Of a stretch of DNA of 64,000 bases, positions 1-64,000 are shown piece after piece (the stretch's first letter is position 1; each line of letters starts with the position of its first letter). The stretch is taken from NCBI RefSeq assembly GCF_019024325.1, contig NZ_JAFNJS010000005.1, positions 124,001-188,000 on the forward strand, read 5' to 3'. The stretch comes from Falsiroseomonas tokyonensis (lineage in GTDB: Bacteria > Pseudomonadota > Alphaproteobacteria > Acetobacterales > Acetobacteraceae). The translations under genes and the position numbers were made by a program. The notes beneath the pieces are model-generated. The model saw nothing but the letters and a program-made list of their open reading frames with translations. It was not told the origin of the DNA and did not search any database.

Positions 1-33
1 CACGATCCCGCCACCTATCCAAACCTTGCCTGA
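1..33 (+). CDS. C-terminal end of an unidentified upstream gene (partial)
   Basis: The first ten codons read in frame 1 as a short peptide tail ending in TGA at 31-33, eleven bases before the next ATG. The tight spacing to a same-strand transporter operon suggests this is the last piece of the preceding gene in the same operon. Ten residues are too few to assign a family, and an accidental open frame cannot be excluded. Confidence 0.35.
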   Translation, partial: HDPATYPNLA

Positions 34-43
34 GGAGATCGCC

Positions 44-1009
44 ATGATGCGCCGCCGCCCGCTGCTGCTCGCCGCCCTCGCCACGCCATTCGTCGCCCGC
101 GCCCAGGCCGCGGATCGCGTGCGGGTCGCTGTCTTCAACGTTTCCTCCGCGCTGCCCTATTACGTGGCGGCGGAGCGCGGCTTCTTCGCGGCGGAGGGAA
201 TCGAGGCCAGCGCCACGCCGCTGCAGGCGGCGCCGCTGATCGTGCAGGCCATGGTCGCCGGCGATGTCGAGGCGGCCTCGAACCTGGTGACGCTGGAAGG
301 CGCCAATATCAACAGCCGGCGCGCCAATACGGCAGTCTATATCTCCCTGAACGGCCAGAATGCCCAGTATCAGATGGAGCAGTTCGTGGTGCGCCCGGGC
401 TATCCGGCGCAGTCGCTGCGCGACCTGAAGGGCGCGCGCATCCTCTCCGCGCCCGGCCCCGCCAACCTCTCCGCGGCAAAGGCGGTGCTGGCGGCGGTGG
501 GGCTGCAGGAAGGGCGCGACTATTCGATCCAGGAACAGCAGATGGGCGTGCATGTCGGCGCCTTGGCAGCTGGCACCTTCGATGCGGCCTATACGCTGGA
601 GCCTGTCGCGACGATCGCGGAGCGCGCCGGCGCGGCGCGGCGGCTGGAGGCCGGCGTGATCGCCACCCACCTGCTCGGCCGGCCGGAGGCGCAGGCCTTC
701 GCCGCCGGTGCCGCTTTGACGGGCAAATTCCTGCAGGAAAAGCCGGATGTGGCGCGCCGCTTCGCCAATGCCTGGTCCAAGGCCTGCGCGCTGATCACCA
801 GCGACGCCGCCAGCGTGCGGCCGCTGCTGGTGCAGCACATGCAGACCTCCGCCGAGCTGGCGCCCACCGTCCCGCTGGTCGCCTTCCGCATGGTGCGCGA
901 CCTTTCGCCGCAGGACATCGCGGACTTCCAGAAATTCGTCGACCTGGCCGTGGCGCAGGGCGTGGTGCGCAGCGCGATCCCCGTCGGCAGCTTCCTGCGC
1001 GCCCTTTGA
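44..1009 (+). CDS. ABC transporter substrate-binding protein, NMT1/SsuA type
   Basis: Periplasmic binding component of an importer of the nitrate/sulfonate/taurine/pyrimidine-precursor class (321 aa). The N-terminus has two to three arginines followed by a hydrophobic stretch ending in ARAQA, a typical export signal. The mature part starts with the family pattern RVRVAVFNVSSALPYYVAAE and continues with RGFFAAEGIEA. The ATG at 44 is chosen because GAGGAG at 32-37 is a good ribosome site and the signal peptide begins there; a TTG at 26 is also in frame. The ATPase gene overlaps its stop codon and the permease follows, so this is a complete SBP-ATPase-permease importer. The substrate cannot be read from sequence; the neighbouring amidohydrolase and monooxygenase suggest a nitrogen-containing or aromatic compound. 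Confidence 0.85.
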   Translation: MMRRRPLLLAALATPFVARAQAADRVRVAVFNVSSALPYYVAAERGFFAAEGIEASATPLQAAPLIVQAMVAGDVEAASNLVTLEGANINSRRANTAVYISLNGQNAQYQMEQFVVRPGYPAQSLRDLKGARILSAPGPANLSAAKAVLAAVGLQEGRDYSIQEQQMGVHVGALAAGTFDAAYTLEPVATIAERAGAARRLEAGVIATHLLGRPEAQAFAAGAALTGKFLQEKPDVARRFANAWSKACALITSDAASVRPLLVQHMQTSAELAPTVPLVAFRMVRDLSPQDIADFQKFVDLAVAQGVVRSAIPVGSFLRAL

Positions 1010-1776
1010 GCCTGACCCCGCGCGAGACCGCCATTACCATCCGCGGCCTGCGCAAGGCCTTTGGCGGGCAGCCCGTCTATTCGGGCTTCGACCTGGATGT
1101 GAGGCGGGGTGATATCCTCGCCATCTTCGGGCCGAATGGCTGCGGCAAGTCGACGCTGATCAACATGGCTGCCGGGCTGCTGCCGCGCGATGGCGGTGAG
1201 ATCCTGTATGACGGGCGCGAAGTGTCAGAAATCCGCGTCGGCTATGTCTTCCAGAACTACCGGGAGGCGCTGTTTCCCTGGCGTCGCGCGGCCGAGAATA
1301 TCCGCTACCCCATGCGCCGCATGGGGCTGCCGGCGGCGCAGGTGGAACAGCGCCTGCAAGGCCTGGCCGAGCGTTTTCGGGTGCGCTTCGACCTGAACCG
1401 CTACCCCTACGAATTGTCCGGTGGCCAGCAGCAGCTGGTCTCCATCATGCGGGCGCTGGCGGTGGAGCCGGAAGTGCTGTTCCTGGACGAGCCCTTCTCC
1501 GCGCTGGATTTCGAAACCACGCTCTCGCTGCGCGACCTGCTGCAGCGCGTGCTGAAGGAGCTTGGCATCACCACCATCCTGGTCTCGCACGACCTGGAGG
1601 AATCCATCATCCTGGCGGACCGCCTGCTGATGCTGACGCGGCGGCCGACCACGGTGGCGGATGACGTGCCGATCGACCTGCCCTGGCCGCGGCAGGCCGA
1701 GGCGCTGGCCTCGCCGGGCTTCGTCGCGCTGAAGGCGCGCTGCCTCGACGTGTTCCAGAAGGCGGTGGCGGCATGA
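1006..1776 (+). CDS. ABC transporter ATP-binding protein, SsuB/TauB type
   Basis: Cytoplasmic ATPase (256 aa) of the importer encoded with the flanking SBP and permease. Visible motifs are Walker A GPNGCGKST near residue 42, the Q-loop VFQNYREALFPWR, the signature LSGGQQQ, Walker B VLFLDEPFSALD and the switch histidine in LVSHD. The start is a TTG overlapping the stop of the SBP gene by four bases, with no Shine-Dalgarno of its own, so translation is probably coupled to the upstream gene. Length and motifs fit the nitrate/sulfonate/bicarbonate importer family. Confidence 0.9.
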   Translation: MSLTPRETAITIRGLRKAFGGQPVYSGFDLDVRRGDILAIFGPNGCGKSTLINMAAGLLPRDGGEILYDGREVSEIRVGYVFQNYREALFPWRRAAENIRYPMRRMGLPAAQVEQRLQGLAERFRVRFDLNRYPYELSGGQQQLVSIMRALAVEPEVLFLDEPFSALDFETTLSLRDLLQRVLKELGITTILVSHDLEESIILADRLLMLTRRPTTVADDVPIDLPWPRQAEALASPGFVALKARCLDVFQKAVAA

Positions 1777-2522
1777 GGGCCCTGACCGGGCCGGCGCTGG
1801 GCGCGCTGGGCTTCGTGCTGCTGTGGCAGCTGGCCGTGCTGCTGCGGGTGGCCGACCCCATCCTGCTGCCGCCACCGGCGGAGGCCTTCGCGGAAACCTG
1901 GCGTGGCTTTGCGGACGGCACGCTGGCGCATGACACCTGGCGCACCGTGCAGCGCACGGGCCTCGCCTTCCTCATCGCCAGTGCCATCGGCGTGCCGCTG
2001 GGCGTGGCGCTGGGGGCGCAGGAGAAGCTGTATCGCGGCGTCGAATTCGTGGTGGACTTCTTCCGCTCCACCCCGGCCTCCGCCTTGTTCCCGCTGTTCC
2101 TGATCCTGTTCGGGCCGGGGGAGGGCACGAAGGTCGCGGTCGCGGCCTTTGGCGCCGCGCTGGTGATCCTGTTCAACGCGGCCTATGGCGTGATCAATGC
2201 GCGCCGCACGCGCGTTCTCGCCGCGCGCATCATGGGCGCCTCCGGACCACGCATCCTGGTGGATGTGCTGATCTGGGAGGCGCTGCCGCAGATCCTGGTC
2301 GGCATGCGCAGCGGCATCTCGCTCGCGCTGGTCATCGTGGTGGTGGCGGAGATGTTCATCGGCTCAACCGACGGCCTCGGCCATCGCGTCATCAATGCGC
2401 AGATGCTGTTCGAGAGCGGGCTGATGTATGGCGTGATCTTCGTGGCCGGCGCGCTGGGCTATGCGCTGAACCTGCTGTTCATCCTGCTGGAGAAGCGCTT
2501 CGTGCACTGGTCCGGGCGGTAG
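1773..2522 (+). CDS. ABC transporter permease, SsuC/TauC type
   Basis: Membrane component (249 aa) of the same importer. It has about six hydrophobic segments and the permease EAA-type loop, seen as EALPQILVGMRSGISLAL near residue 170. The ATG overlaps the ATPase stop as ATGA. The pair of stops at 2520-2522 and 2526-2528 leaves only three bases to the convergent monooxygenase gene, so no intrinsic terminator fits between them. Confidence 0.9.
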   Translation: MRALTGPALGALGFVLLWQLAVLLRVADPILLPPPAEAFAETWRGFADGTLAHDTWRTVQRTGLAFLIASAIGVPLGVALGAQEKLYRGVEFVVDFFRSTPASALFPLFLILFGPGEGTKVAVAAFGAALVILFNAAYGVINARRTRVLAARIMGASGPRILVDVLIWEALPQILVGMRSGISLALVIVVVAEMFIGSTDGLGHRVINAQMLFESGLMYGVIFVAGALGYALNLLFILLEKRFVHWSGR

Positions 2523-2525
2523 GGG

Positions 2526-3668
2526 TCAGTCCACCTCGATGTAGAGTTGGCGCAGGCGGTCGAGGAAGGGCGCCTCGGCCTTCTTGCGCGTGCCCGCCAC
2601 CACGTCATTGGGCGGGATCAGCGTGTCCGAGGCCTCCATCGAGAACTGCCGCACGAATTCCACCCGCGCATCCCGCGCCGCGGCGACCGCCGCCGCATCG
2701 CCGCCGGCGCGCAGGACCTTCGCTGCGACCACGCCGCATTCCACCGCCTGGGTCGCGCCCTGGCCCAGCGTCGGCACCATGGCCTGCGCCGCATCGCCGA
2801 GAAACAGCGCCCGGCCATCCAGCGCATGGCGCCGCACCGGCACGATGGCGGAGCGTGCCCAATGGATCTGTGCCACATGCCGGTCGATCTGGCCGAGCAT
2901 CCAGGCCACCGCCGCGCAGGGCGCGCCGTTAGGCGGCGTGAACAGCGCGCGCTGCGCCGCGGCGGTCTTCATCGCCTCCGGCACCTGGCCATCGGCCGGC
3001 AGGGGAAAAGTGCCGGCGATATAGACGGCACCGCCCGGCACGCGGAAGGACAGCAGGCGGGCATTGCCGTTGAACCACTGGCCGTAATCGTCATAGGGGC
3101 AGTCCGCCGCATCCGTCACCAGCAGCCGCCAGATGCAGACGCCGAGCAGGGTGGTCGGCGGCTCGCCCGCCGCCAGCGCGCGCAGCCGGCTGTAGCGGCC
3201 ATCGGCGCCGACCAGCAGGTCGAAGCCGCCATGGCGCACAAGGCCCTGATCCGTGCTGAAAACCGGCACCAGGCGGCCGGCCGCGTCTTCCTCCAACGCC
3301 TCCAGCGCATGCCCGTTGCGCGTGCAGTCTGCCACGGGGGCGCGCAGCAGGCGGTAGAGCTCGGACCAGCGGATTCGTACGCCGGGCTCCTCCGCCACAT
3401 CGCGCATGTCGAGGTCCAAGAGCCGCGTGCCGTTCGTGAGATCCACGAACCAGCGCTCCCAGGGCAATGAGGCGGCGCGCAGGGCGGCATGGCGCAGCGG
3501 CATGTGCAGCCGCAGTGCCTTCAACGCGTTCGGGCCGATGTTCAGCCCCGTCCCGGCCTCCGCCTGGTCGCCCGGCCCCACACGCTCGAAGGCCGTGATG
3601 TCGAAGCCTTCCAGCCCCTCCGCCAGCAGGCTGCCCGCGACGCCGGTGCCGATGATGCCGATCCGCAT
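2526..3668 (-). CDS. FAD-dependent monooxygenase (aromatic hydroxylase, PHBH fold)
   Basis: Single-component flavoprotein hydroxylase (380 aa) using NAD(P)H and O2. The N-terminus is a classic FAD dinucleotide fold, IGIIGTGVAGSLLAEGL; a DG motif (LLVGADGRYSRLRAL) and the second FAD motif (LFLGDAAQAMVPTLGQGA) follow. This pattern fits salicylate/6-hydroxynicotinate hydroxylases and urate hydroxylase HpxO. The ATG at 3668 is chosen because the FAD fold begins right there; an ATG at 3683 is possible and the longest open frame (3773) would add an unlikely leader. It is divergent from the ring-opening amidohydrolase with 66 bp between starts, suggesting co-regulation. Substrate unknown; an N-heterocycle or aromatic acid is likely. 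Confidence 0.8.
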   Translation of the reverse strand: MRIGIIGTGVAGSLLAEGLEGFDITAFERVGPGDQAEAGTGLNIGPNALKALRLHMPLRHAALRAASLPWERWFVDLTNGTRLLDLDMRDVAEEPGVRIRWSELYRLLRAPVADCTRNGHALEALEEDAAGRLVPVFSTDQGLVRHGGFDLLVGADGRYSRLRALAAGEPPTTLLGVCIWRLLVTDAADCPYDDYGQWFNGNARLLSFRVPGGAVYIAGTFPLPADGQVPEAMKTAAAQRALFTPPNGAPCAAVAWMLGQIDRHVAQIHWARSAIVPVRRHALDGRALFLGDAAQAMVPTLGQGATQAVECGVVAAKVLRAGGDAAAVAAARDARVEFVRQFSMEASDTLIPPNDVVAGTRKKAEAPFLDRLRQLYIEVD

Positions 3669-3734
3669 GAAGTCCTGCCCCATAAGCCGCGCAACCCCGT
3701 GCAATCGCTGCGCCAGATCCATTATGCTCCGGCC

Positions 3735-4802
3735 ATGCCCAGCCTCGCCATCCACCGCCTGCCCATGGCCCATCCGGGCGACCTTTCCGCCCTCGCTACG
3801 CTGATCGATCGCGGCGAGGTTCGCGCCGGCGACATCCGCGCGGTGATCGGCAAGACCGAGGGCAATGGCGGGCTGAACGATTTCACGCGCGGCTACTTCA
3901 CCCAGTCGCTGATGCTGCTGCTGTCACGCACGACCGGCGAGGACCCGGCCGCGCTGGCCGCACGCATCCCCTGCGTGCTGTCGGGCGGGACGGAGGGCGC
4001 GCTTTCGCCGCACTACCTCGTCTTCGCGGTGGATCGCACGGCCAGCGGCCCGCGCGGCCTGGCGCTCGGCACCGCCTTCAGCGCGCCCACGCCCGCCGCC
4101 GAGATCGGGCGGGAGGCGCAGATCGCCAGCGTGGCGCAGGCCGTGCGCGAGGCCTTGGCGGAGGCCGGGATCACCCGCGCCGAGGATGTGGTGCTGGTGC
4201 AGGTCAAGGCGCCCTGCGCCCAGGCGCCGGGGCCGGAAGCGCGCAGCACCGACCCGCGCCTGCTGATGGCCCTGTCCCGCGCCGCCGCAGCCTTCGGCGT
4301 CGGCCGCGCGCTGGGCGATATCGTCGGAGGCACGGAGGACGATCTGCTGCGCGACCTGGCGAAATTCTCCAGCCGCGCCAGCATCTCCTCCGGCATCGAG
4401 GTGACGGCGAATGAGGTGGTGGTCTTCGGCCATGCCGAGGGCTGGAATCCGGGGCTGACGGCGGGCGTGGCGCCGATGGCGGATCTGCTGGACCTGGAGG
4501 GCGTGGTCGCCGCCTTCCGTGCCGCGGGCCTGGCCGCCACACCTTCCGTCCCCGCTGCAGACCGGGCGCGCGTGCTCGGCGTGCTGGCGAAGGGGGAGCC
4601 GGAGAAATCCGGCGCGATCCGCGGCGCCCGGCACACCATGCTCGGCGATACGGACCTCGATGCGCAGCGCCATCTGCGTGGCGCGCTGGGCGCCATCGTG
4701 TCCAGCGTCGCCGGCCACGGGCAGGTCTTCGTCAGCGGCGGGGCGGAGCATCAGGGGCCGCCGGGTGGCGGCCTCGTTTGCGTCTTCGCCCGCGCCGTCT
4801 GA
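3735..4802 (+). CDS. Ring-opening amidohydrolase (cyanuric acid amidohydrolase / barbiturase family)
   Basis: Hydrolyses a cyclic amide ring: cyanuric acid to carboxybiuret (AtzD/TrzD) or barbiturate to ureidomalonate (barbiturase). The 355 aa length matches the family's three-domain architecture. Visible family signatures are VIGKTEGNGGLNDFTRGY (Lys40), CVLSGGTEGALSPHY (Ser83), SSRASISSGIEVTANEVV in the middle domain and VSGGAEHQGPPGGG near the C-terminus; the Lys/Ser pairs are the catalytic set known for this family. ATG 3735 gives the expected N-terminus; upstream in-frame sequence lies antisense to the monooxygenase. Cyanurate and barbiturate specificity cannot be separated by eye. The neighbouring molybdenum hydroxylase and deoxyribosyltransferase-like genes favour a pyrimidine (barbiturate) role. 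Confidence 0.88.
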   Translation: MPSLAIHRLPMAHPGDLSALATLIDRGEVRAGDIRAVIGKTEGNGGLNDFTRGYFTQSLMLLLSRTTGEDPAALAARIPCVLSGGTEGALSPHYLVFAVDRTASGPRGLALGTAFSAPTPAAEIGREAQIASVAQAVREALAEAGITRAEDVVLVQVKAPCAQAPGPEARSTDPRLLMALSRAAAAFGVGRALGDIVGGTEDDLLRDLAKFSSRASISSGIEVTANEVVVFGHAEGWNPGLTAGVAPMADLLDLEGVVAAFRAAGLAATPSVPAADRARVLGVLAKGEPEKSGAIRGARHTMLGDTDLDAQRHLRGALGAIVSSVAGHGQVFVSGGAEHQGPPGGGLVCVFARAV

Positions 4803-4808
4803 TCCGGT

Positions 4809-5804
4809 TCAGCGCGCCGCGTCGACCACCGCATGGGTCCAGGCGCCGGTCGGCGCGCGGGTGATCACCGGCGATTCGCCGCCGGAGGACAGCAGCGTCT
4901 GCACCGTGCGCTCATAATCCGCCGGGTCCAGGCGGCCGCCGCCGCTGGTGTCCAGCAGCTTGGCGATCTCCGCCATCATGCGGCGCTGATGCGCTTCCGT
5001 CTGCGCGCCGGAGGTGTCGTTATCCAGCACGATGGCCGCCGCCGCATCCGGGTTCTGCCGCGCCCAGTCCCAGCCCTGCATGGAGGCACGGACAAAGCGG
5101 CCCATGCGGGCGACGAAGGCGGGATCGGCCAGGCGGTTTTCCAGCACATAGAGCCCATCCTCCAGCGTCGCGACGCCCTGGTCGGCATAGCGGAAGACCG
5201 TCAGTTGGTCGGGACGGAAGCCGCCATCGATCACCTGCCAGTATTCGTTGTAGGTCATGGTGGAAACGCAATCCGCCTGGCGTTGCAGCAGCGGGTCCAC
5301 GTTGAAGCCCTGGCGCAGCACGCGCACGCCCTGCGGGGTGCCATTGGTCGGCAGGTTCAACCGCGCCATCCAGGCGAGGAAGGGGTATTCATTGCCGGAG
5401 AACCAGACGCCCAGCGTCCGGCCGCGCAGATCCGCCGGCGTGCGGATGCCGGTCTCGGCGCGGCAGGTCAGCATCAGGCCGGACTGCTTGAAGGGCTGCG
5501 CGATATTGACCAGCGGCACGCCACGCTCGCGGCTGGCGAGTGCCGCCGGCATCCACTCCACCACCACATCGGCGCGGCCGCCCGCCATCACCTGCGGCGG
5601 CGCGATGTCCGGCCCGCCGGCATTGATCCGCACATCCAGATTGGCGGCGCGGTACATGCCGCGCGCCTGGGCCACGTAGTAGCCGGCGAACTGCGCCTGG
5701 GTGACCCACTTCAATTGTAGCGTCACACGTTCCTGCGCCTGCGCCGCCGCGGCACCGGCCAGCAGGCCGATTCCCACCAGACCGCTCAGAATGCTCCGTC
5801 GCAT
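4809..5804 (-). CDS. ABC transporter substrate-binding protein, ThiY/NMT1-THI5 like
   Basis: Periplasmic binding protein (331 aa) with a signal peptide (MRRSILSGLVGIGLL, then AAAAQAQ). The mature start, TLQLKWVTQAQFAGYYVAQ, is characteristic of the NMT1/THI5 and ThiY proteins that bind formylaminopyrimidine or related small ring compounds. ATG 5804 is preceded by AGGAGA seven bases upstream. It is the last gene of a seven-gene leftward run (FAD, Fe-S and Mo subunits of a hydroxylase, ATPase, two permeases, SBP). That arrangement points to import of the compound oxidised by the hydroxylase, plausibly a pyrimidine. Exact ligand unknown. Confidence 0.85.
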   Translation of the reverse strand: MRRSILSGLVGIGLLAGAAAAQAQERVTLQLKWVTQAQFAGYYVAQARGMYRAANLDVRINAGGPDIAPPQVMAGGRADVVVEWMPAALASRERGVPLVNIAQPFKQSGLMLTCRAETGIRTPADLRGRTLGVWFSGNEYPFLAWMARLNLPTNGTPQGVRVLRQGFNVDPLLQRQADCVSTMTYNEYWQVIDGGFRPDQLTVFRYADQGVATLEDGLYVLENRLADPAFVARMGRFVRASMQGWDWARQNPDAAAAIVLDNDTSGAQTEAHQRRMMAEIAKLLDTSGGGRLDPADYERTVQTLLSSGGESPVITRAPTGAWTHAVVDAAR

Positions 5805-5821
5805 ATCGTCTCTCCTGCTTT

Positions 5822-6739
5822 TCATGGGCGGACCGAGGGGTGCCAGAAGGTGGCGGCGCGCTCGGCCAGCGCGACCAGCCCGTAGAATGCCGAACCCGCG
5901 ACCGCCGCGACAACGATTTCCGCCCAGACGAGGTCGAGGGCGAGCTTCGCGGCTTCGGTGGTGATCCGAAAGCCCATGCCCTGGGTCGGGCTGCCGAAGA
6001 ATTCGGCGACGATGGCGCCGATCAGCGCCAGCGGCGCATTGACCTTCAGCGCGGTGAAGATGAAGGGCAGCGCGGACGGCAGCTTCAGCAGCCACAGCGT
6101 CTGGCCGGGGCTGGCGGCGTAGCTGCGCATCAGGTCGCGCTCCAGCGCGCCGGCCGCGGCGAGGCCCGCCACGGTGTTCACCAGCATCGGGAAGAAGGTC
6201 ATGGCGACCACGACCGCGGCCTTCGACTGCCAGTCGAAGCCGAACCACATCACCAGGATCGGCGCGATGCCGACGACGGGCAGCGCCGCCACCAGGTTGC
6301 CCAGCGGCAGCAGGCCCCGCCGCAGGAAGGGCAGACGGTCCGCCACCAGGGCCAGCGCGAAACCCGCGCCGCAGCCGATGACGTAGCCGGAGAGCACGGC
6401 CTTCAGGAAGGTTTGCGCGAAATCGCCCCAGAGCATCGGCGCAGCCAGCCAGGCCCGCGCGGCGATGGCCGAGGGCGCCGGCAGCAGCACCATGGGCACG
6501 GAAAGGCCGAGCACCAGCACTTCCCACAGCGCGAGCACCGTGGCGCCGAAGGCAACGGGCGCGGCAAGGGCGGGCAGGCCCCGATCCGGCGCATCGCCCA
6601 GGCGCTGCACAAGCCAGGCGGCCAGCAGGGTCGTCGCGACCACGCCCATCCAGAAGCCCGTGCCGCCGGCGCCGGCATGGACGGTCGCGATCAGCGCCGC
6701 GAAACCACCGGTGACGATCAAGGCGAGCAGGCCGGTCAT
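5822..6739 (-). CDS. ABC transporter permease (second permease of the ThiX-like importer)
   Basis: Inner-membrane permease of 305 aa with two extra hydrophobic segments at the N-terminus (MTGLLALIVTGGFAALIATV) before the standard BPD_transp_1 domain. The coupling loop is visible as AAGALERDLMRSYAASPGQT, followed by LPSALPFIFTALKVNAPLAL. The ATG at 6739 overlaps the preceding permease stop as ATGA. The open frame extends further upstream, but only as a shadow of the other permease. Two different permease genes in tandem imply a heterodimeric channel. Confidence 0.88.
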   Translation of the reverse strand: MTGLLALIVTGGFAALIATVHAGAGGTGFWMGVVATTLLAAWLVQRLGDAPDRGLPALAAPVAFGATVLALWEVLVLGLSVPMVLLPAPSAIAARAWLAAPMLWGDFAQTFLKAVLSGYVIGCGAGFALALVADRLPFLRRGLLPLGNLVAALPVVGIAPILVMWFGFDWQSKAAVVVAMTFFPMLVNTVAGLAAAGALERDLMRSYAASPGQTLWLLKLPSALPFIFTALKVNAPLALIGAIVAEFFGSPTQGMGFRITTEAAKLALDLVWAEIVVAAVAGSAFYGLVALAERAATFWHPSVRP

Positions 6740-7602
6740 GCCCTGGCCCCCATGCGCCGCGCCACCAGCCGCTCCGCCGCGCCCAGCAGGCCGACCAGCG
6801 TGGCGGAGAGGATCGCGGCGGCGACCAGCGCCGCCCAGATCTGGATGGTCTGGCCGAAATAGGATCCCGCCAGCAGCCGCGCGCCGAGCCCCGCCTGCGC
6901 TCCCGCTGGCAGTTCCGCCACGATGGCGCCCACCACCGCCGCGGCCATGGCGACCTTCAACCCGGCAAACAGGAAGGGCAGGGAGGCGGGCAGGCGCAGC
7001 TTCCAGAAGACCTGCGCCTGGGTCGCGGACCAGGTGCGCATCAGGTCCCGCGCCGTGGCATCCGGCGCGCGCAGCCCCTTCACCATGCCGATGGCGATCG
7101 GGAAGAAACACAGATAGGCGGCGATGATCGCCTTGGGCAGCAGCCCCTCCAGCCCCATCGCGCCGAGTGCCACGATGACGATCGGCGCCAGCGCCAGCAC
7201 CGGCACAGCCTGGGAGGCGACGATCCAGGGCATCAGGCTGCGTTCCAGCGCGCGGATATGCACCACCGCGACGGCCAGCAGCACGCCGAAGGCCGTGCCC
7301 ATGCCGAAGCCCAGCAGCGCGGCGGAAAGCGTGACCCAGGCGTGATGCACCAGGCTGCGGCGGGAAGTGACGGGCAGCGTCGCCGTGCTGCGCCAGAGCT
7401 CGTCGAGGATCTGGTGGGGCGCCGGCAGCAGGGGGCGGGCGTGGTTCAGCGTCAGCCGCACCATCTCCATCAGCCCCGGCGTGGCACCGGCGCGCGCCTG
7501 CGTATCCGCCACCACCTGCCAGTTCATCCAGATGGCGCCGCCGTACCACAGCAGCACAAGGCCGGCGCAGATGGTCAGCACGGGCAGGATGCTTCTAGAC
7601 AT
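6736..7602 (-). CDS. ABC transporter permease (first permease of the ThiX-like importer)
   Basis: Permease of 288 aa with a hydrophobic N-terminal anchor (ILPVLTICAGLVLLWYGGA) and the BPD_transp_1 fold. The cytoplasmic loop is GLRAPDATARDLMRTWSATQ, followed by LPASLPFLFAGLKVAMAAAV. Its start overlaps the ATPase gene by eight bases and its stop overlaps the next permease by four, so the three are translationally linked. It is related to, but clearly diverged from, the permease that follows it. Confidence 0.9.
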   Translation of the reverse strand: MSRSILPVLTICAGLVLLWYGGAIWMNWQVVADTQARAGATPGLMEMVRLTLNHARPLLPAPHQILDELWRSTATLPVTSRRSLVHHAWVTLSAALLGFGMGTAFGVLLAVAVVHIRALERSLMPWIVASQAVPVLALAPIVIVALGAMGLEGLLPKAIIAAYLCFFPIAIGMVKGLRAPDATARDLMRTWSATQAQVFWKLRLPASLPFLFAGLKVAMAAAVVGAIVAELPAGAQAGLGARLLAGSYFGQTIQIWAALVAAAILSATLVGLLGAAERLVARRMGARA

Positions 7603-8377
7603 CGTAGGAATGGCCGGCGCGAAGGCCTTCGCGCACCCGTTGCGCGATGCGCAGGAATTCCGGCGTCTCCCGAATTTCCAGCGGCCGGTCGGGGCCGAGG
7701 TCGCAGTCCACGATATCCGTGATGCGCCCCGGCCGCGGCGACATCACCACGATGCGGGTGGAGAGAAAGACCGCTTCCGGAATCGAATGCGTCACGAAGA
7801 CCACCGTTTTCCGTGTCGCCGACCAGAGTTTCAGAAGCTGCTCGTTCAGATGGTCGCGCACGATCTCGTCCAGCGCACCGAAGGGCTCGTCCATCAGCAG
7901 CAGCTTGGGCTCGAAGGCCAACGCGCGGGCGATGGAGGCGCGCTGCTGCATGCCGCCCGAGAGCTGCCAGGGAAACTTGCGCTCGAAGCCTGCCAGATTG
8001 ACCAAGGCGAGCTGCGCCTTGGCTCGCGCGGCGCGTTCCTCGCGCGAAATGCCCATGATCTCCAGCGGCAGCTGGACATTGCCCAGGATGGTCCGCCAGG
8101 GCAGCAGCGCCGGCGCCTGGAAGACATAGCCATAGTCCCGCGCCAGCCGAGCCTGCTCCGGCGTCCGGCCATTCACGGCGATGCTGCCGCCGGTGGCGCG
8201 CTCCAGATCGGCGATGACCCGCAGAAGCGTGGTCTTGCCACAGCCGGAGGGGCCGATCAGCGAGATGAACTCGCCCGGCGCGATGTCCAGATTGACGTTC
8301 GACAGCGCCTGCACCGGCCCGTCGCGCGTGGTGAAGACCAGCGACAGGTCGCGGGTGGCGATGACGGGTTCAGCCAC
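7595..8377 (-). CDS. ABC transporter ATP-binding protein (ThiZ/SsuB type)
   Basis: ATPase (260 aa) energising the two neighbouring permeases. Motifs seen: Walker A LIGPSGCGKTT, Q-loop YVFQAPALLPWRT, signature LSGGMQQRASIARAL, Walker B LLLMDEPFGALD and the switch FVTHSIPEA. The GTG at 8377 is chosen because the domain begins immediately after it (VAEPVIATRDLSLVF), GGGAG lies about 12 bases upstream, and it overlaps the stop of the Mo-subunit gene by eight bases. The longer open frame to 8458 is antisense-like noise inside that gene. Confidence 0.88.
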   Translation of the reverse strand: MAEPVIATRDLSLVFTTRDGPVQALSNVNLDIAPGEFISLIGPSGCGKTTLLRVIADLERATGGSIAVNGRTPEQARLARDYGYVFQAPALLPWRTILGNVQLPLEIMGISREERAARAKAQLALVNLAGFERKFPWQLSGGMQQRASIARALAFEPKLLLMDEPFGALDEIVRDHLNEQLLKLWSATRKTVVFVTHSIPEAVFLSTRIVVMSPRPGRITDIVDCDLGPDRPLEIRETPEFLRIAQRVREGLRAGHSYDV

Positions 8378-10703
8378 GCTGCGTGATCTCCCAGAGCCGC
8401 GACGGGCCCAGTGGCATTTCGAGGATCTCGATGCCGCGTGCCGGCAGGTCCAGCGCATCCTCGATCGCCTGCGCGAAGAGCGCGCCGACGGGGATGGCGC
8501 CGGCCTCGCCCGCGCCCTTCACGCCGAGTGGGTTGAGCGGGGAGGGTGTCACGGTGTGGTCCAGTCGCATGCGCGGCACGTCCAGCGCGGTGGGGATCAG
8601 GTAGTCGGCGAGGCTGGCATTCAGCAGCTGCCCGTTCTCGTCCCAGGCGAGCTGTTCGAAGAAGGCATTGCCGATGCCCTGCGCCACGCCGCCATGGATC
8701 TGGCCGGCGAGGATCAGCGGATTGATCACCGTGCCGCAGTCATGCACCACGACATAGTCGAGGATGGTGGGGCGCAGCGTGCCGGCATCGAATTCCACGA
8801 TCATCGCATGCACGCCACTCGCCGTTGCGCCGCTGGCGGGGCCGAAATAGCTGGTGGCTTCGAGCCCCGGCTCTGTGCCGGGCGTTACGGCGCCGCGCAT
8901 GGGATTGGCCAGGCCCGCCAGCCTGCCGAGCGTGATGGCATGGTCCGGCACGCCGGCGACATGCACCTTGCCGTCGGCGAGGACCAAGTCCTCCTCCGCA
9001 CATTCGAAATGCGCCGCCGCCGTGCGCAGCACTTTCTGGCGCACCACCTTCGCCGCCTCATGCGCGGCGCTGCCGGCCACGACGGCGCCGCGGCTCGCAA
9101 AGGTGCCGACGCCCCAATAGAACTGGTCGGTATCGCCGGTGGTCACCTCCACGTCGCGCAGATCGACGCCGAGCTGCTCGGCCACCACCTGCGCGAAGGC
9201 CGTGGCGTGGCCCTGGCCCTGGCTGCCGATGCCGGTGGCCAGGCTGATCTTGCCACTGCTCTGCACCTGCACCTTTGCACCCTCATAGGGGCCGATGCCC
9301 GTTCCCTCGACATAGCAGACCAGGCCGAGACCGAGGCTGCGCCCGGCCGCGCGTGCCTCTGGTTGCACGCGCTGCACGAAATCCGCGTAGCCGATGGCGG
9401 CCAGCGCCTTGTCGAGGATCGGCTCGTAGTTGCCGCTGTCGTAGCTGAGGCGCGAAAAATCCTGGTAGATCACGCCCTGGTCGAAGGGAAAGGCATCGGT
9501 CGGGATGAAATTGCGGCGGCGGATCTCCGCGCGGTCCAGCCCCAGCTCCCGCGCCGCAAGGTCCAGCAGCCTTTCCATCACGAAGACGCCGTGCTGCCGT
9601 CCGGCGCCGCGATAGGGCGTGACCAAGGTGCGGTTGGTGAAGACGGCGGTGAAGCGGCTGTCATAGGCCGGCACCACATAGCAGCCGAGCAGCGTGCATT
9701 GGCTGTTCAGCGGCACCGTCAGCCCATATGGGTCATAGGCGCCGGTATCGTGCAGGAACACGTCCCTCACGCCGAGGATCTTTCCCTGCGCATCCAGCGC
9801 GATCTCGGCGTCGTGGATCTGGCTGCGTTCGTGGGTGGTGGCGAAGAAATGCTCCAGCCGGTCCTCGATCCATTTCACGGGGCGGCAAAGCCGCATGGCG
9901 GCCCAGGGGATCAGAACCTCCTCCGGGTAGAACATCATCATCTTCGGCCCGAAGCCGCCGCCGATATTGGGCGCGACGACGCGCACCTGCCGCTCGCTCA
10001 GGCCGAGCATGCCGGCCAGCCCGTTGCGGATGACGACGGGCGCCTGCGTCGTGTCCCAGACCGTCAGCCGATCCGCGCGCGGGTCCCATTGCGCGACCAC
10101 GCCGCGAGTCTCCATGGGGATGGAGGCGCCGCGGTCATAGGTGAAGCGGCGCTTCAGGACGAGATGCGCAGCCCGCGCCGCCGCCGCGTAGTCACCGCGC
10201 GCCTGATGCACCTCCGCCGCCACATTGGTCCCGAGATCGGCGTGGACCAGCGCGGCACCGGGCGCGAGCGCAGCCTCAAGGTCGCCCACCGCCGGCAGCG
10301 TTTCCCATTCGGCCAGGATTTCGGCGACGGCGTCCTCGGCGATATAGCGGCTTTCGGCCACCACCATGGCGACGGGCTCGCCCACATGTCGCGCCGTGTC
10401 GCGCACCAGCGGCACCTGGCAGCGCTGGTTGAAGATCATCCCCGGCACGGGCGGCGGCGGCACCAGCAGCGGGCCGGGCTGCCAGTAATCGCCGAGATCG
10501 GCCGCCGTGATCACCGCCACAACGCCCGCGCGGGCGCGCGCGGCCGAGACATCCAGCGACAGCAGATGCGCATGCGCATGCGGGCTGCGGAAGAAGGCGA
10601 CGTGCAGCAGCCCGGGCAGCTCCACATCGTCGACGAACAGCGCCTCCCCACGCAGCAGGCGCGGATCCTCGTTGCGGGTCAGCGGGCGACCGAAACTGTT
10701 CAT
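8370..10703 (-). CDS. Molybdopterin-binding large subunit of a xanthine dehydrogenase/CoxL-family hydroxylase
   Basis: Catalytic subunit (777 aa) that binds the molybdenum-pterin cofactor and hydroxylates a carbon next to ring nitrogen or an aldehyde. Visible: the N-terminal family start RPLTRNEDPRLLRGEALFVD, the MoCo region GGGFGPKM, the loop TPYRGAGRQHGVFVMERLLD and, near the C-terminus, GVKGAGEAGAIPVG with the conserved active-site glutamate. The loop reads YRGAGR, not the AYRCSFR of true form-I CO dehydrogenase, so CO oxidation is unlikely. ATG 10703 overlaps the Fe-S subunit stop as ATGA. With the barbiturase-like enzyme nearby, a uracil/thymine-dehydrogenase-type reaction is attractive, but xanthine, nicotinate or other heterocycles remain possible. 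Confidence 0.88.
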   Translation of the reverse strand: MNSFGRPLTRNEDPRLLRGEALFVDDVELPGLLHVAFFRSPHAHAHLLSLDVSAARARAGVVAVITAADLGDYWQPGPLLVPPPPVPGMIFNQRCQVPLVRDTARHVGEPVAMVVAESRYIAEDAVAEILAEWETLPAVGDLEAALAPGAALVHADLGTNVAAEVHQARGDYAAAARAAHLVLKRRFTYDRGASIPMETRGVVAQWDPRADRLTVWDTTQAPVVIRNGLAGMLGLSERQVRVVAPNIGGGFGPKMMMFYPEEVLIPWAAMRLCRPVKWIEDRLEHFFATTHERSQIHDAEIALDAQGKILGVRDVFLHDTGAYDPYGLTVPLNSQCTLLGCYVVPAYDSRFTAVFTNRTLVTPYRGAGRQHGVFVMERLLDLAARELGLDRAEIRRRNFIPTDAFPFDQGVIYQDFSRLSYDSGNYEPILDKALAAIGYADFVQRVQPEARAAGRSLGLGLVCYVEGTGIGPYEGAKVQVQSSGKISLATGIGSQGQGHATAFAQVVAEQLGVDLRDVEVTTGDTDQFYWGVGTFASRGAVVAGSAAHEAAKVVRQKVLRTAAAHFECAEEDLVLADGKVHVAGVPDHAITLGRLAGLANPMRGAVTPGTEPGLEATSYFGPASGATASGVHAMIVEFDAGTLRPTILDYVVVHDCGTVINPLILAGQIHGGVAQGIGNAFFEQLAWDENGQLLNASLADYLIPTALDVPRMRLDHTVTPSPLNPLGVKGAGEAGAIPVGALFAQAIEDALDLPARGIEILEMPLGPSRLWEITQRG

Positions 10704-11158
10704 GCCTGGCTTGCCAACAAGACGGCGTCGACGATGTGCTGGTAGCCCGTGCAGCGGCACAGGTTGCCGGACAGCGCCTCCCGCACCTGCGCCTCATCCG
10801 GCTTCGGGTTTTCTTCCAGGAAGGCTGTCATGGTCATCAGGATGCCGGGCGTGCAGTAGCCGCATTGCAGGCCATGCGCGTCCCGAAAGGCCTGTTGCAG
10901 CGGGTTGAGCTGGCCGGGGCCGGGGGCCAGGCCTTCCACCGTGCGGATCTCATGCCCCTCGGCCTGCACCGCGAAGGCGAGGCAGGACCGCACCGGCGCA
11001 CCGTCCCACAGAATGGTGCAGGCGCCGCAGACGCCGTGCTCGCAGCCGACATGCGTGCCGGTCAGGCCGATCTCGTGCCGCAGGAAGTCGCTGAGCAGCA
11101 GGCGCGGCTCCACCTCGCGCGTGTGCTCCACGCCATTCACCCGGATGGTGAACTTCAT
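10700..11158 (-). CDS. 2Fe-2S small subunit of the molybdenum hydroxylase
   Basis: Electron-transfer subunit (152 aa) carrying two [2Fe-2S] clusters. The plant-type cluster cysteines are in GCEHGVCGACTILWDG plus the Cys of VRSCLAFAVQ. The second, C-terminal cluster uses CGYCTPG and NLCRCTGYQHI. Length matches CoxS/IorA-type subunits. The start overlaps the FAD-subunit stop (ATGA) and the stop overlaps the large-subunit start (ATGA), giving the medium-small-large order common in this family. Confidence 0.93.
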   Translation of the reverse strand: MKFTIRVNGVEHTREVEPRLLLSDFLRHEIGLTGTHVGCEHGVCGACTILWDGAPVRSCLAFAVQAEGHEIRTVEGLAPGPGQLNPLQQAFRDAHGLQCGYCTPGILMTMTAFLEENPKPDEAQVREALSGNLCRCTGYQHIVDAVLLASQA

Positions 11159-12024
11159 GCCGCGCGCTCCGCTGCCAGGGCCAGGGCGCGCGGTACCAGC
11201 ACGCCGGCCAGGTGCCGCTGATAGGCGGGCGAGGCCTGCACGCTGCCCATCGGGTCGATCTCCGCCACCGCCAGCGCCGCGGCGGCCGCGAAATCCTCCG
11301 CGGTGAGCCGCGTGCCGACCAGGCTGGCCGCCGCGCGCTCCGCCAGCATCGGCGTCGGCCCCGCGCTGCACAGCGCCAGCCGCGCCGCCACGCAGCGCCC
11401 CTCCGGCCCGCGCCGCAGCACGGCCGCCACGCCCATCATCGCATAGTCGCCCCGCCGGCGCGCCACTTCCAGAAAGCCCGTGCCGGTGCCGGGGGGCAAA
11501 GCGGGGATCTGGATTTCCGCAAGCATCTCCTCCTCGGCCAAGGCTGTGGCGAGGGGGCCGAGGAAGAAGTCCCGCGCGGGCAGCACCCGTTCCCCATCGT
11601 GCCGGCACAGGCGAAAACGCGCCTCCAGCGCCAGCATCACCGCGGGCATCTCGCTCGCCGGGTCGGCGTGGCACAGATTGCCGGCCAGGGTGCCGCGGTT
11701 GCGGATCTGCGGATGCGCCACCTCGGCCAGCGCCTCCACCAGCAGCGGCAGGCGGCGCGCCACCTCGGCATCGCGCTCGATCCGCCGATAGCGGCACATG
11801 GCGCCGACCCGCAGCGTGCCCTCCGCGTCGAAGGCCAGCGAATCCAGCGCCGCGACACGGTTCAGGTCCACCAGAACCGCCGGCTGCGCCACGCGAAAAT
11901 TCATCGCCGGCACCAGGGACTGCCCGCCGGCCAGGAATTGCGCCTCCCCGCCATGCTGGGCCTTCAGCGCCAATGCGGCGGCCAGGTCCTCCGGCGCATG
12001 CCAGGCGAAGGGGGCCGGCTTCAA
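11155..12024 (-). CDS. FAD-binding medium subunit of the molybdenum hydroxylase
   Basis: CoxM-like flavoprotein subunit (289 aa) that passes electrons from the Fe-S subunit to the acceptor. FAD contacts are visible as QFLAGGQSLVPAMNFRVAQP and, later, IRNRGTLAGNLCHADPASEMP. I place the start at a TTG (12024): the protein then begins (M)KPAPFAWHAPEDLAAALAL exactly where family members begin, and TGAGGAT sits six bases upstream. A five-codon open frame starting at an ATG at 12038 ends across this TTG. It is the first gene of the leftward seven-gene hydroxylase/importer operon. Confidence 0.88.
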   Translation of the reverse strand: MKPAPFAWHAPEDLAAALALKAQHGGEAQFLAGGQSLVPAMNFRVAQPAVLVDLNRVAALDSLAFDAEGTLRVGAMCRYRRIERDAEVARRLPLLVEALAEVAHPQIRNRGTLAGNLCHADPASEMPAVMLALEARFRLCRHDGERVLPARDFFLGPLATALAEEEMLAEIQIPALPPGTGTGFLEVARRRGDYAMMGVAAVLRRGPEGRCVAARLALCSAGPTPMLAERAAASLVGTRLTAEDFAAAAALAVAEIDPMGSVQASPAYQRHLAGVLVPRALALAAERAA

Positions 12025-12161
12025 ATCGATATCCTCATGCGCCGAACCTGCCAGAAGCGGCCGGTGGCGGGCCAGAGCCCATTTCGCGCGCCGCGGCGCC
12101 GGGCGCGCGCCGATTGCCCGCGGCTTGCACAGGCTGCGCGCCGCGTGGTCAGCTTGCCGCC

Positions 12162-12722
12162 ATGCCCCTTGCATACCTTGCCGGCCCGGATGTCTTCCTG
12201 CCCGACGCCCCGGCGCAGGCGGCCCGCAAGACCGCCATCTGCGCCCGCCACGGCATCACCGCCCTGCCGCCGCTGAACGAGGATGTGGCCTCCCTGGCCA
12301 GCATGCCGGAGGCCGAGGCCTGGCGGGTGATCTTCGCCAAGGACCTGGCGATGATGGCGCGGGCGGAGCTGGTCATCGCCAATCTCACTCCTTTCCGCGG
12401 CGCCTCCGCCGATGCCGGCACGCTGGTGGAGCTTGGCTGGTTCCTCGGCCGCGGCCTGCCGATCTTCGCCTATTCCAACAGCGCCACGCCCTTCGTGGCC
12501 CGCAGCACGGCGCAGACGGCGGCGGTTCCGGACCCGATGCCGGGGCTGACGGTGGGTGGCTTCGGCCTGCCGGACAATCTGATGATCCCGGGCGCGGTGG
12601 AGCAGGGCGGCGGCCTGCCCATCTTCCTGCCCCCAGGCGGCGCCGACCTGCCCTTCGATTCGCTGGAGGTCTTCAGCCTTTGCGTGGCCGCCGCCGCTTC
12701 GCGCCTGCGGCCTGCGGGCTAG
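12162..12722 (+). CDS. Nucleoside 2-deoxyribosyltransferase-like protein
   Basis: Enzyme of the NDT family (186 aa), which transfers deoxyribose between bases or hydrolyses (deoxy)nucleotides. The start MPLAYLAGPDVFLPDA matches the family's N-terminal strand and loop. The catalytic-region pattern IANLTPFRGASADAGTLVEL contains the usual Asp and nucleophilic Glu positions. Length is near the family norm. It is divergent from the molybdenum-hydroxylase operon (137 bp between starts) and would supply free pyrimidine or purine bases, consistent with a base-degradation module. Its 3' end overlaps the convergent MarR gene by 50 bases. Confidence 0.83.
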   Translation: MPLAYLAGPDVFLPDAPAQAARKTAICARHGITALPPLNEDVASLASMPEAEAWRVIFAKDLAMMARAELVIANLTPFRGASADAGTLVELGWFLGRGLPIFAYSNSATPFVARSTAQTAAVPDPMPGLTVGGFGLPDNLMIPGAVEQGGGLPIFLPPGGADLPFDSLEVFSLCVAAAASRLRPAG

Positions 12723-13167
12723 GCGGGTCCGCCAGGTTCGCGCGGGCGCGGCGCAGCAGGTCGAGCAGGGTCGTCACCTCCGCCTCGCTCATGCCCTCCA
12801 GCCCCTGGGCGATCACCGCCTTGGCTTCCGGCAGCAGGGTTTCGCGCAGGGCGCGGCCGGCATCGGTCAGGCGGATATGCACCTTGCGGCGGTCTTCCTC
12901 GCTGCGGTCGCGGATGATCCAGCCCGCCTCCTCCATACCGCGGAGCGCGATGACGGCGGTGGGTTCCTGCATGCCGATGCGCTGCGCCAGCTCCCGCTGG
13001 GTCAGGCTCTCCTCCTCCCACAGGACGCGCAGGAAATACCAGGCGCCGAGGGTCGCGCCGCTGGGCTGGATGCGGGCCTGCAGGCTGCGCTGGATGCGCC
13101 GGTTCAGGTCCCGCACCAGGTAGCCGAGGCTGTCCTCGAAGGGCAGGGCCGATTCGCGATCGCTCAT
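12673..13167 (-). CDS. MarR-family transcriptional regulator of the phthalate cluster
   Basis: Dimeric winged-helix repressor (164 aa). The DNA-binding helix region reads SLTQRELAQRIGMQEPTAV, followed by the wing RDRSEEDRRKVHIRLTDAG, typical for MarR. It is the last gene of the leftward run starting with the reductase (15548): reductase, dehydrogenase, a 61-residue ORF, then this gene, all overlapping or nearly so. It therefore probably controls the phthalate genes, with an aromatic acid as ligand. The arginine/lysine-rich tail is encoded antisense to the end of the deoxyribosyltransferase-like gene. Confidence 0.88.
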   Translation of the reverse strand: MSDRESALPFEDSLGYLVRDLNRRIQRSLQARIQPSGATLGAWYFLRVLWEEESLTQRELAQRIGMQEPTAVIALRGMEEAGWIIRDRSEEDRRKVHIRLTDAGRALRETLLPEAKAVIAQGLEGMSEAEVTTLLDLLRRARANLADPPSPQAAGAKRRRPRKG

Positions 13168-13349
13168 GCGCGGGGCCGGTTCGCCGCGGCCGTCAGGGTG
13201 GCGATCAGGTCCTGCTCCGCCGCCGCGGCGCTGGCATAGCGCGGGGCGGTGCTGACGAAGGGGGATGGGGCTTCGGCGGGCAGGAAGACTTCCAGGTAGA
13301 ACAGGCCGGTGGCGCTGTCCTGGCGTGGCTCGATTCGCAGGGTGGGCAT
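13164..13349 (-). CDS. Small conserved-looking protein of unknown function (61 aa)
   Basis: A 61-residue ORF between the cis-dihydrodiol dehydrogenase (four bases upstream) and the MarR gene (ATGA overlap). It begins MPTLRIEPRQDSATGLFYLE, contains a VFLPAEAPSPFVSTAPRY segment and ends in an alanine-rich helix. No signal peptide, membrane helix or cysteine is seen. The tight coupling on both sides argues that it is translated. I do not recognise a family; it could be a small accessory or regulatory partner of the oxygenase system. Confidence 0.6.
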   Translation of the reverse strand: MPTLRIEPRQDSATGLFYLEVFLPAEAPSPFVSTAPRYASAAAAEQDLIATLTAAANRPRA

Positions 13350-13353
13350 CGTC

Positions 13354-14595
13354 TCAATCGTCCTTCGGCGCCACCTGGTGATGCAGCGCGACCTCTCGGC
13401 CCTCGCGGGCGGATTGCAGGATGGCGAGGCAGACCTCCAGCGTGGCCATGCCCCAGGCGCCGTCATGCAGCGGCGGGGCGCCATCCAGCACGGCGGCACA
13501 AAGCTCGTCCAGCACTTCGCCGCGCGGCACCGCAGGCAGGGGGGTCTTGCGCAGCAGGCGGGAGGTGTCGCCATGGATCTCCACCCCCTGCGCGGTCAGC
13601 CGCAGATCGGCGCGCTCGCAGCTGGCGATCACCAGGCCGAACTGGTTGTGGAAGCGGGGTGGGGCGGCCGGCGGCAGGCCGGGGGGCTGGCCCGGGGCGC
13701 CGTAGGCGCGGGTGGTCTTCAGCGCCGCCTCGGCGGCCGCATCGGGCAGGCCGGCCAGCGCGGCGCGGGCCGCGCCGTGGCGGGTGGGGTCCTTGGGCTG
13801 GCCCATCTCCCCCACCCAGTCGAGAAAGACGTCGCTGTCGAAGCGGCCATAGCCGGAATAGGTCAGGCTGGCGGCGCAGCCATTCTCGAAGCTAAGCAGG
13901 GCGGCATAGGCACCCTCGGTCGGCCGCGTCGGGTCCCAGGCGCCGGTTGCGGCGCGGACGGAGCGGACCAGCCCACCGCCGAGCAGCCGCACGACATCCA
14001 CCTGATGCGCCCCCTGGCTGAAGACCACGCCGCCGCCCTGGGCGGTATCCAGCTCCTCCGGCCTGCGGGGGCGATACAGGAAGTCGGTGTAGTTCAGCGT
14101 GGAGATCATCCGCACCGCGCCGAATTCGCCGCCCGTGATCATGCGCCGCGCGGCCAGCACCGGCCCATCCTGGCCATGGCTATGGCCCAGCAGCAGGCGG
14201 ATACCGGCGGAGCGGGCGCGTTCCACCATGGAAGCGGCCTCGGCCAGCGTCACGGCCAGCGGCTTTTCCACCAGCACATGCTTGCCCGCATCCGCCGCCC
14301 GCGCCACCTGGGCCGCGTGGAACTGGTGCGGCGTGGCGAGGTAGATGGCCTCCACCTGCTTGTCCTCGCACATCTCGCCGAAATCGGCATAGGCGGGCGC
14401 GTCGAAATCCGCGGTGAAGCGGATGCGTGCCTCCGGCCGCGGATCGGCGCAGGCCACCAGCTGGATGCGGGGATGATGCGCCAGGCTCGGCAGCATCAGC
14501 ATGAAGGCGCGGCCGAGGCCGGCGACGCCGAGCCGCAGCCGCCGCGGCGCCGCGGGCGGCCGCAGGTCCAGCTCCGGCGCGGCCTCTCGCGTCAC
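13354..14595 (-). CDS. Gfo/Idh/MocA oxidoreductase, probable phthalate 4,5-cis-dihydrodiol dehydrogenase
   Basis: NAD(P)-dependent dehydrogenase (413 aa) with a Rossmann start RLRLGVAGLGRAFMLMLPSL and the family's catalytic-region motif HVLVEKPLAVTLAEA. Phthalate 4,5-dihydrodiol dehydrogenases (Pht4/OphB) belong to this otherwise sugar-oriented superfamily. Here the gene is flanked by a matching reductase and lies next to phthalate oxygenase and dihydroxyphthalate decarboxylase genes, so that role is well supported by context. The product would be 4,5-dihydroxyphthalate. The start overlaps the reductase stop by four bases (ATGA). Confidence 0.82.
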   Translation of the reverse strand: MTREAAPELDLRPPAAPRRLRLGVAGLGRAFMLMLPSLAHHPRIQLVACADPRPEARIRFTADFDAPAYADFGEMCEDKQVEAIYLATPHQFHAAQVARAADAGKHVLVEKPLAVTLAEAASMVERARSAGIRLLLGHSHGQDGPVLAARRMITGGEFGAVRMISTLNYTDFLYRPRRPEELDTAQGGGVVFSQGAHQVDVVRLLGGGLVRSVRAATGAWDPTRPTEGAYAALLSFENGCAASLTYSGYGRFDSDVFLDWVGEMGQPKDPTRHGAARAALAGLPDAAAEAALKTTRAYGAPGQPPGLPPAAPPRFHNQFGLVIASCERADLRLTAQGVEIHGDTSRLLRKTPLPAVPRGEVLDELCAAVLDGAPPLHDGAWGMATLEVCLAILQSAREGREVALHHQVAPKDD

Positions 14596-15548
14596 AGGTC
14601 GAGCACCAGGGTCGGACAGCCCGGCGCGGCGCGGGATACGCAGGGCATGATCGCCATGGCCTTCTCATGCTCCATCAGCACCAGGTCGCGATGATCCACC
14701 TCGCCCGAGACGAGCCCGGTGCGGCAGGACCCGCAGGTGCCGCTTTCGCAGGAGAATGGCACGGCATGGCCCGCCGCGTGCAGCGCTGACAGCAGAGTGG
14801 TGCCCGCCGGCACGGTGAGTTCAACGCCGGACCGCACCAGCCGCGCCGTGAAGGGCTGGTCGTCCGGCCGATTCTGGCCGGCACCCGCGCCGAAATCCTC
14901 GAAATGCACGGCCGCCGAGGACCAGTGGCCGGTCATGTCGCGCACCGCCTGCATCAGCCCGCGCGGCCCGCAGCAATGGATGTGCCGCCCCTTCGGCTGT
15001 TCCAGCAGCGGCCAGAGGTCGAAGGCGCGGTCGGGGTCGCCGCCATCATGGTGGATCGTCACCTTGCCGCGGAAGGCCTGCAGCTCCTCGCGGAAGGCGG
15101 TCTGGGCGGCGGAGCGGGTGAGATAGACCAGCTTCCAGGGCGGCCCGCCCTCCGCCTCCAGCTGCCGGATCATCGCCATGATCGGCGTGATGCCGATGCC
15201 GCCGGCGATGAACAGCCGCGCCACGGGCCGGCCCACCAGCGGGAAGTCGTTGCGCGGCGCGGAGCAGGGCAGCAGGTCGCCCGCCCTCACCTGGTCACAC
15301 AGCGCGACGGATCCCCCCCGCCCCGCCGCATCCCGCTTCACTGCGATGGAATAGAAGGCGGTCTCGGCCGGGTCGGAACAGAGCGAATAGCGCCGATCCT
15401 CGCCGCCCGGTCCACGCACCCAGATATGGGCGCCGGCGGTGAAGGCGGGCAGCGGCTGCCCCGCCGGATGCGCCAGCTCGAAGCCGAAGATCTCCTCCGC
15501 GATCGGGCGGGCGGCGAGGACGCGCAGATCGGTGAAGCTCTCTTCCAT
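14592..15548 (-). CDS. Phthalate 4,5-dioxygenase reductase component
   Basis: NADH-dependent electron donor (318 aa) for the Rieske oxygenase. Layout: an FMN/NAD(P)-binding ferredoxin-reductase part (RRYSLCSDPAET, then LFIAGGIGITPIMAMIRQLE) followed by a C-terminal plant-type [2Fe-2S] domain with CESGTCGSCRTG and a later Cys in IMPCVSRA. This order (flavin, NAD, C-terminal ferredoxin) is that of class IA reductases such as phthalate dioxygenase reductase and VanB. The ATG at 15548 faces the oxygenase gene across a 134-bp divergent promoter region. Confidence 0.88.
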   Translation of the reverse strand: MEESFTDLRVLAARPIAEEIFGFELAHPAGQPLPAFTAGAHIWVRGPGGEDRRYSLCSDPAETAFYSIAVKRDAAGRGGSVALCDQVRAGDLLPCSAPRNDFPLVGRPVARLFIAGGIGITPIMAMIRQLEAEGGPPWKLVYLTRSAAQTAFREELQAFRGKVTIHHDGGDPDRAFDLWPLLEQPKGRHIHCCGPRGLMQAVRDMTGHWSSAAVHFEDFGAGAGQNRPDDQPFTARLVRSGVELTVPAGTTLLSALHAAGHAVPFSCESGTCGSCRTGLVSGEVDHRDLVLMEHEKAMAIMPCVSRAAPGCPTLVLDL

Positions 15549-15579
15549 CCAGGCAGTCCCTTTGCATTGCGGGAGATAC

Positions 15580-15591
15580 TTAGATAGCTAA
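15580..15591. promoter_or_regulatory. Operator-like inverted repeat TTAG-N4-CTAA (site 1)
   Basis: TTAGATAGCTAA is a perfect 4+4 inverted repeat with a four-base spacer, 32 bases upstream of the reductase start. It lies inside the probable leftward promoter, whose TTGAAG -35-like hexamer is at 15605-15600. The same arm sequence and spacing recur 62 bases away. AT-rich repeats of this kind stand out in this GC-rich sequence, and a MarR protein encoded in the operon is the natural candidate to bind them. Function is inferred. Confidence 0.6.
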
Positions 15592-15640
15592 CCAAAATCC
15601 TTCAACCACCGCTGGACAGCGCTGCGCCGCGCCCGCATAT

Positions 15641-15654
15641 CTTAGCCTTCTAAG
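15641..15654. promoter_or_regulatory. Operator-like inverted repeat CTTAG-N4-CTAAG (site 2)
   Basis: CTTAGCCTTCTAAG is a perfect 5+5 inverted repeat with a four-base spacer, 29 bases upstream of the oxygenase ATG. It shares the core TTAG-N4-CTAA with the repeat at 15580-15591. The centres are 62 bases apart, close to six helical turns, so proteins bound at both would face the same side. A TGGACA hexamer at 15613-15618 could be the rightward -35, which would put this repeat at or just after the -10 and transcription start. Confidence 0.62.
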
Positions 15655-15682
15655 CATATCGGCCGCATCGGGAGGGATCGCC

Positions 15683-16996
15683 ATGCTCACCCAGGACGAA
15701 AACGACCTGCTCTGCCGCGTCACCGGCGACGCCCCCATGGGCAAGCTGATGCGCAGCCACTGGCTGCCGGTCTGCCTGTCCGAGGAGGTGGAGGAGCCGG
15801 ACGGCAAGCCGGTGCGGGTGCAAATCCTGGGCGAGAAGCTGGTCGCCTTCCGCGACAGCGACGGCCGCCTGGGCCTGGTGGCGGAGGCCTGCCCGCATCG
15901 CAAGGCCTCGCTCTACTACGGCCGCAACGAGGAGGGCGGGCTGCGCTGCCTCTATCACGGCTGGAAGATCGACGTAGAGGGCAATGTCCTCGAGATGCCG
16001 AGCGAGCCGCCCGAGGCCTGCGCCGCCGCCCGCTTCAAGCACCCCAGCTACCCGGTGGAGGAGGCCGGCGGCTTCGTCTGGGCCTTCCTGGGCAACCGCG
16101 CCGAAATGCCGGATTTCGAGCCGCCGCCCTTCGCGCCGACCCCCGAAACCCGCGTCGCCATCGGCAAGACCATGGTGCCCTGCAACTGGGCGCAGATTGT
16201 CGAGGGGCAGATCGACAGCGCCCATTCCTCCTCGCTGCATTCCTCGGACATGGTGCCGGCGCGCGTCGGCCGGGCTGGGGCGAATGCGAAGAACTGGACC
16301 CGGCCCTCGACCGACAAGGCGCCGCGGCTGCAGGTGCAGCTCACCTCCTACGGCTTCCGCTACGCGGCCATCCGCCGGCCGATCGCCAATGCGGCGACGC
16401 ATGACTATGTGCGCATCACCACCTTCGTGGCACCCGTCACTTCCCTGATCCCGCCGAACGCCAGCTACAATGTGGCGCAGGTGACGGTGCCGATCGATGA
16501 CCACCATTCCTGGTTCTATTTCATGGCCTGGGGTGAGGGGCCGGACGTGCCCTCGACCGAGGACTGGCGCAAGTTCCTCGCGCTGCAGCCGGGCATCGAC
16601 GTGGACGAGAACTGGCAGAAGAAGCGGGTGCGGGAGAATGACTACGGCCAGGATCGCCGCCTGATGGCGCTGGGCAACTTTACCGGCATCAAGGGCATCC
16701 CGGCGCAGGACATGGCGATGTGGGAGAGCATGGGCCCGATCGCCGACCGCACCACGGAACGCCTGGGCGCCAGCGACGTCGCCATCGTGCAATGGCGCCG
16801 CCTGATGATCGAGGCGGCACGGGCCCTGGCGGAAGGCGCGCCGGCGCTCGGCCGAACGGAGCCGCGCGTGCCGCTGAAGGATATTTCCTCCTTCGAGGGC
16901 GTGGTGCCGAAGACCACGGATTGGCGCAGCTTCGGCACGACGGAGATGGAACGCAGCCTCTTCGTCGACGCCCCTTCCTCCATCGCGGCAGAATAG
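15683..16996 (+). CDS. Phthalate 4,5-dioxygenase oxygenase (Rieske) component
   Basis: Terminal oxygenase (437 aa) that dihydroxylates phthalate at positions 4 and 5. The Rieske [2Fe-2S] ligands are in ACPHRKASL (Cys70, His72) and CLYHGWK (Cys89, His92). The mononuclear iron site is marked by EGQIDSAHSSSLHSSD (Asp178, His181, His186). The start MLTQDENDLLCRVTGDAPMG and overall length match the Pht3/OphA2 class of homomultimeric oxygenases. GGGAGG lies eight bases before the ATG. It forms a short operon with the decarboxylase three bases downstream and is divergent from its reductase. Confidence 0.9.
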   Translation: MLTQDENDLLCRVTGDAPMGKLMRSHWLPVCLSEEVEEPDGKPVRVQILGEKLVAFRDSDGRLGLVAEACPHRKASLYYGRNEEGGLRCLYHGWKIDVEGNVLEMPSEPPEACAAARFKHPSYPVEEAGGFVWAFLGNRAEMPDFEPPPFAPTPETRVAIGKTMVPCNWAQIVEGQIDSAHSSSLHSSDMVPARVGRAGANAKNWTRPSTDKAPRLQVQLTSYGFRYAAIRRPIANAATHDYVRITTFVAPVTSLIPPNASYNVAQVTVPIDDHHSWFYFMAWGEGPDVPSTEDWRKFLALQPGIDVDENWQKKRVRENDYGQDRRLMALGNFTGIKGIPAQDMAMWESMGPIADRTTERLGASDVAIVQWRRLMIEAARALAEGAPALGRTEPRVPLKDISSFEGVVPKTTDWRSFGTTEMERSLFVDAPSSIAAE

Positions 16997-16999
16997 CGC

Positions 17000-17992
17000 G
17001 TGGCGAAACTGCAGCTTTCGGTCGCCATCGGCCCCTATGACCGCATGCGCCCGCTGGTGGATGGCGAGGTGCAGATCGATGCCGTCGATCCGCAGTTCAT
17101 GCTGCTGGAGCCGGAGGAAATCTTCTTCCGGGCCTTCCGGCACGAAGCCTTCGACATCTGCGAATTGTCGCTCTCTTCCTATTCCGTGCGGGTCGCCAAG
17201 GGCGATTCGCCCTATGTCGCCGTGCCGGTCTTTCCCTCCCGCGCTTTTCGGCACACCTGCATCGTGGTGCGGACGGATCGCGGCATCGCAAAGCCCGAGG
17301 ATCTGCGCGGCAAGCGCATCGGCATCCCGGAATACCAGCTCACCGCCAATGTCTGGGCGCGGGCGATCCTGGAGGAGGAGTACGGGGTGCGCCCCGCCGA
17401 GATCACCTGGGTGCGCGGCGGCTATGACACCCCCGGCCGCGTGGAGAAGATTCTTCTCAATTTGCCACCCGGTGTCGTCATCGAGAATGCGCCGGAGGGG
17501 GCGACCATTTCCGGCATGCTGGCGGCGGGCGAGCTGGACGGCGTGATGGGCCCGCGCGCGCCCTCCTGCTTCGAGCGCGGCGATCCCAATATCGAATGGC
17601 TGTTCCGCGACCCCACCGCCGCCGCCCAGGCCTGGTTCCGCAAGACCCGCATCTTCCCGGTCATGCATGTGCTGGGCATCCGGAAAACGCTGGTGGAGCG
17701 CCACCCCTGGCTGCCCGCCGCGGTCCAGAAGGCTTTCGAGAAATCCAAGGCGGTGGCATTGGCAAAACTCGCCGATACCTCCGCCACCAAGGTCACGCTG
17801 CCCTTTGTCGAGGAAAGCCTGCGCGCGGCGAAGCGGCTGATGGGGGAGGACTTCTTCTCCTACGGCCTGGCCGCCAATCGCCACGTCTTCGACTGGTTCC
17901 TGCGCCACCACCACGCCCAGGGCCTGTCCAGCCGATTGCTGGCGCCGGAGGAGCTGTTCCACCCCAGCACGCTGGAAGCCCACAAGATCTGA
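17000..17992 (+). CDS. 4,5-dihydroxyphthalate decarboxylase
   Basis: Enzyme (330 aa) that decarboxylates 4,5-dihydroxyphthalate to protocatechuate. It belongs to the NMT1-like fold family but has no signal peptide, as expected of the cytoplasmic decarboxylase Pht5/OphC. Recognisable stretches include IGPYDRMRPLVDGEVQID at the start, ELSLSSYSVRVAKGDSPYVA and GIPEYQLTANVWARAIL. The start is a GTG three bases after the oxygenase stop. With the reductase, oxygenase and dehydrogenase this completes the conversion of phthalate to protocatechuate. Confidence 0.87.
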   Translation: MAKLQLSVAIGPYDRMRPLVDGEVQIDAVDPQFMLLEPEEIFFRAFRHEAFDICELSLSSYSVRVAKGDSPYVAVPVFPSRAFRHTCIVVRTDRGIAKPEDLRGKRIGIPEYQLTANVWARAILEEEYGVRPAEITWVRGGYDTPGRVEKILLNLPPGVVIENAPEGATISGMLAAGELDGVMGPRAPSCFERGDPNIEWLFRDPTAAAQAWFRKTRIFPVMHVLGIRKTLVERHPWLPAAVQKAFEKSKAVALAKLADTSATKVTLPFVEESLRAAKRLMGEDFFSYGLAANRHVFDWFLRHHHAQGLSSRLLAPEELFHPSTLEAHKI

Positions 17993-17999
17993 GCCGCGG

Positions 18000-19769
18000 T
18001 CACTCCAGCGGCCAGAAGAAGGCGATGGCCGGCACGCCCACCAGCACCACGGTGACGGACAGCGGCAGGCCCAGCCGCCAGTAATCGCCGAAGCGATAGC
18101 CGCCTGGACCCATCACCAGCGTATTGCACTGGTGCCCGATGGGGGTGAGGAAGTCGCAGGCCGCGCCGATCGCCACCGCCATCAGGAAGGGGTCGGGGCT
18201 GAGGCCGATCTGCTGCGCAAGGCTGGCGCCCACCGGCGCCATCACCAGCACCGTCGCGGCATTGTTCAGGAAGGGGGTGACCGCCATGGCGATCACCATG
18301 ATCAGCGCCAGGGCGGCCAGCGGCGGCAGCGCCTGCGCCGTGCCGGAGAGCCAGCCGGCCACCAGGTCCGTGCCGCCGGTGGTGCGGATCGCCTCGCTCA
18401 CCGGGATCAGGGCGGCCAGCAGCACCACGACGGGCCATTCCACCGTCTCATAGGCCTCCCGCATCGTCAGGGTGCGCAGCGCCAGCAGCAGCACGGCGGC
18501 GCCGAAGAAGGCGATGGCCACCGGCACCCAGTTCAGCGCTACCAGCGCCATGGCCACGGCCAGCACTAGCGGCGGCAGCCAGCCGCGGCGGCTGCGGCCG
18601 AGCTGCACATTGCGCTCCGACAGCGGCAGCACGCGCAGCCCGCCCATGGCCTCCGTCATCAGCGTCGCATCGCCGCGCAGGATCACCACATCGCCGGCGC
18701 GCAGGCGCAGGTCGCTCAGCTTCTCCGCGATCCGCTGGCCGCGGCGGCTGACGGCGATCAGGCTCAGGCCGCTGCGCCGATGCAGGTCGAAGCCCGCCGG
18801 CGTCATGCCGACCAGCGGGCTCTCGCTGGTCACCACGCCCTCCACCACCTGGGCGGCATCCTCGGGCAGCTTCTGGCGCTCACCTTCCAGCGTCAGCCCG
18901 CCGCGCGCCACGAAGGAATCGAGATCCTCGGCCTCGCCCTCGAGCAGCAGCCGGTCCTCGGCCTGCAGGACGCGGCCCGGCACCGGTGCCAGGCGGTGCG
19001 CCTCCGCCCGGATGATGACGGCGATGCGCACCGCTCCTTCGCCCAGCGCCTCCAGCGCCGCCACCGTCTTGCCGGCATGCGGGCTGTCCTTCGGCAGACG
19101 GGCCTCGGTGGTGTATTGGTCGATGGTGAAGGCCGCGTCCTTGGACCCGCCGCCCTTCTGGCCCCGCGGCAGCAGCCGCCAGCCCAGCGCCAGCACCACC
19201 AGCCCCGCGAGCGCGATGCACAGCCCGACCGGCGCGAAATCGAACATGCCGAAGGGCGTGCCCGTGATCTCCTGCCGCAGGCGGGAGACGATGATATTGG
19301 GCGAGGTGCCGACCAGCGTGACCAGCCCGCCGAGCAGGGCGGCGAAGGCCATCGGCATCAGCAGCGCGCTGGCCGGCGTGCCGGTGCGCTTGGCCAGCTG
19401 GAAGGCCACCGGCATCATGATGGCCAGGGCGCCGACATTCTTGGTGACCGCGGACAGCACCATGACCACCGCCGCCAGGATGGGCACCTGCACCGCCGGC
19501 CCGCCCTGCATCCAGGGCAGCAGCGGCCGCATCGCCGCCTCCACCGCGCCGGAGCGCGCGACTGCGGCGCTGACCAGCAGGGCGCCGGCCACGATGATCA
19601 CGACATCGTCGCTGAAGCCGGAAAAGGCCTTTTCCGCCGGCACCACGCCCGTCATCACCGCAGCGAAAAGGGACAGCAGCGCCACCAGGTCATAGGGCAG
19701 CCGCCCATGGATGAACAGGGCGATGGTGCCGCCCAGGATGACGAAGGCGATGGCCTGGTCCGGCGTCAT
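18000..19769 (-). CDS. SLC13/DASS-type permease with two TrkA-C domains
   Basis: Polytopic inner-membrane protein (589 aa). The two halves of the transporter carry the repeated substrate/Na-binding motifs GTSPNIIVSRL and TPIGHQCNTLV. Between them lies a soluble section (about residues 210-390) with two RCK_C/TrkA_C-like modules (KTVAALEALGEGAVRIAVII and GLSLIAVSRRGQRIAEKL). This architecture is seen in putative sulfate, citrate or dicarboxylate carriers. It ends seven bases from the convergent decarboxylase gene; an aromatic-acid role is possible but unproven. ATG 19769 begins directly with the first membrane helix. Confidence 0.85.
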   Translation of the reverse strand: MTPDQAIAFVILGGTIALFIHGRLPYDLVALLSLFAAVMTGVVPAEKAFSGFSDDVVIIVAGALLVSAAVARSGAVEAAMRPLLPWMQGGPAVQVPILAAVVMVLSAVTKNVGALAIMMPVAFQLAKRTGTPASALLMPMAFAALLGGLVTLVGTSPNIIVSRLRQEITGTPFGMFDFAPVGLCIALAGLVVLALGWRLLPRGQKGGGSKDAAFTIDQYTTEARLPKDSPHAGKTVAALEALGEGAVRIAVIIRAEAHRLAPVPGRVLQAEDRLLLEGEAEDLDSFVARGGLTLEGERQKLPEDAAQVVEGVVTSESPLVGMTPAGFDLHRRSGLSLIAVSRRGQRIAEKLSDLRLRAGDVVILRGDATLMTEAMGGLRVLPLSERNVQLGRSRRGWLPPLVLAVAMALVALNWVPVAIAFFGAAVLLLALRTLTMREAYETVEWPVVVLLAALIPVSEAIRTTGGTDLVAGWLSGTAQALPPLAALALIMVIAMAVTPFLNNAATVLVMAPVGASLAQQIGLSPDPFLMAVAIGAACDFLTPIGHQCNTLVMGPGGYRFGDYWRLGLPLSVTVVLVGVPAIAFFWPLE

Positions 19770-19782
19770 GAAGGCTCCCCCC

Positions 19783-19800
19783 CGCGCCGATCATGGCGCG
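19783..19800 (-). terminator. GC hairpin between dehydrogenase stop and permease start (possible terminator)
   Basis: CGCGCC-GATCAT-GGCGCG is a six-base-pair stem with a six-base loop, about 50 bases beyond the leftward dehydrogenase stop and 14 bases upstream of the permease ATG. No T-run follows on the minus strand, so it could be a Rho-type boundary, part of the permease leader, or chance in GC-rich DNA. Confidence 0.3.
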
Positions 19801-19852
19801 CCGGGGCGCAACGAGGCCCGGTGGCCGCGGGTTCCGCGCCCCCTCGCGCGGA

Positions 19853-20878
19853 TCAGCTCTGCCCTGCGAGCAATCCTTCGTTGACGCAGGTGGGGCGCGC
19901 GCCGCTGCACAGGAAGTCCATCATGTACTGCATGGACAGGCGCCGGATGTCACGGATGCTGGCGCTGCTGAAGAAGGCGGCATGCGGCGTCAGCACCAGC
20001 CGGTCGTCCAGCCAGGCCTCCCCCGCTGCCCAGGCCGCGATCAGGGGGTGGCCGCGGTCCAGCGGCTCCGCCTCGAAGACATCGAGGCCGGCGCCGGAGA
20101 GGTGGCCGCTGCGCAGCGCATCCCCCAGCGCATCCAGGTCCAGGATGCCGCCGCGCGCCGTATTCACCACCACGGCGCCGGGCGGCAGCAGCGCCAGGCG
20201 CCGCGCATCCAGCAGGCCTCTCGTGCCGTCGTTCAGCGGCGCATGGATGCTCAGCACATCGCTGCGCGCCAGCAGTGCTTCCGGCGTGGCAAAACGTTCC
20301 CAGCCGAAGGCCAGCTGGTGGCCCACCGGCAGGAAGGGGTCATGGAAGCCGACCTTCATGCCAAAGGCCTGGAAACGCAGCGCCGCCGCGGTGCCGATGC
20401 GCCCGAGCCCCAGGATGCCGAGGCGCAGCGACCCCAGCCGCCGCACCTGCTTCATCTGCCGCGCATCCCAGGCCGCATTGCCGCGCCGCAGCCGGCGGTC
20501 ATAGGCCTGCAACCCGCGCAGCAGGCCGAGCGCCAGGGCCACGGCATGGTCCGCCACCTCCGTGGTGCCGTAGTCCGGCGTGTTCAGCACCGGGATGCCG
20601 CGCGCGGCGGCGGCGGCGAGGTCGATATGGCCAAAGCCCACCCCGCCCTGCACGATCACCCGGCACCGGGTGAAGCGCGCGATGGCCTCGGCCGGCAGCA
20701 GGTGCATGGAGCGGCAGTTCAGCACCGCATCGGCCGCGGCATAATCCTCCGGATTCTCCAGCCGACCGTTCACGGAGCGTCGGAAGACGAGCTCCGCATC
20801 CTCCCCGGCCAGGGCCAGCTCCAGGTCGGGCGCATCCTCCCACTGCGGATCGATCACCAGGACGCGCGGGCGAGTCAT
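19853..20878 (-). CDS. D-isomer-specific 2-hydroxyacid dehydrogenase (CtBP-like)
   Basis: NAD(P)-dependent dehydrogenase (341 aa) acting on 2-hydroxy or 2-keto acids. The Rossmann motif is LGILGLGRIGTAAALRFQ. Catalytic-region motifs are TARGGILDLDALGDAL (Arg/NAD region), FEAEPLDRGHPL (Glu) and LTPHAAFFS (His). The C-terminal RPTCVNEGLL is typical of bacterial CtBP-like members. ATG 20878 overlaps the upstream SBP stop (ATGA), so it is co-transcribed with the SBP and the flavin monooxygenase. The substrate may be an acid released from the compound that the SBP imports. Confidence 0.87.
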   Translation of the reverse strand: MTRPRVLVIDPQWEDAPDLELALAGEDAELVFRRSVNGRLENPEDYAAADAVLNCRSMHLLPAEAIARFTRCRVIVQGGVGFGHIDLAAAAARGIPVLNTPDYGTTEVADHAVALALGLLRGLQAYDRRLRRGNAAWDARQMKQVRRLGSLRLGILGLGRIGTAAALRFQAFGMKVGFHDPFLPVGHQLAFGWERFATPEALLARSDVLSIHAPLNDGTRGLLDARRLALLPPGAVVVNTARGGILDLDALGDALRSGHLSGAGLDVFEAEPLDRGHPLIAAWAAGEAWLDDRLVLTPHAAFFSSASIRDIRRLSMQYMMDFLCSGARPTCVNEGLLAGQS

Positions 20879-22446
20879 GGCGCGGGGCGGATGCCCGTGG
20901 CCATGGTGTACTGGTCGCCCCGCGGCGTCAGCGTCAGCCCCCGCCTGACGCCGTAGGAGGCGCGCAGCGAGAAGATCGGCAGGATGGCATTGTCCTCGAT
21001 GGCGATGCGTGCGGCGGCGCCCATCAGCCGCTCCCGCTCCGCATCGTCCAGCGTGCGGTCGACGCGGTCCAGCGCCGCATCCAGCGCCGGGTTGGAATAG
21101 CGCCCGCGATTCAGCGGACCCTGGCCGAGCGCCGCGTTGCGGGTCCGCAGGATGCTGCTCATCGTCTCGCTCGCCACGCCGGTGGAGGAGGCGAAGATTG
21201 CCATGAAGGCGGTGAATTCGGGATCCAGCTGCGCATTGCCATTGGCGCGGCGGAAGAAGACTGCGGCCGGCAGCGCATCCACCGTCACGCGGATGCCGAC
21301 GGCGGTCAGCATCTGGCCGACCACCTGGCAGGTGCGCGAATCGCCGGCGAAGCGGTCGTTGGTGCAGTGGACGGTCAGGCCGAAGCCGTTCGGATAGCCG
21401 GCCTCCGCCAGCAGCCGCCGCGCCTGCGCCTGGTCCTGCGCCGGCACGGTGAGGGTGGCATCATGGCCGATGAAGCCGGGTGCGGCGAACTGACCGATCG
21501 GGTCGGCCGAGCCTTCCATCGCCCGCTCGGCCAGGGTGGTGCGGTTCAAGGCGAGGTTCATCGCCTGGCGCACCCGCGGATCGCGGATCGGGTTGCGCGG
21601 CAGCGGCTGGCCGTCCGGGCCGGTGGCGAAGGCGACCTGCTCGCGGAAATGGTCGAGATACATGTACAGCGTGAACAGGCCGGTGCCGGTGATCAGCTGC
21701 GATCGGTCGCTGTCGCGCACACGGCCGTAGAGGGCGGCCGGCACATTGTCGATCACGTCCACATCGCCGGCCAGCAGCGCGGCGACGCGGGCGCTGTCAT
21801 TGCTGATGAAGCGGAAGGTCACGCGCTGCCAGGGCTCCGGTTCGCGCCAGTGACGCTCCGCCCGCTCCAGCACCACGTCCTGGCCCTGGGACAGCCGCAC
21901 CCAGCGATAGGGGCCGGTGCCGATCGCGGCGCGGCCGCCGTTGAAGTCGGCTTCCGTCGCCCCTTCCGCCAGGCGGCGGGAGAGGATGGCGATGACCGCC
22001 ATCTGGTTCGGCAGCAGGGTGGAGATGCCGCGCGTGCGGATCACCACCGTGCGCGCATCCTTCGCCTCGGCCGAGGCGATGCTGCGCGTCTGGCCGACGA
22101 AGGTGCGAAGGCCGGTGATCTCCCGCGCCCGCTGGATGGAGAAGACCACGTCATCCGCCGTCACCGGCGTGCCGTCATGGAAGGTCAGGCCCTCGCGCAG
22201 CGTGAATTCCCAGGCCTCGTCGCTCACCTGCCGCCAGGCGGAGGCGGCGCCGGGCAGGGGTCGCATGAAGGCGTCCTGGAAGACCAGCGGTTCGTAGACA
22301 TGCAGCTGCACATTGCGATTGGGCGTGTAGTTCTGGTGCGGGTCGCTGCCATCGACGGTGGCCTTGAAGCCGATGCGCAATTCCTGTGCCCCGGCGGGGG
22401 CGGCGAGCAGGGCGGCGGTGATCAGCAGGGGGCGAAGCAGGCGCAT
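20875..22446 (-). CDS. ABC transporter substrate-binding protein, family 5 (peptide/opine/nickel type)
   Basis: Large periplasmic binding protein (523 aa). It has a signal peptide (RLLRPLLITAALLAAPAGAQ) and the SBP_bac_5 pattern: LHVYEPLVFQDAFMRPLPGA near the start and YRWVRLSQGQDVVLERAERH later. The ATG at 22446 is preceded by GGGAG eight bases upstream and starts a clean signal peptide; an ATG at 22467 overlapping the upstream stop is in frame. No permease or ATPase for this family is encoded in the window, so it is an orphan SBP or works with a distant Dpp/Opp-type system. Confidence 0.86.
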   Translation of the reverse strand: MRLLRPLLITAALLAAPAGAQELRIGFKATVDGSDPHQNYTPNRNVQLHVYEPLVFQDAFMRPLPGAASAWRQVSDEAWEFTLREGLTFHDGTPVTADDVVFSIQRAREITGLRTFVGQTRSIASAEAKDARTVVIRTRGISTLLPNQMAVIAILSRRLAEGATEADFNGGRAAIGTGPYRWVRLSQGQDVVLERAERHWREPEPWQRVTFRFISNDSARVAALLAGDVDVIDNVPAALYGRVRDSDRSQLITGTGLFTLYMYLDHFREQVAFATGPDGQPLPRNPIRDPRVRQAMNLALNRTTLAERAMEGSADPIGQFAAPGFIGHDATLTVPAQDQAQARRLLAEAGYPNGFGLTVHCTNDRFAGDSRTCQVVGQMLTAVGIRVTVDALPAAVFFRRANGNAQLDPEFTAFMAIFASSTGVASETMSSILRTRNAALGQGPLNRGRYSNPALDAALDRVDRTLDDAERERLMGAAARIAIEDNAILPIFSLRASYGVRRGLTLTPRGDQYTMATGIRPAP

Positions 22447-22463
22447 GGGGGCGTCTCCCGTCA

Positions 22464-23813
22464 TCATTCGGCGGCCAGGCCGCGGGCGAGGGCGGCACGA
22501 CGGTGGGTGGGGTAGGGCACGCCAAGATTTTCGCGCAGCGTCGTGCCCTCATATTCCGTGCGGAACAGGCCACGCCTCTGCAATTCCGGCACCACCATGT
22601 CGACCACATCGGCGAGGCCGCCCGGCAGCCAGGGCGGCAGGATGTTGTAGCCATCCGCCGCGCCCCGCTCGAACCACTCCTGCATCGCATCGGCGATATC
22701 GGCGGGCGTGCCGACCACGGTGCGATGGCCATTGCCGGCGGCGACCAGCGTGTAGAGCTGGCGGATGGTCAGGTTGTCCCGCTTCGCCAGGTCGAGAAAA
22801 ATCTGCGCCCGGCTGCGCATGCGCGGGTCGATGCTGTCGGGCACCGGCCCATCCACGTCATAGGCCGAGAGATCGCCCATGACGCGGGAGAGCTGGTTGA
22901 GGCCGAGCAGAGGGTCTAGCAGCGACTGCACCTGCTCGTGCTTGTCCTGCGCCTCCTGCCGCGTGCGGCCGGGGACGGCGAGGACGCCGGGCATGATCTT
23001 CAGATGCTCCGGCTCCCGCCCATAGCGCGCCATGCGGCCCTTGACGTCGCTGTAATAGGCCTGGGCGGCGGACAATTCCTGCGAGGCCGCATAGAGCCCA
23101 TCCGCCGTCGCCGCCGCCAATTCGCGTCCGGCATCGGAGGCGCCGGCCTGGAAGATGACGGGATGGCCCTGCGGCGTGCGTGCCACGTTCAGCGGGCCGG
23201 CGACGCGGAAATGCTCGCCCTTGTGGTTCAGCACATGGAGCTTGGATTCGTCGTAGTTGATGCCGGAAGCCTTGTCCCGGATGAAGGCGTCATCCTCCCA
23301 GCTCTCCCAGAGGCCGCGCACCACCTCGACGAACTCGCCCGCGCGGTCGTAGCGGCGGTCGTAGTCCGGCGCCTTCTCGAAGCCGAAGTTGCGCGCCTCC
23401 GTATCGGTGAAGGAGGACACCACGTTCCAGCCCGCGCGGCCGCCGCTGATATGGTCCAGCGAGGCGAATTTGCGGGCGACGTGATAGGGCTCGTTGTAGG
23501 TGGTGGAGGCGGTGGCGACGAGGCCGACATGCTCGCTGACCATGGCCAGCGCCGAGAGCAGCGTCAGCGGCTCGAAGACCACATTCTTGGAGGAACGGGC
23601 CAGCGCCCCCTTCGGCTCGTCCTGCGCACGGATGCCGACGCCATCGGCCAGGAAGACCAGGTCCAGCTTGCCGCGCTGCGCGATGCGCGTGACATCCACG
23701 TAGTGGGACAGCTTCATATTGCCGGCCGGATCGACATCCGGATGGCGCCAGGCCGCCATATGGTAGCCGAGCCCGATCATTGAGACACCGAGCTTCATCT
23801 GACGACGGGCCAT
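22464..23813 (-). CDS. LLM-class flavin monooxygenase, NtaA/SnaA/DszA family
   Basis: FMNH2-dependent monooxygenase (449 aa) of the nitrilotriacetate monooxygenase type, needing a separate flavin reductase. Family features include MKLGVSMIGLGYHMAAWRHP, the FMN-site stretch VATASTTYNEPYHVARKFAS, HISGGRAGWNVVSS and GHPVIFQAGASDAGRELAA. ATG 23813 has GGAGGG seven bases upstream. No flavin reductase gene adjoins it. Relatives oxidise amines, aminopolycarboxylates or organosulfur compounds; next to several amidohydrolases, an N-substituted amino acid is plausible. Confidence 0.87.
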   Translation of the reverse strand: MARRQMKLGVSMIGLGYHMAAWRHPDVDPAGNMKLSHYVDVTRIAQRGKLDLVFLADGVGIRAQDEPKGALARSSKNVVFEPLTLLSALAMVSEHVGLVATASTTYNEPYHVARKFASLDHISGGRAGWNVVSSFTDTEARNFGFEKAPDYDRRYDRAGEFVEVVRGLWESWEDDAFIRDKASGINYDESKLHVLNHKGEHFRVAGPLNVARTPQGHPVIFQAGASDAGRELAAATADGLYAASQELSAAQAYYSDVKGRMARYGREPEHLKIMPGVLAVPGRTRQEAQDKHEQVQSLLDPLLGLNQLSRVMGDLSAYDVDGPVPDSIDPRMRSRAQIFLDLAKRDNLTIRQLYTLVAAGNGHRTVVGTPADIADAMQEWFERGAADGYNILPPWLPGGLADVVDMVVPELQRRGLFRTEYEGTTLRENLGVPYPTHRRAALARGLAAE

Positions 23814-23861
23814 GGCGACACCCTCCACCGAAAGGCGAAGGCTGCCGCCAAAGCATGCCCG

Positions 23862-23881
23862 GCCGCAAGCACCCTTGCGGC
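23862..23881 (-). terminator. Perfect hairpin between amidohydrolase and flavin monooxygenase genes
   Basis: GCCGCAAG-CACC-CTTGCGGC is a perfect eight-base-pair stem with a four-base loop, 24 bases past the amidohydrolase stop on the minus strand. No T-run follows. It sits in the only sizeable gap (92 bp) within this leftward series, so it may split the block into two transcripts or attenuate read-through. Confidence 0.45.
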
Positions 23882-23905
23882 GATCACGGGTTTCGCGCGG
23901 CTAGA

Positions 23906-25330
23906 TCACTCGGCCAGCGACATGCCCAGCGCCGGCTTGGCATCGGCGGGCAGGGGGCTGACATAGGGCTTGCCGCCGGTGCGCGCCGCGTGGTCGGCCT
24001 TGGCCTTGGCGATGAGGTCGGGGTTCTGCAGCGCATCCACCGCGGTGCCCGCCATCACCTTCGCCACATGCACCATGCCGGTGTGCGCCGCCGGCGCCTT
24101 GCCCTGCGCCACCACCTGCCAGCTATGCCCCGGCGTGCCGATGGCATAGGTCGCGCCGCGCGCCTGCACCGTCGGCACCTTCCAGGAGACATCGCCGACA
24201 TCGGTGGAGCCATTCATGCCGGCGCCCTTGGCGCCCAGCGGCACGATCAGCTCGCACAGCGCCTTGCCGGTATCCGGCGTGACGCCCTGGCGGCGATAGC
24301 CGGAGAGGATGTCCTCCTCGCTCAGCGTCTTCTGAATTTCCGCCGCGAAGGCCTTGTCTTCATCGGTGAATTGCGGCGGGCCGAGGCGCTGGAAGTTGTC
24401 GTACATCAGCTGCTCCAGCGGCGTATTGCCGAGCAGGTTGGAGACGGCGGAGATCACCTGCGTGGAGACGGTGGTTTCCGTCATCAGCGCCGCACCATCC
24501 GCGATCTTGCGCACGCGGGTCACCAGGGCGTTCAGCTCCGTGAGATTCCGCGCGCGGATCAGGTAGCGCACCTTGGCCTGCGACTGCACGACATTCGGCG
24601 CGATGCCGCCGGCGTTCAGATAGGCGTAGTGGATGCGCGCATCGCTCGGCATGTGCTCGCGCATGTAGTTCACGCCGACATTCATCAGCTCGATCGCATC
24701 CAGCGCCGAGCGCCCGAGATGCGGGGAGGAGGCCGCATGGGCGGCGCGGCCGGTGAAGGAGAAATCGATGCGGGTATTGGCGAGCGAGATGGCGTCGTTC
24801 ACGCCGGAGAAGCTGGCCGGGTGCCAGGAAATGGCGATGTCCACGTCGTCGAAGGCGCCTTCGCGCACCATGAAGCCCTTCGCCGCGCCACCTTCCTCGG
24901 CCGGGCAGCCATAGTAGCGCACCCGCCCGGGCAGGTTGTTCGCCTTCAGGAAATCCTTCACGGCCGCCGCCGCCAGCAGGCTGGCCGAGCCCAGCACATT
25001 ATGGCCGCAGCCATGGCCGGTGCCATCGCCGGGCAGCGGCCTGTGTTCCGCCACGCCGGCTTCCTGGGACAGGCCAGGCAGGGCATCGTATTCGCCCAGG
25101 ATGGCGATCACGGGCCCGCCCTCGCCGGCCTCGCCCATCACCGCCGTCGGGATGCCGGCGACATCGCGGGTGATGGCGAAGCCCTCGGCCTCCAGCATCG
25201 CAATGTGTTCCGCGACGCTGCGATGCTCGTTGTAGCAGAGCTCCGGCATCCCCCAGATCCGGTCGCTGAGCGCGGCGTAGGTCTCCTTGCGCTCATCGAC
25301 GCTGCGCCAGACCTGTTCGTCGTTCCGCAT
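23906..25330 (-). CDS. M20 amidohydrolase, AbgB-like (p-aminobenzoyl-glutamate hydrolase subunit B type)
   Basis: Metal-dependent amidohydrolase (474 aa). Metal-site patterns are visible: ILGEYDALPGLSQ, GHGCGHNVLG, the catalytic glutamates in CPAEEGGAAKGFM, and HPASFSG. Family-specific segments such as FTGRAAHAASSPHLGRSALD match the AbgB/IAA-amino-acid hydrolase group, including the dimerisation domain. ATG 25330 is chosen with AAGGA seven bases upstream; a TTG at 25345 overlapping the upstream stop is also in frame. An AbgA partner is not next to it. The substrate is an N-acyl or aminobenzoyl amino acid. Confidence 0.88.
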   Translation of the reverse strand: MRNDEQVWRSVDERKETYAALSDRIWGMPELCYNEHRSVAEHIAMLEAEGFAITRDVAGIPTAVMGEAGEGGPVIAILGEYDALPGLSQEAGVAEHRPLPGDGTGHGCGHNVLGSASLLAAAAVKDFLKANNLPGRVRYYGCPAEEGGAAKGFMVREGAFDDVDIAISWHPASFSGVNDAISLANTRIDFSFTGRAAHAASSPHLGRSALDAIELMNVGVNYMREHMPSDARIHYAYLNAGGIAPNVVQSQAKVRYLIRARNLTELNALVTRVRKIADGAALMTETTVSTQVISAVSNLLGNTPLEQLMYDNFQRLGPPQFTDEDKAFAAEIQKTLSEEDILSGYRRQGVTPDTGKALCELIVPLGAKGAGMNGSTDVGDVSWKVPTVQARGATYAIGTPGHSWQVVAQGKAPAAHTGMVHVAKVMAGTAVDALQNPDLIAKAKADHAARTGGKPYVSPLPADAKPALGMSLAE

Positions 25331-25341
25331 GGTCTTGTCCT

Positions 25342-27015
25342 TCAATTCAGCGCCGCCTCTGCGGCATCGATGGCGGCCTGGGCCTCACGCAGCGCATGGG
25401 CCAGGCGGTTGCGGGCACGCTGGGCATCCACCGTGGCGAATTTTTCCGCATCGCTGCCGGCTTCCGTCGCCGCCAGGTCCCGCATGGGCTGCAGCACGGG
25501 CCAGGCGGGCAGGGGCAGGGCGGCGGCGTGGCTGAAGCGATCGCCGGGCGTATAGTCCACCGGCACCAGGGCGCGGGAGGCGCGCATCAGCGCCGCATTG
25601 GCGGCCGCCGCATCCTTCGCGCTGCGGCCCGCGAGGCCCGCCGCGCTGTCGCGCAACCGGGTTGCTGCCGCCACGAGCGGCCCGAGGTCGAAGCGCCCGC
25701 CTAGCTTCTCCGCCAGCGGTGCTAGTTCCTGCAGCAGCGCCTCCGCCGTCGCCGCATGGTCCAGCGGCACCACCGGTTCCGCCAGCAGCTTCCACACCAC
25801 CTGCGTCAGCACGCGCGTATCGCGCACCAGATTGGCCTCGTCGACCTTGTCGATCAGATCATGCGGCGTATGCCACCACCAGCCCAGCGCATTGCGCGCC
25901 TGCGCATGCTTCGCCGGCTGTTCGCTGATCGAGCCGAACATGGAGGGGATGCCGATGCCGACGAAGCTTTCGTCGCTGTTGCGCGCCTTGCGCTTGCCCT
26001 TGTAGCCCTGGTTCGAATGTGCCTGCACCGCTTCCGCCGCCAGCGCCCGCAGCTCCGTCATCGCCGCCGCATTCTCCAGCACCGTGGCACCGGCGCCGCC
26101 GAGGCTGTCCACATTCACATGCGCGACGCAGCGGCGGTCCAGCTCCTCCCAATGCGTATCGGCGTACCAGGCGGAGCCGGAATAGCGGCCGTGCGAATGG
26201 CCGGACCAGAAGCAGACTCGCAGCCCGCGCTGCCACTTCGCCTGCTGCTGCGCGCAGAGCCGCGCCGCCTCCAGCATCCCGGCATTGGCGGAGCCATTGT
26301 CCATCACGCCATAGTACCAGGTGTCATGATGGCCCGACATCAGGACGAAGGGCGCATCCGCCGCGCCGATCTCCGCCACCAGGATCGGCGTCTTGCGCCA
26401 GCCCGTATCGACCTCCGCGCTCAGCGCCACCACAGGCTGGCCGCCGGCGGCCAGCGCATCGCGAATCGCGCCGCCATCGGCATTGTTGACGCTGCAGACG
26501 ATGGTGCTGGGAAGTTCGGCCAGCGTGCTGGCGCCGGGGCTGCCCCAGACCGGGGAAATGCACATTTCGTGGATATGCTCGTGATGGCTGATATGCAGCT
26601 GTCCCGCCGCGCCGGCCCGGCTCGCCCGCAGCGCCACGGGCGGCGTCGCCATGCCCTCGAACAGCAGGATCAGGCCCGCCAGGTCGCGCCCCGCGAAATC
26701 CGCCTCCGTCCCATGCCCCAGATAGACCGGCACGCCGGAGACGCTGCCGGGGCGGGAGAAGGACTGCGTGATGCAGCCAAGCGCCTTGCCATCGAAGGTG
26801 ACGGAGGCCTTGCCCGGCAGGCTGATATAGGCGTCGTGCAGCACGATGTTCGTGCGGAAGCCGTAATCCTGCATCCGCCGCTCGAGGAACTTCAGCGCCT
26901 CCAGCTCCTCGGCATCGCCGCTGGACTTCACCCAGCGGGCGATCTCGCGCAGATTCGCCATCATCTCCGCGCCGCTCACGGCATCCGTCAGCGTGCTGGG
27001 CAGGGCGTCGGTCAT
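25342..27015 (-). CDS. M28-family peptidase-like protein with altered catalytic motif
   Basis: Peptidase-fold protein (557 aa) with a PA-like insert (about residues 90-210) and an M28 domain. Zinc ligands appear as SGHHDTWYYGVMDNGSANAG and the C-terminal HTPHDLIDKVD. Where M28 enzymes carry the catalytic Glu pair (G-E-E-x-G), this protein reads WSGHSHGRYSGSAWYAD, so both acids appear replaced. It has no signal peptide, unlike secreted carboxypeptidase-Q relatives. It lies between two M20 genes (16 and 11 bp gaps), implying one operon. It may be a specialised amidase or a non-peptidase metalloprotein. Confidence 0.82.
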   Translation of the reverse strand: MTDALPSTLTDAVSGAEMMANLREIARWVKSSGDAEELEALKFLERRMQDYGFRTNIVLHDAYISLPGKASVTFDGKALGCITQSFSRPGSVSGVPVYLGHGTEADFAGRDLAGLILLFEGMATPPVALRASRAGAAGQLHISHHEHIHEMCISPVWGSPGASTLAELPSTIVCSVNNADGGAIRDALAAGGQPVVALSAEVDTGWRKTPILVAEIGAADAPFVLMSGHHDTWYYGVMDNGSANAGMLEAARLCAQQQAKWQRGLRVCFWSGHSHGRYSGSAWYADTHWEELDRRCVAHVNVDSLGGAGATVLENAAAMTELRALAAEAVQAHSNQGYKGKRKARNSDESFVGIGIPSMFGSISEQPAKHAQARNALGWWWHTPHDLIDKVDEANLVRDTRVLTQVVWKLLAEPVVPLDHAATAEALLQELAPLAEKLGGRFDLGPLVAAATRLRDSAAGLAGRSAKDAAAANAALMRASRALVPVDYTPGDRFSHAAALPLPAWPVLQPMRDLAATEAGSDAEKFATVDAQRARNRLAHALREAQAAIDAAEAALN

Positions 27016-27031
27016 CCGCTTCCTCCTTCCG

Positions 27032-28438
27032 TCAACGACGCGCCGGAACGCGTCCCTCGCCGATATCCCACCAGATGCCGGCCATCAGCCCGAGGCCCTC
27101 GCGCAGCAGCGGCGCCAGCGCATGCTCATCCGGCCCGTGCTGATTGCAGCCGGCGTAGCTGTTCGGAATCCAGATCACCGGCGTGCCCAGCTCCTCCAGG
27201 AACATGTCGGAGGGGTTGGAGCCGGAGGAATTCGGGATGATGTTCGGCGCCCGGTTGGTGGTGCGGCGCATGGAGCCCGCGACCATCTCCACCCAGGGAT
27301 CATCCGGATCGGTGCGGGAGGCGCCGAACATGTCGCGCTCCATCATCGGCACGATCTCGACCTCGGGGAATCCCTTGGCATCAAGGTGCCGGCGCAGCGC
27401 GGGGACGAAGGCGGCGCCCGGGATGTCCGCCGTATGCCGCACCTGCAGCCGCGCCCGCGCCTCGCCCTGCACGGCGTTGGTCGGCGCATCCGGATGGCCG
27501 GTGATCTGCGCCAGCACGATCACGCTGGTCCAGCCGAAGATCTTTTCCGCTTTCGTCAGCCCAGGCTCGCCCCAGCCGGGATCGCCTTCGGGCAGTCCCG
27601 GAATATCCTCGAAGACCAGCTCGCCGATGGCGCGCTTGACGGAGGCCGGCATGGCGGCCGGCGTCCAGCCCTCCACCAGGATGCGGCCGTGGCGACCCAC
27701 GATGCTCGCCAGCGCATGCGCGAGAACAAAACCGGGATCGGTCAGCACGCCGCCCCAATGGCCGGAATGATGCGCATGGTCGCGCAGCCGCACCACCAGG
27801 TCGAAGGCCACGCCGCCGCGCGCGCCGAGCTTCATCTCCGGCATGAAGGTGGTCTGCCGAGGACCGTCCAGCCCGATGAAGACATCCGCCGCCAGCAGAT
27901 CCTTCTCCGCCCGCAGCAGGTCGCGCAGGCCGGGCGAGCCCTGTTCCTCCCCCGTCTCCACCAGCACCTTGGCATTGAAGCCGAGCCTGCCGCCGCGTTC
28001 CGCCAGCACGGCGCGCAGCGCCTCGATGGCGATCAGGTGCTGGCCCTTGTTGTCCACTGTCCCGCGCCCGTACCACTTGTCGCCACGCGGCGTGACCTGC
28101 CAGGGGTCCAACCCCTCGCTCCATTTCGGCGCCAGGCCGCGCACCACGTCGCCATGGCCGTAGATCAGCACGGTCGGCAGCGCCGGATCCTCGATGCGGG
28201 TGGCGACGAAGACCGGGCCGCGGCCGCTGCGCGGATTGTCCAGCACCACCTGCTCGAAGGGCATGTCGCGCATCAGCGCGGGCAGCGTCTCGGTGCAGTA
28301 GCGCGTCAGGGCCGGCAGGCTGTCCGGCAGCTGGCTTTCCGTCGGCACCGCGACGAGCTTGCGCAGCCCGTCGAGGTATGCGCCCTCATCAAAGCAGCGT
28401 TCCGCACGCGCGATCGCTCCGGCCCGGGTGCCCGCCAT
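27032..28438 (-). CDS. M20-family dipeptidase/carboxypeptidase
   Basis: Dizinc M20 peptidase (468 aa). The first metal motif is LIYGHGDVVRGLAPKW, the bridging acid region is YGRGTVDNKGQHLIAIEAL, and the catalytic glutamates are in LVETGEEQGSPGL. The dimerisation domain contains HHSGHWGGVLTDPG. The ATG at 28438 has AAGGAA six bases upstream; the longer open frame reaching 29776 is antisense to the MmgE/PrpD gene and is ignored. It heads the leftward amidohydrolase operon and is divergent (126 bp) from MmgE/PrpD. No signal peptide, so it acts in the cytoplasm on an imported substrate. Confidence 0.87.
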   Translation of the reverse strand: MAGTRAGAIARAERCFDEGAYLDGLRKLVAVPTESQLPDSLPALTRYCTETLPALMRDMPFEQVVLDNPRSGRGPVFVATRIEDPALPTVLIYGHGDVVRGLAPKWSEGLDPWQVTPRGDKWYGRGTVDNKGQHLIAIEALRAVLAERGGRLGFNAKVLVETGEEQGSPGLRDLLRAEKDLLAADVFIGLDGPRQTTFMPEMKLGARGGVAFDLVVRLRDHAHHSGHWGGVLTDPGFVLAHALASIVGRHGRILVEGWTPAAMPASVKRAIGELVFEDIPGLPEGDPGWGEPGLTKAEKIFGWTSVIVLAQITGHPDAPTNAVQGEARARLQVRHTADIPGAAFVPALRRHLDAKGFPEVEIVPMMERDMFGASRTDPDDPWVEMVAGSMRRTTNRAPNIIPNSSGSNPSDMFLEELGTPVIWIPNSYAGCNQHGPDEHALAPLLREGLGLMAGIWWDIGEGRVPARR

Positions 28439-28564
28439 GCCGCATTCCTTCCCGCCATCCGGTGCGGAGCTTCGCACGGCTTCGCGCCCGGCGTGAAGAT
28501 GCGCGGGGCTTGTCGCCGCCTGTCCGCCGCGCGAGGCTGCGCGCCGCAGCAGGGGGTTCCGCGC

Positions 28565-29911
28565 ATGGCAGGGCTGGCGCCGACGCAGCGCATCGCGGAA
28601 TGGATTGCGGAACTGCCGCGCAGCCGCACAGCGGCGGTGGCGCCGCTCGCCATCGCCGGCCTGCGCGATGCCGTGGGCGTGATGCTGGCCGGCGCGGCGG
28701 AGGAAACGCCACGCCGTGTCGCCGCGGCGGTTGCGCGCTGGGGTTCCGGTTCCTCGCGCGTGATCGGCACGGGGCAGGCGCTGGCGGCACCCTGGGCGGC
28801 GCTGGTGAATGGCGCGGCGGCGCATGTGCTGGATTATGACGACACCTTCAACCCGCTCGCCGGCCATGCCACGGCGGTGCTGGTGCCGGCCATCCTCGCA
28901 CAGGGCGAGGAGCGCGGCGCGGAGGGCGCGGCGCTGCTGGATGCGCTGGTGGTGGGGCTGGAGGTGATGGCCTGCATCGGGCGCGGCGTGAATCCGCGCC
29001 ACTACGCCCTTGGCTGGCATGCGACCTCCACCATCGGCGCGCTTGGTGCCGCCGCTGCCTGCGCGCGGCTGCTGCGACTGGGGGCGGACCAAGTGCGGGA
29101 TGCGCTGAGCCTTGCCACCAGCATGGCCAGCGGCAGCCGCATGCAGCTGGGTGCCATGGCCAAGTCCGTGCATGCCGGCCTCGCCGCAAAGTCCGGCGTG
29201 CTCGCGGCGAGCCTGGCCGAGAGCGGCGTCGAAGGCACGGCGGAGGCGCTGGCGGGTCGCTGGCGCTTCGCCGAGATGTTCGCTGGCGGTGCCGCATCCG
29301 AAGCCGCCATGACACCGCCCGCCGAGGGGGCGGCGCTGGCGATCGAGGCCGTCGGCATCAGCTACAAGGCCTATCCCACCTGCGCCGCCACGCATCTCTC
29401 GCTCGACGCGCTGCTGGCCCTGCGCGTGCCGCCTGAGCGCATCGCGCGCATCGAGACCGCACTGCCCGCCGTGCTGGCCGGCAACCTGGTGCACGAAAGC
29501 CCGACCAGCGGCATGGAGGCGCGGTTCAGCATGCAATATTGCCTCGCCACGGCCGCGTTCCAGGGCCAGGTGGCGCTGGCGGATTTCGAGGGCGAGGCGA
29601 TCCATCGCCCCGCCATCCGCGCGCTGATGCCGCGCATCACCATGCAGGCCCTGCCGGATGCGGAGCCGCGACCGGCAACCAGCGTGACCGTCCACCTGAC
29701 TGATGGCACGCACCGCAGCGAGACCCGCAGCATCCGCCGCGGTGCTGCCGAGAATCCGATGACGCAAGCGGAGCATCTGGCCAAGTTCCGCGACTGCGCG
29801 GCCCGTGTCCTGGGGCCGGCGCAGATCGAAGCCGCCCTGGCCGCCCTTTCGGTGCTCGCCGAGACCGGCGATGCCACAACCCTCGTGACGAAACTGGTGC
29901 CCGCCGCATGA
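28565..29911 (+). CDS. MmgE/PrpD-family protein
   Basis: Protein (448 aa) of the 2-methylcitrate dehydratase (PrpD)/iminodisuccinate epimerase/immune-responsive gene 1 fold. Characteristic segments: AAHVLDYDDTFNPLAGHATA, GVNPRHYALGWHATSTIGA and GISYKAYPTCAATHLSLDAL. In catabolic operons such proteins act as dehydratases, epimerases or decarboxylases on small tricarboxylic-like acids; iminodisuccinate epimerase is a notable relative for aminopolycarboxylate breakdown. ATG 28565 follows an AGGGGG site. The much longer open frame upstream is antisense shadow. It is coupled by ATGA to an M20 peptidase. Exact reaction unknown. Confidence 0.85.
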   Translation: MAGLAPTQRIAEWIAELPRSRTAAVAPLAIAGLRDAVGVMLAGAAEETPRRVAAAVARWGSGSSRVIGTGQALAAPWAALVNGAAAHVLDYDDTFNPLAGHATAVLVPAILAQGEERGAEGAALLDALVVGLEVMACIGRGVNPRHYALGWHATSTIGALGAAAACARLLRLGADQVRDALSLATSMASGSRMQLGAMAKSVHAGLAAKSGVLAASLAESGVEGTAEALAGRWRFAEMFAGGAASEAAMTPPAEGAALAIEAVGISYKAYPTCAATHLSLDALLALRVPPERIARIETALPAVLAGNLVHESPTSGMEARFSMQYCLATAAFQGQVALADFEGEAIHRPAIRALMPRITMQALPDAEPRPATSVTVHLTDGTHRSETRSIRRGAAENPMTQAEHLAKFRDCAARVLGPAQIEAALAALSVLAETGDATTLVTKLVPAA

Positions 29912-31023
29912 CCTTCACCACCGACGCCCTGCTCGCCGCCATCCGCCCCTGGGTGGAGCATGAGACGCCGACCGATGCGCCGGATGCGGTCTCCGCGCTG
30001 ATGGCGAAGGTCGCTGCGGAAGCCAGCGCCGCCGGCGCGCGCAGCGAGATCATCCCGGGCCGCGACGGCCTGGGCGACCACCTGCTGCTGCGCTCGCCCT
30101 GGGGCGGCGATGCGCCGGGTATCCTGGTGCTGTCGCATCTGGATACCGTGCATCCGATGGGCATGCTGGCGCGCATGCCCTTCCGCGTGGCGGAGGGCAT
30201 CGCCTATGGCCCCGGCATCTACGACATGAAGGCCGGCGCGCGGCTGGCCTTCGAGGCCTTCCTGTCTTTCCTGCGCGCCGGCACGCACACACCGCTGCCC
30301 ATCACCTATCTGTTCAACTCGGATGAAGAAGTCGGCAGCCCCACCAGCCGCGACCTGATCCGCAGCCTCGGCGCCCGCGCGAGATACGTGCTGGTGACGG
30401 AGCCGGCGCGGGAGGGCGGCAAGATCGTCACGGCCCGCAAGGGTGCGGCGCGCTTCGACCTGGTGGTGAAGGGCCGCGCCGCGCATTCCGGCAGCCGCCA
30501 CCAGGATGGCCGCAGCGCGATCGGCGAGCTCGCGCACCAGATCATCGCGCTGCATGGCATGACCGATTACGCCCGCGGCGTGACGGTGAATGTCGGCACC
30601 ATCGCCGGCGGCACGCGGCCGAATGTGGTGGCGGAGGAAGCCCGCGCCGCCATCGACATGCGCCTGCCAACGCCGGCGATTGCGGAGGAGATGCTCGCCA
30701 AGGTCCATGCCCTGCAGCCGCAGGGGCCTGACGTGACGCTGACCATCACCGGCGGCCTGAACCGTCCGCCCTATGAGAAGACGCCCGGGATCGCCGCGCT
30801 CTTTGAACATGCGCGCGGACTGGCGGCCGAAATCGGCTTCGATCTGCAGGACCTCAAGACCGGCGGCGGCAGCGACGGCAATTTCTGCGCCGACCTTGCC
30901 CCGGTGCTGGACGGGCTCGGCGCCGATGGCAAGGGCGGGCACACGGATTTCGAGCAGATCCAGCTCGACAGCCTGGTTCCGCGCGCGGAGCTGCTGCGCC
31001 GGCTGATGGAGACGCTGCGCTAA
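29908..31023 (+). CDS. M20-family glutamate carboxypeptidase-like (CPG2/ArgE/DapE group)
   Basis: Dizinc amidohydrolase (371 aa). Metal-site motifs: VLSHLDTVHPMGML, YGPGIYDMKAGARLAFEAF, the catalytic LFNSDEEVGSPTSRD, and VLVTEPAREGGKIVTARKG, which resembles carboxypeptidase G2. The insert domain has GRAAHSGSRHQDGRSA. No signal peptide is seen, unlike secreted CPG2. The ATG overlaps the MmgE/PrpD stop (ATGA). Together with the AbgB-like enzyme this suggests cleavage of N-acylated or aminobenzoylated glutamate-type amides. Its 3' end overlaps the convergent FAD oxidoreductase by four bases. Confidence 0.87.
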   Translation: MTFTTDALLAAIRPWVEHETPTDAPDAVSALMAKVAAEASAAGARSEIIPGRDGLGDHLLLRSPWGGDAPGILVLSHLDTVHPMGMLARMPFRVAEGIAYGPGIYDMKAGARLAFEAFLSFLRAGTHTPLPITYLFNSDEEVGSPTSRDLIRSLGARARYVLVTEPAREGGKIVTARKGAARFDLVVKGRAAHSGSRHQDGRSAIGELAHQIIALHGMTDYARGVTVNVGTIAGGTRPNVVAEEARAAIDMRLPTPAIAEEMLAKVHALQPQGPDVTLTITGGLNRPPYEKTPGIAALFEHARGLAAEIGFDLQDLKTGGGSDGNFCADLAPVLDGLGADGKGGHTDFEQIQLDSLVPRAELLRRLMETLR

Positions 31024-32450
31024 TCTGCCGCGATGCGCGTCGGGTCGATCTCCACCTGCGCCACGTCATAGGCGCGGAGCGACTCATAGAAGCGCGGCAG
31101 GTCACTGGCGAACAAGCCGCGCGTGATCCCGGCGGCCAGGCGCGGCACGGCGATGCCCATGGCGTTGATCGAGGCGCCGGCCGGCCCGAAGGACATGGTG
31201 GTGCCGATGCCGAACAGATGGATGTCTCGGAGCCAGGGCGTCTCTCCCGGCACGCGTTCCTCAAAACTGTAGTCGTCGGCGAGATAGGGGAACTCGCCGA
31301 GGCGCGGATTGGCTTCCTCGGGCGGCGGCGTGTAGCGGTCCGACCAGCGCGCGATATTATGGGCGCAGCCGGCCAGTTCCGGGACCAGCGTCGGATCCAT
31401 CCGCACGCCCGTGCCGCAGATCAGGAAATCGGCGCGGAAGTCGCCGCGCGCCGTGGCGAGCAGCGCCTGGCCATCCTGCACCGAGGCACCCGTCCAGGGC
31501 CTGCCGACATGCATGGCGAAATTCGGGAAGGCGAGCACGCGCGCATAGGTGTCGGGCGGAAAACCTTCCCGCAACCCCAGCACATGCGCCATGAAGCGCC
31601 AGCGCCATTCATCGGGCATCTCATGGATATGGCGCATGAAGCCCGCGAAGGTCAGCCAGCGATAGGGCTGCACCACCATCGGCTCCGCGCGCCGGCAGAA
31701 CAGATGCACCTCCGCGGCGCCCGCCTCCAGCGCCATGGCGGCATTGTCGAAGGCGGAGGCGCCGGCGCCGAGCACCGCGACCACTTTGCCGCGTAGCGAA
31801 GCGAAGTCGATGGGATCCGCGCTGTGGGCGCGCAGCGGCCGCGGCAATGCGGCGACGAATTCGGGCATCCACCAGATGCCGGCGCCTTCCTGCCCCGTGG
31901 CCAGCACCACCTTGCGCGCCAGCATCGGGCCCGCCGTGGTCTCCACCCGCAGGCAGGGCAGCCCGTCATCGGTGCGGGCGGGTGAGATGCGTCCGGCCGT
32001 CACGCCATTGCGCACCGGCACGCCGACCACGCGCCGCAGCCAGAGCAGGTAGTCGTTCCACAACTCCTTCGGGATATAGCGCAGCTTCTCCCAGGACGCC
32101 GTGCCGAACTGCGCCTCGTGCCAGGCCTGGTAGGTGAGGGAGGGCACGCCGAGATCCGGGCCGCTCTGGTCCTTCCAGGACCGCAGGTTGTGCATGCGGG
32201 CATAGGTCAGCCAGGGCCCTTCCCGCCCATACTCCGCGCGGTCCAGCACCAGCAGGTTGCGCACCTTGTCGCGCATCAGCGCAAAGGCGGTGACCACGCC
32301 GCATTGCCCGCCGCCGACCACCAGCACGTCCAGCACGGGCGCACCGCTGCAGGTCTTTGGTTGCAGCCACTCCATCCGCGGATGGGCGATGAGGTCGAGG
32401 TCGCGCCGCGCATCGGCTTCGAGCGCCGCGAGGCTGCGAGGTGCGGGCAA
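31020..32450 (-). CDS. FAD/NAD(P)-binding oxidoreductase (flavin monooxygenase-like)
   Basis: Two-dinucleotide-fold flavoprotein (476 aa). The FAD motif is VLVVGGGQCGVVTAFALM; the NAD(P) motif is KVVAVLGAGASAFDNAAMAL; VVLATGQEG lies between them. This resembles the Baeyer-Villiger/flavin-containing monooxygenase or SidA/lysine-hydroxylase-like group annotated as NAD(P)-binding proteins. The start is uncertain: a TTG at 32450 gives a short amphipathic leader seen in relatives, while the next ATG (32375) would shorten it by 25 residues; neither has a strong ribosome site. Substrate unknown. Confidence 0.75.
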   Translation of the reverse strand: MPAPRSLAALEADARRDLDLIAHPRMEWLQPKTCSGAPVLDVLVVGGGQCGVVTAFALMRDKVRNLLVLDRAEYGREGPWLTYARMHNLRSWKDQSGPDLGVPSLTYQAWHEAQFGTASWEKLRYIPKELWNDYLLWLRRVVGVPVRNGVTAGRISPARTDDGLPCLRVETTAGPMLARKVVLATGQEGAGIWWMPEFVAALPRPLRAHSADPIDFASLRGKVVAVLGAGASAFDNAAMALEAGAAEVHLFCRRAEPMVVQPYRWLTFAGFMRHIHEMPDEWRWRFMAHVLGLREGFPPDTYARVLAFPNFAMHVGRPWTGASVQDGQALLATARGDFRADFLICGTGVRMDPTLVPELAGCAHNIARWSDRYTPPPEEANPRLGEFPYLADDYSFEERVPGETPWLRDIHLFGIGTTMSFGPAGASINAMGIAVPRLAAGITRGLFASDLPRFYESLRAYDVAQVEIDPTRIAAD

Positions 32451-32665
32451 GGCGGGTCACTCCGGCTGGGGGTTGGCGCGCAGAAGATGGTCGAAAACGG
32501 CCGGAATGCCAGCCAGCAAAACCGGGGTCGCGGGCCTGGCGGCGCGAGGATGGCGCGTATACCGGCAGGCTCTGCTTGCGTGCCGCGCAGCCTCGGTCTG
32601 CGCCTGGTCCGGCAGTCCGCGGATGCCGCTTGCAAGCCGCAGCCTTTTGTTGCCACGCTGACGCC

Positions 32666-33601
32666 ATGCAGGAGAAGAGCCTTCCCCGCGCCGCGGCTCT
32701 CGCGCCGTCACCCATCTGGTGGCGGCGATGGGAGCTGCCGACCTGGGGCGTGATGCTGGCGATCTATGCCTGCTGGTTCGCGCTGGTCTGGTTCCATGCC
32801 AGCATCCCCTGGCCGCTGCTGATGCTGGGCGGGGCCTATGTGCTGGCCTGGCATTTCTCGCTGCAGCATGAGGCGATCCATGGCTGGCGCAGCATTCCGC
32901 GCTGGCTGCGCACGGCCTTGGTCTGGCCGCCGATCGGCGGTTGGCTGCCCTTCGAGCTCTACAAGCGCAGCCACACGGCGCATCACCGCAACACGGTGCT
33001 GACCTATCCGGGCGAGGATACCGAAAGCGTCTATCACCGGCAGGCGGACTGGTCCGGCTATTCGCGGCCCTGGCGCGCCGTGCTCCTGTTCAACCAGACC
33101 CTGCTCGGGCGGCTTACCGTCGGGCCCATCCTGCGGCTGCGCAAGCTGGTGCTCATCGAGTTCGGCAAGCTGCGCGCCGGCGATTTCCGCGATGTGCCAA
33201 TCTGGCTCGGCTTCTTCGCGGGGCTCGCCGTGGTGCTGGGCGTCGTCTCCGGCATCGCGGGCATGCCGGTCTGGCAGTACTACCTGATCTTCGTGCTGCC
33301 CGGCCTCAGCCTCGGCCTGCTGCGCGCCTTTATCGAGCATCGCTGGGGACCCACGCCGGGGGAGCGTACGGCGAGCGTCGAATCGAACTGGGTCTTCGGC
33401 CTGCTGTTCCTCTGGAACAACCTGCACATCGTGCATCACCTCTATCCGCAGATGGCTTGGTTCGAGATCCCGGGCTTCTGGCGCCGGCATCGCGAACGTC
33501 TGCTGGCCCATAACGGCCATTACGTCTTTCCCGGCTATTTCGACATCGCACGCCGCTGGCTGCTGAAGCCGGTCTTCGTGCCGGCGCATCCGGCACGCTG
33601 A
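32666..33601 (+). CDS. Fatty acid desaturase family membrane protein
   Basis: Integral-membrane di-iron desaturase/hydroxylase (311 aa). The three histidine clusters are present: HEAIH, HTAHH and HIVHH, and membrane pairs are visible around residues 25-70 and 185-225. It resembles the bacterial desaturases and carotenoid/alkane hydroxylase-like proteins of this superfamily; the exact lipid substrate cannot be read. ATG 32666 begins MQEKSLPRAAALAPSP before the first membrane segment. It is divergent from the FAD oxidoreductase across 215 bases in which I see no clear operator. Confidence 0.85.
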   Translation: MQEKSLPRAAALAPSPIWWRRWELPTWGVMLAIYACWFALVWFHASIPWPLLMLGGAYVLAWHFSLQHEAIHGWRSIPRWLRTALVWPPIGGWLPFELYKRSHTAHHRNTVLTYPGEDTESVYHRQADWSGYSRPWRAVLLFNQTLLGRLTVGPILRLRKLVLIEFGKLRAGDFRDVPIWLGFFAGLAVVLGVVSGIAGMPVWQYYLIFVLPGLSLGLLRAFIEHRWGPTPGERTASVESNWVFGLLFLWNNLHIVHHLYPQMAWFEIPGFWRRHRERLLAHNGHYVFPGYFDIARRWLLKPVFVPAHPAR

Positions 33602-33632
33602 GCCTCGGCGCGCGCAACCAAGGACAGGGACC

Positions 33633-34676
33633 ATGATGATGAAGCGACGTCACCTGCTCGGGGCGGGCCTGACCCTCGCCGCACCCGCCACGCTCCGCGC
33701 CCAGGGCGCGCCGCAATTCACCTTCCGGCTGCACAGCTTCTCCTCCCCCACCGCGCTGGACCACACGCTGCACCTGGACCCCTGGGCGGCGAAGGTGGCG
33801 CAGGAATCGGGCGGGCGCATCAAGATCGAGGTCTTCCCGGCCATGCAGCTCGGCGGCCAGCCGCGCGACCTGGTGCAGCAGCTGGAAGACGGCGTCGTCG
33901 ATATCATCTGGACCGTGCCCGGCTTCACCCCGGGCCGCTTCATGGGGACGGAGGGGCTGGAACTGCCCTTCATGAATACCGGCCTCTCCGCCACCGAAAG
34001 CCCGGCGGCCATGGAGTTCATCGGCAAGCACCTGGCCGATACCGAGTACCGCGGAATCAAGATCATCGCCGTGCATGCGACGGACCGCGCGCTGGTGCAT
34101 ACCTCGCGCAAGCCGATCCGCACCATGGAGGATTTCCGCGGCCTGAAGCTGCGCGTCGCCGGCCGCTTCATCGGCGAGGCGGTGACCGCGCTGGGCGGCA
34201 CACCCGTCGGCATCCCGCTGGGCGGCGTCTATGAGGCGACGGCGCGCAACCAGGTGGATGGTTTCCTGATCAATTGGGCGATCACGCAGCCCTTCCGCCT
34301 GTATGAAGTGGCAAAATTCCACAGCGAGCCGCCGGGCGTCGGCCTGTTCCAGGGCATGATCCTGACGCTGATGAACGGCCGCAGCTACAACCGCCTGCCG
34401 CCCGACCTGAAGGCGGTGATCGACGCGAATTCCGGCCCCGCCCTCGCCGCCGATCGTGGCCGGATCTGGGATACGCAGACCAAGCCCGCCGTGGATGCGA
34501 CCATCGCCGCGGGCAACGAGATCATCTCGATCGGGCCGGAGGAAAAGGCGCGCTGGCGCACCGCCGTGCAGCCGGCCTACGACGCCTGGATCGCCGAGAT
34601 GACGCGCCGCGGCCGCAATGGGCGCGCGATGTTCGAGGATCTGCAGGCCATCACGGCCAAGCACGGCCGCGCGTGA
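33633..34676 (+). CDS. TRAP transporter substrate-binding protein, DctP type
   Basis: Periplasmic receptor (347 aa) of a tripartite secondary importer. It has a Tat-like or Sec signal (MKRRHLLGAGLTLAAPATLR) and the DctP pattern: FPAMQLGGQPRDLVQQLEDG, then DFRGLKLRVAGRFIGEAVTA, whose arginine normally binds a substrate carboxylate. Three consecutive ATGs lie at 33633-33641, with AGGACAGGG upstream. It is followed by DctQ and DctM genes with stop-start overlaps. The substrate is probably an organic acid. Confidence 0.9.
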   Translation: MMMKRRHLLGAGLTLAAPATLRAQGAPQFTFRLHSFSSPTALDHTLHLDPWAAKVAQESGGRIKIEVFPAMQLGGQPRDLVQQLEDGVVDIIWTVPGFTPGRFMGTEGLELPFMNTGLSATESPAAMEFIGKHLADTEYRGIKIIAVHATDRALVHTSRKPIRTMEDFRGLKLRVAGRFIGEAVTALGGTPVGIPLGGVYEATARNQVDGFLINWAITQPFRLYEVAKFHSEPPGVGLFQGMILTLMNGRSYNRLPPDLKAVIDANSGPALAADRGRIWDTQTKPAVDATIAAGNEIISIGPEEKARWRTAVQPAYDAWIAEMTRRGRNGRAMFEDLQAITAKHGRA

Positions 34677-35167
34677 GCCTTGCCGCCCTGCGCGGGGCGC
34701 TGACGCGCCTCGCCGTGATCTGCGCGCTGCTGGGTGGGGCGCTGCTGTTGTTGGCGGTGGGGGTCACCACCGCCTCCGTCCTGCGTGGCGCCTTCGGCAC
34801 GCCGATCCTGGGCGATAGCGAAATCGTCGAACTTGCGCTTGGCGTGGCCGTGGTGCTGTGCATGCCGCTCTGTGAGATGAAGGGCGCGCATGTGCTGGTG
34901 GACTTCTTCACCCAGGCGCTGCCAGCACGTGGCGCCGCCGGGCTGGATGCCGTGATGCGGGCCGTGGCGGCGCTGGTGGTTGCCATCCTCGCCTGGCGGC
35001 TGGCCATCGGCGGCTACAATATGTGGGACCGGGAACGGGATTCGATGTTTCTGCAGCTGCCCTTCTGGTGGGGCTATGCGGCAGCGGCGGTGGGCATGGC
35101 AGCCTGGAGCCTCTGCGCCGCCTTCGTCGCGGTGGAGAGCTTCGTCCGTCTGCGTCGGCCGGCATGA
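34673..35167 (+). CDS. TRAP transporter small permease, DctQ type
   Basis: Small four-helix membrane subunit (164 aa) linking the SBP and the large permease. It shows the DctQ pattern LGDSEIVELALGVAVVLCMP, followed by CEMKGAHVLVDFFTQ. It starts with GTG overlapping the receptor stop by four bases (GTGA), and its stop overlaps the next ATG (ATGA). Length is typical. Confidence 0.88.
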   Translation: MSLAALRGALTRLAVICALLGGALLLLAVGVTTASVLRGAFGTPILGDSEIVELALGVAVVLCMPLCEMKGAHVLVDFFTQALPARGAAGLDAVMRAVAALVVAILAWRLAIGGYNMWDRERDSMFLQLPFWWGYAAAAVGMAAWSLCAAFVAVESFVRLRRPA

Positions 35168-36480
35168 GCAACTTCGCCATCGGCCTCACCATGTTCGGCG
35201 GCGCGCTGGCGCTGATCGCGCTGCGCATGCCGGTCGGCATCGCCATGCTGCTGGTGGGCGGGCTGGGCTATGCCGAGATTTCGGGCTGGGACCGGCTATT
35301 CGCCACGCTGAACACGCTGACCTTCAGCCGCTTCTCCTCCTACACGCTCTCCGTCATTCCGCTGTTCCTGCTGATGGGCGACTTTGCCACCAAGGGCGGC
35401 ATGAACCGCGCGCTGTTCCGCTGCGCGCGCGCCTGGATGGGGCATTGGCGAGGCGGCCTGGCGGTGGCCAGTATCGGCGGCTGCGCGGCCTTCGGCGCCA
35501 TCTGCGGCTCCTCGCTCGCCACCGCCGCCACCATGTCGCAGGTCGCGCTGCCGGAGATGCGGCGGCACGGCTATTCCCCCGCTCTGTCCACCGGCACGCT
35601 GGCCGCCGGCGGCACGCTGGGCATCCTCATCCCGCCCAGCGTCATCCTGGTGATCTATGCGATTTATACGGAGATGAGCATCGGCGCGCTTTTCGTCGCC
35701 GCCGTCATCCCGGGGCTGATCGCGACCGCTGGCTATATGCTGGTGGTGAACATCTATACGCGCCTGTCCCCCGGCGCCGCACCGCCCGCCGAGCGCGTGC
35801 CCTACCGCGAACGCCTGCGCGCGACGGCGGAGGTCTGGCCGGTGATGATGGTCTTCGTCATCGTCGTCACCGGCATCTATGGCGGCTGGTTCAGCGCGAC
35901 CGAGGGCGCGGCCATCGGGGCCGCCGCCACAGGCATCCTCGCCGTCGTGCTGGGCGGCATGCGCTGGCAGGGGCTGAAGGAGAGCCTGCTCTCCACCGCG
36001 GAGACCACGGGCCTGATCTTCCTGGTGCTGCTGGGGGCGGAACTGTTCAGCGCGGCGCTGGCGCTGTCGCACCTGCCGTCCGAGCTCTCCGCCATGGTCG
36101 CGGCGCTGCCGATTCCGCCGCTGGCGATCCTGGCGGCGATCATCTTGGTCTACCTTATCCTCGGTTGCTTCATGGAAAGCATGGCGATGGTGCTGCTGAC
36201 GCTGCCCATCTTCGTGCCGCTGATGCTCGGCCTGGATTTCGGCCTGGACCGCACGCAGGTGCTGGTGTGGTTCGGCATCCTGGTACTGATGAGCGTGGAG
36301 GTGGGCATGATCTCGCCGCCCTTCGGCCTGAACCTCTTCGTCATCAACGCCATGGCGAAGGACATCCCGATGGGCGAGACCTATCGCGGCGTGCTGCCCT
36401 TTTGCCTCGCGGATATCCTGCGCATCGTCATCCTGCTGCTGTTTCCGGCGCTGTCGCTCTGGCTGCCGGGTCTTTGGTAG
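35164..36480 (+). CDS. TRAP transporter large permease, DctM type
   Basis: Twelve-helix permease (438 aa). Recognisable DctM segments: IPLFLLMGDFATKGGMNRAL, AAFGAICGSSLATAATMSQV, GTLGILIPPSVILVIYAIYT and, near the end, GMISPPFGLNLFVINAMAKD. ATG 35164 is set by the ATGA overlap with DctQ and the correct N-terminal helix. Its stop codon abuts the stop of the convergent urtE gene with no base between, so the two transcripts must overlap. Confidence 0.92.
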   Translation: MSNFAIGLTMFGGALALIALRMPVGIAMLLVGGLGYAEISGWDRLFATLNTLTFSRFSSYTLSVIPLFLLMGDFATKGGMNRALFRCARAWMGHWRGGLAVASIGGCAAFGAICGSSLATAATMSQVALPEMRRHGYSPALSTGTLAAGGTLGILIPPSVILVIYAIYTEMSIGALFVAAVIPGLIATAGYMLVVNIYTRLSPGAAPPAERVPYRERLRATAEVWPVMMVFVIVVTGIYGGWFSATEGAAIGAAATGILAVVLGGMRWQGLKESLLSTAETTGLIFLVLLGAELFSAALALSHLPSELSAMVAALPIPPLAILAAIILVYLILGCFMESMAMVLLTLPIFVPLMLGLDFGLDRTQVLVWFGILVLMSVEVGMISPPFGLNLFVINAMAKDIPMGETYRGVLPFCLADILRIVILLLFPALSLWLPGLW

Positions 36481-37173
36481 TCAGACGGTCAGCAGCTTGC
36501 GCACCGCCGTCTCGTCCAGCGTGCCGGCGGGGCCGCCGAGCGCCACCTCGCCGCGCACCATGACGGCGATGGAATCGGCCAGCTCCCGGGCAAAATCGTA
36601 GTACTGCTCCACCAGGATCACGGCCATGCCGCGGTCCTTCGCCAGGTGGCGGATGACGCGAGCGATGTCCTTGATGACGGAGGGCTGGATGCCCTCCGTC
36701 GGCTCATCCAGGATCAGCAGCCGCGGCCGGGCGCAGAGCGCGCGGCCGATGGCAAGCTGCTGCTGCTGGCCGCCGGAAAGATCGCCGCCGCGCCGCCGCA
36801 GGAATTGCCGCAGGATCGGGAAGAGGTCGAAGATTTCCGAATCCACGCCGGACCCCCGCGGCGCCGCGGCCAGCGCCGTCTCCAGGTTCTCCCGCACCGT
36901 GAGGAAGGGAAAAATCTCGCGCCCCTGCGGCACATAGCCGATGCCGGCCCGCGCGCGTTCCGCCGGGCCCAGCCGCGTCACGTCGCGGCCTTCCCAGGTG
37001 ATGCTGCCGGCACGCACCTTCTCCAGCCCCATGATGGCGCGCAACAGGGAGGATTTGCCGACACCATTGCGGCCGAGCACGGCGGTCACCTTGCCGGGCT
37101 CGGCCTGCAGTGAGACGCCGCGCAGGCACAGGCTGGCGCCGTAGGAGAGGTCGATCGCGGAGACCGTCAGCAT
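36481..37173 (-). CDS. urtE: Urea ABC transporter ATP-binding protein UrtE
   Basis: LivF-like ATPase (230 aa), last gene of the urea importer operon. Motifs: Walker A LGRNGVGKSSLLRAIMG, the UrtE-type GIGYVPQGREIFPFLTV, signature LSGGQQQQLAIGRAL and Walker B LLILDEPTEGIQPSVI. The GIQPSVI stretch is typical for UrtE rather than LivF. One base separates it from urtD. Confidence 0.93.
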   Translation of the reverse strand: MLTVSAIDLSYGASLCLRGVSLQAEPGKVTAVLGRNGVGKSSLLRAIMGLEKVRAGSITWEGRDVTRLGPAERARAGIGYVPQGREIFPFLTVRENLETALAAAPRGSGVDSEIFDLFPILRQFLRRRGGDLSGGQQQQLAIGRALCARPRLLILDEPTEGIQPSVIKDIARVIRHLAKDRGMAVILVEQYYDFARELADSIAVMVRGEVALGGPAGTLDETAVRKLLTV

Positions 37174-37174
37174 C

Positions 37175-37915
37175 TCATCGCCCCAGATAGACTTCGATCA
37201 CGCGCTGGTCGTTCTGAACATGATCGATCGATCCCTCCGACAGCACGCTGCCGTCACACAGCACCGTCACGCGGCGGCCGAGGGCGCGGACGAATTCCAG
37301 GTCGTGCTCCACCACCACCACGCTGCGGCGGCCGGCGATGCGGACCAGAAGGGCGGCGGTGTGCTCGGTCTCGGAATCCGTCATGCCGGCGACGGGCTCG
37401 TCCACCAGCAGCAGCTCCGGGTCCTGCATCAGCAGCATGCCGATCTCCAGCCACTGCCTTTGGCCGTGGCTGAGGATACCGGCCAGGTCCTGGGCACGTT
37501 CGGTCAGGCCGATCTCGGCCATGGTCTGCTCGATGCGGGTGCGGGCCTCGCCGTTCAGCTTCCAGCGCAGGCATGCAATGGGGCCGCGCGGGGCCTTCAG
37601 CGCAAGCTCCAGGTTCTCGAAGACGGTCAGCGCGTCGAACATGGTGGGCTTCTGGAACTTGCGGCCGATGCCGAGATTGGCGATGCCGGCCTCGTCCATC
37701 CGCGTCAGGTCGGTCTCGCCGAACAGCACCTTGCCGGCGGTGGGGCGGGTCTTGCCGGTGATGACATCCATCATCGTCGTCTTGCCGGCGCCATTCGGCC
37801 CGATGACGGAGCGCAGCTCCCCCGGCTCCACGATCAGCGAGAGGTTGTTCAGCGCGCGGAAGCCGTCGAAGACGACGGAGACGCCATCCAGATACAGGCG
37901 ACGGCCCTCGCTCAT
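37175..37915 (-). CDS. urtD: Urea ABC transporter ATP-binding protein UrtD
   Basis: LivG-like ATPase (246 aa). It has LYLDGVSVVFDGFRALNNLS at the N-terminus, Walker A IGPNGAGKTTMMDVITGK, the UrtD-typical LSHGQRQWLEIGMLLMQDP in place of LSGG, and LLLVDEPVAGMTDSETEHTA. It overlaps urtC by four bases (ATGA) and is followed by urtE after one base. Confidence 0.94.
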   Translation of the reverse strand: MSEGRRLYLDGVSVVFDGFRALNNLSLIVEPGELRSVIGPNGAGKTTMMDVITGKTRPTAGKVLFGETDLTRMDEAGIANLGIGRKFQKPTMFDALTVFENLELALKAPRGPIACLRWKLNGEARTRIEQTMAEIGLTERAQDLAGILSHGQRQWLEIGMLLMQDPELLLVDEPVAGMTDSETEHTAALLVRIAGRRSVVVVEHDLEFVRALGRRVTVLCDGSVLSEGSIDHVQNDQRVIEVYLGR

Positions 37916-39006
37916 TGGACGCGCCCCTTGATCAGTCCGATCAGCCCCTTCGGCAGGAACAGCGTCACCGCCACGAACAATGCGCCGAGGACGAACAGCC
38001 AGAGGTCCGGCGCCGCGCTGGTCAGCCAGGTCTTCAGCCCGTTCACGGTGAAGGCGCCGAGCACCGCGCCCACCAGCGTGCCGCGCCCGCCGACCGCCAC
38101 CCAGATCACCGCCTCGATGGAATTGGCGGGGCTGAACTCGCCGGGATTGATGATGCCGACCTGCGGCACGTAGAGGGCGCCGGCCAGGCCCGCCAGCATC
38201 GCCGAAAGCACGAAGGCAAACAGCTTGTGGCTGGTCGTGTTGTAGCCGAGGAAGCGCACGCGGCTCTCGGCATCGCGGATCGCCGTCAGTACGCGGCCAT
38301 ACTTGCTGCGCGTCAGCCGCAGGCAGATCAGGAAGGACAGCACCAGCGCCACCAGCGAGGCATAGAACAGCCCCGCCCGCGCGGCGGAAGTATTGAGGGC
38401 AAAACCCAGCAGCTCCTTGAAATCCGTGAAGCCGTTATTGCCGCCAAAGCCCATGTCGTTGCGGAAGAAGGCGAGCATCAGCGCGAAGGTCATGGCCTGC
38501 GTCAGGATGGAGAGATAGACGCCAGTGATGCGGCTGCGGAAGGACAGGAAGCCGACGATCAGCGCCAACATGCCCGGCACCAGCAGCACCATCAGCATGG
38601 CGAAGGGAAAGCTGTCGAAGCCGAGCCAGTACCAGGGCAGTTCCTGATAACCGAGGAAGACCATGAAGTCCGGCAGCACCGGGTGGCCATAGACGCCACG
38701 CGGCCCGATCAACCGCATCAGATGCATGCCCATGGCATAGCCGCCCAGCGCGAAGAAGGCGCCATGGCCCAGCGAGAGTATGCCCGCATAGCCCCAGGCC
38801 AGGTCCAGCGACAGCGCCAGAATGGCGTAGCAGATCCATTTGCCGGTGACGGAGACGAGGAAGTCCGAGACATGCAGCGGATGCGTGACGGGCAGCAGGT
38901 TCAGCAGCGGCATGATGCCGAGCAGCAGCACAAAGATGCCGAGACCCGCGCGCAGGCCGAGCCGGAGCCGCGCATCGGCGACGGGGGGTGCGACAGCCAG
39001 GCTCAT
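37912..39006 (-). CDS. urtC: Urea ABC transporter permease UrtC
   Basis: LivM-like permease (364 aa) with about ten membrane helices. UrtC hallmarks: LAWGYAGILSLGHGAFFALG, the long periplasmic loop with YQELPWYWLGFDSFPFAM, and FFRNDMGFGGNNGFTDFKE. ATG 39006 overlaps the urtB stop (ATGA); the open frame continuing to 39456 is shadow. Part of the urtABCDE operon. Confidence 0.94.
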   Translation of the reverse strand: MSLAVAPPVADARLRLGLRAGLGIFVLLLGIMPLLNLLPVTHPLHVSDFLVSVTGKWICYAILALSLDLAWGYAGILSLGHGAFFALGGYAMGMHLMRLIGPRGVYGHPVLPDFMVFLGYQELPWYWLGFDSFPFAMLMVLLVPGMLALIVGFLSFRSRITGVYLSILTQAMTFALMLAFFRNDMGFGGNNGFTDFKELLGFALNTSAARAGLFYASLVALVLSFLICLRLTRSKYGRVLTAIRDAESRVRFLGYNTTSHKLFAFVLSAMLAGLAGALYVPQVGIINPGEFSPANSIEAVIWVAVGGRGTLVGAVLGAFTVNGLKTWLTSAAPDLWLFVLGALFVAVTLFLPKGLIGLIKGRVQ

Positions 39007-40571
39007 GCCTCCGCCGCCCTCCCTTTCTGGGCGAACAGCCCGCGCGGCTTGCGCTGGATGAACAGCATCGCCGCAACCAGCACGAAGACTTTCGCCAATA
39101 CCGCGCCAGCCCAGGGCTCCAGGATCTTGTTGATGATGCCCAGCCCGAAGGCGCCCACCAGCGTCCCCGCCAGCGATCCCACGCCGCCGAAGACGACGAC
39201 CAGAAAGCTGTCGATGATGTAGCCGGTGCCAAGGTTGGGGGAGACATTGTCGATCTGGCTCAGCGCCACGCCGGCGATGCCGGCAATGCCGGATCCGAAG
39301 GCGAAGGTCAGCGCATCCATGTGCCCGGTGCGGATGCCCATGGAGGCGGCGATGGCCCGCTTCTGGGTCACCGCGCGCATCTCGAGCCCGAAGCGGGTGA
39401 AGCGGATGGCGGCGACCGTCAGCCCCAGGATCACCAGGGAGAAGACCAGGATCCACAGCCGGTTCTGCGTCACGGCGATCTCGCCCGGCAGCATCAGCGT
39501 GCCCTGCATCCAGGGCGGGCTGATGATCTCCCGGTTCTGTGCACCGAAGGCCAGGCGCACGGATTGCTGGATCATCATGCCGACGCCGAAGGTCATCAGC
39601 AGCGTCTCCAGCGGTCGGCCATAGAGATGCCGGATCAGCCCACGTTCCATCGCGGCACCACAGGCCGCCGTCACCAGGAAGGCGGCGGGCACGGCCAGGG
39701 GCAGCGACCAGGGGGCGAGCATGGGAATGCCGCGCAGCGCCTCCTGCACGATGAAGGTGGTATAGGCGCCGAGCATGACGAATTCGCCGTGCGCCATGTT
39801 GATCACGCCCATGACGCCAAAGGTGACCGCCAGGCCCAGCGCCGCCAGCAGCAGCACGGAGCCGAGCGACAGGCCCTGGAACAGCGTCTCGGCCGCGCGG
39901 CGCACGGCCAGGCGCTGGTCGATCGCGGCTACCGCTTCCTCGATCTGCGCCGCTATAGCGGGGTTCGTGGCGCGGGCTTCCAGCAGCACGGCGCGCGCCT
40001 CGGGCGAGGAGGTCGCGCCCAGCGCCGTCACCCCCAAAAGCTTGTTCTGTGGGTCATCCGCCATCAGCCGGGACGCCGCCAGCGCCAAGGCGAGGCGGGC
40101 GCGGATCGCGGGCACCGTCTCCCGCGCCAGGGCCGCGTCCAGCAGCGGCACATTCTCGGCGGAGCGGCTGCGGAACACCGCTTCCGCCGCGGCCTGGCGG
40201 TCGGCGGGATCGGGCGAGACCAGCTGCAGCCGGCCGAGCGCGCCGCGCAGCGCCACGCGCACGCGATTGTTCAGGCGCACGGGCTCCGCGCCCGCCGCTT
40301 CGGCGGCGGCATTGGTCAGCGCATCCTGCACGCCCGCATCGCCGCGGATCAGCAGCGTGCCATCCGCCTGGCGCAGCAGCCGGCCATCGGCCAGCGCGCG
40401 CAGCAGGGGCAGGGCGCGCGGATCGCCGCTGGCGCCGAGGCGGTCCACGGCTTCCGCCGTCTGGTTGAAGCCGGTGCCGAGCCCTGTAAGCCCCGCGGTG
40501 AAGGCATCCTGCGCACGCGCCGGCAGTGCCAGGGCGCAAAGCAGCAGGAGAATGAGGACGGGATGCTTCAT
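39003..40571 (-). CDS. urtB: Urea ABC transporter permease UrtB
   Basis: LivH-like permease (522 aa) with the long periplasmic N-terminal extension (about residues 20-230, rich in degenerate helical repeats) that distinguishes UrtB from LivH, behind a signal peptide (MKHPVLILLLLCALALPARA). The permease part shows GLAVTFGVMGVINMAHGEFV and GVGMMIQQSVRLAFG. ATG 40571 is chosen for the signal peptide; no good ribosome site precedes it, because the intergenic sequence is occupied by a stable hairpin. A TTG at 40610 is in frame directly after the urtA stop. Confidence 0.92.
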   Translation of the reverse strand: MKHPVLILLLLCALALPARAQDAFTAGLTGLGTGFNQTAEAVDRLGASGDPRALPLLRALADGRLLRQADGTLLIRGDAGVQDALTNAAAEAAGAEPVRLNNRVRVALRGALGRLQLVSPDPADRQAAAEAVFRSRSAENVPLLDAALARETVPAIRARLALALAASRLMADDPQNKLLGVTALGATSSPEARAVLLEARATNPAIAAQIEEAVAAIDQRLAVRRAAETLFQGLSLGSVLLLAALGLAVTFGVMGVINMAHGEFVMLGAYTTFIVQEALRGIPMLAPWSLPLAVPAAFLVTAACGAAMERGLIRHLYGRPLETLLMTFGVGMMIQQSVRLAFGAQNREIISPPWMQGTLMLPGEIAVTQNRLWILVFSLVILGLTVAAIRFTRFGLEMRAVTQKRAIAASMGIRTGHMDALTFAFGSGIAGIAGVALSQIDNVSPNLGTGYIIDSFLVVVFGGVGSLAGTLVGAFGLGIINKILEPWAGAVLAKVFVLVAAMLFIQRKPRGLFAQKGRAAEA

Positions 40572-40580
40572 GCGAAGATC

Positions 40581-40607
40581 GGGGAGGCGACGGACCACCG
40601 CCTCCCC
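40581..40607 (-). terminator. Strong intercistronic hairpin between urtA and urtB
   Basis: GGGGAGGCG and CGCCTCCCC form a perfect nine-base-pair GC stem with a nine-base loop, filling most of the 43-base gap between the urtA stop and the urtB ATG. No T-run follows. Hairpins here commonly stabilise the upstream binding-protein mRNA or partly terminate, giving more UrtA than permease. The stem also contains the only GGAGG near urtB. Confidence 0.6.
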
Positions 40608-40614
40608 CAATCCT

Positions 40615-41859
40615 TCAGCCGCGGCGCCGGTTCGCGTTCTCCGGGATGAAGGGCGACCAGTTCTCGGCCGGGATGGCGGTCGGCGTCTTCCAGACGATGT
40701 TGAACTGGCCGTCGGCCTGGACCTCGCCGATCATCACGGGCTTGGACAGGTGGTGGTTGCGGTGCATTTCCTCGGTATAGCCGGAGGGGGCTTCCACCTT
40801 CTGGCCGTACATCGCCGTGCGCACCGCATCGACGCTGGTCGTGCCGGCCTGCGCCACCGCCTGCGCCCACATCTTGAATCCGGTGAAGGTGGCTTCCATC
40901 GGGTCGTTGGTCACGCGGCGCGGGTTCTTGATATAGGCCTGCCACATCGCCTTAAACTGGGTATTGGCCGGCGACTGCACGGACATGAAGTAGTTCCAGG
41001 CGGCGAGGTGGCCGACCAGCGGCCGCGTATCGATGCCGGCCAGCTCCTCCTCGCCCACCGAGAAGGCGACGCAGGGAATGTCCTCCGCCTTGATGCCCTG
41101 GTTGCCCAGCTCGCGGTAGAAAGGAACGTTGGCGTCACCGTTGATCGTCGAAACGATCGCCGTCTTCTTGCCCTCGCCCGCGAAACGCTTCACGCGGCTG
41201 ACGATGCCCTGCCAGTCGCTGTGCCCGAAGGGGGTGTATTCCTCCATGATGTCGCTCTCGGGGATGCCCTTCGAGATCAGGAAGGCGCGCAGGATGCGGT
41301 TCGTGGTGCGCGGATAGACATAGTCCGTGCCTAGCAGGGCGATGCGCTTGGCCTCGCCGCCATCCGCGCCCATCAGGTATTCCACGGCCGGGATCGCCTG
41401 CTGGTTCGGCGCGGCGCCGGTGTAGAAGATGTTCTTGCTCTCCTCCTCGCCCTCATACTGGACCGGGTAGAAGAGCAGGCCGTTCAGCTCCTCGAAGACT
41501 GGCAGCACGGATTTGCGGGACACGCTGGTCCAGCAGCCGAAGGTGACATCCACCTTGGAGACGGCGAGCAGCTCGCGCGCCTTCTCGGCGAACAGCGGCC
41601 AGTTGGAGGCCGGGTCCACCACCACGGCTTCCAGGCGGCGGCCGAGGATGCCGCCGGCGGCGTTTTGCGCCTCGACCATCATCAGCACGGTATCGCGCAG
41701 CGCCGTCTCGCTGATCGCCATGGTGCCGGAGAGGGAGTGCAGCACGCCGACCTTGATCGGCGCAGCCTGGGCGAAGGAAGGGCGGATGGCGGGCGCGGCC
41801 AGGGCGGTGCCGAGGCCGGCCAGCGCGGCGCGTCGCGTGATGGGCATGCGATGGATCAT
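40615..41859 (-). CDS. urtA: Urea ABC transporter substrate-binding protein UrtA
   Basis: Periplasmic urea receptor (414 aa). After a twin-arginine-like leader (MPITRRAALAGLGTALAAPA) the mature protein begins IKVGVLHSLSGTMAISETAL, diagnostic for UrtA/AmiC-type receptors. Other typical stretches are FGCWTSVSRKSVLPVFEE and FYPVQYEGEEESKNIFYTGA. ATG 41859 follows GAGGAGTCTTCGGAAAG; an ATG at 41847 is also possible. A sigma-54 promoter about 80 bases upstream indicates nitrogen-limited expression. Confidence 0.94.
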   Translation of the reverse strand: MIHRMPITRRAALAGLGTALAAPAIRPSFAQAAPIKVGVLHSLSGTMAISETALRDTVLMMVEAQNAAGGILGRRLEAVVVDPASNWPLFAEKARELLAVSKVDVTFGCWTSVSRKSVLPVFEELNGLLFYPVQYEGEEESKNIFYTGAAPNQQAIPAVEYLMGADGGEAKRIALLGTDYVYPRTTNRILRAFLISKGIPESDIMEEYTPFGHSDWQGIVSRVKRFAGEGKKTAIVSTINGDANVPFYRELGNQGIKAEDIPCVAFSVGEEELAGIDTRPLVGHLAAWNYFMSVQSPANTQFKAMWQAYIKNPRRVTNDPMEATFTGFKMWAQAVAQAGTTSVDAVRTAMYGQKVEAPSGYTEEMHRNHHLSKPVMIGEVQADGQFNIVWKTPTAIPAENWSPFIPENANRRRG

Positions 41860-41939
41860 CTTTCCGAAGACTCCTCGGGAATGCACGAAGCGGTGGCGCG
41901 AGGCCGCCTGCCGGCCAGGTCCCCCTCCGCCTGCTGCAT

Positions 41940-41955
41940 TGCGAGATGCGTGCCA
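41940..41955 (-). promoter_or_regulatory. Sigma-54 (-24/-12) promoter of the urt operon
   Basis: Read leftward, the site is TGGCACGCATCTCGCA. It matches the RpoN consensus TGGCACG-N4-TTGCA at every position except one, with exactly ten bases between the invariant GG and GC. Transcription would start near 41929, leaving a leader of about 70 bases before urtA. Sigma-54 promoters need an activator such as NtrC, so urea uptake is probably induced under nitrogen limitation. I did not find a clear NtrC box further upstream. Confidence 0.75.
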
Positions 41956-41963
41956 AAGCTATG

Positions 41964-41978
41964 GCATACGATCCATGC
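41964..41978. promoter_or_regulatory. Inverted repeat GCAT-N7-ATGC upstream of the urt promoter
   Basis: GCAT and ATGC arms are separated by seven bases, the same geometry as an NtrC box (GCAC-N7-GTGC) but with T/A instead of C/G at the inner arm base. Its centre is only about 40 bases before the predicted urt start, closer than usual for NtrC. It could bind another regulator or be coincidental. Confidence 0.25.
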
Positions 41979-42114
41979 GCGGCTGCGCCTCCATTCCGGA
42001 AGCACAACTCTTTCGGCCTGCCGCTGAATTGGGCTTTCCCTGCCCATTCCTCGCGGAAGCCGCATCCGGATTGGGCAGCAGCGTAACGACTGGCCGAGCC
42101 GCACGGCGCGTGCC

Positions 42115-42951
42115 ATGTCTTGCGCGATGCTTCCCCAATCGGCCGCCGCGCCGCACCACCAACGCGCCCGCGGGCGCGTCGAACTCGACCTTGTCGCTGC
42201 AGCCGGCGGCGCCCGGATCGCGCATCTGTACCAGTCCGCGCCGCTGCGCCTGCTGTTTCCGGATTCCGATCCGGAGGAGCCGAAGCAGGCGGCGCTGGTC
42301 AACGTCGCGGGCGGGCTGGCAGGGGGCGACAGCCTCGATTCGGTGCTGAGGCTTGGCCCCAATGCGCGCTTCACGGCCACCACGCCGGCGGCCGAGAAAA
42401 TCTATCGCAGCCTCGGTCCGCGCACGGATATCGCGACAGGCCTGGAGGTGGCCGAGGGCGCCACCTTCGAATGGCTGCCGCAGGAGACGATTCTCTTCGA
42501 CGGCGCCCGCCTGCACCGGCGGCTGGACATCACCCTGGCCGCCGGCGCCCGGCTGCTGGCGGCGGAGATGTTGGTGCTCGGCCGCGCCGCGCGGGGCGAG
42601 GTGTTTCGCCAGGGGGTGCTGCGTGACCGCTGGCAGATCCGGCGCGAGGGGCGGCTGCTCTGGGTGGATGCGCTGCGGCTGGAGCCGGAGGCGCTGGGCC
42701 ACCGCTTCACGCTCGATGGCGCCGGCGCGATGGCCACGCTGGTGCTGGCCATGCCGGAAGCCGCGGCGCATCGCGACCTGGCGCGTGATCTGGCGGAAGG
42801 CGGCGCGGGGCTGGTCGCGCCGGGGCTGCTGGTGGCACGCTGGCTGGGCGAGGCGGGGCCGGTGCGCCGGGGCCTCGGCGCCGCCATCCGCGCGCTGCGG
42901 GCAGCGGCGCTGGGCCTGCCGGCGCAGCTGCCGCGGCTCTGGCGCACGTGA
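42115..42951 (+). CDS. ureD: Urease accessory protein UreD
   Basis: Scaffold chaperone (278 aa) that with UreF and UreG loads nickel into urease. Family segments: HLYQSAPLRLLFPDSD, ALVNVAGGLAGGDSLDSVL, TPAAEKIYRSLG and LPQETILFDGARLHRRLDI. The start is either ATG 42115 or ATG 42127; neither has a clear Shine-Dalgarno. It opens the rightward urease operon, divergent from urtA. Confidence 0.92.
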   Translation: MSCAMLPQSAAAPHHQRARGRVELDLVAAAGGARIAHLYQSAPLRLLFPDSDPEEPKQAALVNVAGGLAGGDSLDSVLRLGPNARFTATTPAAEKIYRSLGPRTDIATGLEVAEGATFEWLPQETILFDGARLHRRLDITLAAGARLLAAEMLVLGRAARGEVFRQGVLRDRWQIRREGRLLWVDALRLEPEALGHRFTLDGAGAMATLVLAMPEAAAHRDLARDLAEGGAGLVAPGLLVARWLGEAGPVRRGLGAAIRALRAAALGLPAQLPRLWRT

Positions 42952-42953
42952 GG

Positions 42954-42969
42954 TGGCATGGGCCATGCT
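42954..42969 (+). promoter_or_regulatory. Weak sigma-54-like site in the ureD-ureA gap
   Basis: TGGCATGGGCCATGCT keeps the invariant GG and GC at the ten-base spacing and most of the TGGCA-N6-TGC frame. The implied start (near 42980) would leave only about 12 bases before the ureA ATG, just enough for the GAGGTG ribosome site. It may be an internal promoter or chance. Confidence 0.28.
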
Positions 42970-42991
42970 TGGCAGGGATGAGAGGTGACGC

Positions 42992-43294
42992 ATGAACCTG
43001 ACGCCGCGTGAAAAGGACAAGCTGCTGGTCGCCATGGCGGCCACCGTCGCACGCCGGCGGCTGGAACGTGGCGTGAAGCTGAACCATCCGGAGGCGGTGG
43101 CCCTGATCACCGACTATGTGGTGGAAGGCGCCCGCGACGGCCGCAGCGTGGCCGAGCTGATGCGCGACGGCGCCACGGTGGTGACGCGGGACCAGGTGAT
43201 GGAGGGCATCGCCGAAATGATTCACGAAATCCAGGTGGAAGCGACCTTCCCCGACGGCACCAAGCTGGTGACCGTGCACGAGCCCATCCGATGA
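42992..43294 (+). CDS. ureA: Urease gamma subunit
   Basis: Smallest structural subunit (100 aa) of the heterotrimeric urease. It begins [20 protein letters not shown] and contains [20 protein letters not shown] and [20 protein letters not shown], all highly conserved. GAGGTG lies five bases before the ATG. The stop overlaps ureB (ATGA). Confidence 0.97.
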
Positions 43295-43596
43295 TCCCGG
43301 GCGAGCTGTTCCCCGCCAGCGGCGAGATCGAACTGAACGCCGGCCGCCCCTCGACCGAGATCGAGGTGGCGAATACAGGCGACCGCCCCATCCAGGTCGG
43401 CAGCCACTACCACTTCGCCGAAACCAACCCGGCGCTGCGCTTCGATCGCGCGGCCGCGCATGGCCAGCGCCTCGACATCCCCGCAGGCACGGCCGTCCGT
43501 TTCGAGCCGGGGCAGGCGCGCAGCGTGCGTCTGGTGCCCTATGCCGGCGATCGCATCGTGCACGGCTTCCGTGGCGAGACGGAGGGGAAGCTCTGA
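43291..43596 (+). CDS. ureB: Urease beta subunit
   Basis: Beta subunit (101 aa), beginning [20 protein letters not shown] and containing the conserved [20 protein letters not shown] and [20 protein letters not shown]. Its stop overlaps the ureC ATG by one base (TGATG). Separate gamma and beta genes are typical of bacterial ureases other than Helicobacter. Confidence 0.97.
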
Positions 43597-45305
43597 TGCC
43601 CGCGAAGCTGTCCCGCCGCGCCTATGCCGGCATGTATGGCCCGACCACCGGCGACCGCCTGCGCCTGGCGGACACCGACCTGGTGATCGAGGTCGAGTGC
43701 GACCTGACCACCTATGGCGAGGAGGTGAAGTTCGGCGGCGGCAAGGTCATTCGGGATGGCATGGGCCAGTCGCAGGTGACTCGGGAAAATGGCGCTGTCG
43801 ATACCGTCATCACCAATGCGCTGATCGTCGATCACGGCGGCATCTACAAGGCGGATGTCGGCCTGAAGGACGGGCTGATCCACAGCATCGGCAAGGCGGG
43901 CAATCCGGATACGCAGCCTGGCGTCACCATCATCATCGGCCCGGGCACGGAAGTGCTGGCCGGGGAGGGTCGCATCCTGACGGCGGGCGGCATCGACCCG
44001 CATATCCACTTCATCTGCCCGCAGCAGATCGAGGAGGCGCTGGTCTCCGGCGTCACCACCATGTTCGGCGGCGGCACCGGCCCGGCCCATGGCACCCTCG
44101 CCACCACCTCGACGCCAGGGCCGTGGCATCTGGCCCGCATGCTGCAGGCTGCCGAATCCTTTCCGATGAATCTGGGCTTCCTCGGCAAGGGCAATGCGGC
44201 GCTGCCGGCGGCACTGGAGGAGCAGATCCGCGGCGGCGCCTGTGGCCTGAAACTGCATGAGGATTGGGGCACCACGCCCAAGGCAATCGACACCTGCCTG
44301 AAGGTGGCCGATGCCTTCGACATCCAGGTCGCCATCCATTCGGACACGCTGAACGAAAGCGGCTTCGTCGAGGACACCATCCGCGCCATCGGCGGCCGCG
44401 CCATTCAGGCGTTCCACACGGAAGGCGCCGGCGGCGGGCACGCGCCCGACATCCTGCGGGTCATCGGCGAGCCGAATTTCCTGCCGTCCTCGACCAATCC
44501 GACGATGCCCTATACGCGCAACACGGTGGATGAGCATCTCGACATGCTCATGGTGTGCCATCACCTGGACCCGCGCATTCCGGAAGACGTCGCCTTCGCC
44601 GAAAGCCGCATCCGCAAGGAGACGATCGCGGCCGAGGACATTCTGCACGACCTGGGCGCCATCAGCATGATGTCCTCCGACAGCCAGGCGATGGGCCGCG
44701 TGGGGGAGGTCATCATCCGCACCTGGCAGACCGCGCATAAGATGAAGCAGCAGCGCGGCCGGCTGCCCGGCGAGACCGGCGACAACGACAATCTGCGCGT
44801 GCGCCGCTACATCGCGAAGTACACGATCAACCCGGCCATCGCGCAGGGCATCGCGACGCATGTCGGCAGCATCACCGTGGGCAAGCTGGCGGACCTGGTG
44901 CTGTGGTCGCCGGCCTTCTTCGGCGTGAAGCCGGACTACGTGCTGAAGTGCGGCACCATCGCCATGGCGCCGATGGGCGATCCCAATGCCTCCATTCCCA
45001 CGCCGCAGCCGATCCATTACCGCCCCATGTTCGGCGCCTATGGCCGCGCCAGGACGCTGTCCTCCGTCACCTTCACCAGCCAGGCAGCGCTCGATTCCGG
45101 TATCGCCGAAAGGCTCGGCCTGCAGCGCCCCATGCTGGCCGTGACGAATACCCGCAACATCAGCAAGCGCGACATGGTGCTGAATGACGCGCTGCCGCGG
45201 ATCGAGGTGGATGCCGAGACCTATGAGGTTCGCGCCGATGGCGAGTTGCTGGTCTGCGAGCCCGCCACCGTGCTGCCGATGGCGCAGCGCTACTTCCTGT
45301 TCTGA
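43596..45305 (+). CDS. ureC: Urease alpha (catalytic) subunit
   Basis: Catalytic subunit (569 aa), hydrolysing urea to ammonia and carbamate at a dinickel site. The nickel ligands and carbamylated lysine are visible: [19 protein letters not shown] (His pair), [15 protein letters not shown] (Lys), [15 protein letters not shown] (His) and the active-site flap [18 protein letters not shown]. Start [20 protein letters not shown] is canonical. The protein is full length with no disrupted motif. Confidence 0.98.
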
Positions 45306-45313
45306 GAGAGCCC

Positions 45314-45829
45314 ATGCCGCAAGCCCGCGCCATCGCCGTCCACCCCGCCGGAACCTGGCCGGAAGGTGCGGCCAAGGACAGCGTCACCGTCGACTTCGAT
45401 GACCGCTTCCGCCGCCGCAAGGTCTATCTGACCGATGGCGGCGGCAGCTTCCTGCTCGACCTGCCCGAGGCCACCGTGATGCGGGAGGGTGACGGCCTGC
45501 AGCTGGAGGACGGCGGCTTCATCCGCTTGCGCGCGGCACCGGAGGACCTGGTTTCCGTCACCGCCGCCACGCCCGCGCTGCTGCTGCGCCTCGCCTGGCA
45601 TCTCGGCAACCGACACCTGCCCACGGAGCTGGATGGCGACCGCATCCTGATTCGCCACGACCACGTCATCATCCGCATGCTCGAAGGTCTCGGTGCCACG
45701 CTGCAGAAGGTGCGCGCGCCCTTCAATCCGGAGGGCGGCGCCTATGGCGAGCACAATCGCCTGCCGGCGCATCCGCACGGCCATCACCACCATCACGGCG
45801 ACGATGACCATCACCACCACGGCCACTGA
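45314..45829 (+). CDS. ureE: Urease accessory nickel chaperone UreE with His-rich tail
   Basis: Nickel-delivery chaperone (171 aa). The conserved body includes VTVDFDDRFRRRKVYLTDGG and RIRHDHV-like sequence ILIRHDHVIIRMLEGLGA. The C-terminal 19 residues ([19 protein letters not shown]) form a histidine-rich metal-binding tail. The last 26 bases overlap the start of ureF in another frame. Confidence 0.93.
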   Translation: MPQARAIAVHPAGTWPEGAAKDSVTVDFDDRFRRRKVYLTDGGGSFLLDLPEATVMREGDGLQLEDGGFIRLRAAPEDLVSVTAATPALLLRLAWHLGNRHLPTELDGDRILIRHDHVIIRMLEGLGATLQKVRAPFNPEGGAYGEHNRLPAHPHGHHHHHGDDDHHHHGH

Positions 45830-46508
45830 CCTGCCCGCGCTGGCGCGGCTGCTGGCCTGGCTGTCGCCGGCCTATCCGACCGGCGCCTTCAGCTACAGCC
45901 ACGGGCTGGAGATGGCGGTGGAGGAAGGCGCCGTGACGGATCGCGCCGGGCTGGTCGCCTATGCGGAGGCCGCGCTCGCCCATGGCGCCGGCGCCGTGGA
46001 TGGCGGCTTGTTCGCACTGTCCTGGCGCGCCGCCGCGGCGGGCGATGCCGCGGCGCTGGATGCACTGACAGAACTCGCCGCGGCCATGCGTGGCACGGCG
46101 GAGTTGGCGCTGGAGGCTACGCAGCCCGGAGGCGCTTTTGCGCTGGCCACCAATGCCGCCTGGCCGAACGGGGAGTTTGCTGCCTTTACCGCGCGGCATC
46201 CGGGCCGCCTGACGCATGCGGTGGCTTTCGGCGCCGCCGCCGGCTTCCACGCCATGCCGCTGCGCGAGTCCTGCTTCGCCTGGCTAACCGCCTTTGCCGC
46301 CAACCTGGTCTCGGCCGGCGTGCGGCTTGTGCCGCTGGGTCAGACGGATGGCCAGATCGCCACCGCCGCCCTGCTGCCCGCCATCCAGGCCGCGACGGAT
46401 GCCGCGCTGGCCGTGACTGATGCGGAGGAGATCGGCGGAGCGGCGCCCATCATCGACCTGTTTTCCCTGCGCCACGAGACGCAATACACGAGGCTCTTCC
46501 GCTCATGA
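45804..46508 (+). CDS. ureF: Urease accessory protein UreF
   Basis: Accessory protein (234 aa) controlling GTP-dependent nickel insertion. The body starts [20 protein letters not shown], followed by [14 protein letters not shown], typical of UreF. I choose ATG 45804, which falls inside the histidine-tail codons of ureE and gives a short leader [12 protein letters not shown]; no separate ribosome site is evident, so expression is probably coupled to ureE. An upstream in-frame ATG at 45744 would add an improbable leader. The stop overlaps ureG (ATGA). Confidence 0.9.
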
Positions 46509-47113
46509 GTAACGGCCCTTTCCGCATCGGCATCGGCGGCCCCGTGGGCTCCGGCAAGACCGCGCTGGTCGATCGCCTCTGCAAGGCGATGCGGGAGACG
46601 CATGACGTCGCCGCCATCACCAACGACATCTACACCAAGGAAGATGCCGAGTTCCTGACGCGCAGCGGCGCCCTGGCGCCGGAGCGCATCATGGGCGTGG
46701 AGACCGGTGGCTGCCCGCATACCGCGATCCGCGAGGATGCCTCCATCAACCTCGCCGCCGTCGCCGAGATGTCCGCGCGATTCCCGTCGCTGCAGCTGCT
46801 GTTCATCGAATCCGGCGGCGACAACCTGGCCGCGACCTTCAGCCCGGAGCTGGCGGATCTGACGATCTACGTCATCGATGTCTCGGCGGGCGACAAGATC
46901 CCGCGCAAGGGCGGTCCGGGCATCACGCGCTCCGACCTGCTCGTCATCAACAAGACCGATCTCGCGCCGCTGGTGGGCGCCGACCTCTCCGTCATGGACC
47001 GCGACGCGCAGAAGATGCGCGGCGCGCGGCCTTTCATGTTCACCAACCTGAAGGAGAACAGGGGCGTGTCCGAGATCGCCTCCTTCATCCTGAAATCCGG
47101 AGGAATTGCCTGA
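46505..47113 (+). CDS. ureG: Urease accessory GTPase UreG
   Basis: SIMIBI GTPase (202 aa) driving nickel insertion. Motifs: P-loop [29 protein letters not shown], the metal-binding CPH in [33 protein letters not shown] and the guanine-specificity [11 protein letters not shown]. Length is standard. Its stop overlaps the next ATG by one base. Confidence 0.97.
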
Positions 47114-47700
47114 TGCGCCGTCTTCTCACCCTCGCTGCCCTGCTCGCGCCGATGCCGGCGCTGGCGCATGAAGGCGGCGCGCATGTGCACGGCTTCATGG
47201 CCGGCTTCGTCCATCCTATCGGCGGGCTGGATCATGTGCTGGCGATGGTCGCGGTCGGCCTCTGGGCCGGGCTGCTCGGCGGCCGCGCCCTTTGGGCGCT
47301 GCCGGCCGGCTTCCTCGCCCTTTGGGCGCTGCCGGCCGGCTTCCTCGCCGCCATGACACTGGGTTTCGGGCTCGGCGCAGCGGGCCTCGGCCTGCCGATG
47401 GTGGAGGCGGGCATCCTCGCCTCCGTCATCATTCTGGGCGCGCTGGTGGCCGCTTCCGCCCGCGTCTCTCTGGCGCTGGCTGTGCCGCTGGTCGCGCTCT
47501 TCGGGCTGCTGCACGGGCATGCCCATGGCACGGAACTCGCCGGCGCCGGGGCCTTCCCCTATGCCGCGGGCTTCCTGATCGCCACGGCGCTGCTGCACGG
47601 CCTCGGCGTGTTCGGCGCGCTGGCCATCACCAACCGCGTGGTGGTGCGGCTGGCCGGTGGCGCCATGGCGGCGCTGATGCTGGCCGTCGCGGCCATCTGA
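47113..47700 (+). CDS. HupE/UreJ family membrane protein (putative nickel permease)
   Basis: Small membrane protein (195 aa) with a signal sequence ([18 protein letters not shown]) and the diagnostic HupE/UreJ histidines in HEGGAHVHGFMAGFVHPIGG, then LDHVLAMVAVGLWAG. It is thought to import nickel for urease or hydrogenase. About six helices follow. An exact 30-bp tandem duplication doubles the segment ALWALPAGFL within the second helix region, lengthening that hydrophobic stretch by ten residues. It closes the urease operon. Confidence 0.9.
   Translation: MRRLLTLAALLAPMPALAHEGGAHVHGFMAGFVHPIGGLDHVLAMVAVGLWAGLLGGRALWALPAGFLALWALPAGFLAAMTLGFGLGAAGLGLPMVEAGILASVIILGALVAASARVSLALAVPLVALFGLLHGHAHGTELAGAGAFPYAAGFLIATALLHGLGVFGALAITNRVVVRLAGGAMAALMLAVAAI
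47287..47346 (+). repeat. Perfect 30-bp tandem duplication inside the HupE/UreJ gene
   Basis: Two identical 30-base units (47287-47316 and 47317-47346) lie head to tail and keep the reading frame, encoding the same ten residues twice. Complete identity of the copies suggests a recent slippage or an assembly artefact. Confidence 0.9.
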
Positions 47701-47704
47701 TCCT

Positions 47705-48913
47705 TCAGCTTCCGGCGCGTGTCGTATCGCGCGCGCCGGAGGCCCGGGCATCGAAGGCTTCCGGCACGTCCTTGCCGGCATCGACAAAAGCCTTGCGCAG
47801 CGCTTCCACATTCGGGCTGAAGATCGTCTTGCGGTTGGCCACCGCCCATTCATGCGAGCCGCGCACCGTCTCCAGCGATTGCTGGAAGCGCGGCATCACC
47901 CAGCGGGCAAAGAGCTCGTAGCTGCGCCAGGTCTGTTCGCGGTTCGCCCAGTCATGCGCGCGGAACAGGAAGCCGCCGAAGCCGCCCTCGCTGGCTTCCA
48001 CGAGCCGCTCGATGCCGCGCGCCACCGTCTCCGGCGAGCCCACCAGCGTGGTGCCGGCCTTCACGCCATCCGTCAGCGGGTCCTGCGAACGGCCAGGCGG
48101 GCGGCCCAGCGCATCCTCGAAATAGGTCACGGTCTCCAGCCGCTCGCCGACGCGCACTTCCTCCAGCGCGCGTTCGTCGGTCTCCGCCACATGCACGTTC
48201 ATCACCAGGCGCCAATCGGCGCGCCGCACGGTCTTGCCATGCGCGGCGGCAGCCTCCTCGGCGATCTTCCACTGGCCCGGCAGCGCGGAGGGTCCGCCCG
48301 GCATGCCCGCGCCGAGCGAGAGGATTCCGACGCCGTGCTTGCCGGCCACGGCCGGGCCTGCGGGGGTGAGGGTGCTCGCCACTGCAATCGGGAAATGCGG
48401 GTCGCTGTACGGCTTCAGATGCAGCCGCGCCTCATGCATCTCGAACCAGTCGGTCTTGCGCGTCACCGGCCCGTCGCAGGCCAGCAGCGCCATGATCGCC
48501 TCCAGCGCCTCATCCATGCGCCGGCGCTGCGTCTCCGGCGCGATGCCGAGCATATAGGCGTCGGAGACCAGCGCGCCCGGCCCGCAGCCCAGCATCGCCC
48601 GGCCGCGCGTCATGTGATCCAGCTGCACGAAGCGCTGCGCCACCAGGAAGGGATGGTGATAGGGCAGGGAGGTGACGCCGGAGCCGAGCCGGATGGTTTT
48701 CGTGCGCTCCGCCGCCGCGGCGATGATCAGCTCCGGCGAGGCGATGGTCTCCCACCCCGCGGAGTGGTGCTCGCCGATCCAGGCCTCGTCATAGCCGAGG
48801 CGGTCCAGCAGCTCGAGCATCTCGATGTCGCGAGAGATGGCGAGGGTGGGGTTGTCCCCCAGCCGGTGGAACGGCGCCAGGAAGATGCCGAACTGCATGC
48901 CACGCTTCGCCAT
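47705..48913 (-). CDS. LLM-class flavin-dependent oxidoreductase
   Basis: Luciferase-like monooxygenase (402 aa) of the bacterial luciferase/limonene 1,2-monooxygenase-like group. Visible: MQFGIFLAPFHRLGDNPTLA, GYDEAWIGEHHSAGWE, IRLGSGVTSLPYHHPFLVAQ and LDHMTRGRAMLGCGPGALV. ATG 48913 is used; the ATG at 48898 is an alternative. It ends four bases from the convergent HupE gene. The substrate is unknown and no flavin reductase adjoins it. Confidence 0.86.
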   Translation of the reverse strand: MAKRGMQFGIFLAPFHRLGDNPTLAISRDIEMLELLDRLGYDEAWIGEHHSAGWETIASPELIIAAAAERTKTIRLGSGVTSLPYHHPFLVAQRFVQLDHMTRGRAMLGCGPGALVSDAYMLGIAPETQRRRMDEALEAIMALLACDGPVTRKTDWFEMHEARLHLKPYSDPHFPIAVASTLTPAGPAVAGKHGVGILSLGAGMPGGPSALPGQWKIAEEAAAAHGKTVRRADWRLVMNVHVAETDERALEEVRVGERLETVTYFEDALGRPPGRSQDPLTDGVKAGTTLVGSPETVARGIERLVEASEGGFGGFLFRAHDWANREQTWRSYELFARWVMPRFQQSLETVRGSHEWAVANRKTIFSPNVEALRKAFVDAGKDVPEAFDARASGARDTTRAGS

Positions 48914-48972
48914 GGTCGCCTGCCCCGATCGCTTTGAATGCAGCTTCGGACAGAAGCGGCGCGCTGCCAAGC

Positions 48973-50148
48973 TCAGGCGGCTTCGCCGGCCACCCAGCCG
49001 CTGGACCAGGCCCATTGGAAATTGTAGCCGCCGAGCCAGCCCGTCACATCCACCGCCTCTCCCACCACGAAGAGGCCGGGCACGTCCTTGGCCTCCATGG
49101 TTTGGGACGACAGCCCGGCTGTGTCGATGCCGCCCAGCGTAACCTCCGCCTTGGCATAGCCCTCGTCGCCAAGGGGCTCCAGCCGCCAGGCTTTCAGCAA
49201 GGCGCCGAGCGCCTTCAGCGGGGCGTCGCCCACCTCGCCGATGACGCGCGGCGGCAGGTGCAGCGCGGCCATGGCCTGCGCCAGTCGCGAAGGGAGAAAC
49301 TCGCCCAGGATGGTCCTGGGCTCCGCCTTCGGCCGCGTTCGCTTGCCGGCCAGCAGCAGCGCGGTGGCGTCGCGGTCCGGCAGAAGGTCGAGGGTGATGG
49401 CCTGGCCCGGCTGCCAATAGGAGGAGGCCTGCAGGATCGCGGGGCCGGACAGGCCGCGATGGGTAAACAGCAGCGCCTCCCGGAAAGCCGCCCTGCCCGC
49501 CTTGGCGATGGAGTCCAGCGCGACGCCGGATAGCGGCTGCATCAGGGCCAGCGCCTCACCGCCGAAGGTCAGCGGCACCAGGCCGGGGCGCGGCGCCACC
49601 AGCTTCAGGCCAAAGCGGCGTGCGACGTCATGGGCGAAGCCCGTCGCACCCATTTTGGGAATGGAGAGACCGCCGGTGGCCAGCACCAGGCTGTCCGCGG
49701 TGAAGCCGCCGCGGTCGGTCGTGATGCGGAAGCGGTCGTCGCGCGACACCTCGGTGATGCGGTGCGACAGGCGGAGGTCGACGCCCGCGGCCGTGCATTC
49801 CGCCAGCAGCATGGCGACGATGGCGCGCGCGGAGCCGTCGCAGAACAATTGCCCCAGCGTCTTCTCGTGAAAGGGGATGCCGTGCTTGCGCACCAGCGCC
49901 ACAAAATCGTGCTGCGTATAGCGAGCCAGGGCAGACCGCGCGAAATGCCGATTGGCGGACAGGAACCGCTCCGGCACGCAGCCGGTATTGGTGAAATTGC
50001 AGCGCCCGCCGCCGCTGATAAGAATCTTCTTCCCCGCCGCCTCCGCATGATCCAGCAGCAGCACGCGCCGCCCGCGCTGGCCCGCGCGCATGGCGGCGAA
50101 CAGGCCGGCGGCGCCGGCGCCCAGCACCACCACATCGAAATGCGTCAT
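48973..50148 (-). CDS. NAD(P)/FAD-dependent oxidoreductase, BaiN/HI0933 family
   Basis: Flavoprotein (391 aa) beginning VVVLGAGAAGLFAAMRAGQR, with the family signature KKILISGGGRCNFTN and the C-terminal TGWLGGYNFQWAWSSGWVAG. Members are widespread and mostly uncharacterised; BaiN in gut bacteria reduces bile-acid intermediates, but the general role in other bacteria is unclear. The ATG overlaps the upstream stop by one base (TGATG), so it is co-translated with another FAD enzyme. Confidence 0.9.
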   Translation of the reverse strand: MTHFDVVVLGAGAAGLFAAMRAGQRGRRVLLLDHAEAAGKKILISGGGRCNFTNTGCVPERFLSANRHFARSALARYTQHDFVALVRKHGIPFHEKTLGQLFCDGSARAIVAMLLAECTAAGVDLRLSHRITEVSRDDRFRITTDRGGFTADSLVLATGGLSIPKMGATGFAHDVARRFGLKLVAPRPGLVPLTFGGEALALMQPLSGVALDSIAKAGRAAFREALLFTHRGLSGPAILQASSYWQPGQAITLDLLPDRDATALLLAGKRTRPKAEPRTILGEFLPSRLAQAMAALHLPPRVIGEVGDAPLKALGALLKAWRLEPLGDEGYAKAEVTLGGIDTAGLSSQTMEAKDVPGLFVVGEAVDVTGWLGGYNFQWAWSSGWVAGEAA

Positions 50149-51791
50149 CAGGCGGCCGCCGCCATCCCGGCCATGTCCCGCCCCACCGCCTCCGCCACGC
50201 GGATGCCGTCGACGCCGGCGGAGAAGATGCCGCCCGCATAGCCCGCGCCTTCGCCCGCCGGATACAGGCCGAGCGTATTGACGCTGCGGAAGCTGGCATC
50301 GCGGCGGATGCGGATGGGAGAGGAGGTGCGCGTCTCGACGCCCGTCATCACCGCCTCCGCCATGTCGAAGCCGCGGATCTGCTTGCCGAATTCCGGCAGC
50401 GCCTCCCGCATCGCCGCCACGGCGAAGTCCGGCAGGCAGGTGGTGAGGTCGGTCGGCGTCACGCCCGGCTTGTAGCTGGGCATAACGGCGCCGAGATTTG
50501 TTGAAGCGCGGCCCGCCAGAAAATCGCCGACGAGTTGCGCCGGGGCGCAGTAGTTGCTGCCGCCGGCGACGAAGGCCTTCTCTTCCCAATGCCGCTGCAG
50601 CGCGATGCCGGCCAGCGGGTCGCCCGGGTAATCGACCTCCGGCGTGATGCCGACGACGATGCCGGCATTGGCGTTGCGCTCGGCCCGCGAGTACTGGCTC
50701 ATCCCATTGGTCACCAGCCGCCCCGGCTCGCTCGCCGCGGCCACCACGGTGCCGCCTGGGCACATGCAGAAGGAATAGACCGAGCGGCCGTTAAGGCAGT
50801 GATGCACCAGCTTGTAATCCGCCGCGCCGAGGATCGGGTTGCCCGCGAAATTGCCGAAGCGCGCCCGGTCGATGATCGATTGCGGATGCTCGATCCGCAC
50901 CCCGATGGAAAACGGTTTTGCCTCGATGAAGACGCCGGCGGCCTGCAACTGGAAAAAGGTGTCGCGCGCGGAGTGGCCGATGGCGAGCACGACGTGCTGC
51001 GTCTCGATCGTCTCGCCCGCCTCCGTCACCACGCCCGCCATGCGGCGCTGTCCGTCGCGCCCGGTCTCCACCAGGAAGTCGGTGACCTTGGTGCCGAAGC
51101 GGTATTCGCCACCCAACGCCTCGATCTTCGCGCGCAGGCTTTCGACCATCGTCACCAGCCGGAAGGTGCCGATATGCGGCTTGGCAACGTAGAGGATCTC
51201 CTCCGGCGCTCCCGCCTGCACGAATTCGGTCAAGACCTTCCGGCCCAGATGCTGCGGATCTTTGATGCCGGACCACAACTTGCCATCCGAAAAAGTGCCG
51301 GCGCCGCCTTCGCCGAACTGCACATTGCTTTCGGGCGTCAGCTGGTTGCGCCGCCACAGCGCCCAGGTATCCTTGGTGCGTTCCCGCACAACCTTGCCGC
51401 GGTCCAGGATGATGGGCCGAAAACCCATCTCCGCCAGGATCAGCGCGGCGAAGATGCCGCAGGGCCCGGTGCCGATCACCACGGGGCGCTGCGGCAGTCG
51501 GGCAGGGGCCTGCGCCACGGGGCGGTAGCTGGTATCCGGCGTGCGGATCAGCGTGCGGGCCAGCAGCTTGTCGCCCGCCGCGCGCCGCAGCAGTGCCGCC
51601 TCGTCATCCACCGTGAAATCGACCGAGTAGACCAGAAGAATGGCCGACCGCTTGCGCGCATCCCAGGCGCGGCGGGCGATGGTGATGTCGCGCACCGCCT
51701 CCGCCCGCAGCCCGAGCGCCGCGCAAAGCGCCTGCTTCACCGCCCCTTCCGGGTGGTCCAGCGGCAGTTTGAGTTCGGTCAGCCTCAGCAT
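50148..51791 (-). CDS. FAD-dependent dehydrogenase, COG2509 type
   Basis: Flavoprotein (547 aa) with an N-terminal alpha/beta domain (residues 1-95) ahead of an FAD-binding core RPVVIGTGPCGIFAALILAE. Conserved stretches are FGEGGAGTFSDGKLWSGIKD, CMCPGGTVVAAASEPGRLVTN and GEGAGYAGGIFSAGVDGIRV. The family is uncharacterised, though often annotated as an electron-transfer or ubiquinone-type reductase. It forms a two-gene unit with the BaiN-like gene and lies eight bases downstream of the formaldehyde dehydrogenase stop. Confidence 0.88.
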   Translation of the reverse strand: MLRLTELKLPLDHPEGAVKQALCAALGLRAEAVRDITIARRAWDARKRSAILLVYSVDFTVDDEAALLRRAAGDKLLARTLIRTPDTSYRPVAQAPARLPQRPVVIGTGPCGIFAALILAEMGFRPIILDRGKVVRERTKDTWALWRRNQLTPESNVQFGEGGAGTFSDGKLWSGIKDPQHLGRKVLTEFVQAGAPEEILYVAKPHIGTFRLVTMVESLRAKIEALGGEYRFGTKVTDFLVETGRDGQRRMAGVVTEAGETIETQHVVLAIGHSARDTFFQLQAAGVFIEAKPFSIGVRIEHPQSIIDRARFGNFAGNPILGAADYKLVHHCLNGRSVYSFCMCPGGTVVAAASEPGRLVTNGMSQYSRAERNANAGIVVGITPEVDYPGDPLAGIALQRHWEEKAFVAGGSNYCAPAQLVGDFLAGRASTNLGAVMPSYKPGVTPTDLTTCLPDFAVAAMREALPEFGKQIRGFDMAEAVMTGVETRTSSPIRIRRDASFRSVNTLGLYPAGEGAGYAGGIFSAGVDGIRVAEAVGRDMAGMAAAA

Positions 51792-51798
51792 GGGTCCC

Positions 51799-52911
51799 TC
51801 AGTACACCACCACGGAACGGATGGACTCGCCGCGTTCCATCAGCTCGAAGCCATGGTTGATCTGATCCAGTGGCATCACATGGGTGATCAGGCTGTCGAT
51901 GTCGATCTTCCCCTGCATGTACCAGTCGACGATCTTCGGCACATCGGTCCGCCCGCGTGCGCCGCCGAAGGCCGTGCCGCGCCAGGACCGGCCGGTGACC
52001 AGCTGGAAGGGGCGCGTCGAAATCTCCTGCCCCGCGCCGGCCACGCCGATGATGATGCTCTCGCCCCAGCCGCGATGCGTGCATTCCAGCGCCTGACGCA
52101 TCACCTTCACATTGCCGATGCATTCGAAGCTGAAATCGGCGCCGCCGCCCGTCAGGTCGACGATGGCCTGCACCACCTTGTCGTGCCCCACCTCGTTCGG
52201 GTTGATGAAGTCGGTCATGCCGAACTTGCGGGCCATTTCCTGGCGCCCGTTGTTCAAGTCGATGCCGATGATCTTGTCGGCGCCCACCATGCGCGCGCCC
52301 TGGATCACGTTCAGCCCGATGCCGCCGAGTCCGAACACCGCCACATTGGCCCCGGGCCAGACCTTGGCGGTGTTGATGACGGCACCAATGCCCGTCGTCA
52401 CCCCGCAACCAATGTAGCAGATTTTCTCAAACGGCGCGTCTTCGCGAACCTTGGCGACGGCGATCTCGGGCAGGATCGTGAAATTCGCAAAGGTGCTGCA
52501 GCCCATGTAGTGCATCACGGGCGCGCCCTCGCAGCTGAAGCGGGACGTGCCGTCGGGCATCACGCCCTTGCCCTGGGTGCCACGGATGGCGGTGCACAGG
52601 TTGGACCGCTGGCTTAGGCAGGTTTTGCACTGCCGGCATTCCGGCGTGTACAGCGGAATCACATGGTCGCCCGGCTTCACGCTGGTGACGCCGGCACCCA
52701 CCTCGCGCACGATGCCCGCGCCCTCATGGCCCAGGATGGCCGGGAACAGCCCCTCCGGGTCGGCGCCGGACAGGGTGTAGAGGTCAGTGTGGCACAGGCC
52801 GGTGGCCTTCACCTCCATCAGCACCTCACCGGCCTTGGGGCCGCCGATTTCCACCTCCGTCACCGAAAGGGGCTTGCCGGCCGCCCAGGCCACTGCCGCG
52901 CGCGTCTTCAT
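51799..52911 (-). CDS. adhC: S-(hydroxymethyl)glutathione dehydrogenase / class III alcohol dehydrogenase
   Basis: Zinc alcohol dehydrogenase (370 aa) oxidising S-hydroxymethylglutathione (formaldehyde adduct) and reducing S-nitrosoglutathione. Catalytic zinc region: [20 protein letters not shown] and [12 protein letters not shown]. Structural zinc cysteines: [15 protein letters not shown]. Class III-specific: [16 protein letters not shown] and the NAD fold [20 protein letters not shown]. It heads the leftward three-gene series of redox enzymes and is divergent from a secreted-protein gene across 273 bases with no recognisable operator or RNA element. Confidence 0.95.
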
Positions 52912-53184
52912 GCCATCCGCTCCGTCTGCCTTGCCCGCTGCCTATAGCATCCCGGCACGGCATCGGGAGGGGCGGCGCGGCGCCCGGGCGGGTCGAGGCT
53001 GCGCCGGCGCCACAACCGGAAGCGGCGGGGCGAGGCATCTCGCATGGCGCAAAAGCCTGGATGCGTCGCAACATATGCGGCGTGCGAGACATTCGCCGCA
53101 TGCCATGCGCCTGCCTGCATTTTCGGGACTTGCGCGACGCGAAACGAAAGGCGACACCTTGCGCAGGAGCGGGAGTTCGTGGCG

Positions 53185-54057
53185 ATGCGATTGGCGGTGC
53201 TGGCCCTGACCGGATGGTTCGCCCTCCTCGCCCCGGCCCTTGTCGCGCCTGCCCAGGCGCAGACCGGCAACCCGACCCATGACTCCCTCCTGTCCCGTAG
53301 CGAGCAGGGGCAGCGCGATGCGCTACGCAGTCTGCTGCGCACCAATGGCCTGGCCTGCGCCGAGGTGACCAACCTCTATGCCGCCGGCCTCGGGCGCGAC
53401 CGCACGGCCTATTGGGACCTGCAATGCCGGGATGGCGGGCCCTGGCGGCTGGCCCTGCCGGCGGCACGCTGGGGCGCGCCGCGGCTGTTTCCCTGCGGGA
53501 CGGCCAGTGGGCCCGCGGCCGGCGCCTGCTTCCAGCCCCTCAATACCGGCGTCGCCGCCGCCCCGCCGAGGGCGACGCGCCCGGCGGAAATCCCGCAATC
53601 CTGCCGCCAGGCCTGTTCCAGCCAGGCGCGCGCCCTGGTGAATTCCTGCCAGCAGCGCTGCGCCGATGGCAGCACCATCCAGGCCGCGATCCCGGCGCCA
53701 GGCGCCACCGCCACGGCCATCCGTGGCCGTTTCGGCTTCATCTATACGGCGGAGCCGCCCTCCACCGCCTATGGCTTCACCAGCGGCCAGACGGATCGCC
53801 TGGCAGCCAGCATGCAGGCGATTCGTGCCTGCGAGGCGATTGTTGGCCGCAACCAGTGCCGCATCACCCTCGATTTCCCGAATGCCTGCGGGGCGCTGGC
53901 CCAGGCCGTGACCGGCGCGCCCGAGCAGCTGCGCCGCACCGCGACCGGCCGCGGGCAGACCCGCGAACAGGCCGAGGCGCAGGCGCTGCAGGAATGCCGC
54001 GTGGCCGAACGCCCGGGCTCGGGCATCGTCTGCCGCATCGCCGTCTCCGGATGCTGA
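53185..54057 (+). CDS. Secreted cysteine-rich protein with DUF4189-like C-terminal domain
   Basis: Exported protein of unknown function (290 aa). The signal peptide is MRLAVLALTGWFALLAPALV, ending near APAQAQ. The C-terminal half (about residues 180-290) starts RGRFGFIYTAEPPSTAYGFT, followed by several cysteines (CEAIVGRNQCRITLDFPNAC and a final CRIAVSGC), resembling the DUF4189 pattern. An N-terminal cysteine-containing domain (SLLRTNGLACAEVTNLYAAG) resembles small secreted repeat proteins. ATG 53185 is chosen for its signal peptide and the GGAGCGGGAG site; the longer open frame is unlikely. The upstream gap 52912-53184 holds nothing else I recognise. Confidence 0.7.
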   Translation: MRLAVLALTGWFALLAPALVAPAQAQTGNPTHDSLLSRSEQGQRDALRSLLRTNGLACAEVTNLYAAGLGRDRTAYWDLQCRDGGPWRLALPAARWGAPRLFPCGTASGPAAGACFQPLNTGVAAAPPRATRPAEIPQSCRQACSSQARALVNSCQQRCADGSTIQAAIPAPGATATAIRGRFGFIYTAEPPSTAYGFTSGQTDRLAASMQAIRACEAIVGRNQCRITLDFPNACGALAQAVTGAPEQLRRTATGRGQTREQAEAQALQECRVAERPGSGIVCRIAVSGC

Positions 54058-54095
54058 ACCTCATGCCGCGCCCATTCCACGATCGGAGCCCCGCC

Positions 54096-55133
54096 ATGCG
54101 CCGCTGTCTTCTTGGCCTTCTGATGCTGTTCGGCCTGGCCGGGATGGCGGTGGCGCAAACCCCGGCAGGCGGGACGCTGGAGGCGGTGCAGCGGCGCGGG
54201 GAGCTGCGCTGCGGCGTCTTCGGCCAGCTGCCCGGCTTCTCCTCGCCCGACCTGGAAGGCGTGATGCGCGGCCTGGATGCGGATTTCTGCCGCGCCGTGG
54301 CCGCCGCCGTGCTGGGCGACCGGGACATGGTGGCCTTCGTCACCGCCAATTCGGTGGAGGCGGGCTTCGCCAATCTCGAAGCCGGCCGGGTGGACCTGCT
54401 GTCCAGCAACCTGACGGCCACGGCCATGCGCGATGCCGGGCGCAACATCGCGCCGGCCGGCGTGCTGCTCTATGACGGCCAGGCGGTGATGGTGCGGGTC
54501 GATTCCAACATCACCAGCTTCGCGCAGCTGAACGGCAAGCGCATCTGCGTCGCCGCGCCGCAGGTTGACCAGAGCTTCAACATCCTGCGCAATGCCGCGA
54601 TGCGGGCGCGGATCACCGTGGTGCCGGTGGTGACGACGCAGAGCGGCACGGCGCTGCTCGACGGCTTCAAGAATGGCAGCTGCGATGCCGTCACCGCCGA
54701 TGCCGCGGCGCTGGCCACCCTGCGCGCCACCGACATGCCCGACCCCGCCGGCGCCATGCTGCTGCCGGAGCGGCTGAGCCGCGAGCCCATCGCCCCCTTC
54801 GTGCGCGGCGGCGATGAGCGCTGGCGCCAGATCGTCACCTGGACGCTGCATGCGCTGGTGGCGGCGGAGGAGCTGGAGATCAGCAGCAGCACGCTGGATG
54901 CCGCGCTACGCTCCGACAATACCGAGGTCCGCTTCCTGATCGGCCTCGACCGCGGCCTGGGCGCGGCGCTCGGGCTGAAGGACAGCTGGGCGGCGGAGGC
55001 GATCCGCCAGGTCGGCAATTACGGCGAGATCTTCGACCGCAACCTGGGCGATGGCTCCGCCATCGGCCTCGACCGCGGCCTGTCCGATCTGTGGCGCCGC
55101 GGCGGGCTGATGTATCCCTTCCCCTTCCGGTAG
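54096..55133 (+). CDS. Amino-acid-type ABC substrate-binding protein (AapJ-like, SBP family 3)
   Basis: Periplasmic receptor (345 aa) with a signal peptide (MRRCLLGLLMLFGLAGMAVA). The mature protein starts GGTLEAVQRRGELRCGVFGQ and contains GLDADFCRAVAAAVLGDRD and FDRNLGDGSAIGLDRGLSDL, closely resembling the general L-amino acid receptor AapJ. ATG 54096 has CGGAG seven bases upstream. No AapQ/M/P partners follow; the next genes are RTX proteins, so it is an orphan receptor here, perhaps using permeases elsewhere. Confidence 0.87.
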   Translation: MRRCLLGLLMLFGLAGMAVAQTPAGGTLEAVQRRGELRCGVFGQLPGFSSPDLEGVMRGLDADFCRAVAAAVLGDRDMVAFVTANSVEAGFANLEAGRVDLLSSNLTATAMRDAGRNIAPAGVLLYDGQAVMVRVDSNITSFAQLNGKRICVAAPQVDQSFNILRNAAMRARITVVPVVTTQSGTALLDGFKNGSCDAVTADAAALATLRATDMPDPAGAMLLPERLSREPIAPFVRGGDERWRQIVTWTLHALVAAEELEISSSTLDAALRSDNTEVRFLIGLDRGLGAALGLKDSWAAEAIRQVGNYGEIFDRNLGDGSAIGLDRGLSDLWRRGGLMYPFPFR

Positions 55134-55164
55134 GTCGGTCATCCGGCCTTCGATCCTGCGCCGC

Positions 55165-55186
55165 GAGGCTGGCCATAGCCAGCCTC
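55165..55186 (+). terminator. Hairpin after the amino-acid receptor gene
   Basis: GAGGCTGGC-CATA-GCCAGCCTC is a perfect nine-base-pair stem with a four-base loop, 32 bases past the stop. It lacks a T-run, so it may be a Rho-dependent or processing/stability hairpin rather than a classical intrinsic terminator. It separates the receptor from the small RTX gene. Confidence 0.55.
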
Positions 55187-55271
55187 TCTGACCGCCAGAG
55201 GAAGCTTCGTCTTCCCTGGCCCGGCCGGTAGCGCCAGGATCCGATGGTAGGCCGGGAGCGGGATTGGAAGG

Positions 55272-55811
55272 ATGCAGCCGAAGCCAAAGCTTGAACTGGA
55301 TGTGGCTGCGCTGGCGCAGGTGACCGGCGGCGCGCAGGTGACCGGCGGCGCGGGCAATGACAGCCTCCTCGGCAGCCATTGGCAAGACACGGTCTTCGGC
55401 GGGGCAGGCGACGATTCCATCTCCACTGGCGCCGGCGAGGACTACATCGCCGGCGGCAGCGGCGACGACACCATCAATTCGGGTCTTTTCGACAGGAACG
55501 ACGACACCGTCGTGGGCGGCCTTGGCGACGACACGCTCGTCTGGGCCCCGCATGGCGGGGGGGACAGCTTTGAAGGCGGTTCGGGCCACGACACCGTCCG
55601 GGTGCTGACGCCGAGCCAATTCGGCATGGAACACTTCCTCCGCGGCTTCAGCGTGGACGGCATGATGCTCCTGGTCATGAAGGTCGAGGGCAACCAGGTG
55701 ACCTTCACGGACCGCCAGGGCAATCCGGCCAGCGTCAGCGGCAGCCTGACCACGGAATACGGCGTGCTGAACTTCACCGGCGTCGAACGCTTCGAATTCG
55801 TCCCCCTCTGA
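55272..55811 (+). CDS. Small RTX (hemolysin-type calcium-binding repeat) protein
   Basis: Acidic glycine-rich protein (179 aa) with about five nonapeptide repeats of the GGxGxDxLx type between residues 24 and 85 (GGAGNDSLLG, FGGAGDDSIS, AGGSGDDTIN, VGGLGDDTLV, EGGSGHDTVR). These form a Ca-binding parallel beta-roll. No signal peptide is present, as usual for type I secreted proteins, and the C-terminus ends FEFVPL. The start region begins MQPKPKLELDVAALAQVTGG and contains an exact 18-bp tandem duplication. The ribosome site GGAAGG abuts the ATG. It faces the RTX protease gene convergently. Confidence 0.82.
   Translation: MQPKPKLELDVAALAQVTGGAQVTGGAGNDSLLGSHWQDTVFGGAGDDSISTGAGEDYIAGGSGDDTINSGLFDRNDDTVVGGLGDDTLVWAPHGGGDSFEGGSGHDTVRVLTPSQFGMEHFLRGFSVDGMMLLVMKVEGNQVTFTDRQGNPASVSGSLTTEYGVLNFTGVERFEFVPL
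55317..55352 (+). repeat. 18-bp perfect tandem duplication in the small RTX gene
   Basis: Two identical 18-base units at 55317-55334 and 55335-55352 encode QVTGGA twice, just before the first calcium-binding repeat. The frame is preserved. It shows the repeat-expansion tendency of RTX genes. Confidence 0.9.
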
Positions 55812-55834
55812 CGGCCCTGAAGCACTATCCAACG

Positions 55835-55849
55835 ACGCTGAATCAGCGT
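55835..55849. repeat. 15-bp perfect palindrome between the two RTX genes
   Basis: ACGCTGA-A-TCAGCGT is a perfect inverted repeat with a single central base, 24 bases after the small RTX stop. Its local composition is more AT-rich than the surroundings. It might be a protein-binding site, part of a terminator pair, or the end of a degraded repeat element. Confidence 0.5.
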
Positions 55850-55882
55850 TGCCGGCTAGTGTTTAGAAACAATGGTTTCTGG

Positions 55883-55919
55883 AGCACGAGATCCGTCCAA
55901 CTGGACGGATTGTGCTTTT
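55883..55919 (+). terminator. Rho-independent terminator between convergent RTX genes
   Basis: An inner perfect stem ATCCGTCC-AACT-GGACGGAT is extended by an outer AGCAC/GTGCT pairing with a small internal bulge and is followed by TTTT. It lies 71 bases after the small RTX stop and 13 bases before the protease stop. It is the only classical intrinsic terminator I found at a convergent junction in this window. Confidence 0.7.
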
Positions 55920-55932
55920 AGGCCCCGGGGGT

Positions 55933-58350
55933 TCAGCCGATCAGCAGATCGGCCAGCACCAGTGTCGGCGCGCCCACCAGCAGCGCCAGCGCCACCGGCG
56001 CGGCGGAACCGCCGCCATCGATGTCATGCGAGAGCAGGCCGGTGGCGCGGTCATAGACGATGCGCTCCGTGCCCAGCTCCTCGCCTTCATAGGCGAAGCG
56101 CACCTTGCCCATCCGGCCCTCCGGCAGGCCGGTGCCGGTCAGCAGGATGCGGTCCTCGCCGGTGGTGAAGTCCAGGATCCGGTCTATCCGGGCGCCACGC
56201 GGCTCCAGCACGAAAAGATCCCGCCCGGTCCCGCCGGTCAGCGCATCGCTGCCGGCGCCGCCTTCCAGCCGGTCATTGCCATCGCCGCCGAGCAGCCGGT
56301 CCACGCCATCCCGGCCGAACAGCCAGTCGTCGCCCGCCTGGCCGAGCAGCACATCGCCCAGGTCGCTGCCGGCCAGGGTATCGGCCATGGCGGAGCCCCA
56401 GATATGCTCGATGCCCTGCAGCACGTCGCCCTGGGCCTCCCCGGTGTTGAGCGAGGGGGTCAGAAGGTCCAGCCGCACCTGCGTGGTATAGACCACCCGA
56501 TCCAGCCCGGCGCCGCCCACCAGCAGGTCTCCGCCGGCGCCGCCGGTCAGCACGTCGTCGCCATCGCCGCCCAGCAGCGTATCGGCGCCGGCATAGCCGA
56601 ACAGCCGGTCCTTGCCGCGCATCCCCTCCAGCCGGTTGTCGGCGGCATTGCCGCGCAGGATGTCGTTGCCGTCGCCGCCGATCGCATCCTCGATCAGCGT
56701 GCCTGCGCCGATGGTCAAGCTCTCGCCGGCGATCGTGCTGATGAAGCCGGGGCGAAGGTCGATGAGCAGCGGCCCGGTGGTGGCGGCGGCATTCAGCAGG
56801 TCGTGCCCCGCCGCATCGGTCAGCAGATTGCGCCCATCCTGCCCCGCCAGGCCGGCGAAGGCATCGGTATAGATATAATGGTCGTCCGCGCTGTCCGCCG
56901 CGCCGAAGAGGCCGAGGTCCAGGCTGCGCACTGTCAGCGGCGCGCCGGCCCGCTCGTCCCGGATCTCCACCCGCCAGGTCCCGGTGGCGGATTCGCCCCG
57001 GAAGCCGGCGGCGCCGAAGGTCCAGGGCTTGTAAATGACGCTGCCGCCGCTGTTCGGCGCCAGGTCCATGCGCGTGCCATCCGGCGAGACCAGCCGGATA
57101 TCGACCTGGGAGGCGATGCCGGAGACGATGTCGGCACGCAGCGAGACCTGCTCCACCCGCATCGCGCCGGTGATCTCGAAGCTGAAGCTGAAGCCCATTG
57201 GATCATTGTCCGGCACCACTTGGCTGCCGCGCCAGTTCGCGGCCAGGGTCATCTCGTTGGCGGAGGTCCGGGCCGGCGCCCGCCACGTCTCGGCCAGGCG
57301 CACCGCGGCATGGGCATCGACTAGGCCGAAGCCATAGTCGTTGGAGAAGTGCATCCCGCCGCCGTTCCAGTCCCCGGCGCCGTTGATGCGCCAGGGGTTC
57401 TGCTCGGGCGAAGTCGGGCTGCCGCCGATCGCATGGCCGGCATGGCGGGCGCTGAGCGCCAGTATGTCCTGCACGTCGCGCCAGCCGAGGTCGGGATTGG
57501 CCTCCAGCATCAGCGCCACGACGCCCGCCACCAGCGGCCCGCTGGTGGAGGTGCCGCCGAAGCCGCCGAACCAGTCGCCGCCGCCATAGCCGGCCGGGCC
57601 GGTGCGGTCGGTGGTCGTGATATCGCCGGCGAAACTGGCCGAGGAGGGCGCGACGACCAGAAGCGCGGCGGAGGGATTGGAATAGCGCGCCACCTCGCCG
57701 TCCTTCCCCACCGCACCGACCGCGATGACGAAGCGGCTGGCGGCGATGCCGGACATGTTCGCATCCGCCTCCGGCCCGCCGCGCCGGTCATTGCCGGAAC
57801 TGACGACGGAGACGGTGCCGAGCCCATCCCGGCCTTCGACGACCGAATGCGCCAGCCCCTCATGCATGCGCGTCCAGCCAGAGCTTTCCGACCCGGCGGT
57901 GAAGGGAAAGGACAGCGCCCAGACATGGGCTGCGACATCGAAGCGGGACAGTGCGTCGAAGACATCGTCCACCCGAGTCTGGCCATGCAGGCCGGTGTCA
58001 TTGGCCAGGATGGGCAGCTGGGTGATCCGCGCATCATAGGCGACGCCGACCGAGCCGATGCCGTTGCGCGCCGCGGCGATCAGCCCCGCCGTCGCCGTGC
58101 CGTGGTTGGAGGAGGCATCGGGCAGCCGCACCGGGTCGTCCGGCAGTTCCAGGCTGGCATCGTAGTTGGGGGCGAGGTCGGGATGCGTGGCCTCGATCGA
58201 GGTATCGATGACGGCGATGCGCACGCCGCGCCCGGTATAATCCGCCCAGGCGGGCAGCACATTCAGATCGACCGTGCCCAGCGCGCTGCCGTCGAGGTGC
58301 CATTGATCCGCGAAAAGCGGATCGCTGGGCCGCGTGCTGCTGCCGCTCAT
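55933..58350 (-). CDS. Subtilisin-family serine protease with P-domain and RTX repeats
   Basis: Secreted calcium-dependent protease (805 aa). The S8 domain carries the catalytic triad Asp49 (IAVIDTSIEATHPDL), His83 (SSNHGTATAGLIA) and Ser270 (FGGTSTSGPLVAG), with oxyanion Asn187 in SSGN. A proprotein-convertase P/Homo-B-like domain follows (about residues 375-500, FSFEITGAMRVEQVSLRADI). A C-terminal RTX region (about 555-740) has roughly a dozen GGxGxDxLx units. There is no N-terminal signal peptide; the hydrophobic end LLVGAPTLVLADLLIG resembles a type I secretion signal. No ABC/MFP secretion genes are in the window. Start MSGSSTRPSDPLFADQW follows a GGGAGAAA site. Confidence 0.88.
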   Translation of the reverse strand: MSGSSTRPSDPLFADQWHLDGSALGTVDLNVLPAWADYTGRGVRIAVIDTSIEATHPDLAPNYDASLELPDDPVRLPDASSNHGTATAGLIAAARNGIGSVGVAYDARITQLPILANDTGLHGQTRVDDVFDALSRFDVAAHVWALSFPFTAGSESSGWTRMHEGLAHSVVEGRDGLGTVSVVSSGNDRRGGPEADANMSGIAASRFVIAVGAVGKDGEVARYSNPSAALLVVAPSSASFAGDITTTDRTGPAGYGGGDWFGGFGGTSTSGPLVAGVVALMLEANPDLGWRDVQDILALSARHAGHAIGGSPTSPEQNPWRINGAGDWNGGGMHFSNDYGFGLVDAHAAVRLAETWRAPARTSANEMTLAANWRGSQVVPDNDPMGFSFSFEITGAMRVEQVSLRADIVSGIASQVDIRLVSPDGTRMDLAPNSGGSVIYKPWTFGAAGFRGESATGTWRVEIRDERAGAPLTVRSLDLGLFGAADSADDHYIYTDAFAGLAGQDGRNLLTDAAGHDLLNAAATTGPLLIDLRPGFISTIAGESLTIGAGTLIEDAIGGDGNDILRGNAADNRLEGMRGKDRLFGYAGADTLLGGDGDDVLTGGAGGDLLVGGAGLDRVVYTTQVRLDLLTPSLNTGEAQGDVLQGIEHIWGSAMADTLAGSDLGDVLLGQAGDDWLFGRDGVDRLLGGDGNDRLEGGAGSDALTGGTGRDLFVLEPRGARIDRILDFTTGEDRILLTGTGLPEGRMGKVRFAYEGEELGTERIVYDRATGLLSHDIDGGGSAAPVALALLVGAPTLVLADLLIG

Positions 58351-58460
58351 CCTGTCGTTTCTCCCTTTTCCGGAATGAAAACGCGATCCTGGGGCGCTGG
58401 CAATCGAGGGGGTGAAGGCCGTGCTTTACGCCGGGCAGGTCGGCGCGGCACAAGCGCGTG

Positions 58461-59156
58461 ATGCCCCGCCGGAGCCAGAACCTCGCCCCCCCGCCGCCGC
58501 GCCCGACCCGGGCCGAGGCCATCGCCGCCAGCCTGGCCGAGGATATCGTCACCGGCCGGCTGAAGCCCGGCACGCCGCTGGACGAGGTCGGCCTGGCGCG
58601 GATGCATGGCAGCAGCCGCACCCCGGTGCGGGAGGCGCTGCGCCAGCTGGCCCCCACCGGCCTGGTGCAGGTCGCACCCCGCCGCGGCGCCGTGGTGGCG
58701 ATTCCGGATGCCACGCAGCTGGCCGAGATGTTTCTGGTGATGGCGGAGCTGGAGGCGATGGCGGCCGCGCTCGCGGCCCTGGCGATGACGCCGGAGCAGC
58801 GGCGGGGGCTGGAGGGCCAGCATGCGGCCATGGCATCCATGGTGCGGGCGGGCGATGTCGCCGCCTATCGCGCCGCCAATGTAGCCTTCCACCACCTGCT
58901 CTATCTCGGCGCGCAGAATGGCTATCTCGGCGAGTTGGCCACCGCGACGCGACGGCGCCTGGCGCCCTTCCGGGCCGCGCAGCTGGAGGCGCCGGACCGG
59001 CTTCGGCGGTCGCATGAGGAGCATGGGGAGATCGTCACCGCGATCCAGCGCGGCGATGCTGCGGGGGCGGCGGCGCGGATCCGCGCGCATATCGGGCTGA
59101 CCGAGCGGACCTGGGCGGCGATGGCGGAGGCGCTGCGGCGTCCGGCTGCTGCCTGA
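58461..59156 (+). CDS. GntR-family transcriptional regulator (FadR/FCD subgroup)
   Basis: Regulator (231 aa) with an N-terminal winged helix (AEAIAASLAEDIVTGRLKPG, then ARMHGSSRTPVREALRQL) and an all-helical FCD effector domain containing metal-ligand-like histidines (VAFHHLLYLGAQNG, and SHEEHGEIVTAIQRGDAAGA). A GTG directly before the ATG (58458) is an alternative start. It precedes the allophanate hydrolase/importer operon on the same strand and is likely its regulator, with a ureido or carboxylate compound as effector (inference). Confidence 0.9.
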   Translation: MPRRSQNLAPPPPRPTRAEAIAASLAEDIVTGRLKPGTPLDEVGLARMHGSSRTPVREALRQLAPTGLVQVAPRRGAVVAIPDATQLAEMFLVMAELEAMAAALAALAMTPEQRRGLEGQHAAMASMVRAGDVAAYRAANVAFHHLLYLGAQNGYLGELATATRRRLAPFRAAQLEAPDRLRRSHEEHGEIVTAIQRGDAAGAAARIRAHIGLTERTWAAMAEALRRPAAA

Positions 59157-59161
59157 TTTGC

Positions 59162-59177
59162 AGGCAGATTAATCGCA
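59162..59177 (+). promoter_or_regulatory. Sigma-54-like site upstream of the allophanate hydrolase operon
   Basis: AGGCAGATTAATCGCA has the invariant GG and GC at the correct ten-base spacing and a TCGCA -12 end identical to that of the urtA promoter, but the -24 side matches only GGCA. It lies directly after the regulator gene; the predicted start is near 59188. Moderate to weak candidate. Confidence 0.33.
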
Positions 59178-59188
59178 AAGCGGCGCTC

Positions 59189-59198
59189 GTGCATACAA
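59189..59198. promoter_or_regulatory. GntR-type operator candidate
   Basis: The core TGCATACA (59190-59197) differs by one base from the palindrome TGTATACA common in FCD-GntR operators. It sits between the regulator gene and the operon it probably controls. A single imperfect copy, so tentative. Confidence 0.3.
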
Positions 59199-59261
59199 GA
59201 GGGACGCCGCCACTTCTTTAAGCGGCTGATCCGACGGGACCAAGGTTGCGGCATGCGGATT

Positions 59262-59275
59262 GCTTGCCCGCAAGC
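59262..59275 (+). repeat. Short palindromic hairpin in the leader of the amidase gene
   Basis: GCTTGC-CC-GCAAGC is a perfect six-base inverted repeat with a two-base centre, 23 bases before the amidase ATG, in a leader that lacks a Shine-Dalgarno sequence. It could influence translation or bind a regulator. I looked for a guanidine (ykkC-type) riboswitch in 59157-59298 and did not see its conserved core. Confidence 0.35.
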
Positions 59276-59298
59276 CCGATGTCGCACCCGACCCCGCC

Positions 59299-60630
59299 AT
59301 GACCGCGCCGAAGCTGCCCGAGGGCATCGCCGCGCTGCACGCCGCCTATGCCGCCGGCCTGACGCCTGCCGCCCTGCTCGCCGGGCTGGAGGCGCGGCAT
59401 GCGGCGTTGGCCGATCCGGGGATCTTCCTGCACCGCCCGTCCGAGCAGGCTTTGGCTGAGGCCGCTGCGGCGCTGCCGGACTTCGATCCGCTGCTCTACC
59501 CGCTCTGGGGCGTGCCGGTGGCGGTGAAGGACAATATCGACGTGGCGGGCATGCCGACCACGGCCGCCTGCCCGGACTACGCCTATCTGCCCAGCGAAAG
59601 CGCGCCGGCGGTGGCGCGGCTGGTGGCGGCGGGGGCGCTGGTGGTCGGCAAGACCAATCTCGACCAGTTCGCCACCGGGCTGGTCGGCGTCCGCACGCCG
59701 CATCCGATCCCCCGCAATGCCTGCGCGGCGGATCGCGTGCCGGGCGGCTCCTCCTCCGGCTCCGCCGTCGCCGTGGCGCAGGGGCTGGCCCTGCTGGCGC
59801 TGGGCACCGATACGGCGGGTTCCGGCCGCGTGCCGGCGGCGCTGAACGGGCTTGTGGGGCTGAAGCCCTCCGTCGGCGCCATCCCGTCCCGCGGCGTGGT
59901 GCCGGCCTGCCCGAGCCTGGATTGCATCTCCGTCTTCGCCCATGGCGTCGAGGATGCCTGGGCGGCCTATGCCGTGATGGCCGGTGCCGATAACCGCGAT
60001 CCCTGGTCCCGCCCCATCACCCTCGGCACGCCGGACGCGCCGCTGACCCGCCTCGGCATCCCGCGCGAAGCCGACCTGCACCTGGATGGCGCAGAGCAGC
60101 GTGCGGCCTGGGAGGCCAGCCTGGCCCGCATCGCGCTGCAGGCGACGATCGAAGAGATCGACCTCTCGCCCTTCCTGGAAACGGCGCGGCTGCTCTACGA
60201 CGGCGCCTTCGTGGCGGAGCGCGACGCCGCCTTCGGCCATCTGGTGCCGCGCGCGGCGATGCACCCGGTCACCCAGCGCATCCTGGCCGGCGCCGCACGC
60301 TTCACCGCCACCGATGCCTTCGCCGGCCTTCATCGCCTGGCCGCCCTGCGCCTGGCCACCCAGCCCGCCTGGTCGCGCATGGACGCGCTGCTGGTGCCGA
60401 CCGCGCCCAATTTCCCGACCCTGGCGGAGCTGGAGGCGGACCCGATCGGCCCGAATGCCCGCCTCGGCACCTACACGAATTTCGTGAATCTGCTGGACCT
60501 CGCCGCGCTGGCGGTGCCGGCGTGCAGCCGCCCGGACGGGCTGCCCTTCGGCGTCACGCTGATCGGCCCACGCGCCAGCGACGCGGCACTCGCCGCCACC
60601 GGCGCCAGGCTGATGCAGGTGATGGCATGA
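59299..60630 (+). CDS. Allophanate hydrolase, amidase domain (AtzF N-terminal part, stand-alone)
   Basis: Amidase-signature enzyme (443 aa) that hydrolyses allophanate. The Ser-cisSer-Lys triad regions are visible: PVAVKDNIDVAGMPTTAA (Lys77), VPGGSSSGSAVAVAQG (residues 148-163) and LGTDTAGSGRVPAALNG (Ser175). The overall sequence matches the first two thirds of AtzF/DUR1,2 allophanate hydrolases closely. Full-length AtzF is about 600 aa; here the C-terminal domain is a separate gene starting inside this stop codon. ATG 59299 lacks a ribosome site, and a TTG at 59260 is in frame. Confidence 0.88.
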   Translation: MTAPKLPEGIAALHAAYAAGLTPAALLAGLEARHAALADPGIFLHRPSEQALAEAAAALPDFDPLLYPLWGVPVAVKDNIDVAGMPTTAACPDYAYLPSESAPAVARLVAAGALVVGKTNLDQFATGLVGVRTPHPIPRNACAADRVPGGSSSGSAVAVAQGLALLALGTDTAGSGRVPAALNGLVGLKPSVGAIPSRGVVPACPSLDCISVFAHGVEDAWAAYAVMAGADNRDPWSRPITLGTPDAPLTRLGIPREADLHLDGAEQRAAWEASLARIALQATIEEIDLSPFLETARLLYDGAFVAERDAAFGHLVPRAAMHPVTQRILAGAARFTATDAFAGLHRLAALRLATQPAWSRMDALLVPTAPNFPTLAELEADPIGPNARLGTYTNFVNLLDLAALAVPACSRPDGLPFGVTLIGPRASDAALAATGARLMQVMA

Positions 60631-61016
60631 TCGAGATCTGCGTCGTCGGCGCGCATCTCTCCGGCATGGCGCTGAACGGGGAATTGCTGCGCGAGGGCGG
60701 CGTGCTGCAGCGCGCCGTGCAGACCGAGCCCTGCTACCGCCTCTTCGCCCTCGCCGGCGGCCCGCCGCGCCGCCCCGGCCTGTTGCGCGTGGCCCAGGGC
60801 GTGGCCATCGCCACGGAGGTCTGGGCCCTGCCGGAAGCCGGCTTCGGCCGCTTCGTCGCCGGCATCCCCGCCCCCCTCTGCATCGGCACGCTGCGCCTGG
60901 CCGATGGCTCCACGCCCAAGGGATTCCTTGTGGAGCCGGAGGGGCTGCACGGGGCCGAGGATATTTCTCGATTTGGCGGCTGGCGCGCCTTCATCGCCAA
61001 CCTCGCCACAACCTGA
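60627..61016 (+). CDS. Allophanate hydrolase C-terminal domain as a separate protein
   Basis: Protein of 129 aa matching the AtzF C-terminal domain (gamma-glutamylcyclotransferase-like fold): it starts EICVVGAHLSGMALNGELLR and contains CYRLFALAGGPPRRPGL, IATEVWALPEAGFGRFVAGI and LCIGTLRLADGSTPKGFLVE. In one-piece enzymes this domain is linked to the amidase and is reported to finish the breakdown of the carboxycarbamate product or to organise the complex. Here the ATG overlaps the amidase stop (ATGA), so the two are made together and probably associate. Confidence 0.85.
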   Translation: MIEICVVGAHLSGMALNGELLREGGVLQRAVQTEPCYRLFALAGGPPRRPGLLRVAQGVAIATEVWALPEAGFGRFVAGIPAPLCIGTLRLADGSTPKGFLVEPEGLHGAEDISRFGGWRAFIANLATT

Positions 61017-61032
61017 ACAGGGAGACCAGACC

Positions 61033-61986
61033 ATGATCCGTCGCCGCCACCTGCTCGCCGCCTCCGCCGCCGCCGCCTTGGCCGCGCCCCACATCGCCAA
61101 TGCGCAGGCCGCGCGCACGGTGAAGATGGGCTCGCTGCGGCTGATCCATTCGATGACGCCGCATTTCTACCAGCGTTTCGCCCCCGCCGGCCTGACCATC
61201 GAGATCATCACCTTCGACAGCCCGACCGATGGCAAGAACGCCGTCGTCACCGGCTCCGTCGCCTGCGGCGGCTTCGGCATCGCCGCCGCCACGCTGGGCG
61301 CCGCGGCGGGCGAGCCCGTCGTCGTGGTCGGCGCCTTCTGCAACAAAGGGATGGGCGTGATCAGCAAGGCGGGCAGCGATGTCCGCGCCATCGCGGACCT
61401 GCGCGGCAAGCGCGTGGGCATCTGGCCCGGCTCGACGCAGGAGGTCTTCATCCTGGAACGCCTGCGCGAATCCGGCATGTCCGTGCGCGACATCACCGCG
61501 GTGCGCGTGCCCTTCGGCGAGATGCACGCCATGCTCTCCCGCGGCGACATCGATGCCTATGTGGGGGCCGAGCCGGGGCCGGGCCTGTCCATCTCCTCCG
61601 GCGTCGGGCAGCTGGTGGAATATCCCTATGGCACCGCCATGGGCGGGCTGAACATGATCTTCGGCACCAGCGAGGACCTCATCAAGAACGACCCGGCGCT
61701 GGTCCGCACCATGCTGAACATCCACCGCCAGGCCAGCGAATACATGAAGGCGAACCCGGCGGAGGTGGCGGAGGCCACGGTGCGCATCCTCGGCGCCCCG
61801 CGCGCCGCGGTGGAACAGGCCCTCGGCGCCGGCAATGTCGAATACATCTGGAAGCTGGACGATACCGTGCTGCGCCAGTCCCGCACCTATGCCGAGCAGA
61901 TGCTGCAGCTGCGCCAGATCCGCCGCCTGCCGAACTTCGACACCTTCCTGAACCCCTCCTTCTCCAACGCCATCGCCACGGCCTGA
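61033..61986 (+). CDS. ABC transporter substrate-binding protein, NMT1/TauA type
   Basis: Periplasmic receptor (317 aa) with a twin-arginine-like signal (MIRRRHLLAASAAAALAAPH). The mature part begins RTVKMGSLRLIHSMTPHFYQ and contains GKRVGIWPGSTQEVFILERL and GDIDAYVGAEPGPGLSIS. GGGAGA precedes the ATG (61033). Position directly after the allophanate hydrolase genes suggests uptake of a ureido or guanidino compound that is degraded via allophanate. Confidence 0.87.
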   Translation: MIRRRHLLAASAAAALAAPHIANAQAARTVKMGSLRLIHSMTPHFYQRFAPAGLTIEIITFDSPTDGKNAVVTGSVACGGFGIAAATLGAAAGEPVVVVGAFCNKGMGVISKAGSDVRAIADLRGKRVGIWPGSTQEVFILERLRESGMSVRDITAVRVPFGEMHAMLSRGDIDAYVGAEPGPGLSISSGVGQLVEYPYGTAMGGLNMIFGTSEDLIKNDPALVRTMLNIHRQASEYMKANPAEVAEATVRILGAPRAAVEQALGAGNVEYIWKLDDTVLRQSRTYAEQMLQLRQIRRLPNFDTFLNPSFSNAIATA

Positions 61987-61998
61987 GGAGCGCGCGCC

Positions 61999-62841
61999 AT
62001 GTCGGACGTGACCCTCACCCAATCCACCGCGGTGCCGCCCTTGCCGGCGCTGCGGTTGTGGCGGCACGTCCGGCCCGTGCTGCTTTCGCTGATCGTGCCG
62101 CTGCTGCTGCTGGCCTTCTGGCATTGGGCGGTGGCGGCGGGGATGACGCGGCTGATCCCCTCGCCGGCGGAGGTCGCCGAATACATGGTGGACTTCGCGG
62201 TGGGCGGCATCTGGGACGATGCTTTCTCCGCCACGCTGCATATCCACCTGCTGGCCTCCGCCAGCCGGGTCTATGGCGGCTTCCTGCTGGCGGCGCTGGT
62301 CGCCGTGCCGATCGGCATCCTGATCGGCCGCGTCGCGCTGGTGCGGCAGCTGCTCGATCCCTTCCTGCAATTGATGCGGCCGATCCCGGTCACCGCCTGG
62401 CTGCCGCTGTCGATGATCCTCTTCGGCCTGGGCACGCAATCGGCCTTCTTCCTGGTCTTCCTCGGCGCCTTCTACCCGATCCTGCTGAACACCATTCTCG
62501 GCGTGAAGAATGTCGAGCCGCGGCTGTTCGAGGCGGCCGCGATGCTCGGCTGCCGCGGCAATGCCCAGTTTTTTCGAGTCGTGCTGCCGGCGTCCTTGCC
62601 TTCCATTTTCACCGGGCTCCGCCTTGGCCTCGGCCTCGCCTGGTTCGTCATCGTGGTGGGGGAGATGACGGGCGTGCCGCAGGGGCTGGGCGCCGTCATC
62701 ATGGACGGGCGCACGCTGAGCCGCACCGAGCTGGTGATCTGCGGCATGATCGTGATCGGCATCGCCGGCTTCCTCTCCGACCGCCTGGTCGTGCTGCTGA
62801 TGAACCGCCTACTGCGCTGGAGCCCGATGCACCGTGGCTGA
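61999..62841 (+). CDS. ABC transporter permease, SsuC/TauC type
   Basis: Membrane subunit (280 aa) with six or so helices and the coupling loop EPRLFEAAAMLGCRGNAQFF, followed by LPASLPSIFTGLRLGLGLAW. ATG 61999 is 12 bases after the receptor stop. It overlaps the ATPase gene by eight bases. Confidence 0.9.
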   Translation: MSDVTLTQSTAVPPLPALRLWRHVRPVLLSLIVPLLLLAFWHWAVAAGMTRLIPSPAEVAEYMVDFAVGGIWDDAFSATLHIHLLASASRVYGGFLLAALVAVPIGILIGRVALVRQLLDPFLQLMRPIPVTAWLPLSMILFGLGTQSAFFLVFLGAFYPILLNTILGVKNVEPRLFEAAAMLGCRGNAQFFRVVLPASLPSIFTGLRLGLGLAWFVIVVGEMTGVPQGLGAVIMDGRTLSRTELVICGMIVIGIAGFLSDRLVVLLMNRLLRWSPMHRG

Positions 62842-63607
62842 GATCCCGATCCTCGACATCCAGGGCGTGGGCAAGACCTACATCCTGAACGACAGCCGCA
62901 TCGAGGCGCTGCGCGATGCGAACCTGACCGTGCGCAAGGGCGAATTCATCTGCCTGATCGGCGCCTCCGGCTGTGGCAAGTCCACGCTTCTCCGAATTGT
63001 CGCGGGCTTCGAGGCGCCGACGGCAGGCCAGGCCCTGATGTGGGGCAAGCCCATCACCGGGCCGGCGCCGGATCGCGGCATGGTCTTCCAGGATTACGGC
63101 CTGTTCCCCTGGCTGACGGTGCGCGAAAACATCGGCTTCGGCCCGGCCAGCCGCGGCCGCCCCAAGGCGGAGGTGCGCGACACCGTCGAACGCTTCATCG
63201 CGCTGATCGGCCTGACGCGCTTCGCCGATGCCTATCCGCACCAGCTCTCCGGCGGCATGAAGCAGCGCGTCGCCATCGCCCGCGTGCTGGCCAATGACGC
63301 CGAGGTGGTGCTGATGGACGAACCTTTCGGCGCGCTGGATGCGATGACGCGCGAACGCCTGCAGGATGAACTGCTGGAGCTGTGGCAGCGCACCGGCCTC
63401 ACGGTGCTTTTCGTCACCCATTCCATCGAGGAGGCGATCTTCCTCTCCGACCGCGTCGTGGTGATGGAGCCCGGCCCCGGCCGCATCGCCAGCGCGCATC
63501 CGGTGGAGCTGCCGCGGCCGCGCGACGTCTCCTCCCCCGAATTCAACGCGGTGCGGCGCGATCTCGGTGCGCGGCTGCATTCGCACCATGCGAAGAAGGC
63601 GGCCTGA
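62834..63607 (+). CDS. ABC transporter ATP-binding protein, SsuB/TauB type
   Basis: ATPase (257 aa) of the same importer. Motifs: Walker A LIGASGCGKSTLLRIVAG, Q-loop MVFQDYGLFPWLTVREN, signature LSGGMKQRVAIARVL, Walker B VVLMDEPFGALDAM and FVTHSIEEA. It starts with GTG inside the permease end, and its stop overlaps the deacetylase ATG by one base (TGATG), which ties that next gene to the operon. Confidence 0.92.
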   Translation: MAEIPILDIQGVGKTYILNDSRIEALRDANLTVRKGEFICLIGASGCGKSTLLRIVAGFEAPTAGQALMWGKPITGPAPDRGMVFQDYGLFPWLTVRENIGFGPASRGRPKAEVRDTVERFIALIGLTRFADAYPHQLSGGMKQRVAIARVLANDAEVVLMDEPFGALDAMTRERLQDELLELWQRTGLTVLFVTHSIEEAIFLSDRVVVMEPGPGRIASAHPVELPRPRDVSSPEFNAVRRDLGARLHSHHAKKAA

Positions 63608-64000
63608 TGCGCCCCGAACAACGCCTGCGCTACACCACGCCCGCCGACCGCCCACCCAGCGCCCTGCCGAATGGCGCCAAGGTTGCCGTCTGGCCAGTGG
63701 TGAATGTCGAGAACTGGCTGATCGACAATCCCATGCCGCGCCAGGTGCTGGTTGCGCCCACCGGCGTGCCGCTGCTGCCGGACATCGCCAATTGGGGCTG
63801 GCACGAATACGGGATGCGCGTGGGCTTCTGGCGCTTCCTGGACGCCTTCCAGAAGCGCGGCATCCGGCCGACGCTCTCCGTCAATGGCTCGGTCTGCACT
63901 GCCTATCCGCGTGTGGCCCAGGCGGCGCATGAGGCAGGCTGGGATTTCATGGGCCATGGCCATGTGCAGGTGCCGACGCACAAGGTGCCGGACCAGCGCG
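63607..64000 (+). CDS. Polysaccharide deacetylase-family protein (PuuE-like), 3' end outside the window
   Basis: First 131 codons of a carbohydrate-esterase-4 fold protein. It begins MRPEQRLRYTTPADRPPSAL and contains YGMRVGFWRFLDAFQKRGIR, TLSVNGSVCTAYPRVAQAAH and GWDFMGHGHVQVPTHK, where NodB-type enzymes place metal-binding histidines. Relatives without a signal peptide include the metal-independent allantoinase PuuE and cyclic-amide hydrolases. Translational coupling to the importer and linkage to allophanate hydrolase favour a cyclic ureide substrate rather than a polysaccharide. No stop codon before the window edge. Confidence 0.8.
   Translation, partial: MRPEQRLRYTTPADRPPSALPNGAKVAVWPVVNVENWLIDNPMPRQVLVAPTGVPLLPDIANWGWHEYGMRVGFWRFLDAFQKRGIRPTLSVNGSVCTAYPRVAQAAHEAGWDFMGHGHVQVPTHKVPDQR

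Follow-up and report, generated by a model that had tools for sequence, protein, structure and literature searches.

A probable N-heteroaromatic uptake-and-degradation module in Falsiroseomonas tokyonensis with an apparently uncharacterised relative of cyanuric acid hydrolases and barbiturases

Enzymes of the AtzD/barbiturase fold family have two known substrates, cyanurate and barbiturate. It has been called a minor family (PMC4051656). Barbiturase (Bar) has the signature N195, H321, K325, V345 and S/A346 at five specificity positions (Peat et al. 2013, PMC3758960), and the cyanuric acid hydrolases AtzD, TrzD and CAH (PF09663) have R, T, R, G and G. In the atzDGEHF operon of Pseudomonas sp. 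ADP, ring opening leads on to an amidase and an AtzH-like enzyme. Clusters of atzG-atzE/atzH with a monooxygenase and an FMN reductase have been described in Bordetella and Achromobacter (PMC6219798).

We analysed a window of 64,000 nt from Falsiroseomonas tokyonensis (GCF_019024325.1, NZ_JAFNJS010000005.1, positions 124,001-188,000, forward strand). An earlier note had reported a gene set at 3735-12722, and all the genes that it named were found in their places. The tightest partners of the module lie just outside this interval and had been overlooked: a flavin monooxygenase (FMO) at 2526-3668, an importer at 26-2522 and an upstream VOC gene. The features, in window coordinates, are the following.

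-479..33, + strand: VOC (glyoxalase-fold) gene; 3' end (1..33) in the window, start 479 bases upstream of it; overlaps the SBP1 gene
26..1009, + strand: SBP1, NMT1-like binding protein of importer 1 (PF09084/PF13379); start 26 or 44
1006..1776, + strand: importer 1 ATPase
1773..2522, + strand: importer 1 permease
2526..3668, - strand: FMO, FAD-dependent aromatic monooxygenase; ATG at 3668
3735..4802, + strand: Q-type ring-opening amidohydrolase, AtzD/barbiturase fold family (PF09663, 354.8 bits)
4665..4667, + strand: Gln311 codon of the amidohydrolase, replacing Thr310 of Azorhizobium CAH (AtzD 321)
4809..5804, - strand: SBP2, ThiY/NMT1-type binding protein of importer 2
5822..6739, - strand: importer 2 permease a (PF00528)
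6736..7602, - strand: importer 2 permease b (PF00528)
7595..8377, - strand: importer 2 ATPase (PF00005)
8370..10703, - strand: Mo hydroxylase large subunit; best solved relative quinoline 2-oxidoreductase
10700..11158, - strand: Mo hydroxylase 2Fe-2S subunit (PF01799/PF00111)
11155..12024, - strand: Mo hydroxylase FAD subunit (PF00941/PF03450); TTG start at 12024 picked by eye, ATG at 12174 possible
12162..12722, + strand: NDT-like N-glycosidase (PF05014, 108 bits), divergent from the Mo hydroxylase operon

The seven leftward genes had been described as overlapping; with the starts chosen here, five of their six junctions are overlaps of 4 to 8 bases, the remaining one a 17-base gap.

The amidohydrolase retains all three Ser/Lys dyads and the three Arg residues of the three carbonyl pockets. 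At the five specificity positions it has R, Q, R, G and G, and thus none of the five barbiturase residues and four of the five residues of cyanuric acid hydrolases, with Gln for Thr. The Gln is found in all 49 rows of its clade. In the amidohydrolase tree, for which the program warned of long branches and in which rows may be misplaced, this Q-type clade has a support of 100/100, is separate from AtzD and Azorhizobium CAH, and does not group with the characterised AtzD and 4NQ3. The tree places the protein outside the cyanuric acid hydrolases; barbiturase was compared by phmmer score only, at 207 bits against 232-254 bits for five cyanuric acid hydrolase sequences. Within the cyanuric-acid/barbiturate family, the amidohydrolase represents a separate branch that appears to be uncharacterised.

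These data bear on two other readings of the locus. According to the earlier note, the Mo hydroxylase would convert uracil to barbiturate and the 3735-4802 protein would be a barbiturase yielding ureidomalonate. The common fold family, the alignment with barbiturase, the ThiY-like SBP2 and a urease in the genome are in its favour; the urease had been placed about 30 kb away, and its alpha subunit, the one examined, does lie at 43605-45302, about 31 kb distant. We nevertheless give this route little credence: the signature residues are missing, cyanuric acid hydrolases outscore barbiturase, and the conserved FMO has no place in it. It is similarly improbable that the protein is a cyanuric acid hydrolase, which is the label that NCBIfam NF052395 would give. 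The match at the specificity positions and a score of 378.5, above the equivalog cut-off of 360, speak for that label, but the model does not discriminate, because two E-type proteins and one group-IV-like protein also pass it. The Gln, the separate clade and the gene neighbourhood also stand against it. Neither AtzE nor AtzG was detected at any of the 44 single-copy Q-type loci at the cut-off used, although the absence of AtzG weighs little because it is short, and that of AtzE is weak evidence because just 3 of the 15 T-type loci carry this gene. Taken together, the Gln, the clade and these absences leave plain cyanurate hydrolysis unsupported.

Instead of atzG-E-H-F, Q-type loci have the FMO, the VOC gene and importers. 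We compared 49 Q-type loci, 44 of them single-copy, with 17 other loci. The FMO gene is present at 45 of the 49 Q-type loci and at none of the other 17. Among the single-copy Q-type loci, the VOC gene occurs at 35, SBP1 and the importer 1 permease at 29 each, and an amidase, absent from the locus in the window, at 24. An orthologue of the Mo hydroxylase large subunit was found in 14 of 397 genomes of the same family, all 14 of which have the amidohydrolase (as partial copies only in two). The linkage of Mo hydroxylase, importer and ring-opening amidohydrolase in one locus, as the earlier note had it, is real and recurs in Bradyrhizobium. Because the Mo hydroxylase and the amidohydrolase occur together in two different gene orders, one Falsiroseomonas-type and one in Bradyrhizobium, their association goes beyond chance.

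Structure comparison of the FMO placed the urate hydroxylase HpxO among its closest relatives. FMO Arg204 and Tyr216 (counted from the ATG at 3668) align with Arg204 and position 216 of HpxO, and the Arg is invariant in 26 FMO sequences; Arg204 of HpxO has a role in substrate binding, and an R204Q structure exists. The FMO is only about 20% identical to HpxO and scores 57.3 bits with the HpxO model NF033623, against a cut-off of 500. Its closest profile match is NicC, the 6-hydroxynicotinate 3-monooxygenase, which has a substrate-binding His211 and a Tyr215 (PMC9304392). The His211 position is Arg in all 26 FMO sequences, as in HpxO, and the Tyr215 position is Phe in 21 of them and Tyr in the other 5.

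The likeness to NicC raises the alternative of a pyridine pathway, in which a NicC-like FMO would act together with the Mo hydroxylase to produce a trihydroxypyridine or a glutarimide-like ring; the amidohydrolase would open this ring and an amidase would follow, in the manner of HxnM and HxnN in Aspergillus nicotinate catabolism (PMC9304392). The relationship of the Mo hydroxylase to quinoline 2-oxidoreductase and the frequent amidase are consistent with it. The invariant Arg in place of His211, the retention of three carbonyl pockets and the ureide-pathway genes AtzH and AtzF at part of the Q-type loci make it unlikely.

The Mo hydroxylase belongs to the xanthine-oxidase family (MoCoBD_1/2 and Ald_Xan_dh_C domains, with 2Fe-2S and FAD subunits). 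Aldehyde or CO oxidation was considered; with the aerobic CO dehydrogenase model NF040766 it scores 914.1 bits, below the cut-off of 950, and another substrate is possible. The best solved relative of SBP2 is the formyl-aminopyrimidine binder 3ix1 (60 bits) and the single PDB match of SBP1 is weak (3qsl, 30 bits); neither match fixes a ligand. The presumed metal ligands of the VOC protein (H16, H64, H87 and E133) are invariant in 15 aligned homologues, and its predicted model (pLDDT 79.5) superposes on many VOC proteins with similar Z values (maximum 11.4, rmsd 2.5, 114 aligned).

On balance we favour the reading that the module serves to take up and degrade an oxidised N-heteroaromatic ring, which is probably of the pyrimidine (ureide) type. 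The broader proposal of the earlier note, that an importer, a Mo hydroxylase and a ring-opening amidohydrolase together make up an oxidative module for N-heterocycles, is supported. We infer the ring type and the order of steps: a pyrimidine-like ring is favoured because ureide-pathway genes occur in some relatives. Two ABC importers would carry the compound in, the Mo hydroxylase would add oxygen next to a ring nitrogen, and the FMO, acting as HpxO does on C5 of urate, would then hydroxylate an electron-rich carbon of the ring. The trioxo ring formed in this way would be opened by the Q-type amidohydrolase, with a Ser/Lys dyad attacking a carbonyl held by the three Arg pockets. If the Azorhizobium assignment holds, this dyad would be Ser218/Lys158; a first-domain Ser/Lys pair is favoured as the attacking dyad by Peat et al. 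(PMC3758960). For the substrate of ring opening, our guess is a 5-hydroxybarbiturate-like compound. The ureide would be finished by the amidase in many relatives and by an AtzH-like enzyme in some. The step that the earlier note had called missing or elsewhere, a ureidomalonase, is thereby explained in part, as an amidase gene is common at these loci; the window itself has none. An AtzH-like gene occurs in 12 relatives, most of them also with the amidase. Their operons follow the logic of atzDGEHF but lack AtzE, AtzG and AtzF and have an added oxygenase. The Bordetella and Achromobacter clusters, as described, also place an AtzH homologue beside a monooxygenase, and differ in carrying atzG, atzE and the FMN reductase.

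The constant, different pocket residue of the clade and its accompanying oxygenase suggest that the fold has a third substrate, which may be a natural one. More speculatively, the Q321 clade might form a third substrate class that opens rings hydroxylated at C5 in the manner of HpxO (5-hydroxybarbiturate or a 5-substituted relative, for example from thymine), in an undescribed oxidative pyrimidine route of Alpha-, Beta- and Gammaproteobacteria. A literature search by title and abstract start returned no FMO-linked member of the family. The Q-type module points to a catabolic route that is testable at once, and automatic 'cyanuric acid amidohydrolase' labels on Q-type proteins are unsafe.

The part of the NDT-like gene in the module is uncertain, because it stands beside the Mo hydroxylase only in Falsiroseomonas/Roseomonas-type loci; it occurs at 7 of the 44 single-copy Q-type loci, at L011 and at the partial locus L048. 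In L097, an Amidohydro_2 gene lies beside the FMO in the place of the amidohydrolase, an arrangement not seen again in the other loci searched. F420-type genes lie near the FMO in L099, L103 and L106 and seemed unrelated to the module.

The gene association described in the earlier note stands, and is stronger than that note could know. All of the genes it named are present in the window, and the packing of the seven leftward genes is that of one operon. However, the boundary it drew cuts the module, leaving out an importer, a glyoxalase-fold (VOC) gene and a monooxygenase (FMO). The most fitting description of the module is hydrolytic N-heterocycle opening in an oxygenase-coupled variant. Its genes are as follows.

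start 479 bases outside the window, end at 33: VOC gene; precedes and overlaps the first gene of importer 1
26-2522, +: importer 1, a complete second importer, left of the boundary in the earlier note
2526-3668, -: FMO, a FAD-dependent monooxygenase; lies on the strand opposite the amidohydrolase, with its start 66 bases away from it
3735-4802, +: ring-opening amidohydrolase (PF09663)
4809-8377, -: importer 2, with binding protein SBP2
8370-12024, -: molybdenum (Mo) hydroxylase, three subunits
12162-12722: nucleoside deoxyribosyltransferase-like gene (NDT)

Pfam returned nothing for the FMO at E 0.001, and all of its NCBIfam matches fell below threshold, but it has clear relatives in the PDB. 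The amidohydrolase is the only PF09663 gene in the 6.16 Mb genome; it is most closely related to proteins of Falsiroseomonas and Roseomonas, at 86% to one from a Falsiroseomonas MAG. Next to the module (13354-16996) lie a Gfo/Idh oxidoreductase, a ferredoxin-type reductase and a LigXa-like Rieske oxygenase; L023 and L040 also have VanA-like Rieske genes close to the module. Elsewhere in the window are a urease alpha subunit (43605-45302, 967 bits) and an allophanate hydrolase match (59419-60998, 537 bits against a cut-off of 511) with an internal stop that continues in another frame; a split gene, a frameshift and a sequencing error are candidate explanations.

We collected 55 related loci from GTDB genomes using the window protein as bait. 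Sixteen more, holding canonical or distant members of the family, were taken from plasmids and from an unbaited PF09663 search (13 of 398); the window's own stretch (L073) brought the total to 72. Six loci with partial copies were excluded, leaving 49 with a full-length copy carrying Gln at AtzD position 321 (Q-type; 48 fetched plus the window) and 17 with other types only.

The barbiturase label was not upheld. Alignment positions were anchored on the published residues of the Azorhizobium enzyme 4NQ3 (Lys40, Arg52, Ser79, Lys156, Arg188, Ser226, Lys285, Thr310, Arg314, Ser333; PMC4051656), all ten of which agree with the sequence used. At AtzD positions 195/321/325/345/346, Peat et al. (PMC3758960) distinguish cyanuric acid hydrolases, with R,T,R,G,G, from barbiturases, with N,H,K,V,S/A; the window protein has R182, Q311, R315, G335 and G336. 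Their grouping at 321 gives Met/Thr for group IV and Gly/Arg/Trp for group V, with Gln in none. They suggest that barbiturase Val345 forms a hydrophobic surface tied to specificity (PMC3758960); the Gly at 345 in the window protein would suit a ring bearing a polar group there, by our inference. In a 72-row maximum-likelihood tree, the Q-type proteins form one group of 49 (support 100/100), separate from AtzD and 4NQ3. A sub-branch (L014, L017, L024) has Val in place of Arg188 and a shorter loop, and substrates may therefore differ within the clade. A second paralogue, with Glu at 321, accounts for a group of five (100/100). In L033, L039, L041 and L042 it is clustered with a Q-type copy; the fifth, L083, has an amidase and an importer of the PnrA-like (Bmp) type nearby and no FMO at the locus. 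The Polaromonas plasmid L070 carries a member with Ser at 321, close to annotated dihydropyrimidinase and ureidoglycolate lyase genes.

The NCBIfam equivalog 'cyanuric acid amidohydrolase' (NF052395) was passed by six of the seven Q-type proteins tested (L014 fell 0.5 bits short), and also by both E-type proteins tested and the group-IV-like L086; names resting on it are therefore unsafe.

Genes were scored at loci by 38% identity over half of the query (50% for ATPases). The FMO was found at 45 of 49 Q-type loci versus 0 of 17 others, lying 5 kb distant in L041. Two of the four misses are on contigs <4.5 kb (L012, L015); L016 and L018 have room for the gene, and the locus search found none. 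At the 44 loci with a single Q-type copy, neighbours were VOC (35), importer 1 (29), amidase (24), LysR (16), Mo hydroxylase (14), AtzH-like (12), SBP2 (10), NDT (7) and AtzF (1), counts that are lower bounds because flank length varies by locus. AtzE and AtzG were each found at 0 of 44 at 38% identity over half of the query; a looser cut-off gave one AtzE-like gene, 7 kb away in L032. The usual order in Comamonadaceae is LysR, amidohydrolase, amidase, FMO, VOC and importer 1, often with an AtzH-like gene, on a single strand with gaps mostly <140 bases. Bradyrhizobium has the FAD, FeS and Mo subunits, amidohydrolase, FMO and VOC, followed by the amidase in four of seven loci; importer 2 is divergent in three. 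This arrangement is independent support for the link between Mo hydroxylase and amidohydrolase.

Among 397 genomes of the window's family, 23 encode the amidohydrolase (20 full-length at ≥61% identity; partial in G679, G481 and G514), classed as Q-type by identity and not by the residue in each genome. The FMO is present in 46 (≥58% identity), including 22 of these 23; the exception, G481, is 84% complete. All 14 genomes with the Mo hydroxylase (≥73% identity; cut-off E 1e-250) have the amidohydrolase, as partial copies in G679 and G481, but they represent only three genera and Fisher values ignore kinship. In G408 and G587 the two are on different contigs, and the amidohydrolase is not a fragment.

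Twenty-four of the 397 genomes have the FMO without a Q-type enzyme. Twelve of these supplied the 13 stretches that we inspected. In the FMO tree these rows are interspersed with Acetobacteraceae/Roseomonadaceae rows that do have the enzyme, and L101 is nearly identical to L013. FMO, VOC and importer 1 are kept together in 3 of 13 stretches (L097, L098, L101). L013 and L101 carry a different, distant Mo hydroxylase at the locus, which looks like a replacement in the same role. In L097 an Amidohydro_2 gene (9286-10149) adjoins the FMO where the ring-opening amidohydrolase would stand. Luciferase-like genes lie near the FMO in L099, L103, L104 and L106, all without the amidohydrolase, and CofC-like and FO-synthase-like genes of F420 biosynthesis near it in L099, L103 and L106.
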